DNA from: Chlorobiaceae bacterium
GTDB lineage: Bacteria > Bacteroidota > Chlorobiia > Chlorobiales > Chlorobiaceae
Length of the DNA stretch: 64,000 nucleotides
Direction of reading: 5' to 3'
Assembly (NCBI GenBank): GCA_013334965.1
Contig: JAAXWO010000008.1
Coordinates: 1-64,000, forward strand
Shown one piece after another: positions 1-64,000 of this stretch. Position numbers and translations under genes: made by a program. Below the pieces are notes generated by a model. That model worked only from the letters and a program-made list of their open reading frames with translations. It had not been told where the DNA came from and made no database searches. How positions within the stretch are numbered: the first letter of the stretch is position 1; every line of letters starts with the position of its first letter.

Positions 1-14
1 GCTTCAGGTTGCAT
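1..14 (-). CDS. 5' end of a gene running off the left edge
   Basis: Only the first codons are in the window (Met-Gln-Pro-Glu, reading leftwards from the ATG at 14-12). The start is supported by a textbook Shine-Dalgarno, AAAGGAGG on the minus strand at 27-20, five bases before the ATG. Nothing can be said about its product. Confidence 0.6.
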
Positions 15-123
15 AACATCCTCCTTTATGATGGATTACACAAACGTGCTCACCATTCATTTTACTCAAGGATGTATGCAATCGTGCCCTGACAGCGCTA
101 ACTCATTGGGCAACTATTATATA

Positions 124-148
124 ACGTAGTTGAATAGATAAAATAATG
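124..148 (+). repeat. dispersed GTTGAATAG repeat, copy A (upstream of RAYT fragment)
   Basis: Contains GTTGAATAGATAAAATAA, a shortened version of the ~30 bp repeat found at 2075-2108, 3359-3392 and 5074-5106. It ends 53 bases before the RAYT fragment's ATG, the same place where a related sequence sits before the intact RAYT. Confidence 0.45.
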
Positions 149-201
149 TATTGATATTGAGAAAGTGAACTAGTCAAAGAAGACAGCATGAGGAGGTGCG
201 T

Positions 202-480
202 ATGCCGAGAGGAGCGAGGCTGGATGCGCCGGGGACGATGCATCACGTGTTTTTTCGCGGGATACTTCGAGGTGCGATCTTCCAGGACGACAGGGATAGG
301 GCAGAATTTGTTCGCAGGTTAAAGGAACTGGCGAAGCGTTCTGGAACGACATTCTACGCATTTGCTATGACGACCAATTATCTGCATCTGTTGCTAAAAA
401 GCGGAGAGACTGGTCTGTTGACTTTCATGCGCCTTCTGCTATCTGGATATGACCCCTCCCGAAGTCTGGTGTTACCGTAA
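202..480 (+). pseudogene. truncated RAYT (IS200-like Y1 transposase) fragment
   Basis: Residues 1 to about 82 match the N-terminal part of the intact RAYT at 5729-6691 almost residue for residue (both start MPRGARLDAPGT and share RDRAEFVRRL-like and LLKSGxTGL stretches). After LLSGY the frame runs into unrelated sequence and stops, so the C-terminal two thirds, including the conserved YIHLNP region, are gone. The HUH motif has also decayed: the intact copy has NHVHLL, this one NYLHLL, losing the first metal-binding histidine. AGGAGG lies five bases before the ATG, and the leader also resembles that of the intact copy. It is a dead duplicate; breakpoint near 450. Confidence 0.85.
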
Positions 481-633
481 ATGGGTCAATTTCCGCTGCC
501 ATCAACAAATCATGATATTATTAGTGTGACAGGAGAGCAGTTTATATCATTTCTGTTATTAGGAAACGAGTGATTAAATGGCAGTGCCGCAATGAATAAG
601 TGATATTATTTTTGAAAATCTATAATAAATTGT

Positions 634-1689
634 ATGATAAATTCATCGCAAATTAAAGGGGCACTTTTTGAATATTTGATTAGAAGGCTTTTGCTGAGCT
701 GTCGTTTTAATGTCGTTAAGCCAGACGGACATTATATTTTTAGAAATCAAGGTCTATTTTTTATAAATGGAAAAGGGGCAGCTCATGATGCTGACGTTTT
801 GATGGATCCCCCTATTCAAATGCCATTTTCTTACCCGTCACGTATTCTTTTTGAATGTAAGGCTTACAGCGGTCCTATTGGCGTTAATGTTTTGAGAGGC
901 GCATTAGGGCTTCGATGGGATATTAATGATTTTGAAATTGTTACTGATGATACTATAATTCGCAGAAAAAACAATAGAAGGAGTCAATATGCAATATCCA
1001 ATAGATCAAGGTATTTGTACAATGTAGGTGTTGCTTCAATATTTGGCTTTTCTAAGCCAGCAATAGAGTTTGCTGCGAATAATAAAATCCCCTTATTGTC
1101 ATTAAAGTGGTTCTTGCCTGACAGCGTTTGCAGGAAATTTCAGAGTATTAATGATGCGTATATAGTTAGAAATAATACTGTTGACTGGAATGATATATAT
1201 ATTAAGCTTAAGGATAAGTCTGTTGATTCTGATTTCCGATATATATTTGATTGTGACGAAGTTATTCGAGGAATAGTTTCATCCTTCGATAATTTTGTGA
1301 GAAATGCTTATATTGCTTTATTGGAGTCTGGGGATATGATCTTATTGGTTAATAATGAACAAAATAGTTTTGAAGACTTTGTTTTTGATCGTGGCTTGAT
1401 AAAAGCTCAGATTTATTATGACACATCAAATAATAAAAACTGGGAGTTGGTGATACCTGATTCAGGTCAAGTGTTTAATTTTTATTTACCAAAAAGAATA
1501 ATGAGTCTATGGGGTGATTATAGTTTTGATTCACGCATTGCGATTAATTTTAAAAACGATTTATTTTCAAGAATATTTGTTTTTAAGAAAAATACAAATA
1601 CTGAAGGGCTTCCTTTTGTGATTATCAATTTAGACAGAGAATGGTTTGATCGGATTCAAGCGGAAACCGATATTATTGACCAATGGTAG
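634..1689 (+). CDS. AT-rich PD-(D/E)XK nuclease-like protein
   Basis: A 351-residue protein not recognised by name. Around residues 48-80 it shows the arrangement typical of PD-(D/E)XK nucleases: an Asp in AHDADVLMD, then a hydrophobic strand ending in ECK (RILFECKAYS), the E-x-K of the active site. The first 20 residues (IKGALFEYLIRRLL) resemble the helix that precedes this core in restriction-endonuclease-like enzymes. The remaining ~250 residues are unrecognised. The gene is strikingly AT-rich compared with everything around it and uses A/T-ending codons, a sign of recent transfer. It lies between a RAYT fragment and an IS21 remnant, with no methyltransferase next to it, so an orphan defence or mobile-element nuclease is more likely than a complete restriction system. 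No clear ribosome binding site precedes the ATG, so the start is uncertain. Confidence 0.6.
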   Translation: MINSSQIKGALFEYLIRRLLLSCRFNVVKPDGHYIFRNQGLFFINGKGAAHDADVLMDPPIQMPFSYPSRILFECKAYSGPIGVNVLRGALGLRWDINDFEIVTDDTIIRRKNNRRSQYAISNRSRYLYNVGVASIFGFSKPAIEFAANNKIPLLSLKWFLPDSVCRKFQSINDAYIVRNNTVDWNDIYIKLKDKSVDSDFRYIFDCDEVIRGIVSSFDNFVRNAYIALLESGDMILLVNNEQNSFEDFVFDRGLIKAQIYYDTSNNKNWELVIPDSGQVFNFYLPKRIMSLWGDYSFDSRIAINFKNDLFSRIFVFKKNTNTEGLPFVIINLDREWFDRIQAETDIIDQW

Positions 1690-1768
1690 ATTCAACTTCA
1701 AAGCGCACCACATAAGCTAAGGATAGGACATAAGAGAGTTTCTGGTATTCTGAATGAGTATTCTGGGG

Positions 1769-1828
1769 AAAGTGTACCACCCATTCCGGAGTAAAGTGTA
1801 CCAGTGATTCTGCTCGAAAGTGTACCAC
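1769..1828. mobile_element. IS21-family terminal repeats (three copies, 24 bp period)
   Basis: The 12-mer AAAGTGTACCAC/G occurs at 1769-1780, 1793-1804 and 1817-1828, exactly 24 bases apart. Multiple terminal direct repeats that serve as transposase binding sites are typical of IS21-family ends, and the istB remnant directly to the right supports this reading. The other end of the element is not in the window. Confidence 0.7.
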
Positions 1829-1858
1829 CTTAGCACGGGCGGATTTGCTGTGAGAAAG

Positions 1859-2071
1859 TTACATGTTTTTTCCCTCTTTTTGAAGTCGTAGCGATGGGCC
1901 TTTCAACTCCAGTCGGTGAGCGTTGCTCAAAAGGCGATCGAGGATGCTGTCGGCTACCGTCGGTTCTCCGATAACATCATGCCATTTGTTCACGGGCAGT
2001 TGTGCCGTGATAATAACCGCCTGTCTTCCGTAGCGATCCTCGAGGATCTGGAGCAAAGCTAACCGGGTGAT
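1859..2071 (-). pseudogene. istB: IstB C-terminal fragment (IS21 helper ATPase)
   Basis: About 70 residues match the C-terminus of IstB, the AAA+ helper of IS21 transposition: [20 protein letters not shown], then [20 protein letters not shown], then [13 protein letters not shown], ending near the terminal repeats. The Walker A and B region is missing. The frame is open further upstream to about 2164, but that part is the translated dispersed repeat at 2075-2108, not IstB. The element is thus truncated at the repeat, and no istA is present. Confidence 0.8.
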
Positions 2072-2074
2072 TAG

Positions 2075-2108
2075 AAGACTCAGGGATGTTGTTGAATAGA
2101 TGAAATAA
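2075..2108 (+). repeat. dispersed repeat, copy B
   Basis: AAGACTCAGGGATGTTGTTG followed by AATAGATGAAATAA. Copies C (3359-3392) and D (5074-5106) are nearly identical and in the same orientation. This copy abuts the broken end of istB, suggesting the repeat, or an element carrying it, was involved in the rearrangement. It could be a mobile-element end or a RAYT-associated sequence. Confidence 0.65.
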
Positions 2109-2193
2109 GAAGATTTTAAATATACGAGAGAGGCTTGGTTAAAGTAGTTGCCTACCTCCATCAAGCCTCTCGCTCATCGATCTTGATCTTCAA

Positions 2194-2215
2194 GTCTGCG
2201 GTTGGGAACGCAGAC
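2194..2215 (-). terminator. hairpin downstream of pfkA
   Basis: GTCTGCG (2194-2200) and CGCAGAC (2209-2215) form a perfect 7 bp stem with an 8-base loop, 16 bases past the pfkA stop. No T-run follows, so termination strength is unclear. A second inverted repeat (GAGAGGCTTG / CAAGCCTCTC, 2127-2172) lies further downstream. Confidence 0.5.
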
Positions 2216-2231
2216 AGGGAAGTCGGCGGTC

Positions 2232-3251
2232 TTAAATATTGAGCATCTTCTGGATGTCGAGCAGATTGCAGTCGATGCTGTGGTTCAACTTTACGGCCTT
2301 GTTGAAAGGAACCTGTACGATTTTTCCGTTGTCGAGCCCTATCATGATGCTTTTCTGGTCGTCGAGCAGTGCGTCGACGGCTGCAACGCCCATTTTCGTG
2401 GCATTGACACGGTCGTTGGCTGTAGGACTTCCGCCACGCTGGATGTGGCCCAGGATTGAAACACGTACGTCAAGATCGGGATGCTCTTTGCGAACCTGTT
2501 CGGCAATGTTCAGCGCACCTCCTGGTTCGTCACCTTCGGCAACCATGATAATCCCGCTCCGATCCCGGTTTTTATAACCCTTTTCGAGGAACCGCTTCAG
2601 CTCATCATGCTGTTCCTTCGATTCAGGAATAAGAATCACCTCGGCCCCGCAGGCAATGCCGCTGTTCAGGGCAAGCAGGCCCGCTTCACGACCCATCACT
2701 TCGACGATGAAGATCCTGCCGTGAGATACGGCCGTATCCCTGATTTTATCGACGGCGCATACGACGGAGTTCAAGGCGGTTTCGTAGCCGATGGTATAGT
2801 CCGTGCCGTACATGTCGTTATCGATGGTGGCAGGAATGCCCACGAATGAAATATTGTACTCCTGCGACATGGTCAGCGCACCGGTGAAGGAGCCGTCGCC
2901 ACCAATCACCACCACAGCGTCGATGCCGGCCTTCTGCAACTGCTGCCAGGCTTTCTGGCGGCCTTCAGAAGTCCTGAATTCATTGCTGCGAGCGGTTCTC
3001 AGGATCGTTCCGCCCAACTGGATGATGCCGCTGACATCGGCCGATTTCATCGGTACGAAATCGCCCTCGATCATTCCCTGGTATCCACGGCGGATGCCCA
3101 CCACCTTCAGTTTGTTTGCTATTGCTGCGCGGGTCACTGCCCGGATGGCGGCGTTCATGCCCGGCGCGTCGCCTCCGGAGGTGAACACCCCGATCTTCCG
3201 CAATTTCGTCCTCTTGGGTGAATCGTTCTGTATGCTGTTTTTATCTGTCAT
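2232..3251 (-). CDS. pfkA: ATP-dependent 6-phosphofructokinase
   Basis: Phosphorylates fructose 6-phosphate to fructose 1,6-bisphosphate, the committed step of glycolysis; in an autotroph that stores glycogen this would serve dark fermentation of reserves. Visible motifs in order: the nucleotide-binding TSGGDAPGMNAAIRAV near residue 24, IGGDGS near 117 (the Gly after GGD is the ATP-type residue), the catalytic ATIDNDMYGTD near 140 with its Asp, EVMGREAGLLAL near 186, and LGHIQRGGSPTANDR near 275. The 339 residues fit the bacterial family; the N-terminal ~17 residues are a polar extension. No obvious Shine-Dalgarno precedes the ATG. It stands alone as a transcription unit between repeat copies B and C. 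Confidence 0.95.
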   Translation of the reverse strand: MTDKNSIQNDSPKRTKLRKIGVFTSGGDAPGMNAAIRAVTRAAIANKLKVVGIRRGYQGMIEGDFVPMKSADVSGIIQLGGTILRTARSNEFRTSEGRQKAWQQLQKAGIDAVVVIGGDGSFTGALTMSQEYNISFVGIPATIDNDMYGTDYTIGYETALNSVVCAVDKIRDTAVSHGRIFIVEVMGREAGLLALNSGIACGAEVILIPESKEQHDELKRFLEKGYKNRDRSGIIMVAEGDEPGGALNIAEQVRKEHPDLDVRVSILGHIQRGGSPTANDRVNATKMGVAAVDALLDDQKSIMIGLDNGKIVQVPFNKAVKLNHSIDCNLLDIQKMLNI

Positions 3252-3358
3252 TACGTCGGTATTGTTGCTGATATACGCCGTTTTCTGTTTCGTCTTCCAT
3301 TCTGCGGCAGTGCCATGTTACGAAAATATTGGCTCCGCACAACCCTTCGCTCAACTCC

Positions 3359-3392
3359 AAGACTCAGGGACGTTGTTGAATAGGTGAAATAA
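3359..3392 (+). repeat. dispersed repeat, copy C
   Basis: AAGACTCAGGGACGTTGTTG followed by AATAGGTGAAATAA, one of three near-identical copies. It lies about 110 bases upstream of the pfkA start codon, in the direction opposite to the gene. Confidence 0.65.
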
Positions 3393-4001
3393 CTCCATCC
3401 TCTTAAAAAACGGCGTCTGTCCAAAACGCGAAGCGGCATGCAGTTTTTGCCTGTGCCGCGAAAAGTGAAAAAGGTGATTCGTTGTTCTAAATGTGGATTA
3501 TTCTTAGATTGAAAAAAGTAAGTAAATTAAATCGCAGCTGAACGGATACGGTTATTTCTGGCCTTTCTACAAGAGATTCTCAGTCAGGCTGAAGACGCGC
3601 TGAATCGTTGGTATGGCGGAATGGAGATGCTCGAATATCTTTGAGGAATCATTAAAGAGATTATCTGACAGGACGATTCGTTGATGCTTATTGCGAGCGC
3701 CGGGCTGTAACCGTACGATAGTGACGCGATTCTGCAATTGATACCGGTGTAATAGCTTGTCGGCGATTGCTGGTTATGCTGTTTTTCGAATGAAGCAACC
3801 TTTTCATCTCAACCTCATCACGACATACGTCGTAGTTATTTAAAGAAATACATAGAGATTTGCCTGATACGGGCACTCAAAATCGTTCAGGGTGATTGTA
3901 TTCGCTTTTTCTTCTTTTTGACGGTGACACGTTCGCATTGTTATCATGGTCTTTCATAACCAGGATGGAGAGTGAATCACTCATCCGGATACACTGCAAT
4001 C
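3393..4001. other. intergenic stretch without a supported gene
   Basis: No frame has a credible start, length and ribosome binding site together. A 37-codon open stretch at about 3530-3640 (containing FLAFLQEILSQAEDALNRW, then a stop) has protein-like composition but no start codon and could be the tail of a decayed gene. The right part presumably holds the promoter of the gene at 4002. Confidence 0.4.
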
Positions 4002-4547
4002 ATGAAAATATCAGTCCTTTGCATATCTGCGCTTGCCACTGCGGGGTTCCTGTTGCCGGGACATATGGAGGTACATGCAGCGCAGACGATCAATATGAAC
4101 CGTGCTATTCTGAGACCTGATACGTCGCGCACGGTTAAAGCGCCGCCATCCTCGGTCGCTCCTCCCAAAGGCAATAACCTCAACCGCGGGGTTGTGTTTC
4201 CATCGAAAGGTCTGCAGTTCATCCCCGGCAGAATCCCTCCCAGGGGTACCACATCACCGTCAGGTTCATCGACCCCTCCGGCGGGGGACGCTACATCTGG
4301 AGCCGGTTCAACTCCTGTGGCCTCCGAACCCGGGAAATTCTATGTTCCTACGCTGAAAGTGATCGGCCTTCCCGGTGGCCCTCCTCCGGATAAGCCTGCG
4401 ACCGGGCCATTCTCGCCGTTTACTGCAACTGTCCCAACGCTGAAGGTAATCGGCCTGCCCGGAGGTCCTCCGCCTGACAAGCCAGCTACGGGGCCCTTCA
4501 GCCCGAAGGTCATCACCGTGACCACACTCAAGGTGATTGGCAAGTAA
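4002..4547 (+). CDS. exported proline-rich protein with 29-residue tandem repeats
   Basis: Unrecognised 181-residue protein. Residues 1-27 form a signal peptide (MKISVLCISALATAG, then a turn and VHAAQ). The middle is Pro/Ser/Thr-rich and looks unstructured. The C-terminal third is a tandem repeat with a 29-residue period: VPTLKVIGLPGGPPPDKPAT starts at residues 115 and 144, and a truncated third copy (TLKVIGK) ends the protein. The repeats are nearly identical at the DNA level (87 bp unit), so copy number could change by slippage or recombination. A GTG at 3972 would add ten residues before the signal peptide; neither start has a strong ribosome site. The gene is followed 50 bases later by another exported protein. 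Confidence 0.65.
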   Translation: MKISVLCISALATAGFLLPGHMEVHAAQTINMNRAILRPDTSRTVKAPPSSVAPPKGNNLNRGVVFPSKGLQFIPGRIPPRGTTSPSGSSTPPAGDATSGAGSTPVASEPGKFYVPTLKVIGLPGGPPPDKPATGPFSPFTATVPTLKVIGLPGGPPPDKPATGPFSPKVITVTTLKVIGK

Positions 4548-4597
4548 CTGTTCGGTTTTACTACAAAAGTTTGCACGAAATCGTGAAAGGAGAAAAA

Positions 4598-5035
4598 ATG
4601 AATAAAACTATCAGAACCATCCTGTTGGGCCTTATGCTTATGGGCTTCCAGACGGCAATCGCAGTTGCTGAGGATTTCACCTTTATCGTTCCGATCCAGA
4701 TAACGAACCTGCATCCTGACATCACGAAAGGAAGAGTCAGTGTCTGGGTTACGAAATTCAAGAGCGCATCCCCGGTTGATCCTGTAAAGTGCGGCGGAAC
4801 GCAGGAGTTCGACATCGTCGGGGGAAATTACAACAGCTCACTCACGATGAAGTTCAATACGGCGCCCGGGAGCAACCCTGCCGATGCGCATTACTGGTCG
4901 TGCAACATGGACCTCTATTCCGTAACCCTCGGCTGGAGACCAGCAGGCTTCCAGTTCGATATTTACGCAGCGGGCGGTCCCTACAAGTTCGACAACGTGA
5001 ACTCCGTTCTTGGTGCTTCAGGGACTATTCCTTAA
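4598..5035 (+). CDS. small exported protein of unknown function
   Basis: 145 residues with a clear signal peptide (MNKTIRTILLGLMLMGFQTA, cleavage near AVAED). The mature part is beta-rich by appearance (TFIVPIQITNLHPDI, RVSVWVTKF) with a few cysteines (CGGTQEF, YWSCNMD) that could form a disulfide. The start is set by AAAGGAG seven bases before the ATG at 4598. No family recognised. It follows the repeat-containing exported protein by 50 bases, so the two may be co-expressed. Confidence 0.7.
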   Translation: MNKTIRTILLGLMLMGFQTAIAVAEDFTFIVPIQITNLHPDITKGRVSVWVTKFKSASPVDPVKCGGTQEFDIVGGNYNSSLTMKFNTAPGSNPADAHYWSCNMDLYSVTLGWRPAGFQFDIYAAGGPYKFDNVNSVLGASGTIP

Positions 5036-5073
5036 CAGTAACTTTTCGGGCAGACGTCGTTCTGCCCTTTCAA

Positions 5074-5106
5074 AAGACTCCGGGACGTTGTTGATTAGAT
5101 CAAATA
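5074..5106 (+). repeat. dispersed repeat, copy D
   Basis: AAGACTCCGGGACGTTGTTG followed by ATTAGATCAAATA, slightly diverged from copies B and C but in the same orientation, 39 bases after the stop codon of the preceding gene. Confidence 0.6.
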
Positions 5107-5173
5107 GCGACTTTTTTCATCAAGTGCCGCTGGCTTGTCCAATTTCCTTTTGCAACATAAACAATAGCTTGCG

Positions 5174-5638
5174 ATGAAGATCAACCAAGCTCGCCGAGTT
5201 GTGTCGGCTGTTTTCCTGATGGCGATGGGGTTTACCTTTCCCGGGGTGCTTTATTCGTCGGAAGCGCCGGGAGAGGTCCCGAAAGTCCACACTCCTGCAT
5301 CCGGTAACGTGGAGCGCAAGGTATTACTTGATGCCATTCGTGCAGAGGTAAAAGAAATGCATGGGCTTGATGTGATTTTTGTCGTGAAGGAAATGAATGT
5401 CAGCGATGGGTGGGCATGGGTGCATGCGCTTCCTCGTTCCAGGGACGGTAGTTGTCTATATGAGGATTTATACGCCCTTTTACGTAGAGAGAAGAGCGAG
5501 TGGATGGTTGCGGAAATGCCTTGTACGGAGCCGGATAATTCGGAGTGTATCGATAGTCCTGATTATTTCAGGAATATCGTTGCGCGTTATCCTGATATGC
5601 CGGTGACTATTCTTCCCAAAGAGAGTGCTCGTGATTGA
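5174..5638 (+). CDS. exported protein of unknown function
   Basis: 154 residues. The first ~29 form a signal peptide (MKINQARRVVSAVFLMAMGF, ending near LYSSEA). The mature domain is a compact alpha/beta type with WAWVHALPRS near residue 82, EDLYALLRREKSEWMVAEMP near 97-116 and CTEPDNSECIDSPDYF near 117; the two cysteines of the last motif may pair. It resembles small periplasmic proteins of unknown function that occur in several bacteria, but I cannot name a family. No strong ribosome site is visible. Confidence 0.65.
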   Translation: MKINQARRVVSAVFLMAMGFTFPGVLYSSEAPGEVPKVHTPASGNVERKVLLDAIRAEVKEMHGLDVIFVVKEMNVSDGWAWVHALPRSRDGSCLYEDLYALLRREKSEWMVAEMPCTEPDNSECIDSPDYFRNIVARYPDMPVTILPKESARD

Positions 5639-5649
5639 ATGGATTTATG

Positions 5650-5673
5650 GGCGTTCTTGAACAGGTGAATCAT
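5650..5673 (+). repeat. dispersed repeat-like sequence, copy E (upstream of intact RAYT)
   Basis: GGCGTTCTTGAACAGGTGAA followed by TCATAAA; a diverged relative of the dispersed repeat, at the same distance from the RAYT ATG as copy A is from the truncated RAYT. Confidence 0.35.
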
Positions 5674-5728
5674 AAAGTTGATCTGGAAAGCGTGAGTTTT
5701 TCAAAGAAGAGTGGATTCGGAGGTATAT

Positions 5729-6691
5729 ATGCCGAGAGGAGCGAGGTTGGATGCCCCGGGAACATTGCATCACGTGATCTTTCGGGGAATAGAGAGTGGC
5801 GCGATATTCCTGGATGACCTGGATCGGGCCGAATTTGTTCGCCGGTTACGGGAGCTTGCGAAGGCTACAGGAACCACTTTTTACGCTTTTGCCATGATGA
5901 CCAATCATGTGCATCTCCTCCTTAAAAGCGGGAAGACAGGGCTTTCGACGTTCATGCGTCGCCTGTTGTCCGGATATGCCCAATACTACAACCGCCGGCA
6001 CCTGAGGGTGGGTCATCTGTTCCAGAACCGATACCGCTCCGTCATCTGCGAAGAAGATGCCTATTTCACCCAGCTGGTCGCCTATATTCATCTCAATCCC
6101 TTGAAGGCCGGAATCGTCAGTTCGTTGGATGAACTTGCGTCATATCTCTGGTGCGGCCATTCGGTACTGATGGGCAGGCAGGTGTGCGATTGGCTTGACC
6201 GGGACTATTCGTTGCAGTTTTTCGGTTCCAAAGAGGGGGCTGCGAAGAGTGCTTACCTGAAGTTTCTGGCATCGGAGATGAAAATCGACCGTGAAGATGA
6301 GTTGACTGGCGGAGGTCTTGTGAGGTCACATGGGGGATGGTCGAACGTGCTGTCGATGAGGAGGCAGGGGCTTCAGGAGCTCGGGGATGAAAGGATTCTC
6401 GGGAGCGGGGAGTTTGTTCAGTCGATTCTCGATCAAGCGGAGGAGACGAGTAAACGACAGGTGTCCGGAAGCGAACGTATCGAATTGATGCGCAAGGAGA
6501 TCGATACTGTTTGTCAAAGGGCCGGATGTACGGCTGAGATGCTGAGGTCTGGCGGAAGAAGAAGTCCGTTGCCGGAGTTGAGGAAGGAAATTGCGAGGAA
6601 ATTTGTGGAGGAGTTAGGCGTCAGCCTGGCTGAAACGGCGCGTCAGATCGGAGTGACGACAAGCGCCGTGTGCGTGATGCTGCAACGATAG
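5729..6691 (+). CDS. REP-associated tyrosine transposase (RAYT), IS200-like with C-terminal HTH
   Basis: A 320-residue Y1/HUH single-strand transposase of the RAYT group, single-copy-domesticated relatives of IS200/IS605 transposases. Residues 1-130 hold the catalytic domain: MPRGARLDAPGTLHHVIFRG, the HUH motif TNHVHLLLK near 60, GHLFQNRYRS near 92 and YIHLNPLKAGIV near 113 with the family's conserved tyrosine region (AYFTQLVAYIH). The C-terminal ~80 residues end in a helix-turn-helix (LAETARQIGVTTSAVCVMLQ) similar to the DnaA-type C-terminal helix-turn-helix seen in related proteins. GGAGG five bases before ATG 5729 sets the start; a GTG at 5711 is in frame but lies before that site. All catalytic positions look intact, so it may be active. 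Confidence 0.9.
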   Translation: MPRGARLDAPGTLHHVIFRGIESGAIFLDDLDRAEFVRRLRELAKATGTTFYAFAMMTNHVHLLLKSGKTGLSTFMRRLLSGYAQYYNRRHLRVGHLFQNRYRSVICEEDAYFTQLVAYIHLNPLKAGIVSSLDELASYLWCGHSVLMGRQVCDWLDRDYSLQFFGSKEGAAKSAYLKFLASEMKIDREDELTGGGLVRSHGGWSNVLSMRRQGLQELGDERILGSGEFVQSILDQAEETSKRQVSGSERIELMRKEIDTVCQRAGCTAEMLRSGGRRSPLPELRKEIARKFVEELGVSLAETARQIGVTTSAVCVMLQR

Positions 6692-6901
6692 CTCGGTCTG
6701 TGAAGTTTGTGACATATATCAATTGATTTTCGGGACTGATTGCCAAAATTGCAGCTTAACGTCGGTTGTTTCGGCGATCGCTTTCTTGCGGAGTGTCATG
6801 GCTCTTCGGGTTAGTGCAGTTTTTACTGTATCAAGGAAGCTTCTGACACTTAGGTCATGGAGCAGGTCGCTCCGAAAAACAATTTTCATGTTTCAATTAT
6901 T

Positions 6902-8119
6902 ATGACGGGATCACCAGGAGTTTTCGAGCCTGCGAATATAGGCGGCATTTCTGTTCGCAACCGCTTTATCCGTTCTGCGACGCACGAGGGGATGGCGGAT
7001 ACGGCAGGGGCTCCGCTGGAGTCCCTCGAGAAACTGTATGTCCGTCTTGCAAGAGGCGGTGTCGGCGCTATTGTTACCGGTTATGCAGGCGTGCTGCCGC
7101 AGGGCAGGTGCTGTTTTCCCGGGATGCTGATGATGCATGATGATGCATTGGTGCCCGCTTACCGGCGGCTTGTCGAAGCTGTGCACCGCGAGGGTTCGCC
7201 GTTGATCATGCAGCTTGCCCATTGCGGAAGCCAGACCCGTTCGGCGGTCACCGGCATGCGGACTGTTGCGCCCTCGCCGATACGGGACCGTTATTATAGC
7301 GAGGAGGTGCCCCAGGAGCTGACGGAGGCGGGGATAAGGGAGATCATCGACGCATTTGTCGATGCTGCCGAGAGGGCCCAGGCAGCGGGTTTCGATGGGG
7401 TGCAACTGCACTTGGCGCATGGGTACCTTCTGTCGCAGTTTCTTTCCGGTCACTCGAACCGAAGGAGAGACCATTGGGGCGGTTCTCTCGAAAACCGATT
7501 CCGGATCGTTTCGGAGATTATGGACGGTATCCGGCGGAGGCTCGGGAAGTATCCGGTGCTGGCAAAAATAAACGGTTACGACGGCATGTCCGGCGGGATG
7601 CGGCAGGAGGAGGCCGTGAAAATAGCCATGATGCTTGAGGCCTCAGGATGCTCGGCTGTGGAGATCTCTTCCGGTACGATCGCCGAAGGATTGGCGATCA
7701 TGCGGGGGCCTCGGGTGCCGATCGACGCATTGCTCGTTGCAAACTTCAAGGTAGCTGCCGTGCCCAGGTTTCTTCGGTCAGGTTTTGCCCGTATTCTGCC
7801 GCTCGTCTCTCCGTCTAGCCCGAAACCATACCATTCCTACAACCTGGATGCAGCCAGCGTTATCAGGAAGGCCGTTTCGATCCCTGTCGTTCTCGTCGGT
7901 GGTATCCATACCTTCATGGATGCGTCAAGAGCCATTGAGGATGGAGCCGCTGATTTCGTTTCGATGTCACGTCCCTTCATCATTGAGCCCTCCATTGTGA
8001 AGAGGTACGAAGAGGGGCGGCAGGATGCCTCGAAATGCTCCATGTGCAATGATTGCGCGATCATGATCGAAAAAGAGCCGCTTCGCTGCTGGAACGGCAG
8101 GGTGCGCCAAGGGGTGTGA
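6902..8119 (+). CDS. Old Yellow Enzyme family NADH:flavin oxidoreductase
   Basis: FMN-dependent TIM-barrel ene-reductase of the OYE/2,4-dienoyl-CoA reductase type. Seen: the N-terminal NRFIRSATHEGMAD, GGVGAIVTGYAGV, MQLAHCGSQT, then FDGVQLHLAHGYLLSQFLS with the paired His-x-x-His-like substrate contacts, NRRRDHWGGSLENRFR, VVLVGGIHTF and DFVSMSRPFI (phosphate binding). Near the C-terminus CSMCNDCA gives three close cysteines, like part of the Fe-S motif of the long 2,4-dienoyl-CoA reductases, yet the downstream FAD/NAD domain is absent and the protein ends about 20 residues later. The physiological substrate is unknown. Start at 6902 is chosen because homology begins there; an in-frame ATG at 6857 would add 15 unlikely residues. 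Confidence 0.85.
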   Translation: MTGSPGVFEPANIGGISVRNRFIRSATHEGMADTAGAPLESLEKLYVRLARGGVGAIVTGYAGVLPQGRCCFPGMLMMHDDALVPAYRRLVEAVHREGSPLIMQLAHCGSQTRSAVTGMRTVAPSPIRDRYYSEEVPQELTEAGIREIIDAFVDAAERAQAAGFDGVQLHLAHGYLLSQFLSGHSNRRRDHWGGSLENRFRIVSEIMDGIRRRLGKYPVLAKINGYDGMSGGMRQEEAVKIAMMLEASGCSAVEISSGTIAEGLAIMRGPRVPIDALLVANFKVAAVPRFLRSGFARILPLVSPSSPKPYHSYNLDAASVIRKAVSIPVVLVGGIHTFMDASRAIEDGAADFVSMSRPFIIEPSIVKRYEEGRQDASKCSMCNDCAIMIEKEPLRCWNGRVRQGV

Positions 8120-8354
8120 TATCTGGCTCAAGTAAGCTTTGCCAGGGGCCAGATCCGTGGAATATCATGCTGTGAAAAGTCATATCGGCAGGAATGCTGG
8201 AGCTGAAGAGTCAGGGAGATCCTGTTGCCAGTCTAACAGAATATCATCGTTGCTTGTTGATTGCCTCCCTGCTTTCGTACTTTTCGATCGTATCTATTTG
8301 CATATATTTTTATCAGCAGGCCGTGAATTACCTCTAACCTGACATATCACAGTG

Positions 8355-8816
8355 ATGGTACGAAATATCCTTTCGTTCTGGCGAACGGCAGCAAAAACGG
8401 CTGTCATAGGCGCGTTTATCCTCCTCACCGGTATCCTGATCGCCCGGTCACCCATCGCACCATCTCAAGCTATGGCTTCGCGGTTGGAATCGGATGAAAT
8501 CACTCTCGCAGAAGCCAAAACGCTCTTTGACGCCAGGAAAGCCTTCTTTGTCGATGCCCGTTCAGAGTACGTCTTTTATATTTCGCACATCACGGGAGCG
8601 CGTTCACTCTCTTCCAGTCGTTTCGATGAGCAGTTCCCAGAGTTCCGTCAGCAGATTCCTGCCGAAACCCTGATCGTGGTCTATTGCATCAACTCCAGAT
8701 GCGGCAAGGCTCGCGACGTGGCGAATCTGCTAAAGAAGAACGGTTACCACAACGTAAAGGTACTCACGGAAGGAATCGCTGAGTGGAATAAGGCTGGTTA
8801 CCCTATTGGTACCTGA
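8355..8816 (+). CDS. exported or membrane-anchored rhodanese-like protein
   Basis: About 153 residues. The N-terminal 40 hold one hydrophobic segment (AVIGAFILLTGILIARS), so the domain faces the periplasm, anchored or cleaved near SQAMAS. The rest is a single rhodanese domain: ITLAEAKTLFDARKAFFVDA, the substrate-site stretch FYISHITGARSLSS, and the active loop VVYCINSRCGKARDVANLL with the catalytic cysteine, ending in GIAEWNKAGYP. Rhodaneses transfer sulfane sulfur or act as redox sensors. The next gene, a MauE/DoxX-like membrane protein, starts about 30 bases on, a pairing suggesting a shared periplasmic sulfur or disulfide role. No clear ribosome site; GTG 8352 is equally possible. Confidence 0.8.
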   Translation: MVRNILSFWRTAAKTAVIGAFILLTGILIARSPIAPSQAMASRLESDEITLAEAKTLFDARKAFFVDARSEYVFYISHITGARSLSSSRFDEQFPEFRQQIPAETLIVVYCINSRCGKARDVANLLKKNGYHNVKVLTEGIAEWNKAGYPIGT

Positions 8817-8847
8817 AGTTGCACGCAATGACGGGGCGCATGTTACC

Positions 8848-9327
8848 ATGAACTTGAAACACCGTTCGATTTACAAGAGTGCAATAACTGCGATCAGGCT
8901 TTTGATGGGGGCTGTATTCGCAGCATCAGGAATTGAAAAACTCGTCGATCTGAAATACTTCGGGTTAGTCATCGCAGAGTACCAGCTTATTCCTCACGGA
9001 CTCATCCCGGCGTTGGCGCTGCTGGTATCGTTGGCGGAACTCATCTGTGGCGTGATGTTGCTTTTTGGAATCCTGACTCGTGCCAGTTCCCGGCTCCTGC
9101 AGGCACTTCTGATCGCCTTTGTTTTCGGTATGGCCAACAATTTCATCCGCGGGCTGGATCATGAGTGCGGCTGTTTCGATCTGGTGACCCAGTGGTTCGG
9201 GATCAGGGAAGAGATCGGCATCGCATCCATCATGCGTGACCTGGTGTTTATTGCGCTTCTGCTGCCCCTGTCACTTCAATGCAGCGACAGTCCCTTCTGG
9301 CGGAAACAGTTTCGAGACCGTTCTTGA
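8848..9327 (+). CDS. MauE/DoxX-family membrane protein
   Basis: A 159-residue protein with four predicted membrane helices (AITAIRLLMGAVFAASGIEK, then ALALLVSLAELICGVMLLFG, a third around LLIAFVFGMANNF, and a fourth near DLVFIALLLPLSL). The pattern FAASGIEKLVDLKYFG and the pair CGCF between helices 3 and 4 match the MauE-like branch of the DoxX superfamily, which supports disulfide or electron-transfer chemistry in partner proteins. It follows the rhodanese gene in the same direction with about 31 bases between, so it is probably in the same transcript. A TTG at 8806 would overlap the upstream gene; ATG 8848 begins just before the first helix. Substrate unknown. Confidence 0.75.
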   Translation: MNLKHRSIYKSAITAIRLLMGAVFAASGIEKLVDLKYFGLVIAEYQLIPHGLIPALALLVSLAELICGVMLLFGILTRASSRLLQALLIAFVFGMANNFIRGLDHECGCFDLVTQWFGIREEIGIASIMRDLVFIALLLPLSLQCSDSPFWRKQFRDRS

Positions 9328-9339
9328 GAGCGAGAGTTA

Positions 9340-9450
9340 TTGAGAGAGGTTGCGAGGAGATTTGTGTAAGAATTTGGAGTCGGTCAGGTTGACTGTTTGT
9401 GTCGGTTTGGTGTGGCGATAAGCGCTGTAAGTGTAATGTGAGAAGGATAA
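9340..9450 (+). pseudogene. decayed C-terminal tail of a third RAYT
   Basis: Translating from 9340 gives LREVARRFV, stop, EFGVGQ..., GVAISAVSVM, stop, which lines up with the last ~38 residues of the intact RAYT (LRKEIARKFVEELGVSLAET and GVTTSAVCVML). The DNA similarity is obvious, for example TTGCGAGGAGATTTGTG against TTGCGAGGAAATTTGTG. Two in-frame stops show it is dead, and nothing of the catalytic domain is left upstream, where the MauE-like gene ends. Confidence 0.75.
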
Positions 9451-9515
9451 TGCTGTCGATTGGTTCTGATGTTATTTTAACTAATAAACAACGTCCCCAA
9501 CTTTTGGAGGTTTGA

Positions 9516-10058
9516 ATGAAACATCCGTTTGTTTGGTTAGCGGCAGGTCGTAGGGGTTCTGTGCTGGCCTCGCTGGTGTTTGTCTGCGTTGTTTTGATGA
9601 TCGCGCTTTCGGTGATCGGAAATGGGTTGACGATGAAGGCGCAGGGGGTTGCCTGTGGGGTGTATAACATCGAGCTGCCATGGAGTCCTGAGCGGGCGGC
9701 ATCTGTTGTCGCCGCCTGGCGCGACGGCAAGCAGCTTGGTGCGGCGATCGAACAGACCCGTCTCGATTTTCTTTTCCTGATGATCTATCCGGCGACATTA
9801 AGCCTTGCCTGCGTCGTTTCATCCGGTAGATGCTTTGGCACAATTGCCACGGTCGGTATCGTTTTGTCCTGGGCGGTTCTGCTTTGCACGCCACTGGATT
9901 TCATCGAGAATATCCTCATCCTGAAGATGCTCGGCGGTGACATTCAGGCGCCGGTGCCACAGCTGACGAGCTCTGTCGCCCTCGCCAAGCTTTTTCTGGG
10001 CGGAAGTGCTGTGGTTTATCTGGTGTTCGCGAACATCTTGAAAAAGCGGCATCGTTAG
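9516..10058 (+). CDS. four-helix membrane protein of unknown function
   Basis: 180 residues. Hydrophobic segments at about 15-35 (SVLASLVFVCVVLMIALSVI), 85-103 (DFLFLMIYPATLSLACVVS), 108-127 (GTIATVGIVLSWAVLLCTPL) and 152-173 (ALAKLFLGGSAVVYLVFANI) predict four membrane helices. Between helices 1 and 2 is a ~45-residue loop (GVYNIELPWSPERAASVVAA). GGAGG with good spacing before ATG 9516 supports the start. No family recognised and no partner gene is evident. Confidence 0.7.
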   Translation: MKHPFVWLAAGRRGSVLASLVFVCVVLMIALSVIGNGLTMKAQGVACGVYNIELPWSPERAASVVAAWRDGKQLGAAIEQTRLDFLFLMIYPATLSLACVVSSGRCFGTIATVGIVLSWAVLLCTPLDFIENILILKMLGGDIQAPVPQLTSSVALAKLFLGGSAVVYLVFANILKKRHR

Positions 10059-10353
10059 AGTTCCAGAATATTTTCGACGTCTCCGCCTTATACGAACTGA
10101 TGCGGTAATGCCGGTTTTCATCGCGAGCTGAAAAGTCCGGTCACAACGCTCATGACCGCACGGAAAACGACAGCAGATCCCTTTTCTCCAGGATTTTAGC
10201 ATTGGTGATCGATTCTGTCGCATTAGTGATTTTTGGTATCCCTTTTTGTTTTGTAACATTTAGTCGAAGCAGTCGATGCTTCCAGTCGCCGATTTAACCC
10301 GGACAACTTGCGGGCGACTCTAAACAATACCGCTAAAGCGTCGTGCTCATGAA
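10059..10353. other. intergenic region
   Basis: No supported gene on either strand. The right end leads into the structured leader at 10354-10398. Confidence 0.4.
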
Positions 10354-10398
10354 CCTGACCCTTGAGCCGCGAGGCTCATTCATCAACAACAGGTCAGG
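10354..10398 (+). promoter_or_regulatory. nested hairpin in the leader of the 10414 gene
   Basis: Outer stem CCTGACC (10354-10360) with GGTCAGG (10392-10398); inside it GAGCC (10364-10368) and GGCTC (10373-10377) close a GCGA tetraloop, which is of the stable GNRA type. It ends 15 bases before the GTG start, so it would sit close to the ribosome site in the mRNA. A role in translation control is inference. Confidence 0.4.
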
Positions 10399-10413
10399 TA
10401 ATGGAGCCAATCA

Positions 10414-11013
10414 GTGATCACCTACTCTTGCATTCCCGGTTCATTTTCTGGGGATTCTGAATTTTTCATCGAAACCGCCGTCGATGGTGTGATGGTCAAG
10501 GCTGTTGCCCGACGGGGTTTTCGCAGCCACATCGTGGAGATTGTCGAGCCGTTCAGCGTCGTCGGATCGGCTCATGGCAATATTCCGCTGTTTGCCGTGC
10601 CCGCCTACAGGAGATCCCTCGAAGGTCGCGATCTCAATCGGGACAGCGTCGAACTTGTCGTTTCAACCTACAGGGCCTTCAGTGAGTTGCTGAAGCCTCC
10701 GGTAGCTGTCTTGAATGCTTATGCGCGATTCCGTGTCGAATATGCCGATGCATTGGCTTGTTTAGAGGCCAGTAAGCTGCGCTTATCGGTGGAGCGGCAA
10801 GCCAACAGGCGTCGACTGAAAAAAGGGGAGATCGATGCCAAGCTCTATCAGTCCGAACTGACCGGGCTTAAGAAAGTCTGTCGTCAGGCGTGGGGGGCCA
10901 AGTTCGATCTTGAGCGCCAGTTCTGCATGAGGTGGTTTCACAATTCGATTTTCGGGGATGAGCTTATTCTGGAGATTCTCGAGAAGGAATATCAGCAGAA
11001 GAAGCTCCGATAA
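10414..11013 (+). CDS. cytoplasmic protein of unknown function
   Basis: 199 residues with a GTG start. The first ~60 residues look beta-rich (YSCIPGSFSGDSEFFIETAV, VDGVMVKAVARRG, HIVEIVEPFSVVG). Residues 95-199 are strongly helical and charged (SKLRLSVERQANRRRLKKGE, LKKVCRQAWGAKFDLERQFC) and likely form a coiled coil. No signal peptide or membrane segment. GGAG lies about 8 bases before the GTG. Not recognised. The structured leader upstream and the strong terminator downstream suggest a stand-alone unit. Confidence 0.65.
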   Translation: MITYSCIPGSFSGDSEFFIETAVDGVMVKAVARRGFRSHIVEIVEPFSVVGSAHGNIPLFAVPAYRRSLEGRDLNRDSVELVVSTYRAFSELLKPPVAVLNAYARFRVEYADALACLEASKLRLSVERQANRRRLKKGEIDAKLYQSELTGLKKVCRQAWGAKFDLERQFCMRWFHNSIFGDELILEILEKEYQQKKLR

Positions 11014-11167
11014 TCGTCCAAGAAACTCGCATTGAACTTATGGGGTCTGGCGGGGGAAACCGTTATACCAGGAGATAACCTGCAATTCGTGAAGCTCGAT
11101 CTCATGGATTGGTAGAGGGCTTCTTCGAGGGAACCCGGTCTGTATTGGGTGGAAACGATAGGCTGAC

Positions 11168-11220
11168 ATTGCCTCTCAGGAGCCTGCAATAAGTCGCAGC
11201 TGTGCTCTCTGAGAGGCAAT
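11168..11220. terminator. long hairpin between convergent genes
   Basis: ATTGCCTCTCAG (11168-11179) pairs perfectly with CTGAGAGGCAAT (11209-11220); inner stems GAGC/GCTC and CTGC/GCAG extend it. It lies between the convergent genes ending at 11013 and 11248 and can serve both. Confidence 0.7.
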
Positions 11221-11247
11221 ATGCATGTATACCAGAGGGTGTCCTGT

Positions 11248-11814
11248 TTACTTCTTCACATCTGCAGCAACCTGCATCCGCACGATCCTGGTCGGATCGG
11301 AAACCGTGCCGTTGTTGTATTGCGACCCGGCTTTGATCCTGTCGACGAATTCCATGCCGGAGACGACTTGGCCCCAGACGGTGTATTGGCCGTCAAGGAA
11401 CGAGGCCGGAGCGAAGCAGATGAAAAACTGGCTGTCGGCGCTGTCGGGGTCAGTGGCGCGCGCCATGGATACGGTGCCACGAACATGATGTTCACGAGAG
11501 AATTCAGCTTTAAGCGATTGGCCTGAACCGCCTGTTCCGTTGCCGAGGGGGTCGCCGGTCTGGGCCATGAAGCCGGGGATTACACGATGGAACGAAAGGC
11601 CGTTGTAAAATCCTTTGCGGGTCAACTCCTTGATGCGGGCAACGTGGCGTGGGGCCAGGTCCGGACGCAGCTGGATGACGACCTGTCCTGACGGAAGGTT
11701 GAGATTGATCGTGTTTTCGGGATCAAGTGCAGGTGCGGCTGAAACGTATCGGGGAAGCCATCCTGCCATAAGCCCGAAAAAGAGGGCAAGCGTGAAGAGT
11801 GATTTTTTCAGCAT
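11248..11814 (-). CDS. exported cyclophilin-type peptidyl-prolyl isomerase
   Basis: 188 residues; accelerates proline isomerisation during folding of exported proteins. Residues 1-26 are a signal peptide (MLKKSLFTLALFFGLMAGWL, cleavage near VSAAP). The cyclophilin domain follows: LAPRHVARIKELTRKGFYNG, FHRVIPGFMAQTGDP with the catalytic Arg and the Phe/Gln of the active site, LKAEFSREHHVRGTVSMARA, SADSQFFICFAPASFLDGQY and VWGQVVSGMEFVDRI. The start at 11814 begins the signal peptide; the frame stays open for 27 more codons upstream but these are not protein-like. Single gene. Confidence 0.92.
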   Translation of the reverse strand: MLKKSLFTLALFFGLMAGWLPRYVSAAPALDPENTINLNLPSGQVVIQLRPDLAPRHVARIKELTRKGFYNGLSFHRVIPGFMAQTGDPLGNGTGGSGQSLKAEFSREHHVRGTVSMARATDPDSADSQFFICFAPASFLDGQYTVWGQVVSGMEFVDRIKAGSQYNNGTVSDPTRIVRMQVAADVKK

Positions 11815-12033
11815 GTGGTATTGGTGATGGTTGGTAAGGCAAGCTCCTGAATGATAGCAAGAATGCGGGGAGAAACAATGAACCCGCGCCATCATTGGTG
11901 AGTTCGGTGAAGAATTAAACCGACGATACTGGCCCGGTTTCAGGTGCAGATAATGATATCAGGCTCTTGATGGTGAATCGCCGCTGTTCAACGAGACGTA
12001 TAGTTAGCGTTTAATTTTAATCGACGGTTCACT

Positions 12034-12264
12034 TCATGAAAATTTCAGGCTGATATCTGCTCCCGGGAATTCCTGTTTGACAGATTGGATGAGCAGATCC
12101 TCATCGAATGCCCCGAAAGCGTTGACGTCGATTGGAAAATTGGTGTTTCCGCTATCGTGGGCAGGCATGTATTCGCCTTCGTTATTTTTTCGTAGAACAT
12201 GAATGCGCCATTTTTCTGGCTCGGAGTCGGCATCAAACCAGATGATTATTTTTTCCTGGGACAT
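12034..12264 (-). CDS. small protein of unknown function
   Basis: 76 residues, acidic, cytoplasmic, with IIIWFDADSEPEKWRIHVLR and DEDLLIQSVKQEFPGADISL. AGGAG seven bases before the ATG gives a convincing start. Not recognised. Confidence 0.65.
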   Translation of the reverse strand: MSQEKIIIWFDADSEPEKWRIHVLRKNNEGEYMPAHDSGNTNFPIDVNAFGAFDEDLLIQSVKQEFPGADISLKFS

Positions 12265-12605
12265 TCTGATTCTCCTGTTTTGTGTTCTTTCCTAAAAGTC
12301 TCTCTCCTGTTTCACTCTTCCACATAAGGTGACTTCAAAAATCAGGCCAGATTGTTCTGACGTTTATAAGTCACATTAATGGAATGAATTATGAGTTCGG
12401 GCGCTATCTTTGGGCGCATGCTGGTCTTGCAGAACACAATACGGTTCAGTGAGTCGCATTGCATAGTGCAGGATAGGTGAGATGGCGGCGATGTTTACGC
12501 TTCTGACAAGGCGTCAGTTTCTGTTTTTAAACCAGAAACTCAGAAACAGCTTTTGGGATACAGTTGTTTATATCAACCGATGGCACAATTCAGTTGTATA
12601 ACATC
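12265..12605. other. intergenic region
   Basis: Holds the ribosome site and presumably the promoter of the 12264 gene on the minus strand. A 29-codon frame at 12389 has no ribosome site and is not credited. Confidence 0.35.
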
Positions 12606-12641
12606 AAGCCCAGCCAAAGGTTCGAGTGTCTGGCCGGGCTT
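12606..12641 (-). terminator. terminator of the outer-membrane barrel gene
   Basis: AAGCCCAGCCA (12606-12616) and TGGCCGGGCTT (12631-12641) pair over 11 bp; the one mismatch becomes a G-U pair in the minus-strand RNA. It lies 31 bases past the stop codon at 12672. Confidence 0.65.
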
Positions 12642-12671
12642 GGTTTCATGTCTGAATTTGAAGTCTGTGCG

Positions 12672-13418
12672 TTACAGATCCTGCCGGAAGCTTACAGTGA
12701 TGTTGTGGCTCGATTTGTCGTGATGTGTGCCGGACTGGGAATATTGCGTATCTGTCGGGTCGATGTAATGGCTGTCGTTGAAATAGAGATTGTTGGCCTT
12801 GAAGTAGCGATAGCCGATATCGACAGTCGATTTGTCGGCTACTTTGACGGCAACACCTGTGCCGACCTGCCATGCGAAAACATTGTCTTCGTGGGATGCC
12901 GTCCTGTATTCCCTTTTCACAGCGGCGTTTCCAAGGCCTCCCATTACATAGGGAGTGATCCTCCTTGAATGAAGGTCGATATCGACGTATCCGTTGAGCA
13001 TGTATGATACGACGGTCTCCGATATATCGTTTTCGGAAACGTCGGTATTGTATGTCGCATTGTACGATGAATGGAATGGAGGGTAAGGCATTGATGTGTT
13101 TTCGTCAATAGTGCCGGAGAACCTGTTTACGCCATTGTTCTGGAAACATATCTCGCCCTCTGCCCTGAACACTCCGAAATCATATCCGACGGCTCCGTTC
13201 AGGATGGAGCCCGTATTGAAGATGGTTCTGCCCGTATCGACTCCGTGTTTGATCGATTGGCCCGTAAACATCGGAATGACAATGGTATCCCAGGTGTAGG
13301 CATACCTTGAGTCGTCGGCAAAGGTCAACCCCGCGGATCCTCGAACATAGAAGTTTGCATAGGCAGGGCTTGCGCTCAGTAAAGCAAGCAATAGGCTTCC
13401 AATAACTTTCTTTTTCAT
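12672..13418 (-). CDS. outer-membrane beta-barrel protein
   Basis: 248 residues. Signal peptide MKKKVIGSLLLALLSASPAY, cleaved after YANF or nearby. The rest alternates hydrophobic and polar residues in strands typical of an eight-stranded OmpA/OmpW-like barrel: FYVRGSAGLTFADDSRY, ILNGAVGYDFGVFRAEGEIC, VVSYMLNGYVDIDLHSRRIT, PYVMGGLGNAAVK, FAWQVGTGVAVKVADKSTVD, IGYRYFKANNLYF, ending NITVSFRQDL with no terminal aromatic but a typical last strand. Function (adhesion, stress, small-molecule passage) cannot be told. AGGAAA upstream serves as a weak ribosome site. Confidence 0.8.
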   Translation of the reverse strand: MKKKVIGSLLLALLSASPAYANFYVRGSAGLTFADDSRYAYTWDTIVIPMFTGQSIKHGVDTGRTIFNTGSILNGAVGYDFGVFRAEGEICFQNNGVNRFSGTIDENTSMPYPPFHSSYNATYNTDVSENDISETVVSYMLNGYVDIDLHSRRITPYVMGGLGNAAVKREYRTASHEDNVFAWQVGTGVAVKVADKSTVDIGYRYFKANNLYFNDSHYIDPTDTQYSQSGTHHDKSSHNITVSFRQDL

Positions 13419-13554
13419 TGTAGTCGGGTTTCCTGTTGTTGTGATGAGTCAGAATACGAGACGCATTAATGACGAAAACTACCAATAAAAATCGAAATAC
13501 GGTAAACAGCGAGCGATCACAAACAAGGAGGGAGGGGGATGAGGTTATGGGCAT

Positions 13555-14157
13555 TCAATGGCCGGGTTCATTCATTTTGCGGGACTCTTCGCATGCACGC
13601 GAATGCCCGTTGTCGCACGCCTTGTTAAACCACGCCCTGGCAGTTTCTGGGTCCCGCTGAACTCCCAGGCCTTCGGCGTACATCGTGCCGAGTTTGTATT
13701 GAGCCATGTCAAGACCTTGTCCTGCAGCCAGTCGGTACCATTTGAGCGCTTCGGCATAGTTCTGGCGGACTCCTTTCCCTTCAGCGTATGCATTCCCCAG
13801 ATTGTTCTGGCCTTTTGGATATCCGCCCTCGGCGGAGCGCCGATACCATTTCACCGCTTCCGCATAATCCTGTCGAACGCCGTGGCCGTAGTAAAAGGCA
13901 TCTCCCATATTGTCCTGTGAATCGGCGTCTCCTTGTGCAGCTGCAAGTCGGAACCACTTCACCGACTCCTCGTAGTCCCTGGTGACCATGATACCCTTGT
14001 AATAGAGCAGGCCGATGTTGTGGAGTGCATATGGTTTGCCGAGAGCTGCATCTTTGAGCCATATTTCTTTTAGTTCGGGCGTTGGCGTTACACTCAGGGC
14101 TGGCGCCGGCAAGATGATGAGCAGGGCGGATAGTAACAAGATGTTTGTGTGTTTCAT
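13555..14157 (-). CDS. exported Sel1-repeat protein
   Basis: 200 residues: a signal peptide (MKHTNILLLSALLIILPAPA) and then four 36-residue Sel1-like repeats of the TPR superfamily, recognisable by the YKGIMVTRDYEESVKWFRLA, FYYGHGVRQDYAEAVKWYRR, YAEGKGVRQNYAEALKWYRL and YAEGLGVQRDPETARAWFNK blocks. The C-terminal ACDNGHSRACEESRK adds a two-cysteine cap. Such proteins are periplasmic scaffolds for protein contacts. A shorter relative with a Cys-rich tail is encoded at 53895-54290. Confidence 0.88.
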   Translation of the reverse strand: MKHTNILLLSALLIILPAPALSVTPTPELKEIWLKDAALGKPYALHNIGLLYYKGIMVTRDYEESVKWFRLAAAQGDADSQDNMGDAFYYGHGVRQDYAEAVKWYRRSAEGGYPKGQNNLGNAYAEGKGVRQNYAEALKWYRLAAGQGLDMAQYKLGTMYAEGLGVQRDPETARAWFNKACDNGHSRACEESRKMNEPGH

Positions 14158-14470
14158 GGGAAGTTGATGCGGGAGAAGAGGAAATTCATCAGGACATTAC
14201 CTCACCTGACCAATTGGCTTTATGGACAGGAAATGTTTGCTGGCAGCAGGTGTTGGCGGAAAAGTGCCGATATGTTATTCAATATCTCCTTTTTAATTTG
14301 ATTTCATTCTTTGAAGGGGTGGTGAAGAGAGGAAGATCGTTCCTGGTAGTACTGTTGAAAAAAACGTACCATAAAGCGATATCCGTAAAAATAGTGGGGG
14401 ATACCATGCTGCAACTTTCAAAATTATGGCTTATATGTGTTTGATGCAATAGTTATTATGGTGGCACATT
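14158..14470. other. divergent intergenic region
   Basis: Between the start of the Sel1 gene (minus) and the gene at 14471 (plus); must hold both promoters. No other feature seen. Confidence 0.35.
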
Positions 14471-15052
14471 ATGGCGCCGCTCAAAAAACCAGAATCAGTT
14501 ATGCAAAGTATCTCATCGAGCTCTATGCTCGCGGATTTGTTCGAAGAGTATTCGGATTGGTATCACACTCTCGCAGAGGAAAACGGGGTTCTTCCGAGGT
14601 CTGTTTCAGGCGTTTCTGCAGAGGGGCAGCAGTTCATCTATCTGATCGACGGTTTGGAACTGCACCATATGGCGAGGAACAAGTATGTGCGGTTTGTGCT
14701 GGATGAACATCGATCCGTCGCCTATGCTTATGGCGGGTTGGCATTGCGGGGTGACAGCGATCAAGGTGAGATCGAAGAGGTGCTGGATGTCGTAGCCGCC
14801 GATTCGACCCATTACATCATGGGACACTGGAGGGTAAGTCGCGGAGCGGACGGGATGATCATCGCACTGCAACATATGGGCACCAGCGAGGGCGATGACC
14901 CGGAGAAACATCCATCAGCATGGTTTCTGGCCGGTTCCATTCGTTTTGCCGATCCGGAAAAGCTCAAATTCAGGGGTATATGGGAGCAGGATAGGCCTGG
15001 AATCATATTCAATGACCGGCATGGTGCCGACGATGACGATCGACCAGCATGA
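14471..15052 (+). CDS. cytoplasmic protein of unknown function
   Basis: 193 residues (183 if the second ATG at 14501 is used). It shows an alternating alpha/beta pattern: FEEYSDWYHTLAEENGVLPR, FIYLIDGLELHHMARNKYVR, VAYAYGGLALRGDSDQGEIE, DSTHYIMGHWRVSRGADGMI, and a polar acidic tail with four aspartates. No motif I recognise, no signal peptide or membrane segment. Ribosome site weak for either start. Confidence 0.6.
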   Translation: MAPLKKPESVMQSISSSSMLADLFEEYSDWYHTLAEENGVLPRSVSGVSAEGQQFIYLIDGLELHHMARNKYVRFVLDEHRSVAYAYGGLALRGDSDQGEIEEVLDVVAADSTHYIMGHWRVSRGADGMIIALQHMGTSEGDDPEKHPSAWFLAGSIRFADPEKLKFRGIWEQDRPGIIFNDRHGADDDDRPA

Positions 15053-15184
15053 ACGCGTGTCGATGATATTGACGAAGTTGGGAAACGTGCCGGGTAGTTT
15101 CATGGAATTTTGATTCGAGTTATATTTCAGTCGTAAGATTGACGGGGCTAAATTTATCAGACATGAACATCAGGAGGATCGGAT

Positions 15185-15418
15185 ATGATTAAGGAAACTG
15201 TCGGCATCGCCGGTATCTCGGCACTGCTCCTTCCTGCGGTCGGCATCTCTTTCGTGGCCTGTGGTTTCCCTGGGCTGCTTGTGATCGGTGCGGGCCTTTT
15301 GATAACAGATACGGTGGTGAAGGGCATTCAGGATCGCAATGGGGCGGACAAAGAGCCGGTTGGCGGAGATGGAGCCGGTCAGGATCTCTATTCTTCAGGT
15401 ACAAGCGATTTGCACTGA
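15185..15418 (+). CDS. small membrane protein
   Basis: 77 residues with two closely spaced hydrophobic stretches (TVGIAGISALLLPAVGISFV and PGLLVIGAGLLITDTVV) forming a probable helical hairpin, then a polar Gly/Asp-rich tail. AGGAGG before the ATG is strong evidence of translation. Function unknown. Confidence 0.65.
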   Translation: MIKETVGIAGISALLLPAVGISFVACGFPGLLVIGAGLLITDTVVKGIQDRNGADKEPVGGDGAGQDLYSSGTSDLH

Positions 15419-15786
15419 CGACATCCCTTTTTTTTCGGATACCGGATTTACTCCCCAGGCACGATTTTTCTCCGAAGCCTGCTACGGTGACATGATGCTC
15501 ATTTTTCCCAAACATGACAGGTCTCTTTTGTCGACTCGTCGGGCATTGGAGAGCTTCCAGCAGTGAGGATGTCCGTAGGGCGTTCTGTGTCGAAGTCGCG
15601 GCAACGAATGGGTTGAGAAAAACATTTGAATGACCCCCCGGAGATCATCGTCCTGATTTCAGTACGATATCCTCGGTGATGCTTTGGTGCGGGGGGGGGG
15701 CCGCACAAGTTTTCCGCTGTTCGATTCGTCGAGACCAATGAATACGGTTGTTGCTGTTTGAATATGTGAATAATGTAAAAGTGCGA
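15419..15786. other. intergenic region with a homopolymeric tract
   Basis: No supported gene. It contains the G10 run at 15691-15700 and presumably the promoter of the CAP-domain gene. Confidence 0.4.
15691..15700. repeat. G10 homopolymer tract
   Basis: Ten consecutive G residues flanked by TGC and CCGC, 86 bases before the CAP-domain start codon. Tracts of this length are prone to slippage. Confidence 0.85.
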
Positions 15787-16584
15787 ATGGGTATGATTCG
15801 AATCGTAAAATCAGGATTGCTGTTGCTATGTATGATGGGTTCGGTCGGCATATCGGAGGGCAGGTCTTTACAGGGCCCCAACTCATCGGGTTCAGGTGAC
15901 CGCAAATATCGACAATGGTATGCCGAGGCTGATGATGGTGACAGACCCGCGACTCCCGTTGCAGATGTCCCTGCATCTCCTGCATGGACTGCAAGGACGA
16001 TAGATACGACCAGCGGCGTCGATTATATGGCAAGGACAGAGCGTGATGTCGTAATCGAACTGAACATGATGAGGACGGATCCTGCGCGATACGCCATGAA
16101 GTATCTGGTGCCTCTCAGGGGATGTTATCAGGGGCGTATCCTCAAATATCCCGGGGATACCGCAATTTCCACCAATGAGGGGCTTCCGGCGCTTGAGGAG
16201 TGTATCCGGGAGCTGAAACGCGCAAGACCGGTTTCCCCGTTGTCCCCCCGCGAGGGGCTCACCCTGGCCGCCCGTGACCATGTGTTGGATCAGGGGCCGA
16301 CGGGGGCAATCGGTCATACGGGAAGTGACGGTTCCTCTCTGTTCACCCGCCTTAGCCGATACGGCAAATGGGAGTTCATCGCAGGTGAAAACATCTCTTA
16401 CGGTTACAGCGAGGCAAGAAAAATCGTGGTCGCCCTGCTCATCGATGATGGCGTGCCGTCACGGGGACACCGGAAAAACCTTTTGAACCAACGCTTCAAT
16501 CTTGTTGGTGTGGATATTGGGCCTCATCAGGCATACGGACATATGTGCGTAATGGATTTCGTCGGGGGATACAGACCGAATTAA
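15787..16584 (+). CDS. exported CAP-domain (SCP/PR1-like) protein
   Basis: About 265 residues. The N-terminus is a signal peptide (MIRIVKSGLLLLCMMGSVGI), then a low-complexity linker, then a CAP domain from about residue 95: YMARTERDVVIELNMMRTDP (the N/E and helix typical of the family), LTLAARDHVLDQGP, IGHTGSDGSSLFTRLSRYG with the cleft His, EFIAGENISYG with the Glu, and SRGHRKNLLNQRFNLVGVDI with the second His. The four cleft residues (His, Glu, Glu/Asn, His) appear present. Bacterial CAP proteins are exported, and roles range from adhesion to sterol or peptide binding. ATG 15787 or 15793; no strong ribosome site. The G10 tract upstream may affect expression. Confidence 0.88.
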   Translation: MGMIRIVKSGLLLLCMMGSVGISEGRSLQGPNSSGSGDRKYRQWYAEADDGDRPATPVADVPASPAWTARTIDTTSGVDYMARTERDVVIELNMMRTDPARYAMKYLVPLRGCYQGRILKYPGDTAISTNEGLPALEECIRELKRARPVSPLSPREGLTLAARDHVLDQGPTGAIGHTGSDGSSLFTRLSRYGKWEFIAGENISYGYSEARKIVVALLIDDGVPSRGHRKNLLNQRFNLVGVDIGPHQAYGHMCVMDFVGGYRPN

Positions 16585-16642
16585 AGCCGGAAGAGATTTG
16601 GTTTAACTATCGATGGTTTGAAACAATCTTGATGGACGTGAG

Positions 16643-17518
16643 ATGTCACGGGTGGAACGAATTGAAACACGTCGAACCAAACTGACCGAAGGGTTGGTGA
16701 TCAGTCGTGCCCTGCCCACGAGGCAGCAGCGTATGGTCGGAGCCTGGTGTTTTCTGGACCACATCGGTCCGATCCGCTTCGAACCTGGTGGCAGGATGCA
16801 GATTGGAGCCCATCCGCACACTTGCCTGCAAACCTTCACCTGGGTTATCGATGGTGAAATCTTGCATCGCGACAGCCTGGGAAGTGAGCAGGTGATCCGC
16901 CCGTTGCAAGTCAACCTGATGACGGCAGGGCGTGGGGTTGCCCATACCGAGGAGTCTTTATCGTCAGGCTCAACCCTCCATGCGGCCCAACTCTGGATTG
17001 CGCTGCCGGAGGCGGAAAAGGATTGCACACCAGCCTTCGATCATTATCCTGATTTGCCCGGCTGGGAAGACGGCGGTTGCATTTTTACCCTGCTTGCAGG
17101 TAGTTACGGGGGGCGCGTCGCCCCGACACGACTCCATTCGCCTCTGGTCGGCATGGATGTTTCCTGCTCTTCCAGGTCTGACATCGAACTGCATCTCGAC
17201 CCAGGCTTCGAATATGGAATGCTCATTCTCGAAGGTGGCGTGATGATCGAAAATGAGCATTTTGATCGGGAAGGGTTTGCCTATATCGCCAAAGGGGGGA
17301 CGAAGGCCACTCTGGAATTGCATGCAGGCAGCAGGATTCTGATTATCGGGGGAGAGCCTTTCGACAAGCCGGTTCTGATGTGGTGGAATTTTGTGGGCTT
17401 CAGCCACGAGGAGATCGCGAAGGCTCAACATGACTGGGAATCGGGCGATCCCCGTTTCGGGTTCGTCAAGGGGAGCGAGGGACGGCGACTCGAAGCCCCT
17501 GAGTTATCCTTAAGCTGA
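16643..17518 (+). CDS. pirin-family cupin protein (divergent member)
   Basis: 291 residues, double-cupin pirin fold. The N-terminal cupin has the metal-site pattern IGAHPHTCLQTFTWVIDGEI with His-x-His, HRDSLGSEQVI and GRGVAHTEES (His and Glu). Compared with the standard HPHRGFETVTY, the middle is changed to HPHTCLQTFTW, placing it in a divergent branch, but the ligands are kept. C-terminal cupin: LDPGFEYGMLILEGGVMI and ILIIGGEPFDKPVLMWWNFV. Pirins bind iron and have been given regulatory and quercetinase roles; the function here is unknown. Converges on a second pirin at 17576. Confidence 0.88.
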   Translation: MSRVERIETRRTKLTEGLVISRALPTRQQRMVGAWCFLDHIGPIRFEPGGRMQIGAHPHTCLQTFTWVIDGEILHRDSLGSEQVIRPLQVNLMTAGRGVAHTEESLSSGSTLHAAQLWIALPEAEKDCTPAFDHYPDLPGWEDGGCIFTLLAGSYGGRVAPTRLHSPLVGMDVSCSSRSDIELHLDPGFEYGMLILEGGVMIENEHFDREGFAYIAKGGTKATLELHAGSRILIIGGEPFDKPVLMWWNFVGFSHEEIAKAQHDWESGDPRFGFVKGSEGRRLEAPELSLS

Positions 17519-17575
17519 TCCGGTATGTTCTGTCGGCCGTGACATTGGCGGAGGATTGACTGGAAGATGCGGGGA

Positions 17576-18442
17576 TTAACGGACGATCTGCCCGAAATGG
17601 CCGCTGTTATAGTCATGTATCGCCTGTGCGATCTCCTCATTTGTATTCATGACGAACGGCCCATAACCGACGATAGGTTCATTGATCGGTTCGCCGTTCA
17701 GCAGGAGCAGCGTGGCGTCTTCATCGACTTCAATCTCGAGGCGGCTTCCGGCGCGCCCCATTACCGCCATTTCAGCCGTGCGAACCGCATGGCGACGCCC
17801 CAGCCGAATGGTTCCGTGCAGGACGAAAAGCGCCGTCGTGTCACCGGCCGCAAGGTCGAACGACGCGAGATGCCCTGCCTTAAGGCGAAGGTCCCATACG
17901 TTCATCGGAGTGAATGTATGGACCGGACCAGACGCCTCCCCGTAGAACCCAGCGATGATCCTTACTGTTCCCGTCTCATCGGGCAGGTCAACTTCCGGTA
18001 TCTGGGCTGCCGTGATGCCCTGGTAATTGGGTGCTGCCATCTTGTCAATGGCCGGCAGGTTTACCCAAAGCTGGATAACCTCGAATGTTCCGCCTTGTTG
18101 CGCGAATTCCGGGCTGTGGCACTCCTCATGGACAATGCCGGAAGCAGCAGTCATCCACTGGATGTCGCCGGGGCCAATCGTACCGCCACCTCCATTGGAA
18201 TCCCGGTGCGAAACGCCGCCAGCATAGACGATGGTAACCGTTTCGAAGCCGCGGTGCGGGTGCGGACCGACGCCGAGTTTATGGGTCGTCGGTGGAAATT
18301 CTGCCGGTCCTGCATAGTCCATGAGCAGGAAGGGGGAGAGTTCTTCGGCGATATCGTCGTAGGAAAAGATGGTCCTGACAGGGAATCCGTCGCCCACCCA
18401 GTGCCTTCCGTTGCTGCCTTTGATGTATGCCAACTTTTTCAT
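17576..18442 (-). CDS. pirin-family cupin protein (canonical member)
   Basis: 288 residues with the classical pirin signature VGPHPHRGFETVTIVYAGGV, SHRDSNGGGGTIGPGDIQWM and ASGIVHEECHSPE, giving the His3-Glu metal site in the N-terminal cupin. The C-terminal cupin contains FVLHGTIRLGRRHAVR and LLLLNGEPINEPIVGYGPFV, and the usual ending NTNEEIAQAIHDYNSGHFG. AAAGGAG seven bases before the ATG supports the start. It converges with the other pirin gene with only 57 bases between the stops. Exact role unknown. Confidence 0.92.
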   Translation of the reverse strand: MKKLAYIKGSNGRHWVGDGFPVRTIFSYDDIAEELSPFLLMDYAGPAEFPPTTHKLGVGPHPHRGFETVTIVYAGGVSHRDSNGGGGTIGPGDIQWMTAASGIVHEECHSPEFAQQGGTFEVIQLWVNLPAIDKMAAPNYQGITAAQIPEVDLPDETGTVRIIAGFYGEASGPVHTFTPMNVWDLRLKAGHLASFDLAAGDTTALFVLHGTIRLGRRHAVRTAEMAVMGRAGSRLEIEVDEDATLLLLNGEPINEPIVGYGPFVMNTNEEIAQAIHDYNSGHFGQIVR

Positions 18443-18819
18443 GCCGAATCTCCTTTAGTCGATGGTGTGGTACATAAATAAACGTGTTTTTCCCTGATAA
18501 AAATCCGATTATCCGGTCCGCTTATCCTTCTGTAGTGTATAAAGAACTTTAATAAGTAAAGCATTGTCAATCAAAATAAACAGACCGCATGATACCCTTT
18601 ACGGAAATGTTTTATTTAATAAAGATCCTTATTGTCTTTAGGTGGGTGATTTTTGTTAGGGTGAGGTGACCACTCAATCAGTTTGTCTTGGGAGTGAAAA
18701 TAACGTTGACAAATGCGCGATCAGGTTCAGGATTCAAAAGGGGCGAAATGAACGAATAGATCGTTTGAACTCATACCCATTCGGGATGAGCCGAAGCATG
18801 TCGATAAGGGGAGAGGAGT
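18443..18819. other. intergenic region
   Basis: No supported gene; contains the ribosome site of the pirin and its promoter at the left. Confidence 0.35.
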
Positions 18820-18874
18820 AAACAGTTCAGCCCGTTAATCGTAATGTTGTGACGACTAACGGGCTGAACTGTTT
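18820..18874. terminator. strong hairpin downstream of the 18910-20702 operon
   Basis: An 18 bp perfect stem: AAACAGTTCAGCCCGTTA (18820-18837) with TAACGGGCTGAACTGTTT (18857-18874); TCGT/ACGA extends it in the loop. It lies 35 bases past the stop of the minus-strand operon and shows short T runs on both sides. Confidence 0.75.
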
Positions 18875-18909
18875 TGGATCACGGAGGAATCTTCAAGGAA
18901 CCAGGGAGA

Positions 18910-19959
18910 TCATTTACGGTCGGACTGGTCTACTCCGCTGGTTTCCGGTTTGGCTGTCATGGGTCTGAAAGATCTTTCACGATCGTCGTAACCGGGGCTT
19001 TTCGAGTTCCTGGATTTCATGTATGGATAGTACGCTCCAGGTACTTTCAGAACCGGTACATAGAAGTCGACAGGGTTGTTGACGAGAGTTTCATTTCTGG
19101 GGCCCAGATAGCGTGCATCAGCAACGACGTATACTGCCGGTTCGATTGTTCCCCGGCCATCGTCATAGAGTACCAGGCTGGCCTGACGGATAGCGATCTC
19201 TTTAGCATCCCCAGCCGTTAAACGCAATTGCTGGCGGATCTCTTTGCTGATGACCGCATTTGATTTCAACTCGGATTTCGCGATTGCTTTCGCCGTGACA
19301 TCCGGCCAGTTGCGGATCAGGCCGGCCAGTGCGCCGTCTTCACCCAGATGTACTATAATTCTTGATCCGGGACCCTGGACAGGAAGCCCTTCAAGCACTC
19401 GATTGTATTGCACGGTTACCAGTTTTTTATAGTCACCGGTGCTTCTGCCATATTTCGTCACACCCAGGTTGAGGCCTCCTACATGGCCCACAACCATCTC
19501 GCGTTCGTTGGCTGGCAGAAATCCGGTTTCAGCAAGATGTTTCCTTGCAAGTTCCGGAGCCTGAGAGGCAGACGGGAGATTTAAGGTCGAAAACTCGTGC
19601 GTATACTTTTTGAACCCGTAATTCAACAGGAAGCTTCCTGTCGTCGGATCGATGTCGAATACTGCAGAAGGGTCCTCAGGCGAAGTGAATACATAGCGTC
19701 CGCCGGTCAATTGCTGTGCCTTTTCAAAATGCATGTTTACATGCGTCCTTGCCTGGGTTTTGTTCAAAATCTCCCATGCATCGTTGAAATTGAGCGGTTT
19801 TACAGGAACGGCCCGGTAGGAGACAAGCTGTTTTTTCCCGATAAAGTTGTTAAGGCGAACCGAGCTGTAGGCGCTCCTTGCATGAACTACCGATGATTGG
19901 GCCGGTATAACAAGAGCAGTCATGCCAATGAGTGCAAAAATGGATATACATTTATTCAT
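18910..19959 (-). CDS. exported PepSY/FTP-propeptide-like protein
   Basis: 349 residues with a signal peptide (MNKCISIFALIGMTALVIPA). The central part looks like the propeptide domains of thermolysin-type peptidases: VQYNRVLEGLPVQGPGSRII, VHLGEDGALAGLIRNWPDV, and before it AVFDIDPTTGSFLLNYGF and PELARKHLAETGFL. The C-terminal ~60 residues are basic and polar. There is no HExxH or other catalytic motif, so it would be a propeptide or inhibitor domain without its enzyme. It is second in the operon, 17 bases after the upstream gene; AGGAG supports ATG 19959 rather than the longer frame. The propeptide assignment is inference from pattern. Confidence 0.6.
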   Translation of the reverse strand: MNKCISIFALIGMTALVIPAQSSVVHARSAYSSVRLNNFIGKKQLVSYRAVPVKPLNFNDAWEILNKTQARTHVNMHFEKAQQLTGGRYVFTSPEDPSAVFDIDPTTGSFLLNYGFKKYTHEFSTLNLPSASQAPELARKHLAETGFLPANEREMVVGHVGGLNLGVTKYGRSTGDYKKLVTVQYNRVLEGLPVQGPGSRIIVHLGEDGALAGLIRNWPDVTAKAIAKSELKSNAVISKEIRQQLRLTAGDAKEIAIRQASLVLYDDGRGTIEPAVYVVADARYLGPRNETLVNNPVDFYVPVLKVPGAYYPYMKSRNSKSPGYDDRERSFRPMTAKPETSGVDQSDRK

Positions 19960-19976
19960 AATATGACTCCTGTCGA

Positions 19977-20702
19977 TTAGTATTGGTACCAGATTCTCAG
20001 CCATGTATTGTCGGCAGCGGGATCATCGCTGAAGCATGCATATGTATCGCCTTCACTCGGCGGATACATAACTGCGGCACCTCGTTCACTGCCGTCTCCA
20101 CGGAGCCAGATAGCATCGAACCATGACTGCCATACCGCACCGCCTGATTTAATGCGGCTACCGAAATATTCCGAGATGTCCTGGTCGCAGGACTGTGACG
20201 CTGTGGTCCTGAAACCGCAGACCTGGTGTACGCCGTCAAAGACTCCGTTGTTGTTGGTCCATGGAGTATACCAGTCAGCCACTTCAAGCGGGCTCGCCAC
20301 CACATTGCAGGCATGGATCGTCACGAATTCCGCATTGTTGTCTCCCCAGCCTTTGTGGGGCGTGCCGCCTGCTGTCCGAAGATCCACCCAGTTCGACTGG
20401 CATTTTATCTGCCAGGGGCTGCCATGACCTACAAAGTAGGAAAAGTCCATTTTATCAACCCGCTCGTTATTATAGGAGTTGAACTGGAAGGGTTCGGCCC
20501 AGTAGTACTGGTTGTACTCGAAGTTCTTAATGAAGTTCCATACCGGTGAGGTGGCGTCGCCTTCGGTTTTGCTGCCTACATAGCCGCCTTCCCAGCGATC
20601 CACGGCCATTGCGTTCCTGATGGGCAGGCAGCCGACAAGCAACAAGAGAAGAAGGCACAACAGGCCTCTTCTTTTTCTGACGTCAATATGCTCAGTATCC
20701 AT
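19977..20702 (-). CDS. exported protein, possible clan-CD-like (DUF6345-type) protein
   Basis: 241 residues. Positive N-terminus, hydrophobic segment with LLLLLLVGCLP (could be lipidated at that Cys), then AMAVDRWEGGYV. Two short motifs stand out: MDFSYFVGHGSPW (His-Gly after a hydrophobic strand) and EFVTIHACNVVASP (Ala-Cys after a strand). This His-Gly ... Ala-Cys order is the hallmark of clan CD cysteine peptidases such as gingipain or caspases, and I believe it matches the DUF6345 family. Remaining cysteines (CQSNW, VCGFR, QSCDQD) could form disulfides. First gene of a two-gene unit with a propeptide-like partner. Peptidase activity is not proven. Confidence 0.55.
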   Translation of the reverse strand: MDTEHIDVRKRRGLLCLLLLLLVGCLPIRNAMAVDRWEGGYVGSKTEGDATSPVWNFIKNFEYNQYYWAEPFQFNSYNNERVDKMDFSYFVGHGSPWQIKCQSNWVDLRTAGGTPHKGWGDNNAEFVTIHACNVVASPLEVADWYTPWTNNNGVFDGVHQVCGFRTTASQSCDQDISEYFGSRIKSGGAVWQSWFDAIWLRGDGSERGAAVMYPPSEGDTYACFSDDPAADNTWLRIWYQY

Positions 20703-21084
20703 AACGTTAAACCTCCATGTTTATTTTATGCGTTTAAAGGATTTGGCGGAATTACTTTATTTATTACATCCGAACCTTTCGTAAACAGATCGATAAAATG
20801 CATCAACTGTGTCAACGTTTATCAGGCATCGGGTAGTCAAGAGTTCAAGCGTCCCATTAAAACAGTTGTCAGGACAATAATTTCAATTCTTACCATACAT
20901 GAAAATTGGCCAAGTTTATATATACGAATATAATTAAAGCTTTTGTTTTGTTAAACAACAGCATGCGAATAGCTGAATTCTATATCGTACAGATGTCAGC
21001 CTCAAGAATGGTTATATAGATATTTTTATAAAATAAATTTACAGTCAGCGTATATGTCAGCCGATAAACAACAAGAGGTATATT
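20703..21084. other. AT-rich divergent intergenic region
   Basis: Between the 20702 operon (minus) and pepD (plus); must hold both promoters. No gene seen. Confidence 0.4.
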
Positions 21085-22548
21085 ATGAGTAGTAGCGGGA
21101 TTATAAAGCTGGACCCAACGGTTGTCTGGAACAATTTTTATAGCCTGACCAGAGTTCCTCGTCCATCAGGGCATGAGGAAAAGATCAGGGCGTTTATTGT
21201 TGATTTCGGAAGAAAACTTGGGCTGGAACCTCTTGTGGATGATGTCGGGAACATCATTATCCGAAAACCGGCGAGCCCGGGTATGGAAGATTGCAAAGGG
21301 GTCATTCTGCAAGCCCATCTCGACATGGTTCCCCAGAAGAACAGCGGTACACGCCATGATTTTGAACTCGATCCGATCGATGCCGTCGTAGACGGCGACT
21401 GGGTTCGGGCTTGTGGAACCACGCTGGGCGCCGATAACGGCCTCGGGGTCGCGGCGGCAATGGCTGTGCTTGAATCGACTGCCCTGAAGCACGGACCGAT
21501 AGAGGCGCTTTTCACCAGCGAAGAGGAGAGCGGAATGACCGGGGCATTCGGGCTGAAGCCAGGCCTGCTGCAGGGAGATATCCTCCTGAACATGGATTCG
21601 GAGGATGAGGGTGAACTGTTTATAGGATGTGCAGGAGGACTGAACGGCACCATGACCTTCAGTTACCATGAAACCCCTCTGACGTCCGGTTTTAAGGGGT
21701 TCCTCATCAGGGTTGCCGGGCTGAAGGGTGGTCATAGCGGCATGGATATCAATCTCGGTCGCGGTAACGCCAACAAGATCATGAATCGGCTCCTCCATGA
21801 TGGGCATACCCGCCACGGACTGCTTCTTGCGTCTATCGACGGAGGGAGCCTCCGCAACGCCATTCCGCGTGAATCGACGGCAATGGTGGCGCTTCCGCCC
21901 GAAAAAGTCGGGAGCTTCCTTGACGGTCTTGCGATACTGGGTGGGAAAATTAAAAACGAGCTTTCTGTCGCTGAACCAGAATTGGTTATAGAAGCGCTTC
22001 CTGCAGATTCCCCGCTTACAGTTATCGAAACGGGTGTTTTTAAACGGCTGCTCAATGCGGTCCATGCTTGTCCGAATGGCGTTATGCGAATGAGCAACGA
22101 GATGTCCGGTCTTGTTGAGACCTCCAGCAACCTCGCCATTGTAAAGTCAGGCAAGGGTCTCATTACTGTTCAATGCCTGTTGAGAAGCTCAGTGGATTCA
22201 GCCAGGGATGATCTTGCCTCTATGATCGGCAGCGTAGCTGAACTGGCAGGCGCAGTTCCGGTGTTCGATCAGGGGTATCCCGGGTGGAAGCCCGATCCCG
22301 ATTCGGCGATCCTGAAGGGTATGCAGGAGATCTACATGGCGAAGTTCGGGAAAAGTCCAGAAATAAAGGCGGTTCACGCGGGGCTGGAATGCGGGATCAT
22401 CGGCGCCGCCTATCCTGATCTCGATATGATATCATTCGGCCCGACCATTCGTCATCCTCATTCACCGGATGAAAAGGTCGAGATTGCCTCCGTGCGTAAG
22501 TTCTGGGATTTTCTTGTTGATACGCTCGCCCTGGTGCCGATGAGATAA
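21085..22548 (+). CDS. pepD: aminoacyl-histidine dipeptidase (peptidase D, M20C)
   Basis: A 487-residue zinc dipeptidase that cleaves Xaa-His dipeptides in the cytoplasm. Motifs in order: ILQAHLDMVPQKN (first metal His and Asp), CGTTLGADNGLGVAAAMAVL (bridging Asp), ALFTSEEESGMTGAFGL (catalytic Glu pair), LKGGHSGMDINLGRGNANKI in the lid domain, HAGLECGIIGAAYPDLDMIS and FGPTIRHPHSPDEKVEI with the last metal His. Length and motifs match the family. AGAGG with good spacing precedes the ATG. Confidence 0.95.
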   Translation: MSSSGIIKLDPTVVWNNFYSLTRVPRPSGHEEKIRAFIVDFGRKLGLEPLVDDVGNIIIRKPASPGMEDCKGVILQAHLDMVPQKNSGTRHDFELDPIDAVVDGDWVRACGTTLGADNGLGVAAAMAVLESTALKHGPIEALFTSEEESGMTGAFGLKPGLLQGDILLNMDSEDEGELFIGCAGGLNGTMTFSYHETPLTSGFKGFLIRVAGLKGGHSGMDINLGRGNANKIMNRLLHDGHTRHGLLLASIDGGSLRNAIPRESTAMVALPPEKVGSFLDGLAILGGKIKNELSVAEPELVIEALPADSPLTVIETGVFKRLLNAVHACPNGVMRMSNEMSGLVETSSNLAIVKSGKGLITVQCLLRSSVDSARDDLASMIGSVAELAGAVPVFDQGYPGWKPDPDSAILKGMQEIYMAKFGKSPEIKAVHAGLECGIIGAAYPDLDMISFGPTIRHPHSPDEKVEIASVRKFWDFLVDTLALVPMR

Positions 22549-22640
22549 TGGGTATGGGTCAAGCCGGGCAGGGATGAGGTCGTGGTTCTGACTTATGAAG
22601 TCGCCTGCGTTCCCTGCATCAGGATTTACAGGTCAAAAAA

Positions 22641-22673
22641 CAAAGGGCCACTTGAATGGATCGTGGCCCTTTG
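22641..22673. terminator. bidirectional terminator between pepD and the 22725 gene
   Basis: CAAAGGGCCAC (22641-22651) pairs perfectly with GTGGCCCTTTG (22663-22673). A run of six A just before the left arm gives a U run for the minus-strand transcript. Confidence 0.8.
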
Positions 22674-22724
22674 TTGCTGGTGGCGGCTCTTATGACACAG
22701 ACATCGCCGACGACTCCATATAAA

Positions 22725-23060
22725 TCAATACCGAGGATATCTATGTGGCGGAGGGGGCGGAGGTGGTGGTGCGCCATAATCGTCTCTCATCCAACGGTAT
22801 CTTTCCCTGACCGGACGCCATGGACCATCTTCATATCTTGACCGATACCAGTATCCGTCACGGTCACGCCTGTAATAAAACCCTTCGTGGTAACGCATGT
22901 GATCCCGGTGCATTCTCGGAGGCGGCGGTGGAGGCGGCGGCGGATAACCATATCCCGGCCCAGGCGGCGGATAGGCTACTGCATCCATTGTAGGGGTGAT
23001 CTGTGTGGCGCCGAAAACCATGAAGGCGATTCCTGCTGACAAGAAAAGATTCTTTTTCAT
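22725..23060 (-). CDS. small exported proline/arginine-rich protein with YWYR...GPW motif
   Basis: 111 residues: signal peptide (MKKNLFLSAGIAFMVFGATQ), a poly-proline segment (GYGYPPPPPPPPPRM), a conserved core EGFYYRRDRDGYWYRSRYED followed by GPWRPVRERYRW, and a second poly-proline near the C-terminus. The core matches that of the exported protein at 39854-40393, so the two are paralogous in that domain. GGAGGAG before the ATG gives a strong start. Function unknown; surface or periplasmic structural protein likely. Confidence 0.75.
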   Translation of the reverse strand: MKKNLFLSAGIAFMVFGATQITPTMDAVAYPPPGPGYGYPPPPPPPPPRMHRDHMRYHEGFYYRRDRDGYWYRSRYEDGPWRPVRERYRWMRDDYGAPPPPPPPPHRYPRY

Positions 23061-23428
23061 CAGCTCCTCCTTTTCTGAATGTTAGTCGAACAATCGGTTG
23101 ATCTGGTGCTTGGTTTTGCAGTCCGGGAAGCCTGTTGTCATTCCAGCCCGGCGGGAGAATGATTCCGTATTCTATACATCTAAATATAGTAAACGATATC
23201 CTGCATAATAAAGCAAACGGTCTTTATGTCGTCTCTATCTGTAAGCAATTATGGATATCTTTGATGTATTACGGTTATTGGCCTGAGATATCCTGCTCTT
23301 CAGGTAGTGTTCATCGGACAGGTAATATATAGATGATACCCTTTCATCCGATCAACCGGGGTTGTACCGGATAACCGCGAAGTATTGCTATTTTATCGAT
23401 CAACATCAACCATTCCTGTTTCTGTACC
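23061..23428. other. divergent intergenic region
   Basis: Holds the ribosome site of the 23060 gene and promoters of both flanking genes. No gene seen. Confidence 0.35.
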
Positions 23429-24229
23429 GTGAAGACGCCATACAGTTTTAACACGATAACGGATTTCCTGCTTTCACAGCCTCTTACGGTGGACGTGGAG
23501 ATCGACGACGACGCGGTCGGGTCTCTTCCCCTCAAATGCGTAGAGTTCGACGCCACAGTTCTCTATGTGGGCGTTCATGATTTTTCTCGCCTTTCGCTCG
23601 ATCTTTCTCCATCGGAAGTGCTGATCTATATGAACATGTTTCTGGTATGGATGCGGGAATCTCTCTGCAGTGAGAAGTTTTGCGTGGTGGAGCGATTTCT
23701 GGATAGCGCCATCGTCCTGTTATTCTCGAAGCGGTTCGGTTCGGAAGAGCCGTTTCTTGATGCTCTTCGTGCTGCCCGATGGATGGGTGATCACGACGAG
23801 CTGTTGTTCAGTCCCGACATGGGTATAGCCAGCGGGAGGGTCGCCGCAGGATTCGCAGGTACGCCCAAGGAGTTCACCGGTTCGGTGTTCGGTCGCCCGG
23901 TTCTTCTTGCCGCAGCATCTTCAAGGATGAAGCCTCCGGGCGAGATGGCCTCATGCATAACGTTTCCGGCTGACGAGTGGCAGGGGCGTTCATTCCCGGA
24001 CCTGTTTCCGCCGCTTGAGTTCGATCATCCGGAAAAGGGACGTGTGCGGCAGCCGCCGACATGGCAGATCGGGGAGCCCAGAGCTGTGGATTTTCCCGGA
24101 CTGGGAAGAATGGAGCTTCGCGATATAGCGAATTTCGTCCACTGGATGCCCAAAACAGCCGCACGCGAGAAGGCGCGGGAGTGGTTCTCGTTGATCAAGT
24201 CGAAAGGATTTTACAAAAACAACTTGTAG
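23429..24229 (+). CDS. degenerate class III nucleotide cyclase-fold protein
   Basis: 266 residues. Residues 36-160 follow the class III adenylate/guanylate cyclase pattern: FDATVLYVGVHDFSRLSLDL for the first strand and helix, LSPSEVLIYMNMFLVWMRES, VVERFLDSAIVLLFSKRFGS, DALRAARWMGDHDELL, MGIASGRVAAGFAGTPKEFT and VFGRPVLLAAASS. The two metal-binding aspartates seem lost: the usual Asp in the ADIRGF-type strand is Gly (YVGVHDF), and the Gly-Asp of the hairpin reads Asp-Ser (FLDSAI). It therefore probably binds or senses rather than makes a cyclic nucleotide. GTG start, no strong ribosome site. It ends only 6 bases before purT, so the two may be co-transcribed. Confidence 0.7.
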   Translation: MKTPYSFNTITDFLLSQPLTVDVEIDDDAVGSLPLKCVEFDATVLYVGVHDFSRLSLDLSPSEVLIYMNMFLVWMRESLCSEKFCVVERFLDSAIVLLFSKRFGSEEPFLDALRAARWMGDHDELLFSPDMGIASGRVAAGFAGTPKEFTGSVFGRPVLLAAASSRMKPPGEMASCITFPADEWQGRSFPDLFPPLEFDHPEKGRVRQPPTWQIGEPRAVDFPGLGRMELRDIANFVHWMPKTAAREKAREWFSLIKSKGFYKNNL

Positions 24230-24235
24230 TCTCAC

Positions 24236-25426
24236 ATGAACATGCCGAAAAAGATCATGCTGTTGGGGAGCGGAGAGCTTGGTAAGGAATTTGTCATTGC
24301 TGTCAAGCGACTGGGGCACCACGTGATCGCGGTTGACAGTTATAACGATGCGCCTGCTCAGCAGGTGGCCGATGAGCGCGAAGTGATCGATATGCTTGAC
24401 GGCAACGCACTCGATACTGTCGTGGCAAGACATCAGCCGGATGTGATCGTTCCCGAAATCGAGGCTATCCGCACTGAGCGGTTTTATGAGTATGAGAAAC
24501 AGGGGGTCCAGGTTGTTCCTTCAGCTCGAGCTGCCAATTTCACCATGAACCGCAGGGCGATCCGCGATCTGGCCTCAAAAGAGCTTGGCCTGAGGACTGC
24601 AAGGTTTTGCTATGCATCTTCGCATGAAGAGCTGGCAGCGGCTGTCGCTGAGATCGGGTTGCCCTGCGTGGTCAAACCGCTCATGAGTTCGTCGGGCAAA
24701 GGTCAGTCAACGGTCAGGAACGAGTCTGATATCGAAAAAGCCTGGAGCTATTCCCAGAGTGGAAAGCGAGGTGACAGCGCCGAGGTGATCGTGGAATCGT
24801 TCGTCCCGTTCCATACCGAGATTACGCTGCTGACCGTGACCCAGAATAACGGCCCTACACTGTTCTGTCCGCCGATCGGTCATCGGCAGGAGCGTGGAGA
24901 TTACCAGGAGAGCTGGCAGCCATGCATTATCAGTGAAAAGGAGCTTAAGGAGGCGCAGTATATCGCTGAAAAAGTGACGCGCTCGCTTACCGGGGCAGGA
25001 ATCTGGGGGGTGGAGTTTTTCCTTGCCGATGACGGGCTCTATTTTTCTGAGCTTTCGCCTCGTCCGCACGATACCGGGATGGTGACGCTTGCCGGCACAC
25101 AGAACCTGTCGGAGTTTGAGCTGCACGCCCGGGCAGTGCTCGGATTGCCTATTCCCGACATCGAATTGATGCGTACGGGTGCAAGTGCTGTTATCCTTGC
25201 CTGTAAATCAGGAATCAATCCAAGGTATGCCGGGATTGAAGATGCCCTTCGTGAGGCGGGCACAGACATCCGTATTTTTGGCAAACCGGTAACGCGTCCT
25301 TACCGGCGCATGGGGGTAAGCCTGGCTTCCGGTCAACCGGGCAGTGATGTCGAGTCTGTGAAACTCAGGGCGGTTGCGAATGCGGCAAAGGTGACTGTGG
25401 TCTGTGATGAACCGAAGAGCGCCTGA
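24236..25426 (+). CDS. purT: formate-dependent phosphoribosylglycinamide formyltransferase
   Basis: A 396-residue ATP-grasp enzyme converting GAR and formate to FGAR in purine synthesis. Motifs in order: [14 protein letters not shown] at the N-terminus, [44 protein letters not shown], the ATP-binding loop [12 protein letters not shown], the [19 protein letters not shown] strand, [19 protein letters not shown], and the metal-binding [17 protein letters not shown]. Full family length. Two in-frame ATGs (24236, 24242) are possible; GAGGs are absent, so translation may be coupled to the preceding cyclase-like gene, whose stop is 6 bases away. Confidence 0.96.
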
Positions 25427-25517
25427 TTCAGTTTGTTGCTGAAAATGCCAGCTGGGAAGCCCTCTCCCGGAAGTCTGGAGTACTGATGCTCCCGGGATGT
25501 ATGGCGATCCTGTCTGC

Positions 25518-25712
25518 TCAAGTCAATCGCTTGATGTTGGCCAGCGTATAGCAGACGACTGCAATGACAAAGATGCTGCTCAACCAGACCTTACCGGATT
25601 GGGGCATTCCGATGAAGCCATGAGACGAGATGAGTATGCTGGTGACTATGGCGATGATGATGGCGCCTATTGAAAGAGGCAGCACAAGTGGTTTAATGTT
25701 TTTGAGCATCAT
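25518..25712 (-). CDS. small two-helix membrane protein
   Basis: 64 residues with two hydrophobic helices (PLVLPLSIGAIIIAIVTSIL and VWLSSIFVIAVVCYTLANI) separated by a short Gly/Pro loop. The composition fits a real small membrane protein, but the ribosome site is weak and no family is recognised. Confidence 0.5.
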   Translation of the reverse strand: MMLKNIKPLVLPLSIGAIIIAIVTSILISSHGFIGMPQSGKVWLSSIFVIAVVCYTLANIKRLT

Positions 25713-26056
25713 GGTCTCTGATGTTTATCGGTTTCGTGTATTCAGCTTTCGTTCAGTTCGTTAAGTCGATCAACTGTTTACAAGGTACCACCAGGTTTCT
25801 TAAACGAGGATAAGCGCATGCTTAAATCTCGATAAAATATTGACCGGAAGGTTGACGGAGAAAGTCTGTCAGGATAGCCCCGGGTGCTGAACGCTCCTGA
25901 TCGATTTGGCGGGGATAAGCCTGACGATGGATATTCATAGGGTTATTGCCTGAATGGTGCTTAAAATCTTGCTCATTCGCCCAATGGAGAAAACATTCAT
26001 TCTGTGACCGTCCTCGGAATGACGGTCGCAAATAAACATCACTAAAGGAAATGGTT
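25713..26056. other. divergent intergenic region
   Basis: No supported gene. Contains an inverted GACCGTC / GACGGTC pair (26007-26030) shortly before the ribosome site of the 26057 gene. Confidence 0.4.
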
Positions 26057-26470
26057 ATGGCGATTATGACTGAGTATATCGATCTGATTGTTCCTGTTTC
26101 GATTATCGAAGAGAAGTACCCCGGAGGATGGGAGCAGTGCCTGAGCGACCATAAGCCTGCAATCGGGGGTCGGGTATGGTTCGACAACCATCTCTTCCGC
26201 GATGGTGCAATGAACCCTGTCGCAATGGAAGCTCTTCTCAACGAATGGTGGAAGCTTGGGTTTGAGTGTTTCGTGGAGAAGGACGGAAAAAGAGAGTGGA
26301 GGGATGTCTGCGTTTACGAAGGGTTGGCTGGCGGTCTGAAGATGCCCTGTGAGTGGTTGGCAGAAGATCCGGCGACACGAAGCGTTTACCTGAAAGGGAC
26401 GGCAATGGGGGAAATCGCAGGACGTGACTGGGACCTGATCGATGACTGGGAACCTCCGACATTTCCGTAA
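26057..26470 (+). CDS. cytoplasmic protein of unknown function
   Basis: 137 residues, acidic, Trp-rich (GGWEQCL, NEWWKLGFECFVEKDGKREW, DWDLIDDWEPPTF). No signal or membrane segment. AAAGGA seven bases before ATG 26057 supports this start rather than ATG 26051. Similar small soluble proteins exist in diverse bacteria but I cannot name the family. Confidence 0.65.
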   Translation: MAIMTEYIDLIVPVSIIEEKYPGGWEQCLSDHKPAIGGRVWFDNHLFRDGAMNPVAMEALLNEWWKLGFECFVEKDGKREWRDVCVYEGLAGGLKMPCEWLAEDPATRSVYLKGTAMGEIAGRDWDLIDDWEPPTFP

Positions 26471-26507
26471 CCCGTTTTAGGCGACGGATTCTCGACCTGC
26501 AGATATG

Positions 26508-27173
26508 CTATGGTTCAGGAGGCCGTTCTGTTTTCAGTTTGCCGAGCAACCAGTATGCAGAGCAGTAATCTGCGAAATCCGCCCGATCGATGTTCTCTTC
26601 GGTGCATTTTTTTGCTCGACCCTCCAGATCGTCCAGCTCCTCGCAAGTCAGGGTAATCGCCAGGCCCAGCGGTTTTTTTGTGATGTATTCAATGGCGTTT
26701 ATGCAGGCCATCTGATAGGGGTATTGCGCATCGACCAGATAGGTTTCGAGTTGGGAATAGTCCGGCCCTTCCCAACCGTAGAGGGATTTGCAGTCCAACA
26801 GCTTTTTTTTGATCGCCGGTACGGCTGATTCATAGCCCAGGAATGCCGACAGGTACATCCAGCTGTAATCGCTGTCGATCCTTTCCAGGATCATGGGTTC
26901 CAACTCATTTTTGTATCTGACAATCTGATGGATCTGGTCGTCATCGATCAGGAATGAAAATCGGCCGTTTGACAGATCATTATAGTCACCTGTAGGCGGG
27001 TCTGCTGAAACGGGAAGTGACGGGGACTCTTCGCTGGTGCTGAACAGGACGGTTTTAAGCCTGTTGAGCTCTGTTTCCGCACTGATGCCGCGATTGCCGT
27101 ACATCATGAGAATGAATGCGCTCAGCAGTATGTATCGAATCAATCTCATGAGCGAGGTTCTTTGTTTGTCCAT
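26508..27173 (-). CDS. exported protein of unknown function
   Basis: About 221 residues (starting at MDKQRTSLMRLIRYI; a later Met at 27149 is also possible). Signal peptide LIRYILLSAFILMMYGNRGI, cleaved near ISAET. The mature part is helical and acidic: DDQIHQIVRYKNELEPMILE, YLSAFLGYESAVPAIKKKLL, YQMACINAIEYITKKPLG, which resembles HEAT-like paired helices. Cysteines at four places (LLDCKS, MACIN, LTCEEL, KKCTEE). Not recognised. Confidence 0.6.
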   Translation of the reverse strand: MDKQRTSLMRLIRYILLSAFILMMYGNRGISAETELNRLKTVLFSTSEESPSLPVSADPPTGDYNDLSNGRFSFLIDDDQIHQIVRYKNELEPMILERIDSDYSWMYLSAFLGYESAVPAIKKKLLDCKSLYGWEGPDYSQLETYLVDAQYPYQMACINAIEYITKKPLGLAITLTCEELDDLEGRAKKCTEENIDRADFADYCSAYWLLGKLKTERPPEP

Positions 27174-27387
27174 TCCTGTGAAGTCAGAAGATTGTATAAG
27201 GTAGCTATATTTTTTGCACTGATGCACATTGACTCGGATCATGGCATATGGTTAAAACCTTGTAACTTGATCAATGTATCATGTAGTTTTGCCCCTTATT
27301 GATGTTGACAGGATATGAATCAGGAACAGGCGTCAGGGGGCAATCGCCATTATTTCAAACAACGATGGATTAATCAAGGAGGATTGA

Positions 27388-27873
27388 ATGGCACATGGCG
27401 CATATTTGTCGGTTACGGCCCAGAAACAGGGCAAAATCAAGGGACCGGTAACATTGCCGGGTCGAAAAGATACTATCCAGGTATTCGGGGGATTTCATGA
27501 GATCATCTCCCCAAGGGATATGAGTTCAGGATTGCCGACCGGCCAGCGTATGCATAAACCGTTGACGCTCATCAAGGATATTGATTGCTCCAGCCCGCTA
27601 TTGCTGAATTCCCTGGTCACGAACGAGAACCTTAAAGAGGTCGTGTTGCAGTTATGGTCTCAGGATCGGGGCGGACGTGATGCCGCTTTTTATACAATCA
27701 CCCTTATCAACGCAAATATTTCCGCATACAAGCTCCTGTTGTCTTACGACGGCTCTCCAGAATCAGCCCGGCATCCTGAACGGGAGGAGTTGACCTTTAC
27801 CTACCAGAAAATATCCTGGACATGGGAGCATGGAGCCATAAGCGCAAGTGACGACTGGGAAGTCAGGATATAA
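27388..27873 (+). CDS. hcp: Hcp-family type VI secretion tube protein (orphan)
   Basis: 161 residues of the Hcp1 family, the hexameric ring that stacks into the inner tube of type VI secretion systems and carries effectors. Family marks: the N-terminal HGAYLSVTAQKQGKIKG, then FHEIISPRDMSSGLPTGQR, MHKPLTLIKDIDCSSPLLLN, NENLKEVVLQLWSQD, and AFYTITLINANISAYKL. AAGGAGG before the ATG is strong. No tssB/C, vgrG or clpV gene is near, and Chlorobia are not known for complete T6SS loci as far as I recall, so it is an orphan: either exapted or serving a system elsewhere in the genome. The C-terminus (FTYQKISWTWEHGAISASDD) is the usual Hcp ending. Confidence 0.9.
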   Translation: MAHGAYLSVTAQKQGKIKGPVTLPGRKDTIQVFGGFHEIISPRDMSSGLPTGQRMHKPLTLIKDIDCSSPLLLNSLVTNENLKEVVLQLWSQDRGGRDAAFYTITLINANISAYKLLLSYDGSPESARHPEREELTFTYQKISWTWEHGAISASDDWEVRI

Positions 27874-28017
27874 ATAATCCGGTTGATGCGCAAGGAGAGC
27901 CCCTCGTCGTCTTGTTCCGGGAACTCTTGAGAGAGGTCAATGAGGCGGTCAGATGTGCTGGAGATCAAGCCGCCGGTCGCCCTTATTGCCTCATCAATAT
28001 CCCGATGATTGCCATGA

Positions 28018-28578
28018 TCATCTGTACATGGAAACCGGGGAGATGTTCCCTGTGTAGAGATCTTTAAATTCCGCTTCTATTTTTGTGGCGTCCGGTGAAA
28101 TTCTGAGAGTGCCGATGCCTTGCGTATTCATTGCTGTTTTATAGGCTATGGTAACGGCCTGTCCGCTTATCTGGCCTTCTCCAACGGCGGTGATTCCATA
28201 TGCCGGGCTGAATTCCTGGATCGATACAGCGTTGCCGTATTGAGTGATAAGGTAAGATAGCCCGATGTTTGATCCCCATTTGCCGCTCAAGCTGAAGGTG
28301 TTTGCCTGGGGTTGGGCGGATGTTGATGCGCTTTTCGGGATATCATTACTGCTTTGTTTGAGATTTGCATTGATCCCTTCAAGACGTTTTTCCAGATTGC
28401 TCTGACGCTGCTCAAGTTCCTCCTTGGGTACGTTCTTCAATTGCTCAAACTGGATCGAAACTCCGCTTGAACCGATATTGAGCGTTTTGAGAAAACCGCC
28501 CTGGTTTCCAATTGTATAGGCAACAATGGCAACGATACATGCCAGCAAAACCCAGAGAAAGTTTTTTGGTAGTTGCAT
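28018..28578 (-). CDS. membrane-anchored protein with coiled coil
   Basis: 186 residues. One N-terminal membrane helix (FLWVLLACIVAIVAYTIGN), then a coiled coil (EELEQRQSNLEKRLEGINAN), a polar linker, and a C-terminal domain from about residue 95 with beta-strand pattern (SLSGKWGSNIGLSYLITQYG, AVSIQEFSP, VTIAYKT, IGTLRISPDATKIEAEF), reminiscent of small lipocalin-like exported domains. Topology: cytoplasmic N-terminus, domain outside. No ribosome site seen. Function unknown. Confidence 0.6.
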   Translation of the reverse strand: MQLPKNFLWVLLACIVAIVAYTIGNQGGFLKTLNIGSSGVSIQFEQLKNVPKEELEQRQSNLEKRLEGINANLKQSSNDIPKSASTSAQPQANTFSLSGKWGSNIGLSYLITQYGNAVSIQEFSPAYGITAVGEGQISGQAVTIAYKTAMNTQGIGTLRISPDATKIEAEFKDLYTGNISPVSMYR

Positions 28579-28769
28579 CTGTGGATGATTTAATTCCTGG
28601 TTATTGTTTCAATATAACGTTTTGATCAGATGCGGCGATCTACGCATTGTTTCAGTTGGGCCCAGGGTTATTTCAACCCATTATTTGGCATGAAAAGTTG
28701 TTATCCCCGTATTTTAAGCGAACGCGGAAAGCAAATGTTTCTCAACATCAATTGAAGGGAGAAATCGTC

Positions 28770-29380
28770 ATGAAAAACCGCGTCATGATTGTGGTTTTAG
28801 TCGATAGTGACAGGCGCTGGCGCTTGCGTGGAATATCTGTCTGAACGGCAGCCTTTTCGTGGAGTTGAGACAGATTTGGTTTCGAAATTTCATCCCCCCT
28901 GACATACAACCGATTGGCGAAATAATTGTTGCGACATATCACGAATATCGAGGCAATTCAGTCAGATGGAGGGCTGCATGTTTTGGATCTCTTGTCGGAT
29001 CGGCAACTCTGAGCGCCATGGCGGCGTTGATCCTGAAGCTTGAGGTACTTGACGATCGTCCAAAATTGAAAAACGATCTTGCCGCTGCGTCGGCGACCTT
29101 GGCCGTCATATTGGTGACCCTTTCAACGATGGGTGATTTTCAAAGTAAATGGCAGGCGAATCGTCTGGCGGCATCTTCAATGGAAAATCTTGTTTTCTAA
29201 TTGGCGAAGCCCGCTGCCGGTATCGACATCAATGGCGTCCTGAATCGTATTCAGGCAATCAATGAGACCCACAATCGAGGGATAGTTGGAGAAGTAGGGA
29301 AGATTGCCGTGAAAGAGTCTGCTGTTTCGAATGAACAAGATGGAAAGTCACCTGAACGAAAACAAAACCCGGTCAAGTGA
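28770..29380 (+). pseudogene. interrupted two-TM (SLATT-like) membrane protein
   Basis: Frame at 28859-29200 encodes a 113-residue protein with two hydrophobic helices (FGSLVGSATLSAMAALILKL and AAASATLAVILVTLSTMG) followed by KWQANRLAASSMENLVF, a layout like SLATT/DUF4231 domains. A TAA at 29198-29200 stops it, but the same frame continues for 59 sensible codons to 29380 (NGVLNRIQAINETHNRGIVG). Upstream, the sequence before a C6 run (28894-28899) continues in another frame (EYLSERQPFRGVETDLVSK), and a good ribosome site (GAAGGGAG) precedes an ATG at 28770 in a third. This points to a gene broken by one stop and one or two frameshifts, or to sequence errors at the homopolymer. Confidence 0.5.
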
Positions 29381-29541
29381 CCATATGATGGATACGTATA
29401 TTTAATCCCTTTTTAAGCTCGCATTTAAGCTCCTTTAAGGTTGTCGGTCTATCTTTTTGATGTAACGGTGAATTCAGACTCATTCAGGGTTCACTCTGGA
29501 AGATTTGATTCATTTTGATCAAACACCTAAAGGAGAATTGT

Positions 29542-29835
29542 ATGAAATGCCCCTCGTGCAGCACACTGCTGCTTATTACGGAACGTCAGGGAATCGAGAT
29601 CGATTATTGCCCTGAATGCAGGGGAGTCTGGCTCGACAGGGGAGAACTTGACAAACTCATCGAAAAATCTGCTGCCGGATCCCATGCCGAGCCCTATGCT
29701 CGTGAGTATCGTGAAGGTGATCAACGTCACGGGCATGGTCATGATGATCACCATGACTCATATGTCGATCCGAGAACAGGTCGAAGGAAGAGAAAGGAGG
29801 GGCCTTTCGGATTCCTGGGAGATCTGTTCGATTGA
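29542..29835 (+). CDS. TFIIB-type zinc-ribbon protein
   Basis: 97 residues. The N-terminal 45 are a zf-TFIIB zinc ribbon: CPSC at residue 3, then DYCPECRGVWLDRGELDKLI, giving the CxxC...CxxC metal site and the signature GVWLDRGEL. The C-terminal part is His-rich (HGHGHDDHHD), a possible extra metal-binding segment, and ends with a basic-hydrophobic tail (GPFGFLGDLFD). Such proteins are common and of unknown function. AAAGGAGA with seven-base spacing sets the start at 29542. Confidence 0.85.
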   Translation: MKCPSCSTLLLITERQGIEIDYCPECRGVWLDRGELDKLIEKSAAGSHAEPYAREYREGDQRHGHGHDDHHDSYVDPRTGRRKRKEGPFGFLGDLFD

Positions 29836-29950
29836 CGGAGCAATTCTGTCCCCATGTAATACCTGTTCCGCGCAGCGTGGATGATATATGACTGAACCCT
29901 TGAGTTTTGAAATGTTAATGACTGACGACCACTTGCTGCATGAAAACGAC

Positions 29951-29979
29951 AAAAAAACCGCGTATGACGCGGTTTTTTT
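29951..29979. terminator. canonical rho-independent terminator
   Basis: AAAAAAACCGCGT (29951-29963) and ACGCGGTTTTTTT (29967-29979) with a 3-base loop, A tract on one side and T tract on the other: works on both strands, for the zinc-ribbon gene (plus) and the CDF transporter (minus). Confidence 0.9.
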
Positions 29980-30079
29980 GTTTCCAGGAGCGATGCTCCG
30001 TAAGGTGAAGGGGTGCAATCCGGAATACAGGCCGCAATCATGGGCGCCTCGCGTCCAATGATGCAGATGGAACCGTCGG

Positions 30080-31072
30080 TCAAGCCTCTGTGAATTTGTG
30101 TTTGTGGTTTTTCGAGATGTTCCCGACTGTCCAGTTGATTTGCCCCCTGTACTCTTTTTTTCTTACGGCACACTCATTCTTTTTACAGATTTCGCAGGAA
30201 TATTCGAGACACCCGTCTGTATGTACGGAAAATTCGATGCTTTCGCCGAAATTGTCATTGACCAGTTTGCTGAGCTTTTCAATTTCGTTATGGGCCTCAT
30301 GAACATTGAGGTACCATGGGACCGTCAGATGGCAGTCAAGATGCAGGGTATTGCCATATTTTATGATTCTCGTGTTGTGGAGATCGATCCAGTTTTCAAC
30401 GCGGTTCGACTGCAATAGATCAACCATTTTTTTCAGGAGTTCCTCATCCGCTTCATCCATGATTCCCCTGATGGAGTCACGAACTATCTTGTAGCCGGTA
30501 TATACGATCAACATTGCGAACAGCAAGGCGACAGCGCTGTCAAGCCAGGGTAACCCGGTGAAGTACAAAATGATCAGGCCAATGATGATTCCTATCGTAG
30601 AGTAGGTGTCGGACTGCAAATGTTTACCGCTGGCGATCAGGGCAAGTGAACTGTTTTTACTACCCTTTTTGACCGCTATGGCACCTATGAGATAATTGAT
30701 CACCGCCGTTATGCTTATCAGGATGATTCCGTAGTCGAGTTTTCCGATCGGATGCGGGTCTTGCAGGTTTTTTACAGCCTCAAATATGATGAGTAATCCC
30801 GCACCGGTGATCAGGGTTCCTTCAATGGCCGCCGAGATGAACTCTACTTTTCCATGCCCATAGGGGTGGTTGTCATCTCTGGGGATCGACGAGAGGTAAA
30901 GGCTATAAAGGCCGATAAACGCACTGACGACATTGACCGTGCTTTCCAGGGCGTCGGTAAGTATGGCGACAGAGCCGGTTATATGCCATGCGGCAAGTTT
31001 GATGATGAAAAGTATCACCCCTGTTACGGCGATGATCTTCTGGAAATTGTAGTTCTCTTTTGCTGTCGTCAT
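30080..31072 (-). CDS. cation diffusion facilitator (CDF) metal exporter
   Basis: A 330-residue inner-membrane antiporter that exports divalent metals (Zn, Fe, Mn, Cd) against protons. The six-helix domain has the family motifs TGSVAILTDALESTVNVVSA, HPYGHGKVEFISAAIEG and KHLQSDTYSTIGIIIGL (metal-site Asp and His), then the cytoplasmic domain DEADEELLKKMVDLL to FSVHTDGCLEY. The C-terminal tail is odd: CLEYSCEICKKNEC gives four cysteines in a row of CxxC-like spacings, a possible extra metal sensor. The metal cannot be told from sequence. No strong ribosome site. The terminator 100 bases downstream serves it. Confidence 0.92.
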   Translation of the reverse strand: MTTAKENYNFQKIIAVTGVILFIIKLAAWHITGSVAILTDALESTVNVVSAFIGLYSLYLSSIPRDDNHPYGHGKVEFISAAIEGTLITGAGLLIIFEAVKNLQDPHPIGKLDYGIILISITAVINYLIGAIAVKKGSKNSSLALIASGKHLQSDTYSTIGIIIGLIILYFTGLPWLDSAVALLFAMLIVYTGYKIVRDSIRGIMDEADEELLKKMVDLLQSNRVENWIDLHNTRIIKYGNTLHLDCHLTVPWYLNVHEAHNEIEKLSKLVNDNFGESIEFSVHTDGCLEYSCEICKKNECAVRKKEYRGQINWTVGNISKNHKHKFTEA

Positions 31073-31407
31073 TTGAGTCGGGGTGTTAATGCGGCCGGAT
31101 TTTAACCATACGGAACTGTGCCTGAAAATCTGAACCGGCCTGAGTGTTCGTGAATCATGCCGGGACTTTAACCGTCATCGTTTCATTCAGGATGACAGTA
31201 AAGTTGCACGAAGATAGTGCAGCAAGCTTAAAATAAGATTAAACAGAGGGGTGGCAGGAGAGGCCAGCAGCATAACCGTTAGTGAATCCACATGATATAA
31301 TGTCGATGCTTCCGGGTCGACGAGCCCCAGACCGCAGATAGGAAGCATTGCCGAACTCTTTCATGCCTGTTCCGCAACGTGTCCGATCAATTCACGTAAA
31401 TCGGTAT
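31073..31407. other. intergenic region
   Basis: No supported gene; promoter of the CDF gene lies in its left part. Confidence 0.35.
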
Positions 31408-32262
31408 TCAGCCAAGTTCGAAGGTCGTAATCCCGAACACCTTCTCGATGGGGAGCTGCGGATGCTGACCCATATACATTCTTGCAGTTTTGAAGACGAC
31501 GTTCATCCCATGGCGTTGCACCAGTTCTGTGGCAGCAGAATTGGGTTCGGGAATATCGAGATATACGGGGACTCCTTCAGGCACTGATGCCGTAAGGGCG
31601 CAGAAGAGCTCCTCGGCAAACTCCGGCCTGTCGGCAAAGAGGGGCCCGATTTTGAAGCCTGCCCGGCATGGCCTGATGACGCCGTAGCCCGCAAGCCGGC
31701 CATCATCCATGATGCCGAGTGCCGTGGTGCTTTCCCTGCTTGTCCAGCATTTGAGAAACCCGCTTCGGTCATCAGGGAAGAAGGGTTTGTCGTACGCGAG
31801 AACGGTTTCGAAAGGAAGTCCTGAAAGCGGTTTGATTCCCTGATGCAACGGCTTCAGGTCTCTGCCAAACCCCTCGTACCTGATGTTGCTGTAGGCGAAC
31901 GAGAACCCGAGACGACGGTAATTTTCCTGTCGTTCAAGAACGCCATCAAGGCCTATCGTGCGTCCCTCCAGGCGTTTAAGCGCGGCCCTGCCGATCAGGA
32001 AACCGGCCCCCCTTGTTCGATACTCCGGCAGGACGATGTAGAGACCAATAAAGCCGTAAGAAGAGCCGTACTTCACCGCAGAGATGGCAGCGACAGGCTT
32101 ATTGTCGAGCAACGCGATCAGGAACCCTTCCGGATCGGCCCGATAGAAACACTCCGCATCTTCAAGTCCGGGATTCCATCCTTCATTTGCAGCCCATGCA
32201 ATGGCAATATCGACCTCCTGGCGGGTCATGGTCCTGATCGTATAATCAAGGTTCGGGGTCAT
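31408..32262 (-). CDS. two-domain GNAT acetyltransferase
   Basis: 284 residues. N-terminal GNAT domain (about 8-130): RTMTRQEVDIAIAWAANEGW, NPGLEDAECFYRADPEGFLI, PVAAISAVKYGSSYGFIGLY, and the acetyl-CoA-binding LPEYRTRGAGFLIGRAAL. The second half is the additional domain typical of Acetyltransf_18-type proteins (SRESTTALGIMDDGRLAGYG, KIGPLFADRPEFAEELFCAL, PVYLDIPEPNSAATELVQRH). Substrate unknown. Upstream, an 11 bp sequence (ACTGTCCACTG) is tandemly duplicated at 32300-32321. Confidence 0.85.
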   Translation of the reverse strand: MTPNLDYTIRTMTRQEVDIAIAWAANEGWNPGLEDAECFYRADPEGFLIALLDNKPVAAISAVKYGSSYGFIGLYIVLPEYRTRGAGFLIGRAALKRLEGRTIGLDGVLERQENYRRLGFSFAYSNIRYEGFGRDLKPLHQGIKPLSGLPFETVLAYDKPFFPDDRSGFLKCWTSRESTTALGIMDDGRLAGYGVIRPCRAGFKIGPLFADRPEFAEELFCALTASVPEGVPVYLDIPEPNSAATELVQRHGMNVVFKTARMYMGQHPQLPIEKVFGITTFELG

Positions 32263-32299
32263 AATGATTTCGCTTGAAGAGAGCCCTTAACGTGTTATT

Positions 32300-32321
32300 A
32301 CTGTCCACTGACTGTCCACTG
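32300..32321. repeat. 11 bp perfect tandem duplication
   Basis: ACTGTCCACTG twice in a row, 38 bases upstream of the acetyltransferase start. Could be paired binding sites or a chance duplication. Confidence 0.5.
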
Positions 32322-32405
32322 AAATCAAGATATGCTACACAGGTATATTTGCAAAGCCACCGTCGGATGGGAGGGAAGGGAGTTGTACGGAGGAATACAT
32401 GGGGC

Positions 32406-32439
32406 GTCAGGATCGGGAGGGCTTGCTCCTGATCCTGAC
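32406..32439 (-). terminator. terminator of the CoA-transferase gene
   Basis: GTCAGGATCGGGAG (32406-32419) and CTCCTGATCCTGAC (32426-32439) form a 14 bp stem with one G-T pair, 15 bases past the stop at 32455. Confidence 0.75.
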
Positions 32440-32454
32440 CCCATATACAGAGGC

Positions 32455-33966
32455 TCACATATGGCCTTTTGCCAGGAATCGCTGATGCCAGCTTAAGGCC
32501 TCTTCGAGAATGTGCGGCGTGTGTTTGCCGTACGACTGTTCGTGTGCGCGCTTGTGATAGTCCAGAAGCGCGGGCTTGAAGTCTGGGTGTGCACAGTTTT
32601 CGATGATCACTTTTGCTCGCTGGTTTGGAGACAGGCCGCGAAGGTCCGCAAGCCCCTGTTCGGTGACCAGCACCTGGACATCGTGTTCCGTATGGTCGAC
32701 ATGCGATGCCATAGGGACAATGCTCGAAATCTGACCGTTTTTGGCCTGGGACGGTGTCATGAATATCGAGATATAGGCGTTGCGCGCGAAATCGCCCGAG
32801 CCTCCGATGCCGTTCATGATCGAGCTGCCCATCACATGCGTCGAGTTAACATTGCCGTAAATGTCTGCCTCAATGATCCCGTTCATGGCAATGACTCCCA
32901 GACGGCGAATGATTTCAGGATGGTTGCTGATCTCCTGGGGACGCAGGACAATCTTGTCCCTGTAGTATTCGATGTTCTTGCTGAACTCTTCAAGGCCTGC
33001 GTCGCTCAGTGAAAATGCCGTGGCCGAAGCCATGGAGAGTTTTCCTGACCGGAGCATGTCGAGCATGCCGTCCTGAAGCACCTCGGTATATGCCGTCAGG
33101 TTATCGAAAGGTCCGGTGTTAAGGCCCGCCATGACGGCATTGGCAATATTGCCGACTCCGGATTGCAGGGGGAGCAGGTTTTTCGGGAGGCGACCTTTCT
33201 TTACTTCGTGTTCGAAGAATTCGAGTATATGTCCTGCGATCAGTTGCGAGTTTAAGTCGGGAGGACTGAAGGGCGAGTTCCTGTCGGGAGCGTTGGTTTC
33301 AACGATGGCGATGATCTTGTCGGGATCGCAATGGAGGTAAGGATCGCCGATCCTGTCATCGGGGTGAACGAGCGGAATCGGCTGCCGGTGCGGAGGCAAG
33401 GCGGTACCGTAATAGATGTCGTGCATGCCTTCAAGTCGGGGGCTCTGCCAGGAGTTCACTTCGAGGATCACCTTGTCTGCCTGGTCAAGCCATGTCTTGT
33501 TGTTGCCGACGGAAGAAGAGGGGATCAGTCGACCATCTTCAAGAATGCCGGCCACTTCGACGACTGCCATGTCGAGTTTGCCGAGGAATCCAAACCAGAC
33601 GAACTGGGCGACATGGGAAAGATGGATGTCGAGGTATTCCATCTGGCCGGCGTTGATGCGTTTCCGGCAGATAGGGTCTGACTGGTAGGGAAGGCGCATT
33701 TCGACGCCGTCGGCTTCGGCTAACGCTCCATCGAGTTCAGGCGCCGTAGAGGCTCCTGTCCATACGCTGATCTTGAATTTCTGACCTTCGCTGTTGGATG
33801 CGGCAATGTGTTTGGCGAGTGCCTGAGGGACAGACTTGGGATACCCTGAACCGGTAAATCCGCTCATGCCGACATGGGCCCCGGAGTGGATTAAGGTTGC
33901 AGCCTGTTCGGCGGACATGATCCTGTCCTGCAGGGCTTTGTTGAGGATGCGCGATGTTGTGCTCAT
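32455..33966 (-). CDS. acetyl-CoA hydrolase/succinyl-CoA:acetate CoA-transferase
   Basis: About 503 residues, class I CoA-transferase of the AarC/Cat1 type, which moves CoA between succinyl-CoA and acetate (or acetyl-CoA). Seen: GAHVGMSGFTGSGYPKSVPQ at the N-terminus, NAGQMEYLDIHLSHVAQF, the QSGVGNIANAVMAGL loop, the segment TAYTEVLQDGMLDML bearing the catalytic Glu that forms the CoA thioester, and VMNGIGGSGDFARNAYISIF-type SIMNGIGGSGDFARN with MASHVDHTEHDVQVLVTEQG and LADLRGLSPNQRAKVI. In green sulfur bacteria it could assimilate acetate or release it in the dark. The start at 33966 (MSTTSRIL) is preferred; seven further codons upstream are open. Confidence 0.93.
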   Translation of the reverse strand: MSTTSRILNKALQDRIMSAEQAATLIHSGAHVGMSGFTGSGYPKSVPQALAKHIAASNSEGQKFKISVWTGASTAPELDGALAEADGVEMRLPYQSDPICRKRINAGQMEYLDIHLSHVAQFVWFGFLGKLDMAVVEVAGILEDGRLIPSSSVGNNKTWLDQADKVILEVNSWQSPRLEGMHDIYYGTALPPHRQPIPLVHPDDRIGDPYLHCDPDKIIAIVETNAPDRNSPFSPPDLNSQLIAGHILEFFEHEVKKGRLPKNLLPLQSGVGNIANAVMAGLNTGPFDNLTAYTEVLQDGMLDMLRSGKLSMASATAFSLSDAGLEEFSKNIEYYRDKIVLRPQEISNHPEIIRRLGVIAMNGIIEADIYGNVNSTHVMGSSIMNGIGGSGDFARNAYISIFMTPSQAKNGQISSIVPMASHVDHTEHDVQVLVTEQGLADLRGLSPNQRAKVIIENCAHPDFKPALLDYHKRAHEQSYGKHTPHILEEALSWHQRFLAKGHM

Positions 33967-34542
33967 TTCCTGAATTACTCCATTCAAGAGTTACTGACGA
34001 CGATTCTCCGGATTTAATTTTCAAACATTGCTTTGCCTCTGGAAGCGCTATCAGTTTTTCGACAGGAGAGTGGCAACATCGGGGAGCTTTTAAAATTTTC
34101 GGAGCAGGATCCGACAGTAATCCTCATTTCGCTACGCTCGTCAATCGAATAACCTTGAACAGGATTGCCTCTACGGACATAAAGAATGATCATCCGGACG
34201 GTCCGCCTTCAATTCCGGGAAGGCCCGTTCACACGACGGCAGATCATCGCACAACGCATATAAAGGCAAGCACTTTCAGGCTCACAAATTTGTTGGTCGT
34301 GAACTTACGATTAATTCCCGGCAATTAAAAAAACCCGTTCATGGCGGGCAGGAAGAGGCTGCTATCTCTTGCTTGTTTTTTCTGGTCGTTCATATAAAGG
34401 GCTTTAAATACTAATCGCAACAAAAGCAAAATTATATGGAAAAGAAATTTGTTCTCCGCCATGGAGTTTAGATTTCAGGTTTTAAGCAGTATAATCGTTT
34501 TATGTGCCCGTGTCCTGTTCAACGCCTTAAATCCAACTTCCA
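33967..34542. other. divergent intergenic region
   Basis: No supported gene. Holds promoters for the CoA-transferase and bciA. At 34327-34348 is a short hairpin, CCCG...CGGG, next to a T7 run on the minus strand (34327-34333 as A7 on plus), which looks like an isolated minus-strand terminator with no gene assigned to it. Confidence 0.45.
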
Positions 34543-35583
34543 TTGAGTACGGCTTTGCCATCAACCTCATCCGTTAATTCAACAGCTCTTAAGCAAAAGC
34601 GGGTTCTCGTGGTGGGCGCAACCGGCTATATCGGCAAATTCGTTGTCCGCGAACTGGTCGCCAGGGGCTACGAGGTGGTCAGTTTCGCCCGAGAGCGGTC
34701 CGGCGTCGACGCTGCCACTACGGCTGAAAAGACACGACAGGAACTGAGGGGTTCAGATGTCCGCTTCGGTGACGTATGCGATCTGTCATCGCTGATGAAA
34801 AATGGCATCAGTGGAGAGCGGTTCGATGTCGTGGTATCATGCCTCACCTCACGCAACGGCGGAATAAAGGATTCGTGGGCGATCGATTACCAGGCGACGC
34901 GAAATGCCCTCGATGCGGGCATGGAGGCCGGGGCATCGCAGTTCGTGCTTCTGTCGGCCATCTGCGTACAGAAACCCCTGCTTGAATTCCAGCGGGCAAA
35001 GCTCAAGTTCGAGAAGGAGCTTATGGCGTCAGGGCTTTCCTGGTCAATTGTGCGCCCGACGGCTTTTTTCAAATCGATCGCGGGCCAGGTCGAAGCTGTG
35101 AAAAGCGGTAAGCCTTATGTCATGTTCGGCAACGGTGAGTTGACTGCCTGCAAACCGATAAGCGAAGCGGACCTTGCCCGTTTCATGGCAGATTGCATTG
35201 AAGATCCTGACAAGAAGAACAGAATACTGCCCATTGGTGGGCCTGGCAAGGCGATAACGGCAAAGCAGCAGGGCGAGATGCTCTTCGAACTCCTTGAACG
35301 TGAACCGAAGTTCAAGAGGGCTCCGATCCTGATTTTCGACGTGATCATTCCTGTACTTACCGTGCTGTCGAAGTTCTTCCCGAACCTGGCGGACAAGGCT
35401 GAGTTCGCGCGTATCGGGAAATATTACTGTTCCGAATCGATGCTGGTGCTGAATCCGGCGACAGGGAAGTATGATGAGGGCGCTACCCCTTCCTATGGGA
35501 GCGACACGCTGCGGGATTTTTACCGGCGGGTCTTGAAAGAGGGGCTTGCAGGGCAGGAACTCGGGGCCCAGAAAATGTTCTGA
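34543..35583 (+). CDS. bciA: divinyl (proto)chlorophyllide a 8-vinyl reductase
   Basis: A 346-residue short-chain-dehydrogenase-like reductase of the NmrA/atypical SDR type that uses NADPH to reduce the 8-vinyl group in (bacterio)chlorophyll synthesis. Seen: the nucleotide-binding RVLVVGATGYIGKFVVRELV near residue 20, VVSFARERSG, VVVSCLTSRNGGIKDSWAID, QFVLLSAICVQKPLLEFQRA, SWSIVRPTAFFKSIAGQVEA, CKPISEADLARFMADCI and NRILPIGGPGKAITAKQQGE. This combination matches BciA of green sulfur bacteria and its plant homologue DVR. Start is a TTG that begins MSTALPS; no strong ribosome site. It is the main sign of a phototroph outside the cytochrome region. Confidence 0.92.
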   Translation: MSTALPSTSSVNSTALKQKRVLVVGATGYIGKFVVRELVARGYEVVSFARERSGVDAATTAEKTRQELRGSDVRFGDVCDLSSLMKNGISGERFDVVVSCLTSRNGGIKDSWAIDYQATRNALDAGMEAGASQFVLLSAICVQKPLLEFQRAKLKFEKELMASGLSWSIVRPTAFFKSIAGQVEAVKSGKPYVMFGNGELTACKPISEADLARFMADCIEDPDKKNRILPIGGPGKAITAKQQGEMLFELLEREPKFKRAPILIFDVIIPVLTVLSKFFPNLADKAEFARIGKYYCSESMLVLNPATGKYDEGATPSYGSDTLRDFYRRVLKEGLAGQELGAQKMF

Positions 35584-35649
35584 AGACCGGAAGTCCGGAG
35601 TACCTTTAGCACTCGGGCCGATACGCCCAAACAAATCTCACATTCAATT

Positions 35650-35943
35650 ATGCCGGTACAAGTAGTTTATGCAACAGCGGCGATGATGTTCGCGGCGGTG
35701 TTTCCCCTGCCGGAGATCTATGATACTTTCCTGCGGATGGTTGTTTTCGGCACTTTCGCATGGGGCGCCTACAAGAATATCAACCTTCGTGCAAAGATAT
35801 CGATTTTCCCTTTGCTGTACGGACTTTTCGCCGTAGTGTACAATCCCATCACTCCCGTTCAATTCCCGAGAGAGGCATGGATCGCACTCGATATTGCAGG
35901 AGGGGCGCTCCTGCTGGTTTCCAGGCGGCATATCGCGGAATAA
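35650..35943 (+). CDS. small membrane protein (DUF6804-like)
   Basis: 97 residues with three hydrophobic helices (VVYATAAMMFAAVFPLPEIY, LRMVVFGTFAWGAYK, ISIFPLLYGLFAVVYNPITP) and a last one near IALDIAGGALLLVS. The motif YNPITPVQFPREAWIALDIA is typical of a small, widespread family of unknown function. Lies 66 bases after bciA and 50 before the DUF2461 gene, same strand. Confidence 0.7.
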   Translation: MPVQVVYATAAMMFAAVFPLPEIYDTFLRMVVFGTFAWGAYKNINLRAKISIFPLLYGLFAVVYNPITPVQFPREAWIALDIAGGALLLVSRRHIAE

Positions 35944-35993
35944 GCATTCCATCCCGCCCTCTTCCCAAACAACGAACCCGGAAGCGAAAGATC

Positions 35994-36668
35994 ATGGTTA
36001 CTGAATCCACACTGGATTTCCTGAAAGCCCTGAAGGCAAACAATTCCAGGGAATGGTTCGATGCGCACCGTTCCGATTACCAGAATGCTTACGGCGACTT
36101 TTTCGATACGGTGGTCCAGTTCGTGCAGTCAATTTCTGCGTTTGATCCTGCCATTGCTGAAGCCCGGCTCGATCCGAAGTCTTGCATTATGCGCATCTAT
36201 CGCGATATCCGTTTTTCGAAGGACAAGACCCCCTACAAGACAGGATTTTTTGCCTATGTCAGCAAAGGAGGAAGAAAAGGGGCTTTGGCAGGGTATTACC
36301 TCCACATCGAGCCCGGATCATCATTTTCCGGCGGCGGGCTTTATATGCCGGAGCCGCCTGCGCTCGAGAAGACAAGACATGCCTTAGATACACGTTTTCC
36401 CGAATGGCAGTCGATCGTAAGCAACACTGAACTCATCGACAGATTTCCGGAGGGAGTTCAACCATCCGGAGCTACCAAAAGGCCGCCGAAAGGGTATGAC
36501 GATAAAAATCCAGCAATTGAATACCTCAAGTTCAAGGGCTATTACACCCAGAAGTTCTTCAGCGACCAGGAAAGCGTAGCCCCCGATTTCATGACGAGCC
36601 TTTCCGACTCCTCGCGATCGGTCAAACCATTGGTCGATTTCCTGAACGATGCGTTGACCGGCCTTTAA
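35994..36668 (+). CDS. DUF2461 (TIGR02453) family protein
   Basis: 224 residues of a widespread family of unknown function. Characteristic stretches: TLDFLKALKANNSREWFDAH at the N-terminus, MRIYRDIRFSKDKTPYKTGF near residue 66, GYYLHIEPGSSFSGGGLYMP near 100, and KRPPKGYDDKNPAIEYLKFK near 163. Soluble. The longer frame starting at 35760 overlaps the preceding gene and is not needed. Possibly co-transcribed with bciA and the small membrane protein. Confidence 0.88.
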   Translation: MVTESTLDFLKALKANNSREWFDAHRSDYQNAYGDFFDTVVQFVQSISAFDPAIAEARLDPKSCIMRIYRDIRFSKDKTPYKTGFFAYVSKGGRKGALAGYYLHIEPGSSFSGGGLYMPEPPALEKTRHALDTRFPEWQSIVSNTELIDRFPEGVQPSGATKRPPKGYDDKNPAIEYLKFKGYYTQKFFSDQESVAPDFMTSLSDSSRSVKPLVDFLNDALTGL

Positions 36669-36735
36669 TGGGTCGCCCCGTCGATGACTATGCTTCAAGG
36701 GCTGGAGGCCGAGAGGCCGTTAGCTGATCATCCGG

Positions 36736-38277
36736 TCATGAAGCGATCCGTAAAGCTTGCAGAATAGGTAAGTGCTTTTCAGCAAAAGAAATGGCTTCTG
36801 CAGTCATCTCTGCAAGCTTCTTTTCGCTTGATGCTGGGCCTTGGACTTCTATTAAAAAATGCTGTTCCTGGGTCGAAATGATCTCCGAAACGAATGAAGC
36901 CCATTCGGCAGGTTTGGTTTTGCCATGTTTCAATGCAAGCAAAAACAGCTGATGTAACCGCCCGACCGGGATGCCGCCGCCGGTGACAGGACTGGCGAGA
37001 TAATTGACATCACTGCTGCCGCGCGCTTTATTGATGAGGTAATCGTTGAGTTTTTCAGCGCGTTGTGCAGAGCTGGCGATCTCGGCGTCGTCCTGAGCCA
37101 TCATAAGCTGGCCGAAATTGGAAGCCAGGATCATTATTGCCTGCAGAAGCTGATAAAAAGCAATGCCCGTATTGCTGATTTCCTGCTCAAGCTGGCCAAT
37201 GGTTTTTGGCTTATGATCAGCCAATGCATCAAGAATGGGATTATACAGCTCTTCATGCATGACCACTTCTGGCAGGATGCCGGATACTTTCAGGGAGATA
37301 TCCTTGCGATCTGCAACCAGGATCACCCGCTGTTGCCGGAGCGTTTCCAATTGCTCAATTGGGGAAAGTTTTCTGGCCCCCTTGACCCAGTAGTCTTTAC
37401 GGAACTGCCGATTTGTCATGTAATCTCGAACGGTTTGACGAAACATAACGTCCGGGATTTCATTAAGAAAGGCCTGTTGTTCCGGAGTCAGGAACAAGCC
37501 GTCAATCTGATCAAGATAGTTTGCTGAACATGCGAATTGAACTTTTGTCGGTTCGAGCCACTCTGCCATTTCTGCAAAGTGCATTGGTTTCCAGTGTTTG
37601 TTGAAATACTCATGTGCAAGGTAATTACGGTTCTCTTGCTTGAGCTTTTTAAAGCTGTTGACTACGAAAGGATTTACCCGGGCATATTTCGGCCCGGTTG
37701 CCAGAAGTCTCCCGGTAAAGTCCACAGCCCCGTTAATCAGACCCACGATGCCTTGTCCTTCAGCGCCCATGACTTCAGTGTGCTGCATCATAAGGTGACG
37801 GATAGGTGCGAATGAAGCCCATCCAGGCATTGTGTTGTAGCTGATATAGAGGATCCCTGCGACCTTCAGCTTTTTACGTATGAAATCGACGATATCCGCA
37901 CGGTTCTCATCCGATATCCAGCTCCAGATGCCATGCAGTCCGATATAATCGAAATCAGGGAGGTCACTGTTTTTCAAGAATTCAGCAAAAGAGTCGTCGT
38001 AGAGTTTTGCTCCTGAAGTCGTTTTTTCTGCCATCTCCTTTGCAAAAGCCACCTGTGAAGGATTGAAATCGGTTCCAAACCATTCAATCCCGGTTGTCGC
38101 CGCATGAATGTTGACGCTTATTCCCTGACCGAAACCAAGTTCACACGCTGTTTTGACTGCTGGAATGGCGATGCCTGCCTTGAGGAACGCCAGTTTCGCA
38201 AATAACGGATTAAGATGGTTGTAGTATCCGTATATATAGCCGAGATCGGTCACATATCCTTCATTCCAATCTGTCAT
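36736..38277 (-). CDS. SAM-dependent methyltransferase with regulatory domain
   Basis: 513 residues. N-terminal class I methyltransferase: VKTACELGFGQGISVNIHAA (SAM-binding loop, E-L-G-F-G-x-G), IEWFGTDFNPSQVAFAKEMA, DFDYIGLHGIWSWISDENRA, and the signature YISYNTMPGWASFAPIRHLM. The middle and C-terminal parts match the methyltransferase regulatory domain seen in bacterial protein lysine methyltransferases of the Rickettsia PKMT type and in O-methylation enzymes of surface polymers. Substrate unknown. AAGAGA precedes the ATG. It is somewhat more AT-rich than its neighbours, perhaps acquired. Confidence 0.85.
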   Translation of the reverse strand: MTDWNEGYVTDLGYIYGYYNHLNPLFAKLAFLKAGIAIPAVKTACELGFGQGISVNIHAATTGIEWFGTDFNPSQVAFAKEMAEKTTSGAKLYDDSFAEFLKNSDLPDFDYIGLHGIWSWISDENRADIVDFIRKKLKVAGILYISYNTMPGWASFAPIRHLMMQHTEVMGAEGQGIVGLINGAVDFTGRLLATGPKYARVNPFVVNSFKKLKQENRNYLAHEYFNKHWKPMHFAEMAEWLEPTKVQFACSANYLDQIDGLFLTPEQQAFLNEIPDVMFRQTVRDYMTNRQFRKDYWVKGARKLSPIEQLETLRQQRVILVADRKDISLKVSGILPEVVMHEELYNPILDALADHKPKTIGQLEQEISNTGIAFYQLLQAIMILASNFGQLMMAQDDAEIASSAQRAEKLNDYLINKARGSSDVNYLASPVTGGGIPVGRLHQLFLLALKHGKTKPAEWASFVSEIISTQEQHFLIEVQGPASSEKKLAEMTAEAISFAEKHLPILQALRIAS

Positions 38278-38435
38278 GTATAATCTCTTTTGGTGTCTCT
38301 ATGCTTGTATTTCGGTCTTGTTGACCAAACCTTACAGCGCTCTTAATTCCGAAATTCAGCAAATCACTGCCACTCACTGAAACAGAAAATCCATCTCCGG
38401 AACGATCTCTTGTTCGTCTGTCGCAGGTGATCTCA

Positions 38436-38714
38436 TCAGGGCAGGGAAGCATCGCCGACCACGACATCGAAATCAACAGGGAAAGAGGGCTCTATGTTGT
38501 TGAAGCGGTCTCTTCCTTCCGGCATTTCATGGACTCCGGCAGGGAATGCGTTGTGCTCGATGAGGTATTCGAGCAGGTAACTGGTGAGTCGATAGTATCC
38601 GTTCGCCTTGTTGGAAAAGGGGTTGAGAGGCTTGCCGACAGCCCAGCGTTCGACAATCGCTTCAACTGCAGGCATGTATCGGTCAATGGCCGTTTCTCGT
38701 TCAGCACTGTTCAT
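38436..38714 (-). CDS. small protein of unknown function, coupled to 38711
   Basis: 92 residues, soluble, with ERETAIDRYMPAVEAIVERW and NGYYRLTSYLLEYLIEHNAF. Its ATG overlaps the stop of the preceding gene (ATGA, 38711-38714), a strong sign of translational coupling and of a real gene. Not recognised. Confidence 0.65.
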   Translation of the reverse strand: MNSAERETAIDRYMPAVEAIVERWAVGKPLNPFSNKANGYYRLTSYLLEYLIEHNAFPAGVHEMPEGRDRFNNIEPSFPVDFDVVVGDASLP

Positions 38715-39412
38715 CGTGTTTTAATAAGCTGCAATCTTTTCGATTGTTGAAAAAGCGAGGCTGCCGAACTGCCATTTCCTGTCCTCTTCTCAAATTCGGC
38801 AGTGCGTTCGAGCAGTGCCGGATCCGAGAGCAGTACCTTGCTGCTGCCAAGCTGTTCGATCGTCATCCTGAGCGCCGTACTGTCCTTAGCCGAAGCTTCC
38901 GGAGCTGAAACGCGTTGCAATCCGTTTTTCAGTGCGGCGGTGATGCTGTCGTGCTTTACGGTTAACGACTTAACTGCCAAAGCCGGCTGGAATGTGCTGT
39001 CGATAGCAAGCGCTTGTTCAGCGAACGCCCTGGTCGCCTGAATATCGCCGATCTGGTAACTGGCTTTTGCAATGGAGGTCAGCAGTGCAGGATCGGTAAT
39101 CTTTTTCCCGCTTTTTTCAGCTTCGGCAAGGCTTTTCCTGAAAGCAGCCACATCTTCTGAACTGGCTGTTCCCGATTCCACCCTGGCGGCCTCCCGCCTG
39201 AGTTTGCTGAAAGAAAAACCGAGCAGGTTGAAAGAGGTGATCGCCGGAAAACCGACCATGATGATGGAGAGTATGAAAAATCCGATCAGCCCTTTGGAAA
39301 TTCCGGATTTGGCCGATTGTATGACCATCAGCACGAGGGTGACCAGAAAAAGAAGAACGCCCATGCCCATGAGCAGAAGCTCGTAGGGCTGCATGTCTTT
39401 CATGAAATCCAT
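38711..39412 (-). CDS. membrane protein with TPR-like periplasmic or cytoplasmic domain
   Basis: 233 residues. Two N-terminal membrane helices (LLLMGMGVLLFLVTLVLMVI and LIGFFILSIIMVGFPAITSF), then a helical domain of about 150 residues with repeats of TPR appearance (AFRKSLAEAEKSGKKITDPA, SIAKASYQIGDIQATRAFAE, QALAIDSTFQPALAVKSL, LLSDPALLERTAEFEKRTGN). A likely scaffold. Start at 39412 (MDFMKDMQ) fits the hydrophobic region; GGGAG lies 11 bases upstream. Overlaps the following small gene by four bases. Confidence 0.7.
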   Translation of the reverse strand: MDFMKDMQPYELLLMGMGVLLFLVTLVLMVIQSAKSGISKGLIGFFILSIIMVGFPAITSFNLLGFSFSKLRREAARVESGTASSEDVAAFRKSLAEAEKSGKKITDPALLTSIAKASYQIGDIQATRAFAEQALAIDSTFQPALAVKSLTVKHDSITAALKNGLQRVSAPEASAKDSTALRMTIEQLGSSKVLLSDPALLERTAEFEKRTGNGSSAASLFQQSKRLQLIKTR

Positions 39413-39853
39413 AGCGGCAGATCTCCCTGGCATTGCCTTGAACAGGTTCGAAAAAGAGCCGTGTGTACTGCTACGGGAATGGTGAGAGTGTAATGAAACG
39501 ACAAACCGGCTGACGAAGCACCCTTGATCTGAAGTATCAGCGCTTCAATATATTTATCGTGGGCGATATTTCCGAACCTGTCGAATACCGGCCCTATTCG
39601 CATATCGATAGTTCCCAATGCATGTTCACCGAGTGACCATGTCTTGGATTATCGTGTAGTATTGTTGTCGCATTGAATGTTATCCAGGAACGTCGATGTC
39701 GGAAAATGACAGATAAACATTTTTTTGCGCTGGATTAGTCGTGAATATATCGTCGAAGTTGTAGAGGCAGGTTGTACAGCGGATGGGATGCAATGATTGC
39801 GTTTTTGTGGATTGACCGCCTTGATGAATAATGTTTAACCAACAAGGGAAACT
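39413..39853. other. divergent intergenic region
   Basis: A 72-codon minus-strand frame (39400-39618) overlaps the start of the neighbouring gene and has no ribosome site, so I do not call it. Otherwise promoters only. Confidence 0.35.
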
Positions 39854-40393
39854 ATGATGAAAAGCAAAATTTTAATGGCTGCAGGCGTCGCCGGTATGTT
39901 CATCAGCGGCCCCGCTATCGATGCGCTTGCCGAGGTCAGCATCAGGGTCGGCTCATCCCCAAGGCCGGCATTTGTGTTTGATCGGCGCCCATCCTTTGTC
40001 CAGATTGGGTCTCAGGGATTTTCAGTATCAATCGGAAGCCCTTATGACATCGTTCTTTACAACAATTTTTATTACCTCTACAACGATGGATCGTGGTATC
40101 GCGCCAGAAACTATAATGGCCCCTGGATAGTCGTCCGTGAGCGGGCTCTTCCACCAAGGATCAGGAGGCACAGAATTGAAGATATCAGGCGTTATCGTGA
40201 CACCGAATATCGCAGGGACCAGATTCGTTATGACCGGGAGCGTTTCGGCAATGATCGTGACCGGCGTGATTTCGGCAGGCCGGAACCACCGAGGGACATC
40301 AGGGATCGCCGTGATGACGGCAGGCCTTCCGAGCCACCAAGAGGCGACCATGATCGTCGCGATGACGGGAGGCCGGATTTCCAGAGACGATAA
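39854..40393 (+). CDS. exported Arg-rich protein with YYLYNDGSWYRA...GPW motif
   Basis: 179 residues: signal peptide (MMKSKILMAAGVAGMFISGP, cleaved near ALAEV), a core NFYYLYNDGSWYRARNYNGP followed by WIVVRERALP (the same core as in the protein at 22725-23060), and a long C-terminal tail almost entirely Arg/Asp/Gly/Pro with a repeated RDRRDDGRP-type unit near residues 150-179. AAGGGAAA before the ATG. Members of this type occur as exported small proteins in many proteobacteria; function unknown. Terminator follows at once. Confidence 0.75.
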   Translation: MMKSKILMAAGVAGMFISGPAIDALAEVSIRVGSSPRPAFVFDRRPSFVQIGSQGFSVSIGSPYDIVLYNNFYYLYNDGSWYRARNYNGPWIVVRERALPPRIRRHRIEDIRRYRDTEYRRDQIRYDRERFGNDRDRRDFGRPEPPRDIRDRRDDGRPSEPPRGDHDRRDDGRPDFQRR

Positions 40394-40410
40394 AGGTTCA
40401 ATTGAAAATG

Positions 40411-40440
40411 AAAATGCCGGACTGAAAAGCCCGGCATTTT
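40411..40440. terminator. terminator after the Arg-rich protein gene
   Basis: AAAATGCCGG (40411-40420) pairs with CCGGCATTTT (40431-40440), 10-base loop. The A/T ends let it work on both strands, so it also lies downstream of the minus-strand YecA-like gene. Confidence 0.8.
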
Positions 40441-40487
40441 CGTTTATGGTTTACTGCGTTAACGGAGTCCTGATTGAACGCATTCAA

Positions 40488-41081
40488 TCAATCCTGCCGA
40501 CTCCAGAATTCGTAGATCCGGATTACCGCCTCGTCGAGCATATTCGTCATCTCGTCCCTCTCATCCTGAGACATGGTTTCATAGTCGTCCGTGATCCTGC
40601 CGAGAATAAAAAGCGGGCCTGCAAGCATGGCCGATTCTTCGTTCGCGAACAATGGTTGCCAAGCCTCGTGTGAAAGCTCCATTCCAAGGATAAAGCCGAG
40701 AGCCCACTCTTCGATGGCAAGCTCGCGTTCATTGTCTTCGGAGTAACTGAACATTTCATACAGCGGGAGGAACTCTTCAGGATCGTTCACGAACTGGGAT
40801 GCAATGGCGTCGATATGCCTCGTCAGAAGATCGCTGATTTCGCTGGCCTGTTCGGGGGAGTCAAAGATATCCTGCTGCTGTTTTTCGGGATTGAGCAGGT
40901 AGGGAATCCATTGCTCCTGCGATATGGCTTCGGGCCCTATTACGATGGCCGTCATGTACCCGTCGATCATTTCGAGTGATGACATACAGTCTTCGGGAGT
41001 CTGGTCCGAGGTCAGGAACATTTCAAGTTGCGTAAGCTCTTCCTGTGCCAGAGGGTGCAGCGGACGATCAGATTGGATCAT
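40488..41081 (-). CDS. UPF0149/YecA-family protein
   Basis: 197 residues from ATG 41081. Family features: LAQEELTQLEMFLTSDQTPE, SSLEMIDGYMTAIVIGPEAI, SQEQWIPYLLN, DPEEFLPLYEMFSYSE, and EWALGFILGMELSHEAWQPL. The C-terminal SEC-C zinc motif found in some YecA proteins is absent. Soluble, acidic, function unknown. The upstream in-frame extension to 41159 looks unlike the family. Confidence 0.85.
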   Translation of the reverse strand: MIQSDRPLHPLAQEELTQLEMFLTSDQTPEDCMSSLEMIDGYMTAIVIGPEAISQEQWIPYLLNPEKQQQDIFDSPEQASEISDLLTRHIDAIASQFVNDPEEFLPLYEMFSYSEDNERELAIEEWALGFILGMELSHEAWQPLFANEESAMLAGPLFILGRITDDYETMSQDERDEMTNMLDEAVIRIYEFWSRQD

Positions 41082-41207
41082 GTCGAGATGTTGTGTATTG
41101 AGTGATGTGTTTGCTTTATGCCTGCAAGGTACAAAGATTCGGGCGGTAATGAACGACAAAATATGAGAAGCATTCCCTGACCCAGCTTCCCTGAGAGGAA
41201 AAAGCTT

Positions 41208-41273
41208 GCCGCAGGGGCAGGCCTTATTTTTGCTTCCTGCGGCTTATTCCAGGGTTACGGGCATCCCGTAACC
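41208..41273 (-). terminator. two consecutive hairpins after the small wHTH gene
   Basis: GGTTACGGG / CCCGTAACC (41253-41273, 3-base loop) starts right after the stop codon. A second stem, GCCGCAGG (41208-41215) with CCTGCGGC (41236-41243), is followed in the minus-strand RNA by AAGCTTTTTCC, giving a U run. Confidence 0.7.
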
Positions 41274-41453
41274 TTACGGTTTCGGTGCCCAGTAGCAGCG
41301 TCTCGGTGATACGATCAGCTCTTCGTCTTTGAGCGCTTTCATCGCCTTGTCGACCTCTTTGCGATCAAGGCCGCTTTTTTCTGCGATCTGTCCTGCGCTC
41401 ATGGCCTCGCCCTCTTTTTTCAGGACTTCCAGTACGGTTTCCTTTGCTCCCAT
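41274..41453 (-). CDS. small winged-helix DNA-binding protein
   Basis: A 59-residue gene that is easily missed. Reading from ATG 41453: [20 protein letters not shown], then [20 protein letters not shown], then [17 protein letters not shown] and a stop at 41274. This is a compact winged-helix fold: helix 1 ([10 protein letters not shown]), helix 2 (AGQIAEKSG) and recognition helix 3 ([17 protein letters not shown]), then the wing (SPRRCYW). Similar very short wHTH proteins occur in Chlorobia and archaea. Target unknown. No good ribosome site seen. It lies between yecA-like and recC. Confidence 0.75.
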
Positions 41454-41768
41454 GATGTTGTTAGCTGATTGTTTTGTTGATTATTAATGATGCAGCTTTA
41501 ATGTAACGAATTTTCACGAGCCGGTTCTCCGGGCATCGATGCTGCCATTTCCATGAGATCCGTTCCTGTTTTCCCACGACCGGCATGATACACTCAAATT
41601 TTGGGCTAAGCGTTGGAATTCATTAATTATAACTTGCAGATTCCATAACCCGGTTTGTCGTCATACAGTTTCCTGAACGATTTCATCCCTCGGCCTACAT
41701 GACGCATCACTATCTCCTGTGCAGAATGATGAACGTGGTCGTATCCAGAACTGTCTTCTGCCCGGCTC
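41454..41768. other. divergent region upstream of recC
   Basis: No supported gene. Promoters for the wHTH gene and the recCBD operon. Confidence 0.4.
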
Positions 41769-44700
41769 ATGCTTGAGATCTATAGAAGCAACCGCCTGGA
41801 GGAGCTGGGTTCAGCTTTCGGCAAGCTGATAGCTTCCCGACCGCTGACATCTCCGTTCATGAAGGAGACCGTCGTGGTTCAAAGCCGAGGCATGCAGCGA
41901 TGGCTGTCTATGCAACTTGCCTTGCGTTCAGGCATCTGGGCGAACGGACACTATCCATTTCCGAACGCGCTTGTACAGAATCTGTTCGACATGCTCGGCC
42001 TTGAAAGGTCTGATTCATCCGCCTATTCAAAGGAGGCGATGAGCTGGAGCATCATGCGCATCCTTCCGGGACTTTCAGCAGAAGAGCGGTTTTCACCGCT
42101 TCGCATCTATCTGCAGGATGACCCGGATGGACTGAAGCTTTTCCAGCTCGCGGTAAAGATCGCCGACACTTTCGATCAATACACCCTGTTCCGTCCTGAT
42201 ATCCTCGCCTTATGGGAAAATGGCGGCAATGACGCAGCACACGAATGGCAGCCTGAGTTGTGGCGAACACTGGTTCGTGGCAACGAATCTTCCGGACGAC
42301 ATCGGGGATCCATGAAGGATGAGTTTTGCCGTAAGCTGCTCCATGGCAAGGTATCGCCATCGCTTTTCCCTGAACGGCTATCGCTGTTCGGGATATCCTA
42401 TATGCCTCCATTTCACATCGAGATGCTTGCGGCACTGGCTACAGTGACGCCGGTATACCTCTTCCTGCTGAGCCCGACGCAGGAGTACTGGGGGGACATC
42501 GTTTCCCGCAGGGCACTTGCCGCCATGAACGGAAGCGAACGCGAGCTCAGTACTGAGGGCAATCCTTTGCTCGCCTCGCTTGGCAGGAGCGGACTCGATT
42601 TTTGCGACATGGTGCTGGATTCCGGCGCCATCGAGAACGATCGCTATGTCGAACCGGACCCGGATTCGCTGCTGCATGCCCTGCAGTCAGACATGCTGAA
42701 CCTGGGCGGCACGGGCGAAGAGGGAGTTCATCCGCTGCCGGACCCTTACGATCGATCGATCCAGATCCATTCATGCCACAGCGCGCTTCGTGAAGTCGAG
42801 GTGCTGCACGACCGCCTGCTTGACCTTCTCGATAACCTGCCAGATCTCAGTCCGAAAGATATCGTGGTCATGACGCCTGATATTGAAACCTACGCCCCGT
42901 ATATCTCGACGGTTTTCGGGACCACAGGCGACGGAGTCCCCTATCTTCCGCACACCATCGCAGACCGTACGATGCTGAACGAAGGGGCCATCGCATCAGC
43001 GCTGTTAAAGCTGATGGATCTTTATGGCAGCAGATTCACGGCGCCATCCGTGTTTGACCTCATCTCATCTCCTCCTGTCAGCCGCCGTTTCGGCCTTGAC
43101 GATGATGAACTCGACACCGTACGTCGCTGGGTGGAAGAGACTCGCATTCGCTGGGGAATGGACGAGAACACACGGAAGATGCTGAATCTGCCGCCATACC
43201 GCGAAAATTCCTGGCGTGCCGGCCTCGACAGGCTGTTGCTCGGTTACGCAATGACTGACGAGGGTATGCTTTACGAGGGCATTCTCCCTTACGACGTCGA
43301 GAGCGAGGCAGAGACGCTGGGCAAGCTGGCTGACTTCGTCGATGCGATCGAAAAACTTTCTGCCCGGTTTGACCGAACACAATCGCTTGAATCCTGGCGT
43401 GAGCTGTTTTTCTGGATGCTTGATATCTTCGTATCGCCAGATGCGGAGTCGGAACGAGAGCTCGCAAAGATTAAAGAAGAGATCGACAAACTCTCAGATC
43501 TCGCCGAAAGATCGCTCTTCGACGGTGAACTGACTGCGCCAGTGATGATATCATGGCTACGTTCGCGTCTCGAACAGGCTGAAATGGGGCTCGGCTTCAT
43601 GTCCGGTGGAATCACCTTCTGCGCAATGCTGCCCATGAGAAGCATCCCGTTCAGGGTCGTGGCCATGATTGGGATGAACGACGGAGCATTTCCGCGCCAA
43701 CAGCGTCCTCCGGGGTTTGACCTGATATCCAGGAACCCTCGCAAAGGCGACCGCTCGGTAAGGGGTGACGACAGATACCTGTTTCTTGAGTCGATCCTCT
43801 CAGCACGTGACGTGCTCTACCTGAGCTATATCGGCCAGAGCATCAGGGACAACAGCACGATTCCTCCATCCGTACTGGTGAGCGAACTGCTTGACGCCAT
43901 ACAGCGTGGATTCGATTTCACTGGTGATGAAACCGCGGAGTCCCGTCTGTTGCTGCATCACCGCCTTCAGGGCTTCAACCCGGCCTATTTCACCAAAGGG
44001 ACCGGCCTGTTCAGCTATTCGGCAGAAAATTTTCGCGCGCTGGCAGGGCGCAACTCAGAGCGTGTTTCTGTACCATTCCTCGACGAACTGCTCAATGAAC
44101 CTTCCGAAGAACTGAGATCGGTGACGATCGACGATCTGGCAAGGTTTTATGCAAATCCGTCGGCATGGTTCCTTACCAACCGCCTTGGCCTGAAACCGGA
44201 TTCGGCTGTAAAGCCGCTCGAGGAGCGTGAACCTTTCGGCGCCGACGGCCTGGATGCATACCTGTTACGTCAGGAGCTGCTCCAGGCGATTTTTGATGGA
44301 GGAGATCCGCGAGCGCTATTTCCTGTTTTCCGCAGCAGGGGAATGCTGCCGCCCGCCACCCATGGTGAACAGGTATTTCTGGCGCTTCTCCAGGAGGTCG
44401 AGGAGTTTGCTGGCAGGGTACGCGAATGCGATTCGTCCGGTGGCACAGCCGAAGTCGCTGTCGATCTTGAACTCGGGTTGTTCCGCCTTTCCGGGAAACT
44501 CGAAAGGGTTTCGAATGACAACCAACTCTTCTACCGTTGCGCCAGAATGAAGGCGACCGACAGGATACGTTCCTGGATATCCCATCTCGTGTTGAATGCC
44601 GCACTGAACGGTGCTCAGGGTGAGACCCTGCTCGTAATGCTCGACCGATCGGTTCGATACCATACCGTGGACAATGCCCGCGTCGAACTCGAAAAACTGC

Positions 44701-44969
44701 TTGGTTTTTACTGGCAGGGACTGAGGGAGCCGCTGCCGTTCTTTCCGAGGTCATCATGCGCCTGGGCTGAAAAAGCGGGCTCGAATGAAGATGATCGGCT
44801 CAATGCGGCTTCGAAGGCGTGGCATGATGGATATGGGGGACGGGACGGAGAGGGCTCTGACCCTGCGTTCTATCGATGTTTCGGCGATGAGGCGCCGTTC
44901 GGCGAGCGATTCCGCTCGATAGCCGACGCCCTGCTCATTCCGATGTTCGAACACGGAGGGAAGCCATGA
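41769..44969 (+). CDS. recC: exodeoxyribonuclease V gamma subunit
   Basis: 1066 residues; RecC, the part of the RecBCD helicase-nuclease that splits the strands and reads Chi. Recognisable stretches: IASRPLTSPFMKETVVVQSR, GMQRWLSMQLALRSGIWANG near residue 40, IQIHSCHSALREVEVLHDRL near 325, DIVVMTPDIETYAPYISTVF, SGGITFCAMLPMRSIPFRVV, MIGMNDGAFPRQQRPPGFDL near 636 (the inactive nuclease/helicase-like core), RGDDRYLFLESILSARDVLY, and LRSVTIDDLARFYANPSAWF. Length close to the E. coli protein. First gene of the recC-recB-recD operon; its stop overlaps the recB ATG by four bases. RecBCD repairs double-strand breaks and degrades foreign linear DNA. Confidence 0.95.
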   Translation: MLEIYRSNRLEELGSAFGKLIASRPLTSPFMKETVVVQSRGMQRWLSMQLALRSGIWANGHYPFPNALVQNLFDMLGLERSDSSAYSKEAMSWSIMRILPGLSAEERFSPLRIYLQDDPDGLKLFQLAVKIADTFDQYTLFRPDILALWENGGNDAAHEWQPELWRTLVRGNESSGRHRGSMKDEFCRKLLHGKVSPSLFPERLSLFGISYMPPFHIEMLAALATVTPVYLFLLSPTQEYWGDIVSRRALAAMNGSERELSTEGNPLLASLGRSGLDFCDMVLDSGAIENDRYVEPDPDSLLHALQSDMLNLGGTGEEGVHPLPDPYDRSIQIHSCHSALREVEVLHDRLLDLLDNLPDLSPKDIVVMTPDIETYAPYISTVFGTTGDGVPYLPHTIADRTMLNEGAIASALLKLMDLYGSRFTAPSVFDLISSPPVSRRFGLDDDELDTVRRWVEETRIRWGMDENTRKMLNLPPYRENSWRAGLDRLLLGYAMTDEGMLYEGILPYDVESEAETLGKLADFVDAIEKLSARFDRTQSLESWRELFFWMLDIFVSPDAESERELAKIKEEIDKLSDLAERSLFDGELTAPVMISWLRSRLEQAEMGLGFMSGGITFCAMLPMRSIPFRVVAMIGMNDGAFPRQQRPPGFDLISRNPRKGDRSVRGDDRYLFLESILSARDVLYLSYIGQSIRDNSTIPPSVLVSELLDAIQRGFDFTGDETAESRLLLHHRLQGFNPAYFTKGTGLFSYSAENFRALAGRNSERVSVPFLDELLNEPSEELRSVTIDDLARFYANPSAWFLTNRLGLKPDSAVKPLEEREPFGADGLDAYLLRQELLQAIFDGGDPRALFPVFRSRGMLPPATHGEQVFLALLQEVEEFAGRVRECDSSGGTAEVAVDLELGLFRLSGKLERVSNDNQLFYRCARMKATDRIRSWISHLVLNAALNGAQGETLLVMLDRSVRYHTVDNARVELEKLLGFYWQGLREPLPFFPRSSCAWAEKAGSNEDDRLNAASKAWHDGYGGRDGEGSDPAFYRCFGDEAPFGERFRSIADALLIPMFEHGGKP

Positions 44970-47900
44970 CGATGAAGATTCTTGAGCACTCCGCAATTGC
45001 CCTTTCGGGAATGAACCTCATTGAGGCGAGCGCAGGGACAGGCAAAACCTATGCGATCGCGTCGCTTTACCTGAGGCTGCTCGTCGAGAAAGAGCTTCAG
45101 CCCGAACAGATCCTGGTCGTGACCTATACCGAAGCCGCAACGCAGGATTTGCGTTCACGTATCCGGGATAGGGTGCGGGACGCCCTCGACGTCATGCGGG
45201 GCGGTGACTGCGAAGATTCGTTTCTCGTCGAATTCCGTGACCGGTTAATTGACGCAGGCATTGGGGAGCGTGCTGCAGGCGCCCTTGAATCTGCGCTTGC
45301 AGCTTTCGATACGGCATCGATTTTCACGATACACGGGTTCTGCCTCAGGGCGCTTCAGGAGAACGCATTTGAAAGCGGTTCGCTCTATGATACCGAACTC
45401 GTGACCGATCAGTCCAGGCTTGTTCGTGAAGTGATCGATGATTTCTGGCGTAGCCGCTTTTTCGGGAAATGGAGCCCTATGCTCGGCTATGCGATCGAAA
45501 AGGGATACTCCCCGGATTCGTTCATGAAGCTGTTGAAAGATCTGCATGCCTCAAGCAGGGACTCTGTCTTGCCGACGTATGACGAAGAGGATATCAAAGC
45601 GCTCGATAAGCGTTGTGAAACTTCATTCGATGTGGTTTGTCGGCTCTGGCGACAGGACGGGGTGGCTGTCGCGTCCCTTTTGCAGGGTGACAAAGGGCTC
45701 AGCCGTGCCGATGGAGCATATCGACATGACCAGCTCGGCCAGGTGCTGGCAAATATGGAGGCGTTCGTCGAAGCAGGCAACCCGTTCGGACTGTTCGCAG
45801 GATTCGAAAAAATGAGCTCTTCAGGCATCAGGACCGGCACGAAAGCGAAGGGGACTCCTCCTGAACACCCCCTGTTCGATGCCTGCCAGCAACTCATGAC
45901 GAACGTCGACGAACGTCTTCTGGCTCTCAAGGCCGAGATGGTGGCTTATTACAGGCAAAAAGCGCCGGAACGCAAACGGCAGCAGAATTTCCGGTTCTTC
46001 GACGACCTGCTGGAGAATCTTTACCGGGTACTTGCAGACGGGCAAGGTTCTTCGGCGATGGCTGAACTCCTTCGCAATCGTTACCGTGCGGCCCTGATAG
46101 ACGAGTTCCAGGATACCGATCCGGTACAGTACGATATTTTCCGGAGGATCTACTCCGGTTCTGACGCACCGCTTTTTCTTATAGGCGACCCGAAACAGGC
46201 GATTTACAGCTTTCGCGGAGCAGATATTTTCGCCTACCTGAAGGCGGCTTCCGATGTTGGCCAGGAACGTCGGTTTACCCTTAACTCCAACTGGCGTTCG
46301 GTACCGAAGCTGCTCCAAGGGTTCAATATCCTGTTCGACAGCGCACATAAGCCGTTCGTCATCAAAGGAGTTCCCTCGCCTCCGCTTGTTCCGGGAAAAG
46401 TCGATACGGATAAGGCATCTGACGATGCGCCTCCTCTGGAGATCTGTTTCATGGACTCAGGAGTGAACGATGGCACCCTGAACTCGGGAGGTGCGGAACG
46501 TTTTGCCACGCAAGCGTGCGCATCGGAAGTCACAAGGATGATTATCGACAGACTCGCCGAGCCTGCCGATATCTCGGTCATTGTGCGTACACACCGGCAG
46601 GCCAGATTGATGCAGGCTGAGCTCCGAAAAGTTGGCGTCCACGCAGTCATGCGCAGCGACGAGAGCGTATTCGCGTCGAAGGAGGCCGAAGAGGTGCGCA
46701 TCGTCATCACCGCTCTTGCCGACCCCGGCAGGGAGCCGCTCGTTCGGGCGGCCCTGGTGACGCCCCTGTTCGGATACTCCGGCAGTGACATCGCCAGGTT
46801 GAATGATGACGAGTCGGCATGGGCGGAGCGATTGCAGCTCTTCGGCAAATATCACCGTATATGGCTCGAAAAGGGGTTCATGGTCATGGCAAGAGAGCTG
46901 ATGCTTCGTGAAACCGTCCGCGAACGCCTGCTTGCCAGTTCTGATTTTTCGGGCGACCGGCGTCTTACGAACGTGCTGCACTGCTTTGAACTGCTGCACT
47001 GTCAGGCCCATGAACAAGGACTCGGCATGGAGGGAACCGTCTCGTGGTTCAGCGAAAGGGTTGCCGCAAAGGATCCCGGAGAAGAGTATCAGATCCGTCT
47101 TGAAAGCGACGAGTCCGCAGTGAGGATCATGACCGTGCATGTAAGCAAGGGTCTGCAGTTTCCGGTGGTCTTCTGTCCGTATCTCTATGGAGGGGTGAAC
47201 TCCGGCAACGAGGTGGTGCAATTCCACGACGACCAGGGACGACTGGTAAAAGACTTCGGATCCAGCGACATCGCGGCGCACAGGAGGCTGGCCGAACGGG
47301 AATCGCTGGCCGAGAACATGCGCCTGCTGTACGTCGCCCTGACAAGGGCAGAACGTCGATGTGTGTTCTTTATCGGAAGGGTGATCGACGGGAGGCAAAG
47401 AAACGCTCCTCCGATGCTTTCTCCGGGCGCCTATCTGCTGCAGGTCTCCGACGAGGCCAAAAGAAGCGCAGAGATCGTCGATGCCGCCCGACGTGAGCTT
47501 GCCGGGCTGGACGTTGACTCTATGGCCGGAAACCTTGTGAAACTTGCGGATGGATCAGGGGGGGCGATCGGGTTCAGGAGGCTGACCGACGGCGACGGTA
47601 TTCCCCGGAGGTTCGTCAAACAGCAGGCAGATTCAGTCGAACCGCTTCATCGGCGATTGTTCCGGAATACTTTGGACAATATCTGGCGGATCGCAAGCTT
47701 CACCTCATTCAGCAGACATCAGTACAAGGCATCCGAACTGCCCGACAGGGACGAATCCGGAATTGAGCCGTTACCGGCGACCTTGCTGCCTGAAGGAGAC
47801 CGCAGCATCTTTTCGTTTTACAGGGGAGCTCAGGCCGGCATTCTCATGCACTCAATATTCGAAACGCTCGACTTTACTGCCCCTACTGAAATCGCGATCA

Positions 47901-48556
47901 CCGAACTGGTTGAAAAGGAGCTCGATCGTCACGGTTTCGAACGGAGCTGGCAGCCATGCCTGACCAGGATGGTCCAGGAGACGCTCAATGTTCCACTATC
48001 ATCTCCCGAGGGACTGTTCACCCTCGGCGGCCTGAAGCCTTCGGGATGGAGCACCGAACTTGAGTTTTTCTTTCCGCTGAAGCGGATGGCGTCGAGTGAA
48101 CTTGCCGACGTTCTCGTCCGGCACGGAGCCTTGCCGGGCGGCATCGACCTTGCCGCTGTGGCGTCGTCGCTCGAATTCACTCCGGTGAAAGGAATGCTGA
48201 TGGGGTTCATGGACATGGTGTTCGAGTCCGGGGGGCGATACTGGCTGCTGGACTGGAAGTCGAACCATCTCGGCAATTCGGTCGAGGAGTATCGGAAAGA
48301 AGCGCTCCGAAAAGCGATGGTCGAAAACCTCTACCCGTTGCAGTACCTGCTCTACACGGTTGCACTTGACCGTTACCTGTCGCTTCGTGTGCCCGGATAC
48401 TGCTACGCGAACCATTTCGGCGGAGTGATCTACGTTTTCCTGCGTGGCGTGAGCACGGCGATTGGAGAAGAGACGGGATTTTTCCGTGATCTCCCATCGG
48501 AGGAGCTGATCAGGGAACTGGGGGCGATCCTGATAGAAAAATGGGAGGAGCATTGA
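44966..48556 (+). CDS. recB: exodeoxyribonuclease V beta subunit (helicase-nuclease)
   Basis: 1196 residues, 3'-5' SF1 helicase plus nuclease. Helicase motifs: I, IEASAGTGKTYAIASLYLRL at residues 19-38; Ia, VVTYTEAATQDLRSRIRDRV; II, LIDEFQDTDPVQYDIFRRIY; III, LIGDPKQAIYSFRGADIFAY; IV, NSNWRS; V, IMTVHVSKGLQFPVVFCPYL; VI, LLYVALTRAERRCVF. The C-terminal nuclease domain keeps its acidic site: GFMDMVFESGGRYWLLDWKS, with the D...D-x-K arrangement and following NHLG. Second gene of the operon, coupled at ATGA with recC; its stop directly precedes the recD ATG. Confidence 0.96.
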   Translation: MTMKILEHSAIALSGMNLIEASAGTGKTYAIASLYLRLLVEKELQPEQILVVTYTEAATQDLRSRIRDRVRDALDVMRGGDCEDSFLVEFRDRLIDAGIGERAAGALESALAAFDTASIFTIHGFCLRALQENAFESGSLYDTELVTDQSRLVREVIDDFWRSRFFGKWSPMLGYAIEKGYSPDSFMKLLKDLHASSRDSVLPTYDEEDIKALDKRCETSFDVVCRLWRQDGVAVASLLQGDKGLSRADGAYRHDQLGQVLANMEAFVEAGNPFGLFAGFEKMSSSGIRTGTKAKGTPPEHPLFDACQQLMTNVDERLLALKAEMVAYYRQKAPERKRQQNFRFFDDLLENLYRVLADGQGSSAMAELLRNRYRAALIDEFQDTDPVQYDIFRRIYSGSDAPLFLIGDPKQAIYSFRGADIFAYLKAASDVGQERRFTLNSNWRSVPKLLQGFNILFDSAHKPFVIKGVPSPPLVPGKVDTDKASDDAPPLEICFMDSGVNDGTLNSGGAERFATQACASEVTRMIIDRLAEPADISVIVRTHRQARLMQAELRKVGVHAVMRSDESVFASKEAEEVRIVITALADPGREPLVRAALVTPLFGYSGSDIARLNDDESAWAERLQLFGKYHRIWLEKGFMVMARELMLRETVRERLLASSDFSGDRRLTNVLHCFELLHCQAHEQGLGMEGTVSWFSERVAAKDPGEEYQIRLESDESAVRIMTVHVSKGLQFPVVFCPYLYGGVNSGNEVVQFHDDQGRLVKDFGSSDIAAHRRLAERESLAENMRLLYVALTRAERRCVFFIGRVIDGRQRNAPPMLSPGAYLLQVSDEAKRSAEIVDAARRELAGLDVDSMAGNLVKLADGSGGAIGFRRLTDGDGIPRRFVKQQADSVEPLHRRLFRNTLDNIWRIASFTSFSRHQYKASELPDRDESGIEPLPATLLPEGDRSIFSFYRGAQAGILMHSIFETLDFTAPTEIAITELVEKELDRHGFERSWQPCLTRMVQETLNVPLSSPEGLFTLGGLKPSGWSTELEFFFPLKRMASSELADVLVRHGALPGGIDLAAVASSLEFTPVKGMLMGFMDMVFESGGRYWLLDWKSNHLGNSVEEYRKEALRKAMVENLYPLQYLLYTVALDRYLSLRVPGYCYANHFGGVIYVFLRGVSTAIGEETGFFRDLPSEELIRELGAILIEKWEEH

Positions 48557-50305
48557 ATGGTCATTGATTTTTCTGAGCGTCCGATCGACCGTCAGGTTTC
48601 AGCGTTCCTCTGCCGGAACGTGCCGGGAGATATTGAGCCGGTTCGTACAATTCTGTCGTTGCTGAGCCAGGCGGTCGGACAGGGAAGCATCTGCCTCGAC
48701 CTGGCGGAGATCGCGGGCAATACGGTCAGACGCTCTTCCGGTTCGGAAATGCTGCTGCCCGGACTGGACCATCTCCGCTCCATTGTTCAAGCGTTGCCGT
48801 CCGTCGGACGGCAGGGCGAGCACCGCCCCCTCGTTCTCGACGATGAAGGACGCCTTTACCTTTACCGATACTTCCGTTACCAGCAAATCCTGGCAGGGCA
48901 GATATTTTCCAGAACCTCCTCCGGATCTCCGGAAATCGACGAACCGACTCTTATTAAAAGCCTCGACAGGCTATTCCCTCAGGATGGCTACGGGGACGAC
49001 AGACAGAGGCAAGCGGCATCCACAGCCTTGAAAAGACGATTCTCAGTCATTTCGGGCGGTCCGGGAACAGGAAAAACCTCAACGGTCGTCCGAATCCTCT
49101 GCCTGCTGCTCGAACAGCCAGGAGGATTGCGGCAGCGCATCGCCATGGCCGCACCTACAGGTAAGGCTGCAGCAAGGCTCAGCTCATCCATCGTGGCCAT
49201 AAGGGAGTCGCTTCAATGCTCCGGTGAAGCAAACCTTGCCATTCCCGAACAGGTGACGACCATTCACCGGCTGTTGGGCACGCTTCCGGGATCGACAGGG
49301 TTTCGCCACTCGGATCGAAACCCGCTCCCCTATGACACCGTCATCGTCGATGAGGCATCGATGATCGATCTGCCGCTCATGACCGCGCTCATCACTGCCT
49401 TGCTGCCGGATGCCAGATTGATTCTTCTTGGCGACAAGGAGCAGTTGGCGTCGGTTGAAGCCGGAGCGGTGCTCGGTGATATCTGCAGGGCGGGGGAGAC
49501 TTACGGCTCAGTAGTTGAAAATTGCGTTACGGTGCTCGAAAAAAACTACCGGTTCAGCGAGGGATCCGGAATTTCAGAACTCAGTCGCGCGGTCAATGCA
49601 GGTGATGACGTTGAAGCCATGGCGTTGATGGATGCTCCCGGTTCAACCAGAATATCCCTTGAACCGCTGCCGAATCGGGATGCGATACGGCGGCGTATCG
49701 GAGTTCCGTTGATCGATGGCTACCGCGGATTTCTTGAGGCAGAGGATGCCGCTGAGGCTTTACGCCGATTCGAACGTTTCAGGATCCTCTGTGCGCTTCG
49801 AGACGGCCCATGGGGAGCAGTCGGCATGAACAATGTCGCCGAAACGGTGCTCAGCTCTGCCGGGCTGCTGCATGTCGATGGCGTTTTCTATTGTGGTCGT
49901 CCTCTACTCGTTACCGAGAACGATTATGTGCATCGACTTTTCAACGGCGATACCGGCATCATTCTTCCCGATCCGTCCAACGGATCCCTCAGGGCATATT
50001 TTGCCGCAGCTGACGGCTCCGTCCGGTCACTTCCGCCCGAGTTCATGCCAAAGCACGAAACCGCTTTTGCAATGACCGTCCACAAGAGCCAGGGATCGGA
50101 GTTTGAGCGTGTCCTCATGATCCTCCCCCCGGAAGATAAGGCCCTGCTTACCAGGGAGCTGATCTACACGGGCATCACAAGGGCAAAGGAGTCGCTCACG
50201 ATCTGGGGCGATCAATCGGTTTTCGCCTCGGCAGTAAGACGTCGAACCGAAAGACGCTCCGGATTACTCGATGCCCTTGGCAAAAGGGCCAACCTCATTT
50301 TTTGA
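48557..50305 (+). CDS. recD: exodeoxyribonuclease V alpha subunit (helicase)
   Basis: 582 residues, 5'-3' SF1B helicase. Motifs: I, ISGGPGTGKTSTVVRILCLL near residue 168; Ia, AAPTGKAAARLSSSI; II, IVDEASMIDLPLMTALI; III, LGDKEQLASVEAGAVLGDI; IV-region NYRFSEGSGISELSRAVNAG; V, AMTVHKSQGSEFERVLMILP; VI, ELIYTGITRAKESLTIWGD. The ATG touches the recB stop codon. The 3' end overlaps the stop of a small convergent gene by 11 bases. Confidence 0.95.
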   Translation: MVIDFSERPIDRQVSAFLCRNVPGDIEPVRTILSLLSQAVGQGSICLDLAEIAGNTVRRSSGSEMLLPGLDHLRSIVQALPSVGRQGEHRPLVLDDEGRLYLYRYFRYQQILAGQIFSRTSSGSPEIDEPTLIKSLDRLFPQDGYGDDRQRQAASTALKRRFSVISGGPGTGKTSTVVRILCLLLEQPGGLRQRIAMAAPTGKAAARLSSSIVAIRESLQCSGEANLAIPEQVTTIHRLLGTLPGSTGFRHSDRNPLPYDTVIVDEASMIDLPLMTALITALLPDARLILLGDKEQLASVEAGAVLGDICRAGETYGSVVENCVTVLEKNYRFSEGSGISELSRAVNAGDDVEAMALMDAPGSTRISLEPLPNRDAIRRRIGVPLIDGYRGFLEAEDAAEALRRFERFRILCALRDGPWGAVGMNNVAETVLSSAGLLHVDGVFYCGRPLLVTENDYVHRLFNGDTGIILPDPSNGSLRAYFAAADGSVRSLPPEFMPKHETAFAMTVHKSQGSEFERVLMILPPEDKALLTRELIYTGITRAKESLTIWGDQSVFASAVRRRTERRSGLLDALGKRANLIF

Positions 50306-50477
50306 TATAGGCATTAAGCCCGATGGTTACCGGTTTGCCGTCGACCTCGACCGTCGTGACCACATTGCCCCTCGTGCTCGCCACGACGAGTGTTTTTCCC
50401 GATGACGAGGGCTCAGGCTTCTGCATGTCGATTTCTATGCACAGCTTGTTGTCCCTGATTTCGACGCTCATGGCCAT
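50295..50477 (-). CDS. small protein of unknown function, convergent with recD
   Basis: 60 residues: MAMSVEIRDNKLCIEIDMQK, a Pro/Ser linker, then GKTLVVASTRGNVVTTVEVD and GKPVTIGLNAYIKK. Beta-rich, soluble. AAAAAGGAG before ATG 50477 makes translation likely. Its stop overlaps the end of recD. Confidence 0.7.
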   Translation of the reverse strand: MAMSVEIRDNKLCIEIDMQKPEPSSSGKTLVVASTRGNVVTTVEVDGKPVTIGLNAYIKK

Positions 50478-50780
50478 CTGATGCTCCTTTTTGTGTGGTT
50501 GGTCTTTCAACGATGTGAAGTAAATCGACAAAGTAAACTATCAGATACAATTACGCCATCTATTTTGAACAATAATATCGTAACGATTGTTAAATTGCCG
50601 GGCAGGAACAGCTTGCTGTCAAGTCTGCCGCGCATTGCCATCACTTTTGCATGTTTGTGGCTGCATTGTTATACTTATGCAGTAATTAAGTAGTATGGAT
50701 TTGAATTGGAACTGCCATCCATAGCTCACCACAAGTGCCATATTTTCAATAAATACTTTTCCGGACTTCAGTTCGAATAG
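50478..50780. other. AT-rich intergenic region
   Basis: Divergent promoter region between the small gene (minus) and the 50781 gene (plus). Nothing else seen. Confidence 0.35.
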
Positions 50781-51167
50781 ATGCGATTGCTCAATCAGCA
50801 CATAGTCGTTCTGACGCTTATCGGAATGTTCATGCAGATAAACTGCGTTCTGGCATACCATGGGCTGTTTTTCCTGAACCGGAAAGCGATTGCGGAAACC
50901 GCATGCGAAAAGAAAACCGAGGAGTGTTCCGGACACTGTTTCCTCCAGAAAAAAATCGATGCTGAGCAGGATCCCCAGCCATCGAGCACTGAAAAGCCAT
51001 CATCCAGCAAATCGCTCGACGACATACTCAACATGGTGAATGGCCTCGAGCCCGTCAACCGGCAGCCTCACCTTGAGCGCATTGCCGTTCAAAGATTCGA
51101 CGACTCATCCATCTACCGACTTTCCTCAGGATCCTTGCGAAGGATAGACCATCCCCCCGAAGCCTGA
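50781..51167 (+). CDS. small exported Cys-motif protein upstream of a copper receptor
   Basis: 128 residues. Signal peptide MRLLNQHIVVLTLIGMFMQI, cleaved near VLAYH. The mature N-terminus has CEKKTEECSGHCFLQKKIDA, giving C-x6-C-x3-C with a nearby His. The same type of small exported Cys-motif protein is common near TonB receptors and copper genes in Bacteroidetes, so a copper-binding or copper-sensing role is plausible. The rest is polar, with no further motif. It lies 219 bases before the OprC-like receptor on the same strand. Start without a clear ribosome site. Confidence 0.65.
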   Translation: MRLLNQHIVVLTLIGMFMQINCVLAYHGLFFLNRKAIAETACEKKTEECSGHCFLQKKIDAEQDPQPSSTEKPSSSKSLDDILNMVNGLEPVNRQPHLERIAVQRFDDSSIYRLSSGSLRRIDHPPEA

Positions 51168-51246
51168 CGCCTCATCATATCGGTCAAATTCATTCCGTTG
51201 ATAAAACCGTACCTGGCTATACAGGTATCGGGGGTCATGAATCCTC

Positions 51247-51274
51247 TGTCAAGTTTATTGTCAATAACTGGACA
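51247..51274. promoter_or_regulatory. imperfect palindrome upstream of the copper receptor
   Basis: TGTCAAGTTTATTG (51247-51260), a centre T, then CAATAACTGGACA (51262-51274). The halves are inverted repeats with one mismatch and one extra base. It is the size and shape of a dimeric repressor operator (metal regulators bind such sites), about 110 bases before the receptor's ATG. Unproven. Confidence 0.4.
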
Positions 51275-51386
51275 ACGCATGGATTCATTATGATGACTTC
51301 CGAACCAGGTAGTTTTCCACGGAGGGGCTTTTTGGCTGTTTTATCAGTTAAAGGCTCAATATTTAATTGTCATCATTTTCAAATTC

Positions 51387-53663
51387 ATGAAAACATATCA
51401 GCGATATTCAAATAAGTATATAGCGCTCACCTCACTGCTCGTCGGCTTGGCCGCAAGTCCACTGCCTGCATTTGCCATTGAGGTGCTTGGCCCTGAAATC
51501 ACCGTTACGGCAAAGGCAGAGAAGACCGGGGAACAGACAGAATCAAAAAAAGCAAGAAGCAGCGATACGGCTGCGATGCTTCTGGATCAGCCCGGCGTAG
51601 CGCTTCAGAGCGGAGGCGGAGTATCCAGCCTGCCGGTTATCCATGGTCTTGCAGACGATCGTGTGATGATCCAGATTGACGGTATGTCTCTGATCTCCTG
51701 CTGCCCGAACCACATGAACCCCGCTCTATCTTACCTCGATCCCAGTCAGGTTGGATCGTTAAATGTCTATGCAGGCATTTCTCCTGTGAGTTTAGGTGGC
51801 GACAGCATCGGCGGCACAATCGTGGCGGACACCCGAGCGCCAGAATTTGCTCCCAATGGGCAGAGAAGCATCACCAAAGGAGAGGTGGGGTCGTTTTATC
51901 GCAGTAATGGCAACGCTAAAGGGGGAAATTTTTCACTTTCCCATGCTACGGAGAATCTGAGTGTTTCCTATCGCTTCTCCATTGCCGATTCTGACAACTA
52001 CCTTGCGGGAGGCAAATTCAAGAACTTCGTCGCGACCGGAAATCCAGGTCATCTACTCTCCCGGGATGAAGTAGGCTCAACCGCCTACGAAACCATGGGA
52101 CACACCCTGGATCTGGCATGGCGCAACGATGGAGACCTCTATGAAGCAAAACTGGCATATCAGGATGTCCCATTCCAGCTTTATCCGAACCAAAGAATGG
52201 ATATGCTGGACAACAAGGAGTACCGGATCAACCTGCACTACAACGGAAAGAAAAGTTGGGGTAAACTCGATGGCCGTATATACAGGGAGTGGGTAGACCA
52301 CTATATGGATTTCGGTACGGACAAACAGCTTATCTACGGGTCAGCTCCTTATGTCGTAGCGAACGGGATGCCGATGTATACCGACGGAAAAACCTTTGGG
52401 GCAAAGCTCCTGGCTGATATTGACCTGAACAAGCGCGACCTGGTTCGAATCGGTGCGGAAATGCAACTTTATCGTCTCGATGACTGGTGGCCACCATCAC
52501 CAGCGAACCTGAACGGGATGCTTTTCAGCGCCATGAACCCGGTACAGGCAACCTATGCAGGAATGGCTCCTGATACCTTCTGGAACATCAACGGGGGCAA
52601 GCGCGACCGATTCGGGTTGTTCTCGGAATGGGAAGCCAAATGGAATTCTGAGTGGATGACGCTGATCGGAGCCCGAATCGAGCAGGTAAACATGAATACA
52701 GGTCCGGTACAGGGATATAACAGCGTTGCAAACAACGCAATGTATTCGACTGGGTACCTGATTTCAGCAACCAGTTTCAATGCGCTCGACCGGAAAAGAA
52801 ACGACACCAACCTCGATCTTGCCGCATTGGTGCGTTACACTCCTGATGAGACCCTGAACTATGAATTCGGTATCGCCCAGAAAACACGCACGCCGAATCT
52901 CTATGAGCGCTATTCCTGGTCACGCAATGCTATGGCGCTGGTCATGAACAACTTCGTCGGCGACGGCAACGGGTATCTCGGCAACCCCGACCTGAATCCT
53001 GAAGTTGCACACACGATAAGCGTAAGCGCAAGCTGGCACAATGCTGACAAATCGCGAGAAATCAAGGTTGCTCCCTTTTACACGCATGTTACGGATTACG
53101 TCGATGCCGTGCAGTGGAATCGCACGACCAACCTGGCTGCCGCAAATACACCCGGCCAGTTCGGCATCCTGAAATTCATGAACCAGCAGGCACGTCTCTA
53201 CGGTGTAGATTTTTCAGGAAAATGTTCATTGGGCAACAACGCTTTGGGTAAATGGGGGCTCATCGGTATCGCGAGCTATGTCAACGGCCGCAACCTTGAT
53301 ACTGACAGCGGTTTGTACAATGTCATGCCGCTGAATGCAAAGGTTTCATTACAGCAGAAGTCTGGGAATTTGGAAAATACCCTCGAAATGGTTGCTGTAG
53401 CGGACAAGAACGACATTTCGGCCCCCCGCCAGGAGCTGAAAACTCCGGGATACACGCTGTTCAACTGGCGAGGCAGCTACACGTATCAGAACATGCGTAT
53501 CGATTTCGGCGTGGAGAACCTGTTTGACAAGTTGTACTATATGCCGCTTGGAGGAGCTTATGCCGGGCAGGGGACAACCATGTCATTGACAGGAATTCCC
53601 TATGGGATCTCGGTCCCCGGTATGGGACGCTCCGTCTATCTCGGTATGAACTACAAATTCTGA
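51387..53663 (+). CDS. oprC: OprC-like TonB-dependent copper receptor
   Basis: 758 residues. A signal peptide (LTSLLVGLAASPLPAFA) is followed by a plug domain (EITVTAKAEKT, SSLPVIHGLADDRVMIQIDG) and a 22-strand barrel ending in YLGMNYKF, the usual aromatic end. The copper-site motifs of P. aeruginosa OprC are both present: CxxxM as C106-PNH-M110 in the plug (SCCPNHMNPALSYLDPSQV) and HxM as H305-Y-M307 (WVDHYMDFG) in the barrel. This makes copper the likely substrate. It takes up metal with energy from TonB-ExbBD, not encoded here. Upstream are a small Cys-motif protein and a palindrome; downstream a Sel1 protein. Confidence 0.93.
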   Translation: MKTYQRYSNKYIALTSLLVGLAASPLPAFAIEVLGPEITVTAKAEKTGEQTESKKARSSDTAAMLLDQPGVALQSGGGVSSLPVIHGLADDRVMIQIDGMSLISCCPNHMNPALSYLDPSQVGSLNVYAGISPVSLGGDSIGGTIVADTRAPEFAPNGQRSITKGEVGSFYRSNGNAKGGNFSLSHATENLSVSYRFSIADSDNYLAGGKFKNFVATGNPGHLLSRDEVGSTAYETMGHTLDLAWRNDGDLYEAKLAYQDVPFQLYPNQRMDMLDNKEYRINLHYNGKKSWGKLDGRIYREWVDHYMDFGTDKQLIYGSAPYVVANGMPMYTDGKTFGAKLLADIDLNKRDLVRIGAEMQLYRLDDWWPPSPANLNGMLFSAMNPVQATYAGMAPDTFWNINGGKRDRFGLFSEWEAKWNSEWMTLIGARIEQVNMNTGPVQGYNSVANNAMYSTGYLISATSFNALDRKRNDTNLDLAALVRYTPDETLNYEFGIAQKTRTPNLYERYSWSRNAMALVMNNFVGDGNGYLGNPDLNPEVAHTISVSASWHNADKSREIKVAPFYTHVTDYVDAVQWNRTTNLAAANTPGQFGILKFMNQQARLYGVDFSGKCSLGNNALGKWGLIGIASYVNGRNLDTDSGLYNVMPLNAKVSLQQKSGNLENTLEMVAVADKNDISAPRQELKTPGYTLFNWRGSYTYQNMRIDFGVENLFDKLYYMPLGGAYAGQGTTMSLTGIPYGISVPGMGRSVYLGMNYKF

Positions 53664-53894
53664 TCTGTAAAATCAGTATTCCCATGATGACGCAAGTGCG
53701 CTTTGCCCTTGCGTCATCATCGTTATGCAGTCATGGCATCTCCATTGCAGGAATGTTTTCCGGTTGGATAGATATTCCAGATAAACGTACATGGCCATAC
53801 CGATTGGCCTCGAAAGCATGGCTTATATTGGGTCGAGTAATGGTTATTATATTATCAGGCACTTACTACTAAAACAATCATCTCAACCCGTACC

Positions 53895-54290
53895 ATGAAG
53901 AGATGCATCCCGGCCATTCTGCTCATGATGATCTCCCTGGCCGATATCGCTCATGCAGATGCCCGTCGTGTTCAGATTACCATGGAGGCCGCAAAAGAGG
54001 GCGATGCGGCAGCACAGAACAGGCTTGGAGTCTTCTATGAAATCGGGGCAAGTATCGAACAGAGCGATACCGAGGCTGTAAAGTGGTTCCGTATGGCTGC
54101 TGATCAGGAACATGGAGAGGCGCAGTACAATCTCGGTGAGATGTATGAACAGGGGAGAGGTGTGCAAAAAAACATTCAGGAAGCGATTGCACTCTACAAA
54201 AAATCATGTGCAAATGGATGTAAATGTGCCTGTAAACGTTATCGCCTGCTTACAGGAGAAGAAAAGGAGGCTCCTGAGGTTACTTTTTAG
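53895..54290 (+). CDS. small exported Sel1-repeat protein with Cys-rich tail
   Basis: 131 residues: signal peptide (MKRCIPAILLMMISLADIAH), two to three Sel1 repeats (AKEGDAAAQNRLGVFYEIGA, DTEAVKWFRMAADQEHGEAQ, YNLGEMYEQGRGVQKNIQEA), and a C-terminal CANGCKCACKRY with four cysteines within ten residues. Compared with the other Sel1 protein (13555-14157, ending CDNGHSRAC), the cap here has more cysteines and may bind metal or form disulfides. Lies 231 bases after the copper receptor. Confidence 0.8.
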   Translation: MKRCIPAILLMMISLADIAHADARRVQITMEAAKEGDAAAQNRLGVFYEIGASIEQSDTEAVKWFRMAADQEHGEAQYNLGEMYEQGRGVQKNIQEAIALYKKSCANGCKCACKRYRLLTGEEKEAPEVTF

Positions 54291-55323
54291 TAATAAGCCG
54301 TTTTGTTGTGCAGAACATTAACAAATATCTATTTTTTTAACAAGGCACAGCGTATTTATATCGTATTATAGCCAATACCCGCCAGCAGTTCTTCAGAAGC
54401 GAGAAAATGGGATAAAGGAAATATATACCGTATTATTACCTCACCACACTCAACCCCACAAATAGTTTAATTATCCAGCCTCCGGAATTTGGCGTATTTA
54501 TATGATAATAACTTCATATCTGCAATAAGTTTCAGCTCTTCTTTAGAAATATGATAATTATGATCTTCCGGATTTGGATAATCAAAAACATTTTGTTAAA
54601 ATTGTTGAGTTAGGGCCAAGTAGCAGCAGAGAAGCGGAAGGTAGATAGTAACTATTATTAACGCTTCATCCCACTGACTGCAAGAAATCAACATGATAAC
54701 AGATTCCGAAAATTGATCAGGGTTTTCCTGATTTATTCGGTCTAAGAACTACGATGTAGCATCTACACGAACGACTTGTCTTGGCCTTTAATCACGTTTC
54801 ATCGGCTTATTGTCTCTCAGGGTTCCTTGTAGAGGGTTTCAGATCTCGTCATCATTAGGGGAATGCCTTAATCATGCGAACCGGGACATTATTGGGCAGT
54901 AGCATTATTGATGCCATGATGCCTTCTTGGGGTTTATTGCGCATATCTGAAAGGTAATCGTCGTTTGTTCGCCTATATAACATAACTGTCTATATGGGTA
55001 GTGCTGAATTTATACGCCATTATTTCCATTTCTTTTTTTGTTACGGCTTTATCTGTCTTTAGTCTTATTAACAATTGTTACTATACGAAGAACATAAGTC
55101 GTAGTGTTTTTATGTTGTTCCATGTTGTAATTCAATAGTTGGCAAGGTTCATCGTTGATCAAGGTTAACGATTGTTATGGCTTGTGTTAAGGACGTAATA
55201 TTCATGTTGTCGTGCTGCTCGTTATCAGGAGCCTCCAACTGGAACTAAGCTTTATCTGTCTCTCGTCTCGTATTGCATTTTTCGTCAATATCAAACTACC
55301 ATCCACTCAAAGGGAGAGTTTTT
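54291..55323. other. 1 kb AT-rich non-coding region upstream of cyc2
   Basis: No frame has a credible start plus length plus composition. It includes AT-rich stretches and several A/T-tract motifs. For a bacterial chromosome it is unusually long, and it directly precedes cyc2; it could be a large regulatory region, contain a small RNA, or hold eroded genes. Confidence 0.5.
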
Positions 55324-56556
55324 ATGAGAAGAAAATTAACCATTGCCTCAGTTGTATCACTGTGTACTGTGCCGATGCTGTTGCCGAGCCAGGACGCTTC
55401 GGCTATTCCGGTATTCGCACGTAAGTACCAGACATCCTGCTACACCTGTCACTCTGGGTTCCCGACCAGAAACGCATTCGGAGAAGCGTTCAGAAACAAC
55501 GGTTATCGCTGGCCGGGTGGGGAAGATGAGGATAAGTCAAAGCAGGAACAGCTGAAGCTGGGCGCAGATGGCTGGAAAAAAACCTTCCCGGAAACTCCGT
55601 GGCCAGGCGAAATTCCGGGTTACGCTCCCGTTTCGCTCTGGATCAGAGGCGATCTGCTCAAGTTCACCCAGGAGACCACTAACCCCAATGGAACGGTCAA
55701 CACCAAGCAGCTTCTGAACAACTCCAACGGCCCGTTGGGCAGCACTACCTTGTTCTTCGGCGGCACCATGGGTGACAACCTTTCCGCATTCGGTCAGTAT
55801 AACATGGGCGCTACGGCAACCGCTGCTACCGGTCACCTTATCTGGGCATTCAAGCCGGGCATCAACGTTGCTTTTGGTAATGGTTTCACCGAGTGGAGCT
55901 TCGGTAACGCCATCTCGACCTATACCGGCACCTTCCCGACCCAGGGTCTCGGAACGGAATTCACCTATACCACCGGTGACAAGGGCGGCTTCAAGCTGGC
56001 GGCAGGTTCCTCACAGAATGGTAATGCTGTGGCGACGGCGGCCAACAGCGTGAATGACCTCATGTATCTCAGGGCTAAATACAAATTCGGCGGTGCAGGT
56101 CTTCTGAGCGGTGCAGGTGGAACATACGGCAACGAATTTGTCGGTCTTGACAACCACATTGCGCTTGGAGCAACCTATGTCAATATCAAAAAAGGCGTTC
56201 TGACGACTGGTAACTATGCTGGCGAAACCGCGGTATACGGTGCAGACGTAACCGGCAACATCGGCAACCTGTCGTTAGGCGCAGCTTACAGCAGGGACCA
56301 GGACCTCAAACTTGACAACTATAGGGTTGATGCGATCTATTTCCTCTACCCATGGATGAAGGCCACCATGACCTACGCCAATGTCAGGTCGGGTGACAAA
56401 GCAAACCAGCCGACAGTGGCGGCAGGCGTTACCGCCCATCTCAGGGCAAATGCCTATCTTACTGCGCTTTACACCTATCAGACAAAGGAAAGGAACACGC
56501 CGACAAGCGTCTCTAACCCTGATACGTTTGCGCTCACAGCAGGCTTCTGCTTCTGA
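55324..56556 (+). CDS. cyc2: Cyc2-type outer-membrane cytochrome-porin
   Basis: A 410-residue fused monoheme cytochrome c and beta-barrel porin, the type shown to oxidise iron(II) at the outer membrane in Acidithiobacillus and in neutrophilic iron oxidisers. Signal peptide cleaved after QDASA (about 27). Next to the N-terminus is the heme site CYTCH at residues 39-43 inside FARKYQTSCYTCHSGFPTRN and AFGEAFRNNGYRWPG, the Cyc2 signature. From about residue 75 the barrel follows: ISLWIR-like SLWIRGDLLK, STTLFFGGTMGDNLSAFGQY, FKLAAGSSQNGN, IALGATYVNIKK, NIGNLSLGAAYS, WMKATMTYANVRSGD, NAYLTALYTYQTKERN, ending in FALTAGFCF. AAAGGGAG before ATG 55324 sets the start. Two hairpins follow the stop. Confidence 0.94.
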   Translation: MRRKLTIASVVSLCTVPMLLPSQDASAIPVFARKYQTSCYTCHSGFPTRNAFGEAFRNNGYRWPGGEDEDKSKQEQLKLGADGWKKTFPETPWPGEIPGYAPVSLWIRGDLLKFTQETTNPNGTVNTKQLLNNSNGPLGSTTLFFGGTMGDNLSAFGQYNMGATATAATGHLIWAFKPGINVAFGNGFTEWSFGNAISTYTGTFPTQGLGTEFTYTTGDKGGFKLAAGSSQNGNAVATAANSVNDLMYLRAKYKFGGAGLLSGAGGTYGNEFVGLDNHIALGATYVNIKKGVLTTGNYAGETAVYGADVTGNIGNLSLGAAYSRDQDLKLDNYRVDAIYFLYPWMKATMTYANVRSGDKANQPTVAAGVTAHLRANAYLTALYTYQTKERNTPTSVSNPDTFALTAGFCF

Positions 56557-56581
56557 TCGACAAATGTTCTTTGAATCGGTA

Positions 56582-56624
56582 TGAAGAAGCAAAGTCAACG
56601 TTTCTGTTGATTTTTGCTTCTTCA
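56582..56624 (+). terminator. hairpin 1 downstream of cyc2
   Basis: TGAAGAAGCAAA (56582-56593) pairs perfectly with TTTGCTTCTTCA (56613-56624); inner TCAAC/GTTGA extends the stem. It lies 26 bases after the cyc2 stop and may terminate or stabilise the transcript. Confidence 0.75.
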
Positions 56625-56631
56625 TAGCCTG

Positions 56632-56676
56632 CTGAAACATTATAAGTTGCACTTATATGATGTCTTAATGTTTCAG
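56632..56676 (+). terminator. hairpin 2 downstream of cyc2
   Basis: CTGAAACATTA (56632-56642) pairs with TAATGTTTCAG (56666-56676); inside it ATAAGT/ACTTAT (56642-56656) forms a second stem. It begins seven bases after hairpin 1. No long T run follows either. Confidence 0.65.
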
Positions 56677-56908
56677 ATGACTTCCGATGCGTGATTGTTT
56701 TTGTGGTTCGCATTTAAAGTTGTGTGGCTTTTTTTATTGGTTATGGTTGTGTTGGAGGTGTGTCTGCAGGCCGGTATGCTCCTGATGCATTAGGGCTACG
56801 TCTCTTGCAGGCACGCCTTTTATTATGCCTGTCTTGAATGTATGACAGCTTTCGACAGGAAAGTTTTGAGTTCAGAAATGGTCTTTGTGAAAGATAAAAC
56901 AATCTGCT

Positions 56909-57448
56909 ATGCAGGATCAGTATGAAAATCCCGTGTCTGGAAACGGCCCAGAGGTATCCGGAGACAGGCGGCAATTTCTTACACGCGTAGGATGGGGGAG
57001 TCTTGCCGGCTTTCTCGCGATCAACTCTTTCGCGTTTTTACGCTTCTTTTTCCCAAGAGTGCTATTCGAACCACCGTCAAGATTTAAAGTCGGATTTCCC
57101 AATGATTATCCGCCGGGTGTGGTGAATTCGCAATATCAGAGGGAGTTCGGCACCTGGATCATCCGGTTGCAGGACGGACGTTTTTTTGCGATGGAATCCA
57201 GATGTACGCATCTCGGGTGTACGCCCAGCTGGATGGAGTCGCAGAAAAAATTCAAATGTCCGTGCCACGGCAGCGGCTATTACATTACCGGCTTGAACTT
57301 TGAAGGCCCGGCTCCGAGACCGATGGACCGTTTCAAGATCAGTATCGCCGAGGATGGTCAGCTTCAGGTGGACAAGACCATCAAGTACCCTGGCATACCG
57401 GGAAGGGAATCGAACGAAGTCTATCCACAGAGCCTTCTGAAGGCTTGA
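56909..57448 (+). CDS. petC: Rieske iron-sulfur protein
   Basis: 179 residues; the [2Fe-2S] subunit of a cytochrome bc-type complex. N-terminal membrane anchor (VGWGSLAGFLAINSFAFLRF), preceded by DRRQFLT which resembles a Tat signal with its RR. The cluster-binding motifs are complete: CTHLGC (99-104) and CPCHGS (117-122), with GPAPRPMDRF after them. First gene of a compact run (ferredoxin, cytochrome b, subunit IV, octaheme cytochrome). 352 bases after cyc2, and beyond its hairpins, so probably its own transcript. Start by ATG 56909; no strong ribosome site. Confidence 0.95.
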   Translation: MQDQYENPVSGNGPEVSGDRRQFLTRVGWGSLAGFLAINSFAFLRFFFPRVLFEPPSRFKVGFPNDYPPGVVNSQYQREFGTWIIRLQDGRFFAMESRCTHLGCTPSWMESQKKFKCPCHGSGYYITGLNFEGPAPRPMDRFKISIAEDGQLQVDKTIKYPGIPGRESNEVYPQSLLKA

Positions 57449-57480
57449 TGTCTATAGGTTAATCGAAACAGCGGAGTAAC

Positions 57481-57819
57481 ATGGATACCATCGAAGAGAT
57501 AATTGAAGTCTCGGATCATTCGACAGCACAAGGCGCGCCGGCAACACGTAAAAAAAGGGCTACAGCACAAGTTAACGTAGATCTTTGTACTGGCTGCCGC
57601 ATCTGTGCAAACGTTTGTCCGGTCAACTGCGTCACCATCGTAGCGTCTGAGCTTAACTTCAACGGTGTCTCCAGTGTCGATCAGCAACGCTGTACAGGTT
57701 GTAATATCTGCGCGATCGATTGCCCGTGGTTTGCAATCGAAATGCAGTTCGCTGACGGATCAAGAAGAGACCCTGCTGAATATGCAAAGCAGTTGCAGAG
57801 GCTGCGAGGCTACAGATAA
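57481..57819 (+). CDS. 2[4Fe-4S] ferredoxin within the bc operon
   Basis: 112 residues with an acidic N-terminal ~28-residue extension and two complete 4Fe-4S motifs: [15 protein letters not shown] near residue 36 and [13 protein letters not shown] near 71. No signal peptide, so it is cytoplasmic, unlike the rest of the operon, whose redox centres face the periplasm. The short GGAG before the ATG is a fair ribosome site. It lies 32 bases after the Rieske gene and 29 before cytochrome b. Why a soluble ferredoxin belongs to a bc operon is unknown (see findings). Confidence 0.93.
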
Positions 57820-57848
57820 AATGTTCGGAAAACAAAATTGTACATCGT

Positions 57849-58616
57849 ATGAACGATTTATTTAACAAGGTGAAAAAAAATCTGATATGGAAATCCGTAT
57901 TCAGAAGGGATTACCGGGATAACGTCAGGGATCGCGCCCTGGCTATCTTCGGTAACGTGTTTCTTCACCTTCATCCTGTGAAGGTTCGCGAAAGCGCCGT
58001 GAAGCTCAGATATACCTGGGGTATGGGCGGTATTACGTTCCTGGCATTCATTATCCTGACCATCACCGGTGTTGTGCTGATGTTCTACTATCATCCCACA
58101 GTCGATCAGGCCTACTCTGACATGAAGGATCTGGAGTTCCAGGTTCCCTATGGTGTCATAACGAGGAACCTGCACAGGTGGGGAGCGCATTTCATGGTCA
58201 TTGTCGTAATGATCCACATGTTCAGGGTATTCATGACCGGCTCTTACAAGGCGCCGCGTCAGTTCAACTGGGGCATTGGAGTCATTCTGCTCGTTTTGAC
58301 GTTCCTGCTGAGTTTCACCGGTTACCTGCTTCCATGGGATCAGCTGGGATTCTGGGCGATCACCGTCGGTACCAACATGGGTGCGGCGACGCCGTTGCTT
58401 GGCTATCAGGGACCGTTCAGCGAATATCTTCACATTACGCCTTATAATGACGTTCGCTTCGCTCTTCTCGGTGGTGCAATAGTCGGTGGTAACGCGCTGC
58501 TCAGATCCTATATCTGGCATTGCATCGCCATCCCGCTTATCGCAACCATTTTAATGGTAGTCCATTTCTGGAGAGTCAGAAAAGACGGTGGAATTTCAAG
58601 ACCTCAAAATAACTGA
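57849..58616 (+). CDS. petB: cytochrome b (b6-type N-terminal half)
   Basis: 255 residues, four predicted membrane helices carrying hemes bL and bH. The histidine ligands have exact b6 spacing: H109 and H123 ([19 protein letters not shown]), H224 and H239 ([19 protein letters not shown]). Other b6 marks: [40 protein letters not shown]. The residue that binds heme ci in b6f complexes (Cys35 of b6, two before GG-I-T) aligns with Gly58, so no heme ci attachment is predicted, and the complex is more like a bc1-type or menaquinol type. The gene is split: the C-terminal half is the next gene. Confidence 0.93.
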
Positions 58617-58630
58617 CAGGGCAAGAGACT

Positions 58631-59515
58631 ATGAACCCATTTATCGAAATCATTACCCAGCCAGATAATATTGCCATCGTGATCATGATCTTGATGGTGA
58701 GCTTTTTCATGGTATGGGCTTTTCAGCAGGCTTTTCAGAACGACAAGCTCAAGTCGGCAGGATATGCCGTTGACGGTGAACTCGACAAGGATGTCGATAC
58801 CTTCAAGCCTCTTGTACGCATTGAGCTTCTGATCTCGCTGGCGGTCATGCTGTTCCTGACTGTCTGGTCGATTGTTGTCGATGCCCCACTGGAAGAGATT
58901 GCAAACCCGACGTTGACACCGAACCCTGCAAAAGCGCCCTGGTACTTCCTTGGCCTTCAGGAACTGCTGGTTTACTTCGATCCCTGGCTTGCGGGTGTCG
59001 TCCTGCCGTCATTGATCGTCGTCGGTCTTATTGCAATTCCCTATATCGACATCAACCCGAAAGGAAACGGATATTACACCTTTTCAGAAAGGAAATATTC
59101 TATCCTGATTTTCTCGTTCGGCTTTTTCGTGCTTTGGCTCCTTCTGATCGTTATCGGCGTTTTCGACAGGGGACCGGGATGGTTGTGGTACTGGCCCTGG
59201 CAGGAGTGGGATATCCAAAGGGTTGTTTATGAGCCCACCAGGGATCTCTCAAATCTTGTAGGTATTGAGTCCCGTTCATTGCCAGGATTTATAATAGGTG
59301 CCGTTGTCGTGGGCGCTTATATGATCGGCGGAATGATCTGGCCTTACAAATACTGGCAGAAGAAAAATCCCGAAATGCTCCAGCAGCTCGGCATGACTCG
59401 TTATGTCACTATTGTATTTCTCTTCATCACGATGATGTCTGTGCCGATCAAGATGATCCTGAGGCTGGTTTTCCTTGTTAAATATGTATGGATAACCCCC
59501 TGGTTCAACGTGTGA
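58631..59515 (+). CDS. subunit IV-like C-terminal half of cytochrome b
   Basis: 294 residues, about six hydrophobic segments, longer than the ~160 residues of subunit IV of b6f. Carries the quinol-site region NPAKAPWYFLGLQELLVYFD, in which the usual PEWY reads A-P-W-Y (P103 W104 Y105), so the glutamate is replaced. Variation here is known in low-potential (menaquinone) complexes. The C-terminal part adds two more helices (IGAVVVGAYMIGGMIWPY and VFLFITMMSVPIKMILRLVF) absent from plant subunit IV. Fourteen bases after petB, so co-translated. Confidence 0.9.
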   Translation: MNPFIEIITQPDNIAIVIMILMVSFFMVWAFQQAFQNDKLKSAGYAVDGELDKDVDTFKPLVRIELLISLAVMLFLTVWSIVVDAPLEEIANPTLTPNPAKAPWYFLGLQELLVYFDPWLAGVVLPSLIVVGLIAIPYIDINPKGNGYYTFSERKYSILIFSFGFFVLWLLLIVIGVFDRGPGWLWYWPWQEWDIQRVVYEPTRDLSNLVGIESRSLPGFIIGAVVVGAYMIGGMIWPYKYWQKKNPEMLQQLGMTRYVTIVFLFITMMSVPIKMILRLVFLVKYVWITPWFNV

Positions 59516-59566
59516 TGCACGGATCCATTTCAGGTACTGTATTGCCCATCAAAAATTCTGTTGAAT

Positions 59567-62179
59567 ATGGCGAATGAGAATAACAACAAATCCCCGTACA
59601 GAGCGTATCTCTTTGTTTTTTTCAGTGTCTCCCTGTTGATTCTTTCGGCTTGGGTAATCTGGAACGACGAGTTCGGTCTGAGACCGTGGAAGCATTACCA
59701 GAAAGAGTACAAGTCGTTGAAGCATGACCAGCTTGTCAATGACTACAAGAAAGCTCAGCTGGAGTTTCACAGAAGCGGTGGGGCAAAGCGCCTTGCCGAC
59801 CTCAAGGCTCAGCTCAGCAAGGCTGAAGAGGCTCTGAAAAGCAAAGGCGTCGGAGAGAAGTACACCCAGTTAAGCAATAAGCTGGATGAACTCCAGAAGC
59901 AGGCCTCTGACAACCAGAAAAAGCTTCAGACGGTTCGCGGCAAGTATCTGGAAACTGAGTATTTCTTCACAAAAACTCAGAAACCTGAATACAAAAAGCA
60001 GATGGATGAGCTGCAGCTCCAAATCGATGCCATTGATAAACAGGGCAAGGAGCTTCAGGCCAAACAGGAGCCGGTCAGCCAGTCCATGTCACAGCTTGCA
60101 GGCAACATTCCTGCAATCAAGGCCGAAATTGAACAGCTGAACAAAATCCTTGAAGACAAAAAAGAGAAAATTGCGAATAACGAGACCGCACCGATCGAGA
60201 TCAAGCAGTTTCTTATCAAGGATATAGATAAGGCTGACCGTTGCGTTTCCTGCCATGTAGGAATTGATTCGCCGAAGCAGCCATCGACTAAACAACCGTA
60301 TACCAAGCATCCCCTGATGTCAGTCTATCTTGGGCACCATGACCCAGGAAAATTCGGATGTACATTCTGCCATCGAGGTCAGGGACGTGCGACGACTACT
60401 GTTGAAAAGGCACACGGCAAAGCGAAGTATTGGGATGAACCGCTTCTTAAGGGTGACATGACCCAGACTTCATGCCTGAATTGCCATGGCGACATCAAGA
60501 ACCTTCGCGGTGCTGAAAGCATTACCAAAAACACCGAGCTGATCAGGAAATACGGTTGCTACAGCTGCCACAAGATTCCCGGTTACGAAGGGATGGGCGA
60601 TGTAGGGCCCGAACTGACCCAGGTCGGAACAAAGGTAAATTATACTTGGGCCGTAGACTGGCTGCTTGATCCCAAGAAGTACTTCTCGACGGCTCGTATG
60701 CCCAAGTTCTACTTTACCCAGGACCAGGCTGAAGCCATTGCAGATTACCTCTTCAGCATGTCGGGTTCAGAAAGGAAAGATGTCGACATTGCCGCAGTAA
60801 AGAACGATCCCAAGCTTGTCGAGCAGGGGAAGGTTCTGTGGAGCCAGGCGCGATGCAACCTTTGCCATGCCACAGGCGGACGCGGCGGTGACCACTCGAA
60901 GGTCTATGCACCTGACCTGAGCAAGGTCGGCAGCAAAGTAAACAAGACCTGGTTGTTCAACTGGATCAAGGATCCGAACAAGTATTTCCCGGGCACGAAA
61001 ATGCCGCGCTTCAGGTTTACTGATCAGGAGATCAGCGCTCTTGTAGATTATATCGCAAACGAATACCAGGACGATGAGGCTGAGAGCAAGTATGCCACTC
61101 CGCAAACGATTCAGGCCGAATCCATCAAAAAGGGTAAAGACCTGGTCCAGCAATACGGATGTTATGGTTGCCATAAGATGCGTGGCATGGAGATGGTTCA
61201 GGTTGCTCCTTCGCTTAAAGCCCAGGGGGTTACCTTCCTGAGAAGTGATGAAATGCGTGAGAAAATCGGTACGGAGCTCTCTTCCATTGGCAGCAAGCCG
61301 CTTGAATTGCTCGATTTCGGTAAACTGAAAAAATCGATTCCGAACGATCGTCTCAGCTACATCAAGCAGAAGTTGCGCGATCCAAGGGGCTTCCGTCTGG
61401 GCCTGCGCATGCCTAACTTCAGGCTATCAGAAAAAGAGGTTAATGAGCTGTCCGCTGTTCTGTATGGATTCACCGATTCAAACGCTCCTGTGCGTTTCAT
61501 GGTACCGTCCCGACAGGAACTTGACAAGATGGCCGGTGTGCAGGGATATAAATTCACCGGTGACTTCGCCAAGGTTATCGCTGATGTGAAGTGCACGAAC
61601 TGTCATACGATCAAGGGAATCGGCGCTGATTATGCACCGGATCTTACGCTGGCTGGCAGCAAGCTGCAGGAGAGCTGGATTCGCAACTTCCTTGCAAACC
61701 CTGACATGATCCGTCCGCTGCTGCAGCAGATGCCTAAGCTCGGGTTGAGCCAGGCCAAGAATCCGGTTAAGGTAACCATGCCCAAGTTCAATCTCGGCAA
61801 GCAGAAGGTAGAAGACACCAACAGGTCTGATGTGGATGTCGTGGTCAACTACTTCCAGCAGGAGCTGGTAACGACCGATATCCCGAAAAACATCCCTGTC
61901 ATCGCCGATGTCGCCATGCCTGAACAGATAGCACAAGGCAAGAAGCTTTACGATGATAAAGGATGTATAGCCTGTCACCAGATCGGCACGGACGGCGGTG
62001 CAGTCGGCCCGAACCTGTCAAACGTCGGCAATCGCCTGTTACCAGGCTTTATCTTCAAGCATCTTGAGAATTCACGGAAGTTCAAGTCGGATATCGTCGA
62101 ACCGAATTACGGCTTTACAGAACGCGAAAGAGTTCTCTTGACAAACTTTTTGATGACCCTGAAACTCAGTGCCAAGTGA
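59567..62179 (+). CDS. membrane-anchored octaheme cytochrome c
   Basis: 870 residues. An N-terminal helix (AYLFVFFSVSLLILSAWVI) anchors it, then about 190 residues of charged coiled coil (KAQLSKAEEALKSKG, KLDELQKQASDNQKKLQTVR, AEIEQLNKILEDKKEKIANN) hold it away from the membrane. Eight CxxCH heme sites follow, at residues about 226, 265, 303, 331, 430, 532, 676 and 800 (CVSCH, CTFCH, CLNCH, CYSCH, CNLCH, CYGCH, CTNCH, CIACH). Several later ones sit in class-I-like domains with GPELTQVG or APDLSKVG and a MP or WxxxWL motif. It takes the place of cytochrome c1 and c. ATG 59567 or TTG 59561; no strong ribosome site. Confidence 0.92.
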   Translation: MANENNNKSPYRAYLFVFFSVSLLILSAWVIWNDEFGLRPWKHYQKEYKSLKHDQLVNDYKKAQLEFHRSGGAKRLADLKAQLSKAEEALKSKGVGEKYTQLSNKLDELQKQASDNQKKLQTVRGKYLETEYFFTKTQKPEYKKQMDELQLQIDAIDKQGKELQAKQEPVSQSMSQLAGNIPAIKAEIEQLNKILEDKKEKIANNETAPIEIKQFLIKDIDKADRCVSCHVGIDSPKQPSTKQPYTKHPLMSVYLGHHDPGKFGCTFCHRGQGRATTTVEKAHGKAKYWDEPLLKGDMTQTSCLNCHGDIKNLRGAESITKNTELIRKYGCYSCHKIPGYEGMGDVGPELTQVGTKVNYTWAVDWLLDPKKYFSTARMPKFYFTQDQAEAIADYLFSMSGSERKDVDIAAVKNDPKLVEQGKVLWSQARCNLCHATGGRGGDHSKVYAPDLSKVGSKVNKTWLFNWIKDPNKYFPGTKMPRFRFTDQEISALVDYIANEYQDDEAESKYATPQTIQAESIKKGKDLVQQYGCYGCHKMRGMEMVQVAPSLKAQGVTFLRSDEMREKIGTELSSIGSKPLELLDFGKLKKSIPNDRLSYIKQKLRDPRGFRLGLRMPNFRLSEKEVNELSAVLYGFTDSNAPVRFMVPSRQELDKMAGVQGYKFTGDFAKVIADVKCTNCHTIKGIGADYAPDLTLAGSKLQESWIRNFLANPDMIRPLLQQMPKLGLSQAKNPVKVTMPKFNLGKQKVEDTNRSDVDVVVNYFQQELVTTDIPKNIPVIADVAMPEQIAQGKKLYDDKGCIACHQIGTDGGAVGPNLSNVGNRLLPGFIFKHLENSRKFKSDIVEPNYGFTERERVLLTNFLMTLKLSAK

Positions 62180-62628
62180 TGAAAACAAAAGTATCAATCA
62201 GCAAATTCGCCCTTTTCGCCGCAATCCCCGCGCTTATGCTCGCGGGGTGCGGCAAACCGCAGGGCAAGGCAGGGAAAGTTATCGCAAAAGGCGGGTCGGC
62301 TGACTCTCTGGCTGCCGCCGAGGCCAATGCGAACCTGCCTTTCGATGTAAAGGAAGGCAAACGCCTGTTTTCCCACTACTGTTCGGTATGCCACGGGGAG
62401 ACCGGTGATGGAACAGGTCAATATTATGGTTCTTCACTGCAGCCTTCGCCAGCTAATTTCACCGACAAGGCTTTCATGAAAAACATGACAGATGAGTCCC
62501 TGACCAAATCCATCACTGGTGGTTCTGCATCTGTCGGAAAATCAAACATGTGTCCTCCATGGGGAAAAACGTTTGAAAGCGATGAAATCGAGTGTCTGGT
62601 CGCATATGTAAAAACATTTTCTAAATAA
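62179..62628 (+). CDS. monoheme cytochrome c lipoprotein
   Basis: 149 residues. Lipoprotein signal with lipobox LMLAGC, then a spacer and one cytochrome c domain: VKEGKRLFSHYCSVCHGETG carries CSVCH, and the sixth ligand is a Met, probably in SNMCPPWGKTF. Its ATG overlaps the preceding stop (TGATG), so translation is coupled to the octaheme gene. It is a probable mobile or tethered electron carrier between Cyc2 and the complex or the photosynthetic reaction centre. Confidence 0.92.
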   Translation: MKTKVSISKFALFAAIPALMLAGCGKPQGKAGKVIAKGGSADSLAAAEANANLPFDVKEGKRLFSHYCSVCHGETGDGTGQYYGSSLQPSPANFTDKAFMKNMTDESLTKSITGGSASVGKSNMCPPWGKTFESDEIECLVAYVKTFSK

Positions 62629-62779
62629 TGAGTTAATCTGAGGAACTGCAACATGCGGTAGTGTTGTTATTATCGCTGTATTGTGACCAGATGCATGATT
62701 GCTTATATTTTAGAAATTTCAAGTTCAGGGTAATTCCAGTACGCTTATCTATTAAAAACATCAACAGCAAGGAGTAAGT

Positions 62780-63370
62780 ATGAAAAGTGGATTTTTGAAA
62801 ACTGCACTTATGGTGGCAGGCCTTGGATTCGTATCTACAAACGCTTTTGCAGGAACAGTAACTGGAACGGTTGACGCTTCCAATCCAAAATTCAAGAAAG
62901 ACGCCGTTGTATACCTTAAGGGTGTAAAGGGTCCTCTTGCACCGAAAAAAGCTGTAGTCGATCAGAAGAACCTGGTGTTCATTCCTCATGTTCTTGCAGT
63001 GCCGACCGGTTCTACCGTCGATTTCAAGAACAGCGACAAGGTGAACCATAACATTTTCTCTGCTGACGTCTGCAAAAAGTTCAACCTCGGAACATACAAT
63101 CCCGGTATGTCCAAGGCTGTTGTCTTTGACAAGCCTTGCATCGTGAACCTCCTCTGCAACGTCCACTCTGAGATGTCCGGTTATGTTGTCGTCGTCGACA
63201 GCAACTACTCCGCTGTAACCGGCGCAGACGGCAAATTCACCATCAGCAACGTTCCCGCCGGCACCTATGAAATCACGGCATGGAGCGAGAAGCTGAAACC
63301 AGTTGGGACAACAACGGTTACCGTCGCTGACGCCGGTACAGCAACAGCTGCCATCAAGCTCGCGAAGTAA
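62780..63370 (+). CDS. cupredoxin-like electron carrier with C-terminal CarboxypepD-like domain
   Basis: 196 residues. Signal peptide MKSGFLKTALMVAGLGFVST, cleaved near NAFAG. The plastocyanin-like domain shows the type 1 copper ligands: His in FKNSDKVNHNIFSAD, and Cys, His and Met in NLLCNVHSEMSGYVVVV. A small beta-sandwich follows (DGKFTISNVPAGTYEITAWS), like carboxypeptidase regulatory domains attached to methylamine-utilisation-type cupredoxins. It probably carries electrons in the periplasm and uses copper. AAGGAG before the ATG; 151 bases after the lipoprotein cytochrome, and a strong terminator closes the unit. Confidence 0.9.
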   Translation: MKSGFLKTALMVAGLGFVSTNAFAGTVTGTVDASNPKFKKDAVVYLKGVKGPLAPKKAVVDQKNLVFIPHVLAVPTGSTVDFKNSDKVNHNIFSADVCKKFNLGTYNPGMSKAVVFDKPCIVNLLCNVHSEMSGYVVVVDSNYSAVTGADGKFTISNVPAGTYEITAWSEKLKPVGTTTVTVADAGTATAAIKLAK

Positions 63371-63392
63371 CCTGTTTACGGTTATACCGATT

Positions 63393-63431
63393 AAAACCAT
63401 GAACCATGCAGAAATGCCGGTTCATGGTTTT
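63393..63431 (+). terminator. terminator of the cytochrome operon
   Basis: AAAACCATGAACC (63393-63405) pairs perfectly with GGTTCATGGTTTT (63419-63431), followed by a long T run: a classic rho-independent terminator. Confidence 0.95.
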
Positions 63432-63825
63432 TTTTTGTCTTTTTTTTCATTGAAATGATCCTGCTCGATGTATCCTGGGTTGCCCCACCCTCTTCGATCG
63501 TATATTTTCAGGACTCATTGCGGTTTATGTCGATTAATCACGAATCATTCAGGTGTATTATTTGATAGAATTACATCTCTTGCCGATACGAATGGTAACA
63601 GATGCTTGAGCGGCATATATCTTCGTTACCTTGCATAACCATTCATAGTCGATCTTCGATCCATATATGATGTACAACGATGACCTCAGATGCAATGCCT
63701 GATTATCCGTGAGCAAAAAGCATGTCAGTTTCGCATGGTTATCTTTGAAAGAACTGGAGTTGTCCGTGCCGGTCAACGCGCAAATTCATATCTGAATCAA
63801 CTATCATCATGAAGGATATATAAGT
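63432..63825. other. intergenic region
   Basis: A 72-codon minus-strand frame (63558-63776) lacks a ribosome site and is not called. Promoter of the next gene presumably at its right end. Confidence 0.35.
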
Positions 63826-64000
63826 ATGATGAAGGTATCGCATGCAAAATTGACCGTTATAAGCGCCATAATGGCATCCGCATCAATAATGCTTCCTTTT
63901 TCAAATAACGTACTTGCTGAATCGGCACCTGAACAGGGCGTCTTCAGTATGAAATACCTGAATTACCATGATAGCCAGACCGGAGACAACGCCCAAACGG
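63826..64000 (+). CDS. 5' end of an exported DUF3570-like protein (runs off the edge)
   Basis: 58 codons are in the window. Signal peptide from MMKVSHAKLTVISAIMASAS to NNVLAES, then a mature start FSMKYLNYHDSQTG that resembles the first strand of DUF3570-type outer-membrane barrels. AAGGA precedes the ATG. Its place after the cytochrome operon suggests a link to electron exchange at the cell surface, but this is tentative. Confidence 0.6.
   Translation, partial: MMKVSHAKLTVISAIMASASIMLPFSNNVLAESAPEQGVFSMKYLNYHDSQTGDNAQT

Follow-up and report, generated by a model that had tools for sequence, protein, structure and literature searches.

In a 64,000-nucleotide stretch of Chlorobiaceae DNA (the window), a gene for a 2[4Fe-4S] ferredoxin (57481..57819, + strand) lies in an operon that encodes an additional b6-type complex (split cytochrome b and subunit IV) with an octaheme cytochrome c, and not an ordinary bc complex. 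We put at about 0.5 the probability that this ferredoxin serves the second, octaheme-type Rieske/cytochrome b complex as a dedicated cytoplasmic subunit, docked on its negative side and connecting the ferredoxin pool with heme bN as an electron relay, likely in the inward direction. Viewed across phyla, the protein appears to be one of a set of exchangeable cytoplasmic redox modules used by the Rieske/cytochrome b/octaheme complex.

The ferredoxin and its operon

The ferredoxin consists of 112 residues, begins with ATG and has no signal peptide. An earlier note on this DNA had described intact cluster motifs, the absence of an export signal and spacings of 32 and 29 bases to the Rieske and cytochrome b genes, and all of these were confirmed. 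Both CxxCxxCxxxCP motifs are intact, the first formed by C36-C39-C42-C46 (57586..57618, + strand) and the second by C71-C74-C77-C81, followed by an invariant P82-W83 (57691..57723, + strand), and both are invariant across 19 operon ferredoxins. The Pfam matches (Fer4_21, 6e-13; Fer4, 1e-11) are each above the cut-off. The protein is predicted to be cytoplasmic, since no hydrophobic segment was found on examination of its N-terminus. The Rieske stop at 57448 is separated by 32 nt from the ferredoxin ATG at 57481, and the ferredoxin stop at 57819 by 29 nt from the cytochrome b ATG at 57849.

The ferredoxin comprises a disordered N-terminus (residues 1-24), an acidic two-cluster core (pI 4.1) and a basic C-terminal helix or tail (pI 10.3), which ends in RLRGYR (57751..57816, + strand) and is kept in Chlorobi but missing from the Ignavibacteria ferredoxins. 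One of five predicted structures was good (pLDDT 72.8, pTM 0.57). The conserved basic tail, a helix in this weak model, might together with the acidic core serve as a docking element. The gene is under purifying selection (dN/dS 0.06-0.24 for pairs with finite dS) and is the fastest-evolving of the four operon genes compared. Its fold matches are generic, with resemblance to domains of many enzymes and to PscB of the Chlorobi reaction centre, and a generic two-cluster ferredoxin of this kind could also be a soluble protein, co-transcribed with the operon but serving an unlinked cytoplasmic enzyme without stable contact to the complex. We regard this alternative as unlikely, though worth weighing; the conserved basic tail speaks against it, as do two features of its distribution described below.

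The operon is read from the + strand throughout. The Rieske [2Fe-2S] subunit (56909..57448; PF00355, 1e-10) has CPCHGSGYY, with Ser and Tyr, as its box 2. Downstream of the ferredoxin are the cytochrome b6-like subunit (57849..58616; PF00033, 7e-41), with its four heme-b histidines at positions 109, 123, 224 and 239, and a subunit IV-like protein of 294 residues (58631..59515; PF00032, 1.6e-5) in which the Qo motif, KAPWY and not PEWY, is invariant across the family alignment, the PEWY Glu being replaced by Ala in 10/10 aligned family members. These are followed by an octaheme cytochrome c of 872 residues with eight CxxCH motifs and a helical N-terminal region (59561..62179, with a TTG start, or ATG at 59567), a conserved lipoprotein-like monoheme cytochrome c (62176..62628; PF13442, 1e-9) and an exported cupredoxin-like/CarboxypepD_reg protein (62780..63370) that is conserved at the operon end. 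A search between 55300 and 63400 for an NAD(P)/FAD reductase gene found none, the ferredoxin being present instead. A promoter and terminator scan gave matches at chance level.

Upstream of the Rieske gene lies a Cyc2-like cytochrome-porin (about 55324..56556, + strand), whose single N-terminal CxxCH (PVFARKYQTSCYTCHSGFP) leads into a long, probably beta-barrel region. It matched no Pfam or NCBIfam family model; the Cyc2 label comes from the motif only, the one CxxCH and the length fitting Cyc2, an Fe(II)-oxidising monoheme cytochrome fused to a porin. In those Chlorobiaceae operons whose upstream region was read, a homolog of the porin likewise precedes the Rieske gene. The same genome has a second homolog (G000:C4:69542-70792, 39% identity), and many Chlorobiaceae have several copies. 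Further 5' of the operon are genes for a TonB-dependent receptor (51387-53663) and a small repeat protein (53895-54290), and similar genes occupy the same place in two other loci (L058 and L062).

The host genome is of Chlorobiaceae type (2.48 Mb, with FMO and a PsaA/PscA-type match), and its canonical petC-petB, with fused cytochrome b and PEWY, sits elsewhere. The earlier note had placed the ferredoxin in the bc operon; the gene does lie within a Rieske/cytochrome b operon, but that of the second, b6-type complex. The canonical PetCB of green sulfur bacteria likewise relies on Rieske/cytochrome b quinol oxidation, and differs in its fused cytochrome b, PEWY motif and Rieske box CPCHGAKY, with no ferredoxin or octaheme cytochrome noted. 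The cytochrome b query matched all 61 Chlorobiaceae genomes, nearly all of them through fused cytochrome b of the canonical type.

Conservation of the ferredoxin and exchange of modules

Searches recovered the ferredoxin (E below 1e-34) in 25 of the 61 Chlorobiaceae genomes, and exactly these also yielded the second cytochrome b (E below 1e-150), a coincidence with Fisher p about 2e-17 as a plain count that ignores relatedness. In the remaining genomes neither the second cytochrome b gene nor the ferredoxin gene was found, save for one operon (G032) truncated where its contig stops within this gene. The order Rieske-ferredoxin-cytochrome b was kept in 32/32 operons measured, which include one from a Chlorobiales genome of another family (L057); the two intervals span 15-34 and 28-38 nt. 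Evolutionary distances of the ferredoxin and cytochrome b correlate with r 0.80 (30 genomes), the highest among the pairs tested, a value that shared ancestry alone could yield. The earlier note had named a lack of conservation in related operons as grounds for refutation, and this check came out in its favour: all Chlorobiaceae operons examined, the operon of L057 and several from Ignavibacteria contain the ferredoxin. The strict one-to-one tie to the operon in Chlorobi argues against a soluble ferredoxin serving an unlinked enzyme. A search of the open-licence literature found no account of this operon in Chlorobi, and its novelty is provisional.

Scanning a genome collection with subunit IV as the query yielded 80 loci from many phyla, nearly all of which, where enough sequence was available, contain the Rieske, cytochrome b, subunit IV and octaheme cytochrome genes. 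Both gene content and phylogeny assign the complex to the octaheme Rieske/cytochrome b6-type family (Kustd1480-1485/Nitrospina type). Modules were assigned by motif searches around each operon, which miss modules encoded elsewhere; some of the loci, moreover, are truncated at the end of a contig. The 2[4Fe-4S] ferredoxin was found in Chlorobi and in several Ignavibacteria-type genomes (L047, L052, L056, L075, L078 and L154). A four-motif polyferredoxin adjoins the octaheme Rieske/cytochrome b core in a Planctomycete, Melainabacteria MAGs and a Myxococcales MAG (L070, L114, L117 and L120), and GltD-like FAD/NAD(P) proteins that carry a dicluster domain at the C-terminus occur in Brocadia, a Planctomycetota MAG and more distant complexes of the phylum Bacteroidota. 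One locus (L054, genome G217, 1133-9756) has the order porin, cupredoxin-like, FAD/Fe-S protein, Rieske, cytochrome b, subunit IV, octaheme cytochrome and cytochrome c, which is the Chlorobi gene set with a GltD-like FAD/Fe-S protein replacing the ferredoxin. No module was detected by these motif searches near most operons of Acidobacteria, Poribacteria and Nitrospinota, nor near those of Binatota and others.

The best-supported reading is that the ferredoxin is a peripheral subunit of cytochrome b on its cytoplasmic face, since the operons of related complexes encode either a GltD-like NAD(P)/FAD/[4Fe-4S] protein or a polyferredoxin, and the anammox module has been modelled on that face (PMC12954380). 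The earlier note had raised this possibility, and the equivalent modules favour it; docking itself is proposed by analogy. That other Fe-S modules substitute in related operons also speaks against an unlinked soluble ferredoxin, although the position of the ferredoxin within the operon shifts in other phyla, as such a protein might allow.

Other observations weigh against a dedicated subunit, among them the faster evolution of the ferredoxin gene noted above. A Desulfobacterales operon (L069) is similar but has no ferredoxin, and 65 of the 83 core complexes in the tree have no module at all. The gene set of L069 consists of monoheme porin-like, cupredoxin-like, Rieske, cytochrome b, subunit IV, octaheme and cytochrome c genes. 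Certain operon ferredoxins in other systems function in maturation, and the many core complexes that manage without the ferredoxin would also fit an assembly or maturation factor, acting in cluster or heme insertion or in sensing. We consider this role very unlikely, as both clusters are strictly kept in 19/19 aligned ferredoxins, and the FAD/NAD modules found in the same role suit redox chemistry better.

In the tree of cytochrome b and subunit IV, the Chlorobi complexes share a clade (support 99/98) with the FAD-module complexes of Brocadia and Planctomycetota, with the polyferredoxin type of Planctomycetes and with a single module-less complex from Desulfobacterales. One clade of all ferredoxin-bearing complexes, as a single origin would suggest, was rejected on the core tree (AU p 5e-9). 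The association with the ferredoxin was thus gained or lost repeatedly, and a module present in the ancestor and lost many times may explain the pattern. Outside Chlorobi, dicluster open reading frames were counted inside and outside the operons (7 versus 2, of similar lengths; p 0.11, not significant), and an association with the operon beyond Chlorobi is suggestive. In two Ignavibacteria-type loci (L047 and L052), a heme-copper oxidase subunit-like gene follows the octaheme and cupredoxin-like genes, which suggests that the complex there feeds an oxidase.

Heme sites and the direction of electron flow

The earlier note had also proposed that the ferredoxin sits where heme ci would have been. 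The position of the heme-ci Cys is Gly58 in the second cytochrome b and Cys in the FAD-type relatives. However, Gly is also present in 36 of 63 relatives that have no ferredoxin, and the canonical Chlorobi cytochrome b is likewise without this Cys, so that a replacement of heme ci by the ferredoxin is not supported.

In AlphaFold3 models of anammox complexes, an NAD(P) reductase sits at the negative face and a path of Fe-S clusters runs from cytochrome b (PMC12954380). The same models include an additional heme b where the two copies of cytochrome b meet in the dimer, bound by His62 (Kustd1481) or His43 (Kuste4571) with Arg266/Lys267 or Arg247 at a spacing of 204. The second cytochrome b has His40 and Arg244/Lys245, with the same spacing of 204 as the modelled interface-heme site, and the corresponding Brocadia positions are 57 and 261. 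This spacing supports, at the level of sequence, the same architecture as in the anammox complexes. His40 is conserved in 88/88 sequences and Arg244 in 89/89, with or without a module; the residues are thus not diagnostic of module-bearing complexes, and because module-less complexes keep them, they do not point to the ferredoxin.

We hypothesize that the ferredoxin docks on the negative side of the cytochrome b dimer and would there link the soluble ferredoxin pool to heme bN as an electron relay, perhaps through the additional interface heme of the anammox models. In Chlorobi, reduced ferredoxin would donate to the complex and menaquinone would be reduced, while menaquinol would be oxidised via the Rieske protein and the octaheme cytochrome, passing electrons to cytochrome c and P840. 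The net result would be ferredoxin-driven cyclic flow, generating proton-motive force when a donor enters at the cytochrome level without reducing quinone, iron through the Cyc2-like porin being one example. On thermodynamic grounds the direction is probably inward, since electron transfer from ferredoxin to menaquinone is downhill and outward bifurcation would be hard unless the ferredoxin clusters are unusually high in potential.

The Rieske boxes bear on the reverse direction. Within one genome, CPCHGSGYY in the second complex compares with CPCHGAKY in the canonical PetC (L147:2199-2744), which has Ala for Ser. The Ser raises the potential, about 130 mV being lost on its mutation in yeast (PMC12954380), and the second Rieske protein, whose box contains it, is predicted to have a higher potential than its canonical counterpart. 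A high-potential Rieske protein, with the Ser and Tyr tied to this property, and the change of PEWY to KAPWY would suit a complex in which the same subunit works in reverse: menaquinol would be bifurcated at Qo, with the Rieske protein delivering to the octaheme cytochrome and hemes bP/bN to the ferredoxin, making reduced ferredoxin. Such a scheme was proposed for anammox with NAD(P) (PMC12954380), and the nearest complexes bear the NAD(P)/FAD modules in question. However, the Rieske Ser is general in the octaheme family, with or without a module, and the reaction centre already supplies reduced ferredoxin. Moreover, ferredoxin lies below NAD(P) and the electron would move against the membrane potential, so the drive available with P840 or cytochrome c as the sink looks insufficient, and we judge bifurcation to be improbable.

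A fuller version of the inward reading is possible but doubtful: the operon would encode a ferredoxin:menaquinone oxidoreductase that closes cyclic flow at the type I reaction centre, the ferredoxin docking on cytochrome b at a socket that in other phyla accepts NAD(P)/FAD or polyferredoxin modules. The link between the reaction centre and menaquinone put forward in the earlier note may hold in Chlorobi but is not a general reason for the gene, as the Ignavibacteria with the ferredoxin have no FMO and no PsaA/PscA-type match, and a ferredoxin specific to phototrophs was rejected on this ground. Cyclic flow in green sulfur bacteria is only predicted (PMC11269200). A conserved ferredoxin-cytochrome b operon that some strains have and others lack makes two questions testable: how ferredoxin electrons get back to quinone around type I reaction centres, and whether ferredoxin can feed cytochrome b directly. 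Donors entering at the cytochrome level need such a route for ATP, and this may explain the neighbouring Cyc2-like porin.

Comparison with known systems

Among the NCBIfam models, the top matches of cytochrome b and subunit IV were ExtP and ExtQ of the selenite/tellurite operon, with ExtS among the octaheme matches, at scores below the curated cut-offs (260.6 of 290, 52.7 of 150 and 79 of 100 bits, respectively). The PcmABCDEFG system of Geobacter metallireducens (PMC10989804), likened here by its published annotation only, includes a 4Fe-4S ferredoxin (PcmB) annotated as part of one complex with a Rieske protein (PcmE) and cytochrome b (PcmC and PcmD), but differs in having two cytochromes b and two tetraheme cytochromes. 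Nitrospina gracilis and Methylomirabilis possess an octaheme b6f-like operon (PMC3578206), which shares the Rieske protein, the split cytochrome b and the atypical octaheme cytochrome c with that of Chlorobi; unlike in Chlorobi, no Fe-S module was found in the Nitrospinota operons examined.

The Kustd1480-1485 complex of Kuenenia, with its Brocadia homolog (L072), has the same Rieske protein, b6-like cytochrome b, subunit IV-like protein and long-helix octaheme cytochrome, as well as a cytoplasmic [4Fe-4S] module and the same His/Arg-Lys spacing in cytochrome b. The heme-ci Cys is present in Brocadia and missing in the second cytochrome b of Chlorobi. The module of the Kuenenia complex belongs to the GltD-like NAD(P)/FAD proteins and bears a dicluster domain at its C-terminus, whereas that of Chlorobi is a free 2[4Fe-4S] ferredoxin. 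This suggests that the modules on Rieske/cytochrome b complexes are exchangeable, and would extend the idea of cytoplasmic redox modules on such complexes from anammox bacteria to Chlorobi and Ignavibacteria.
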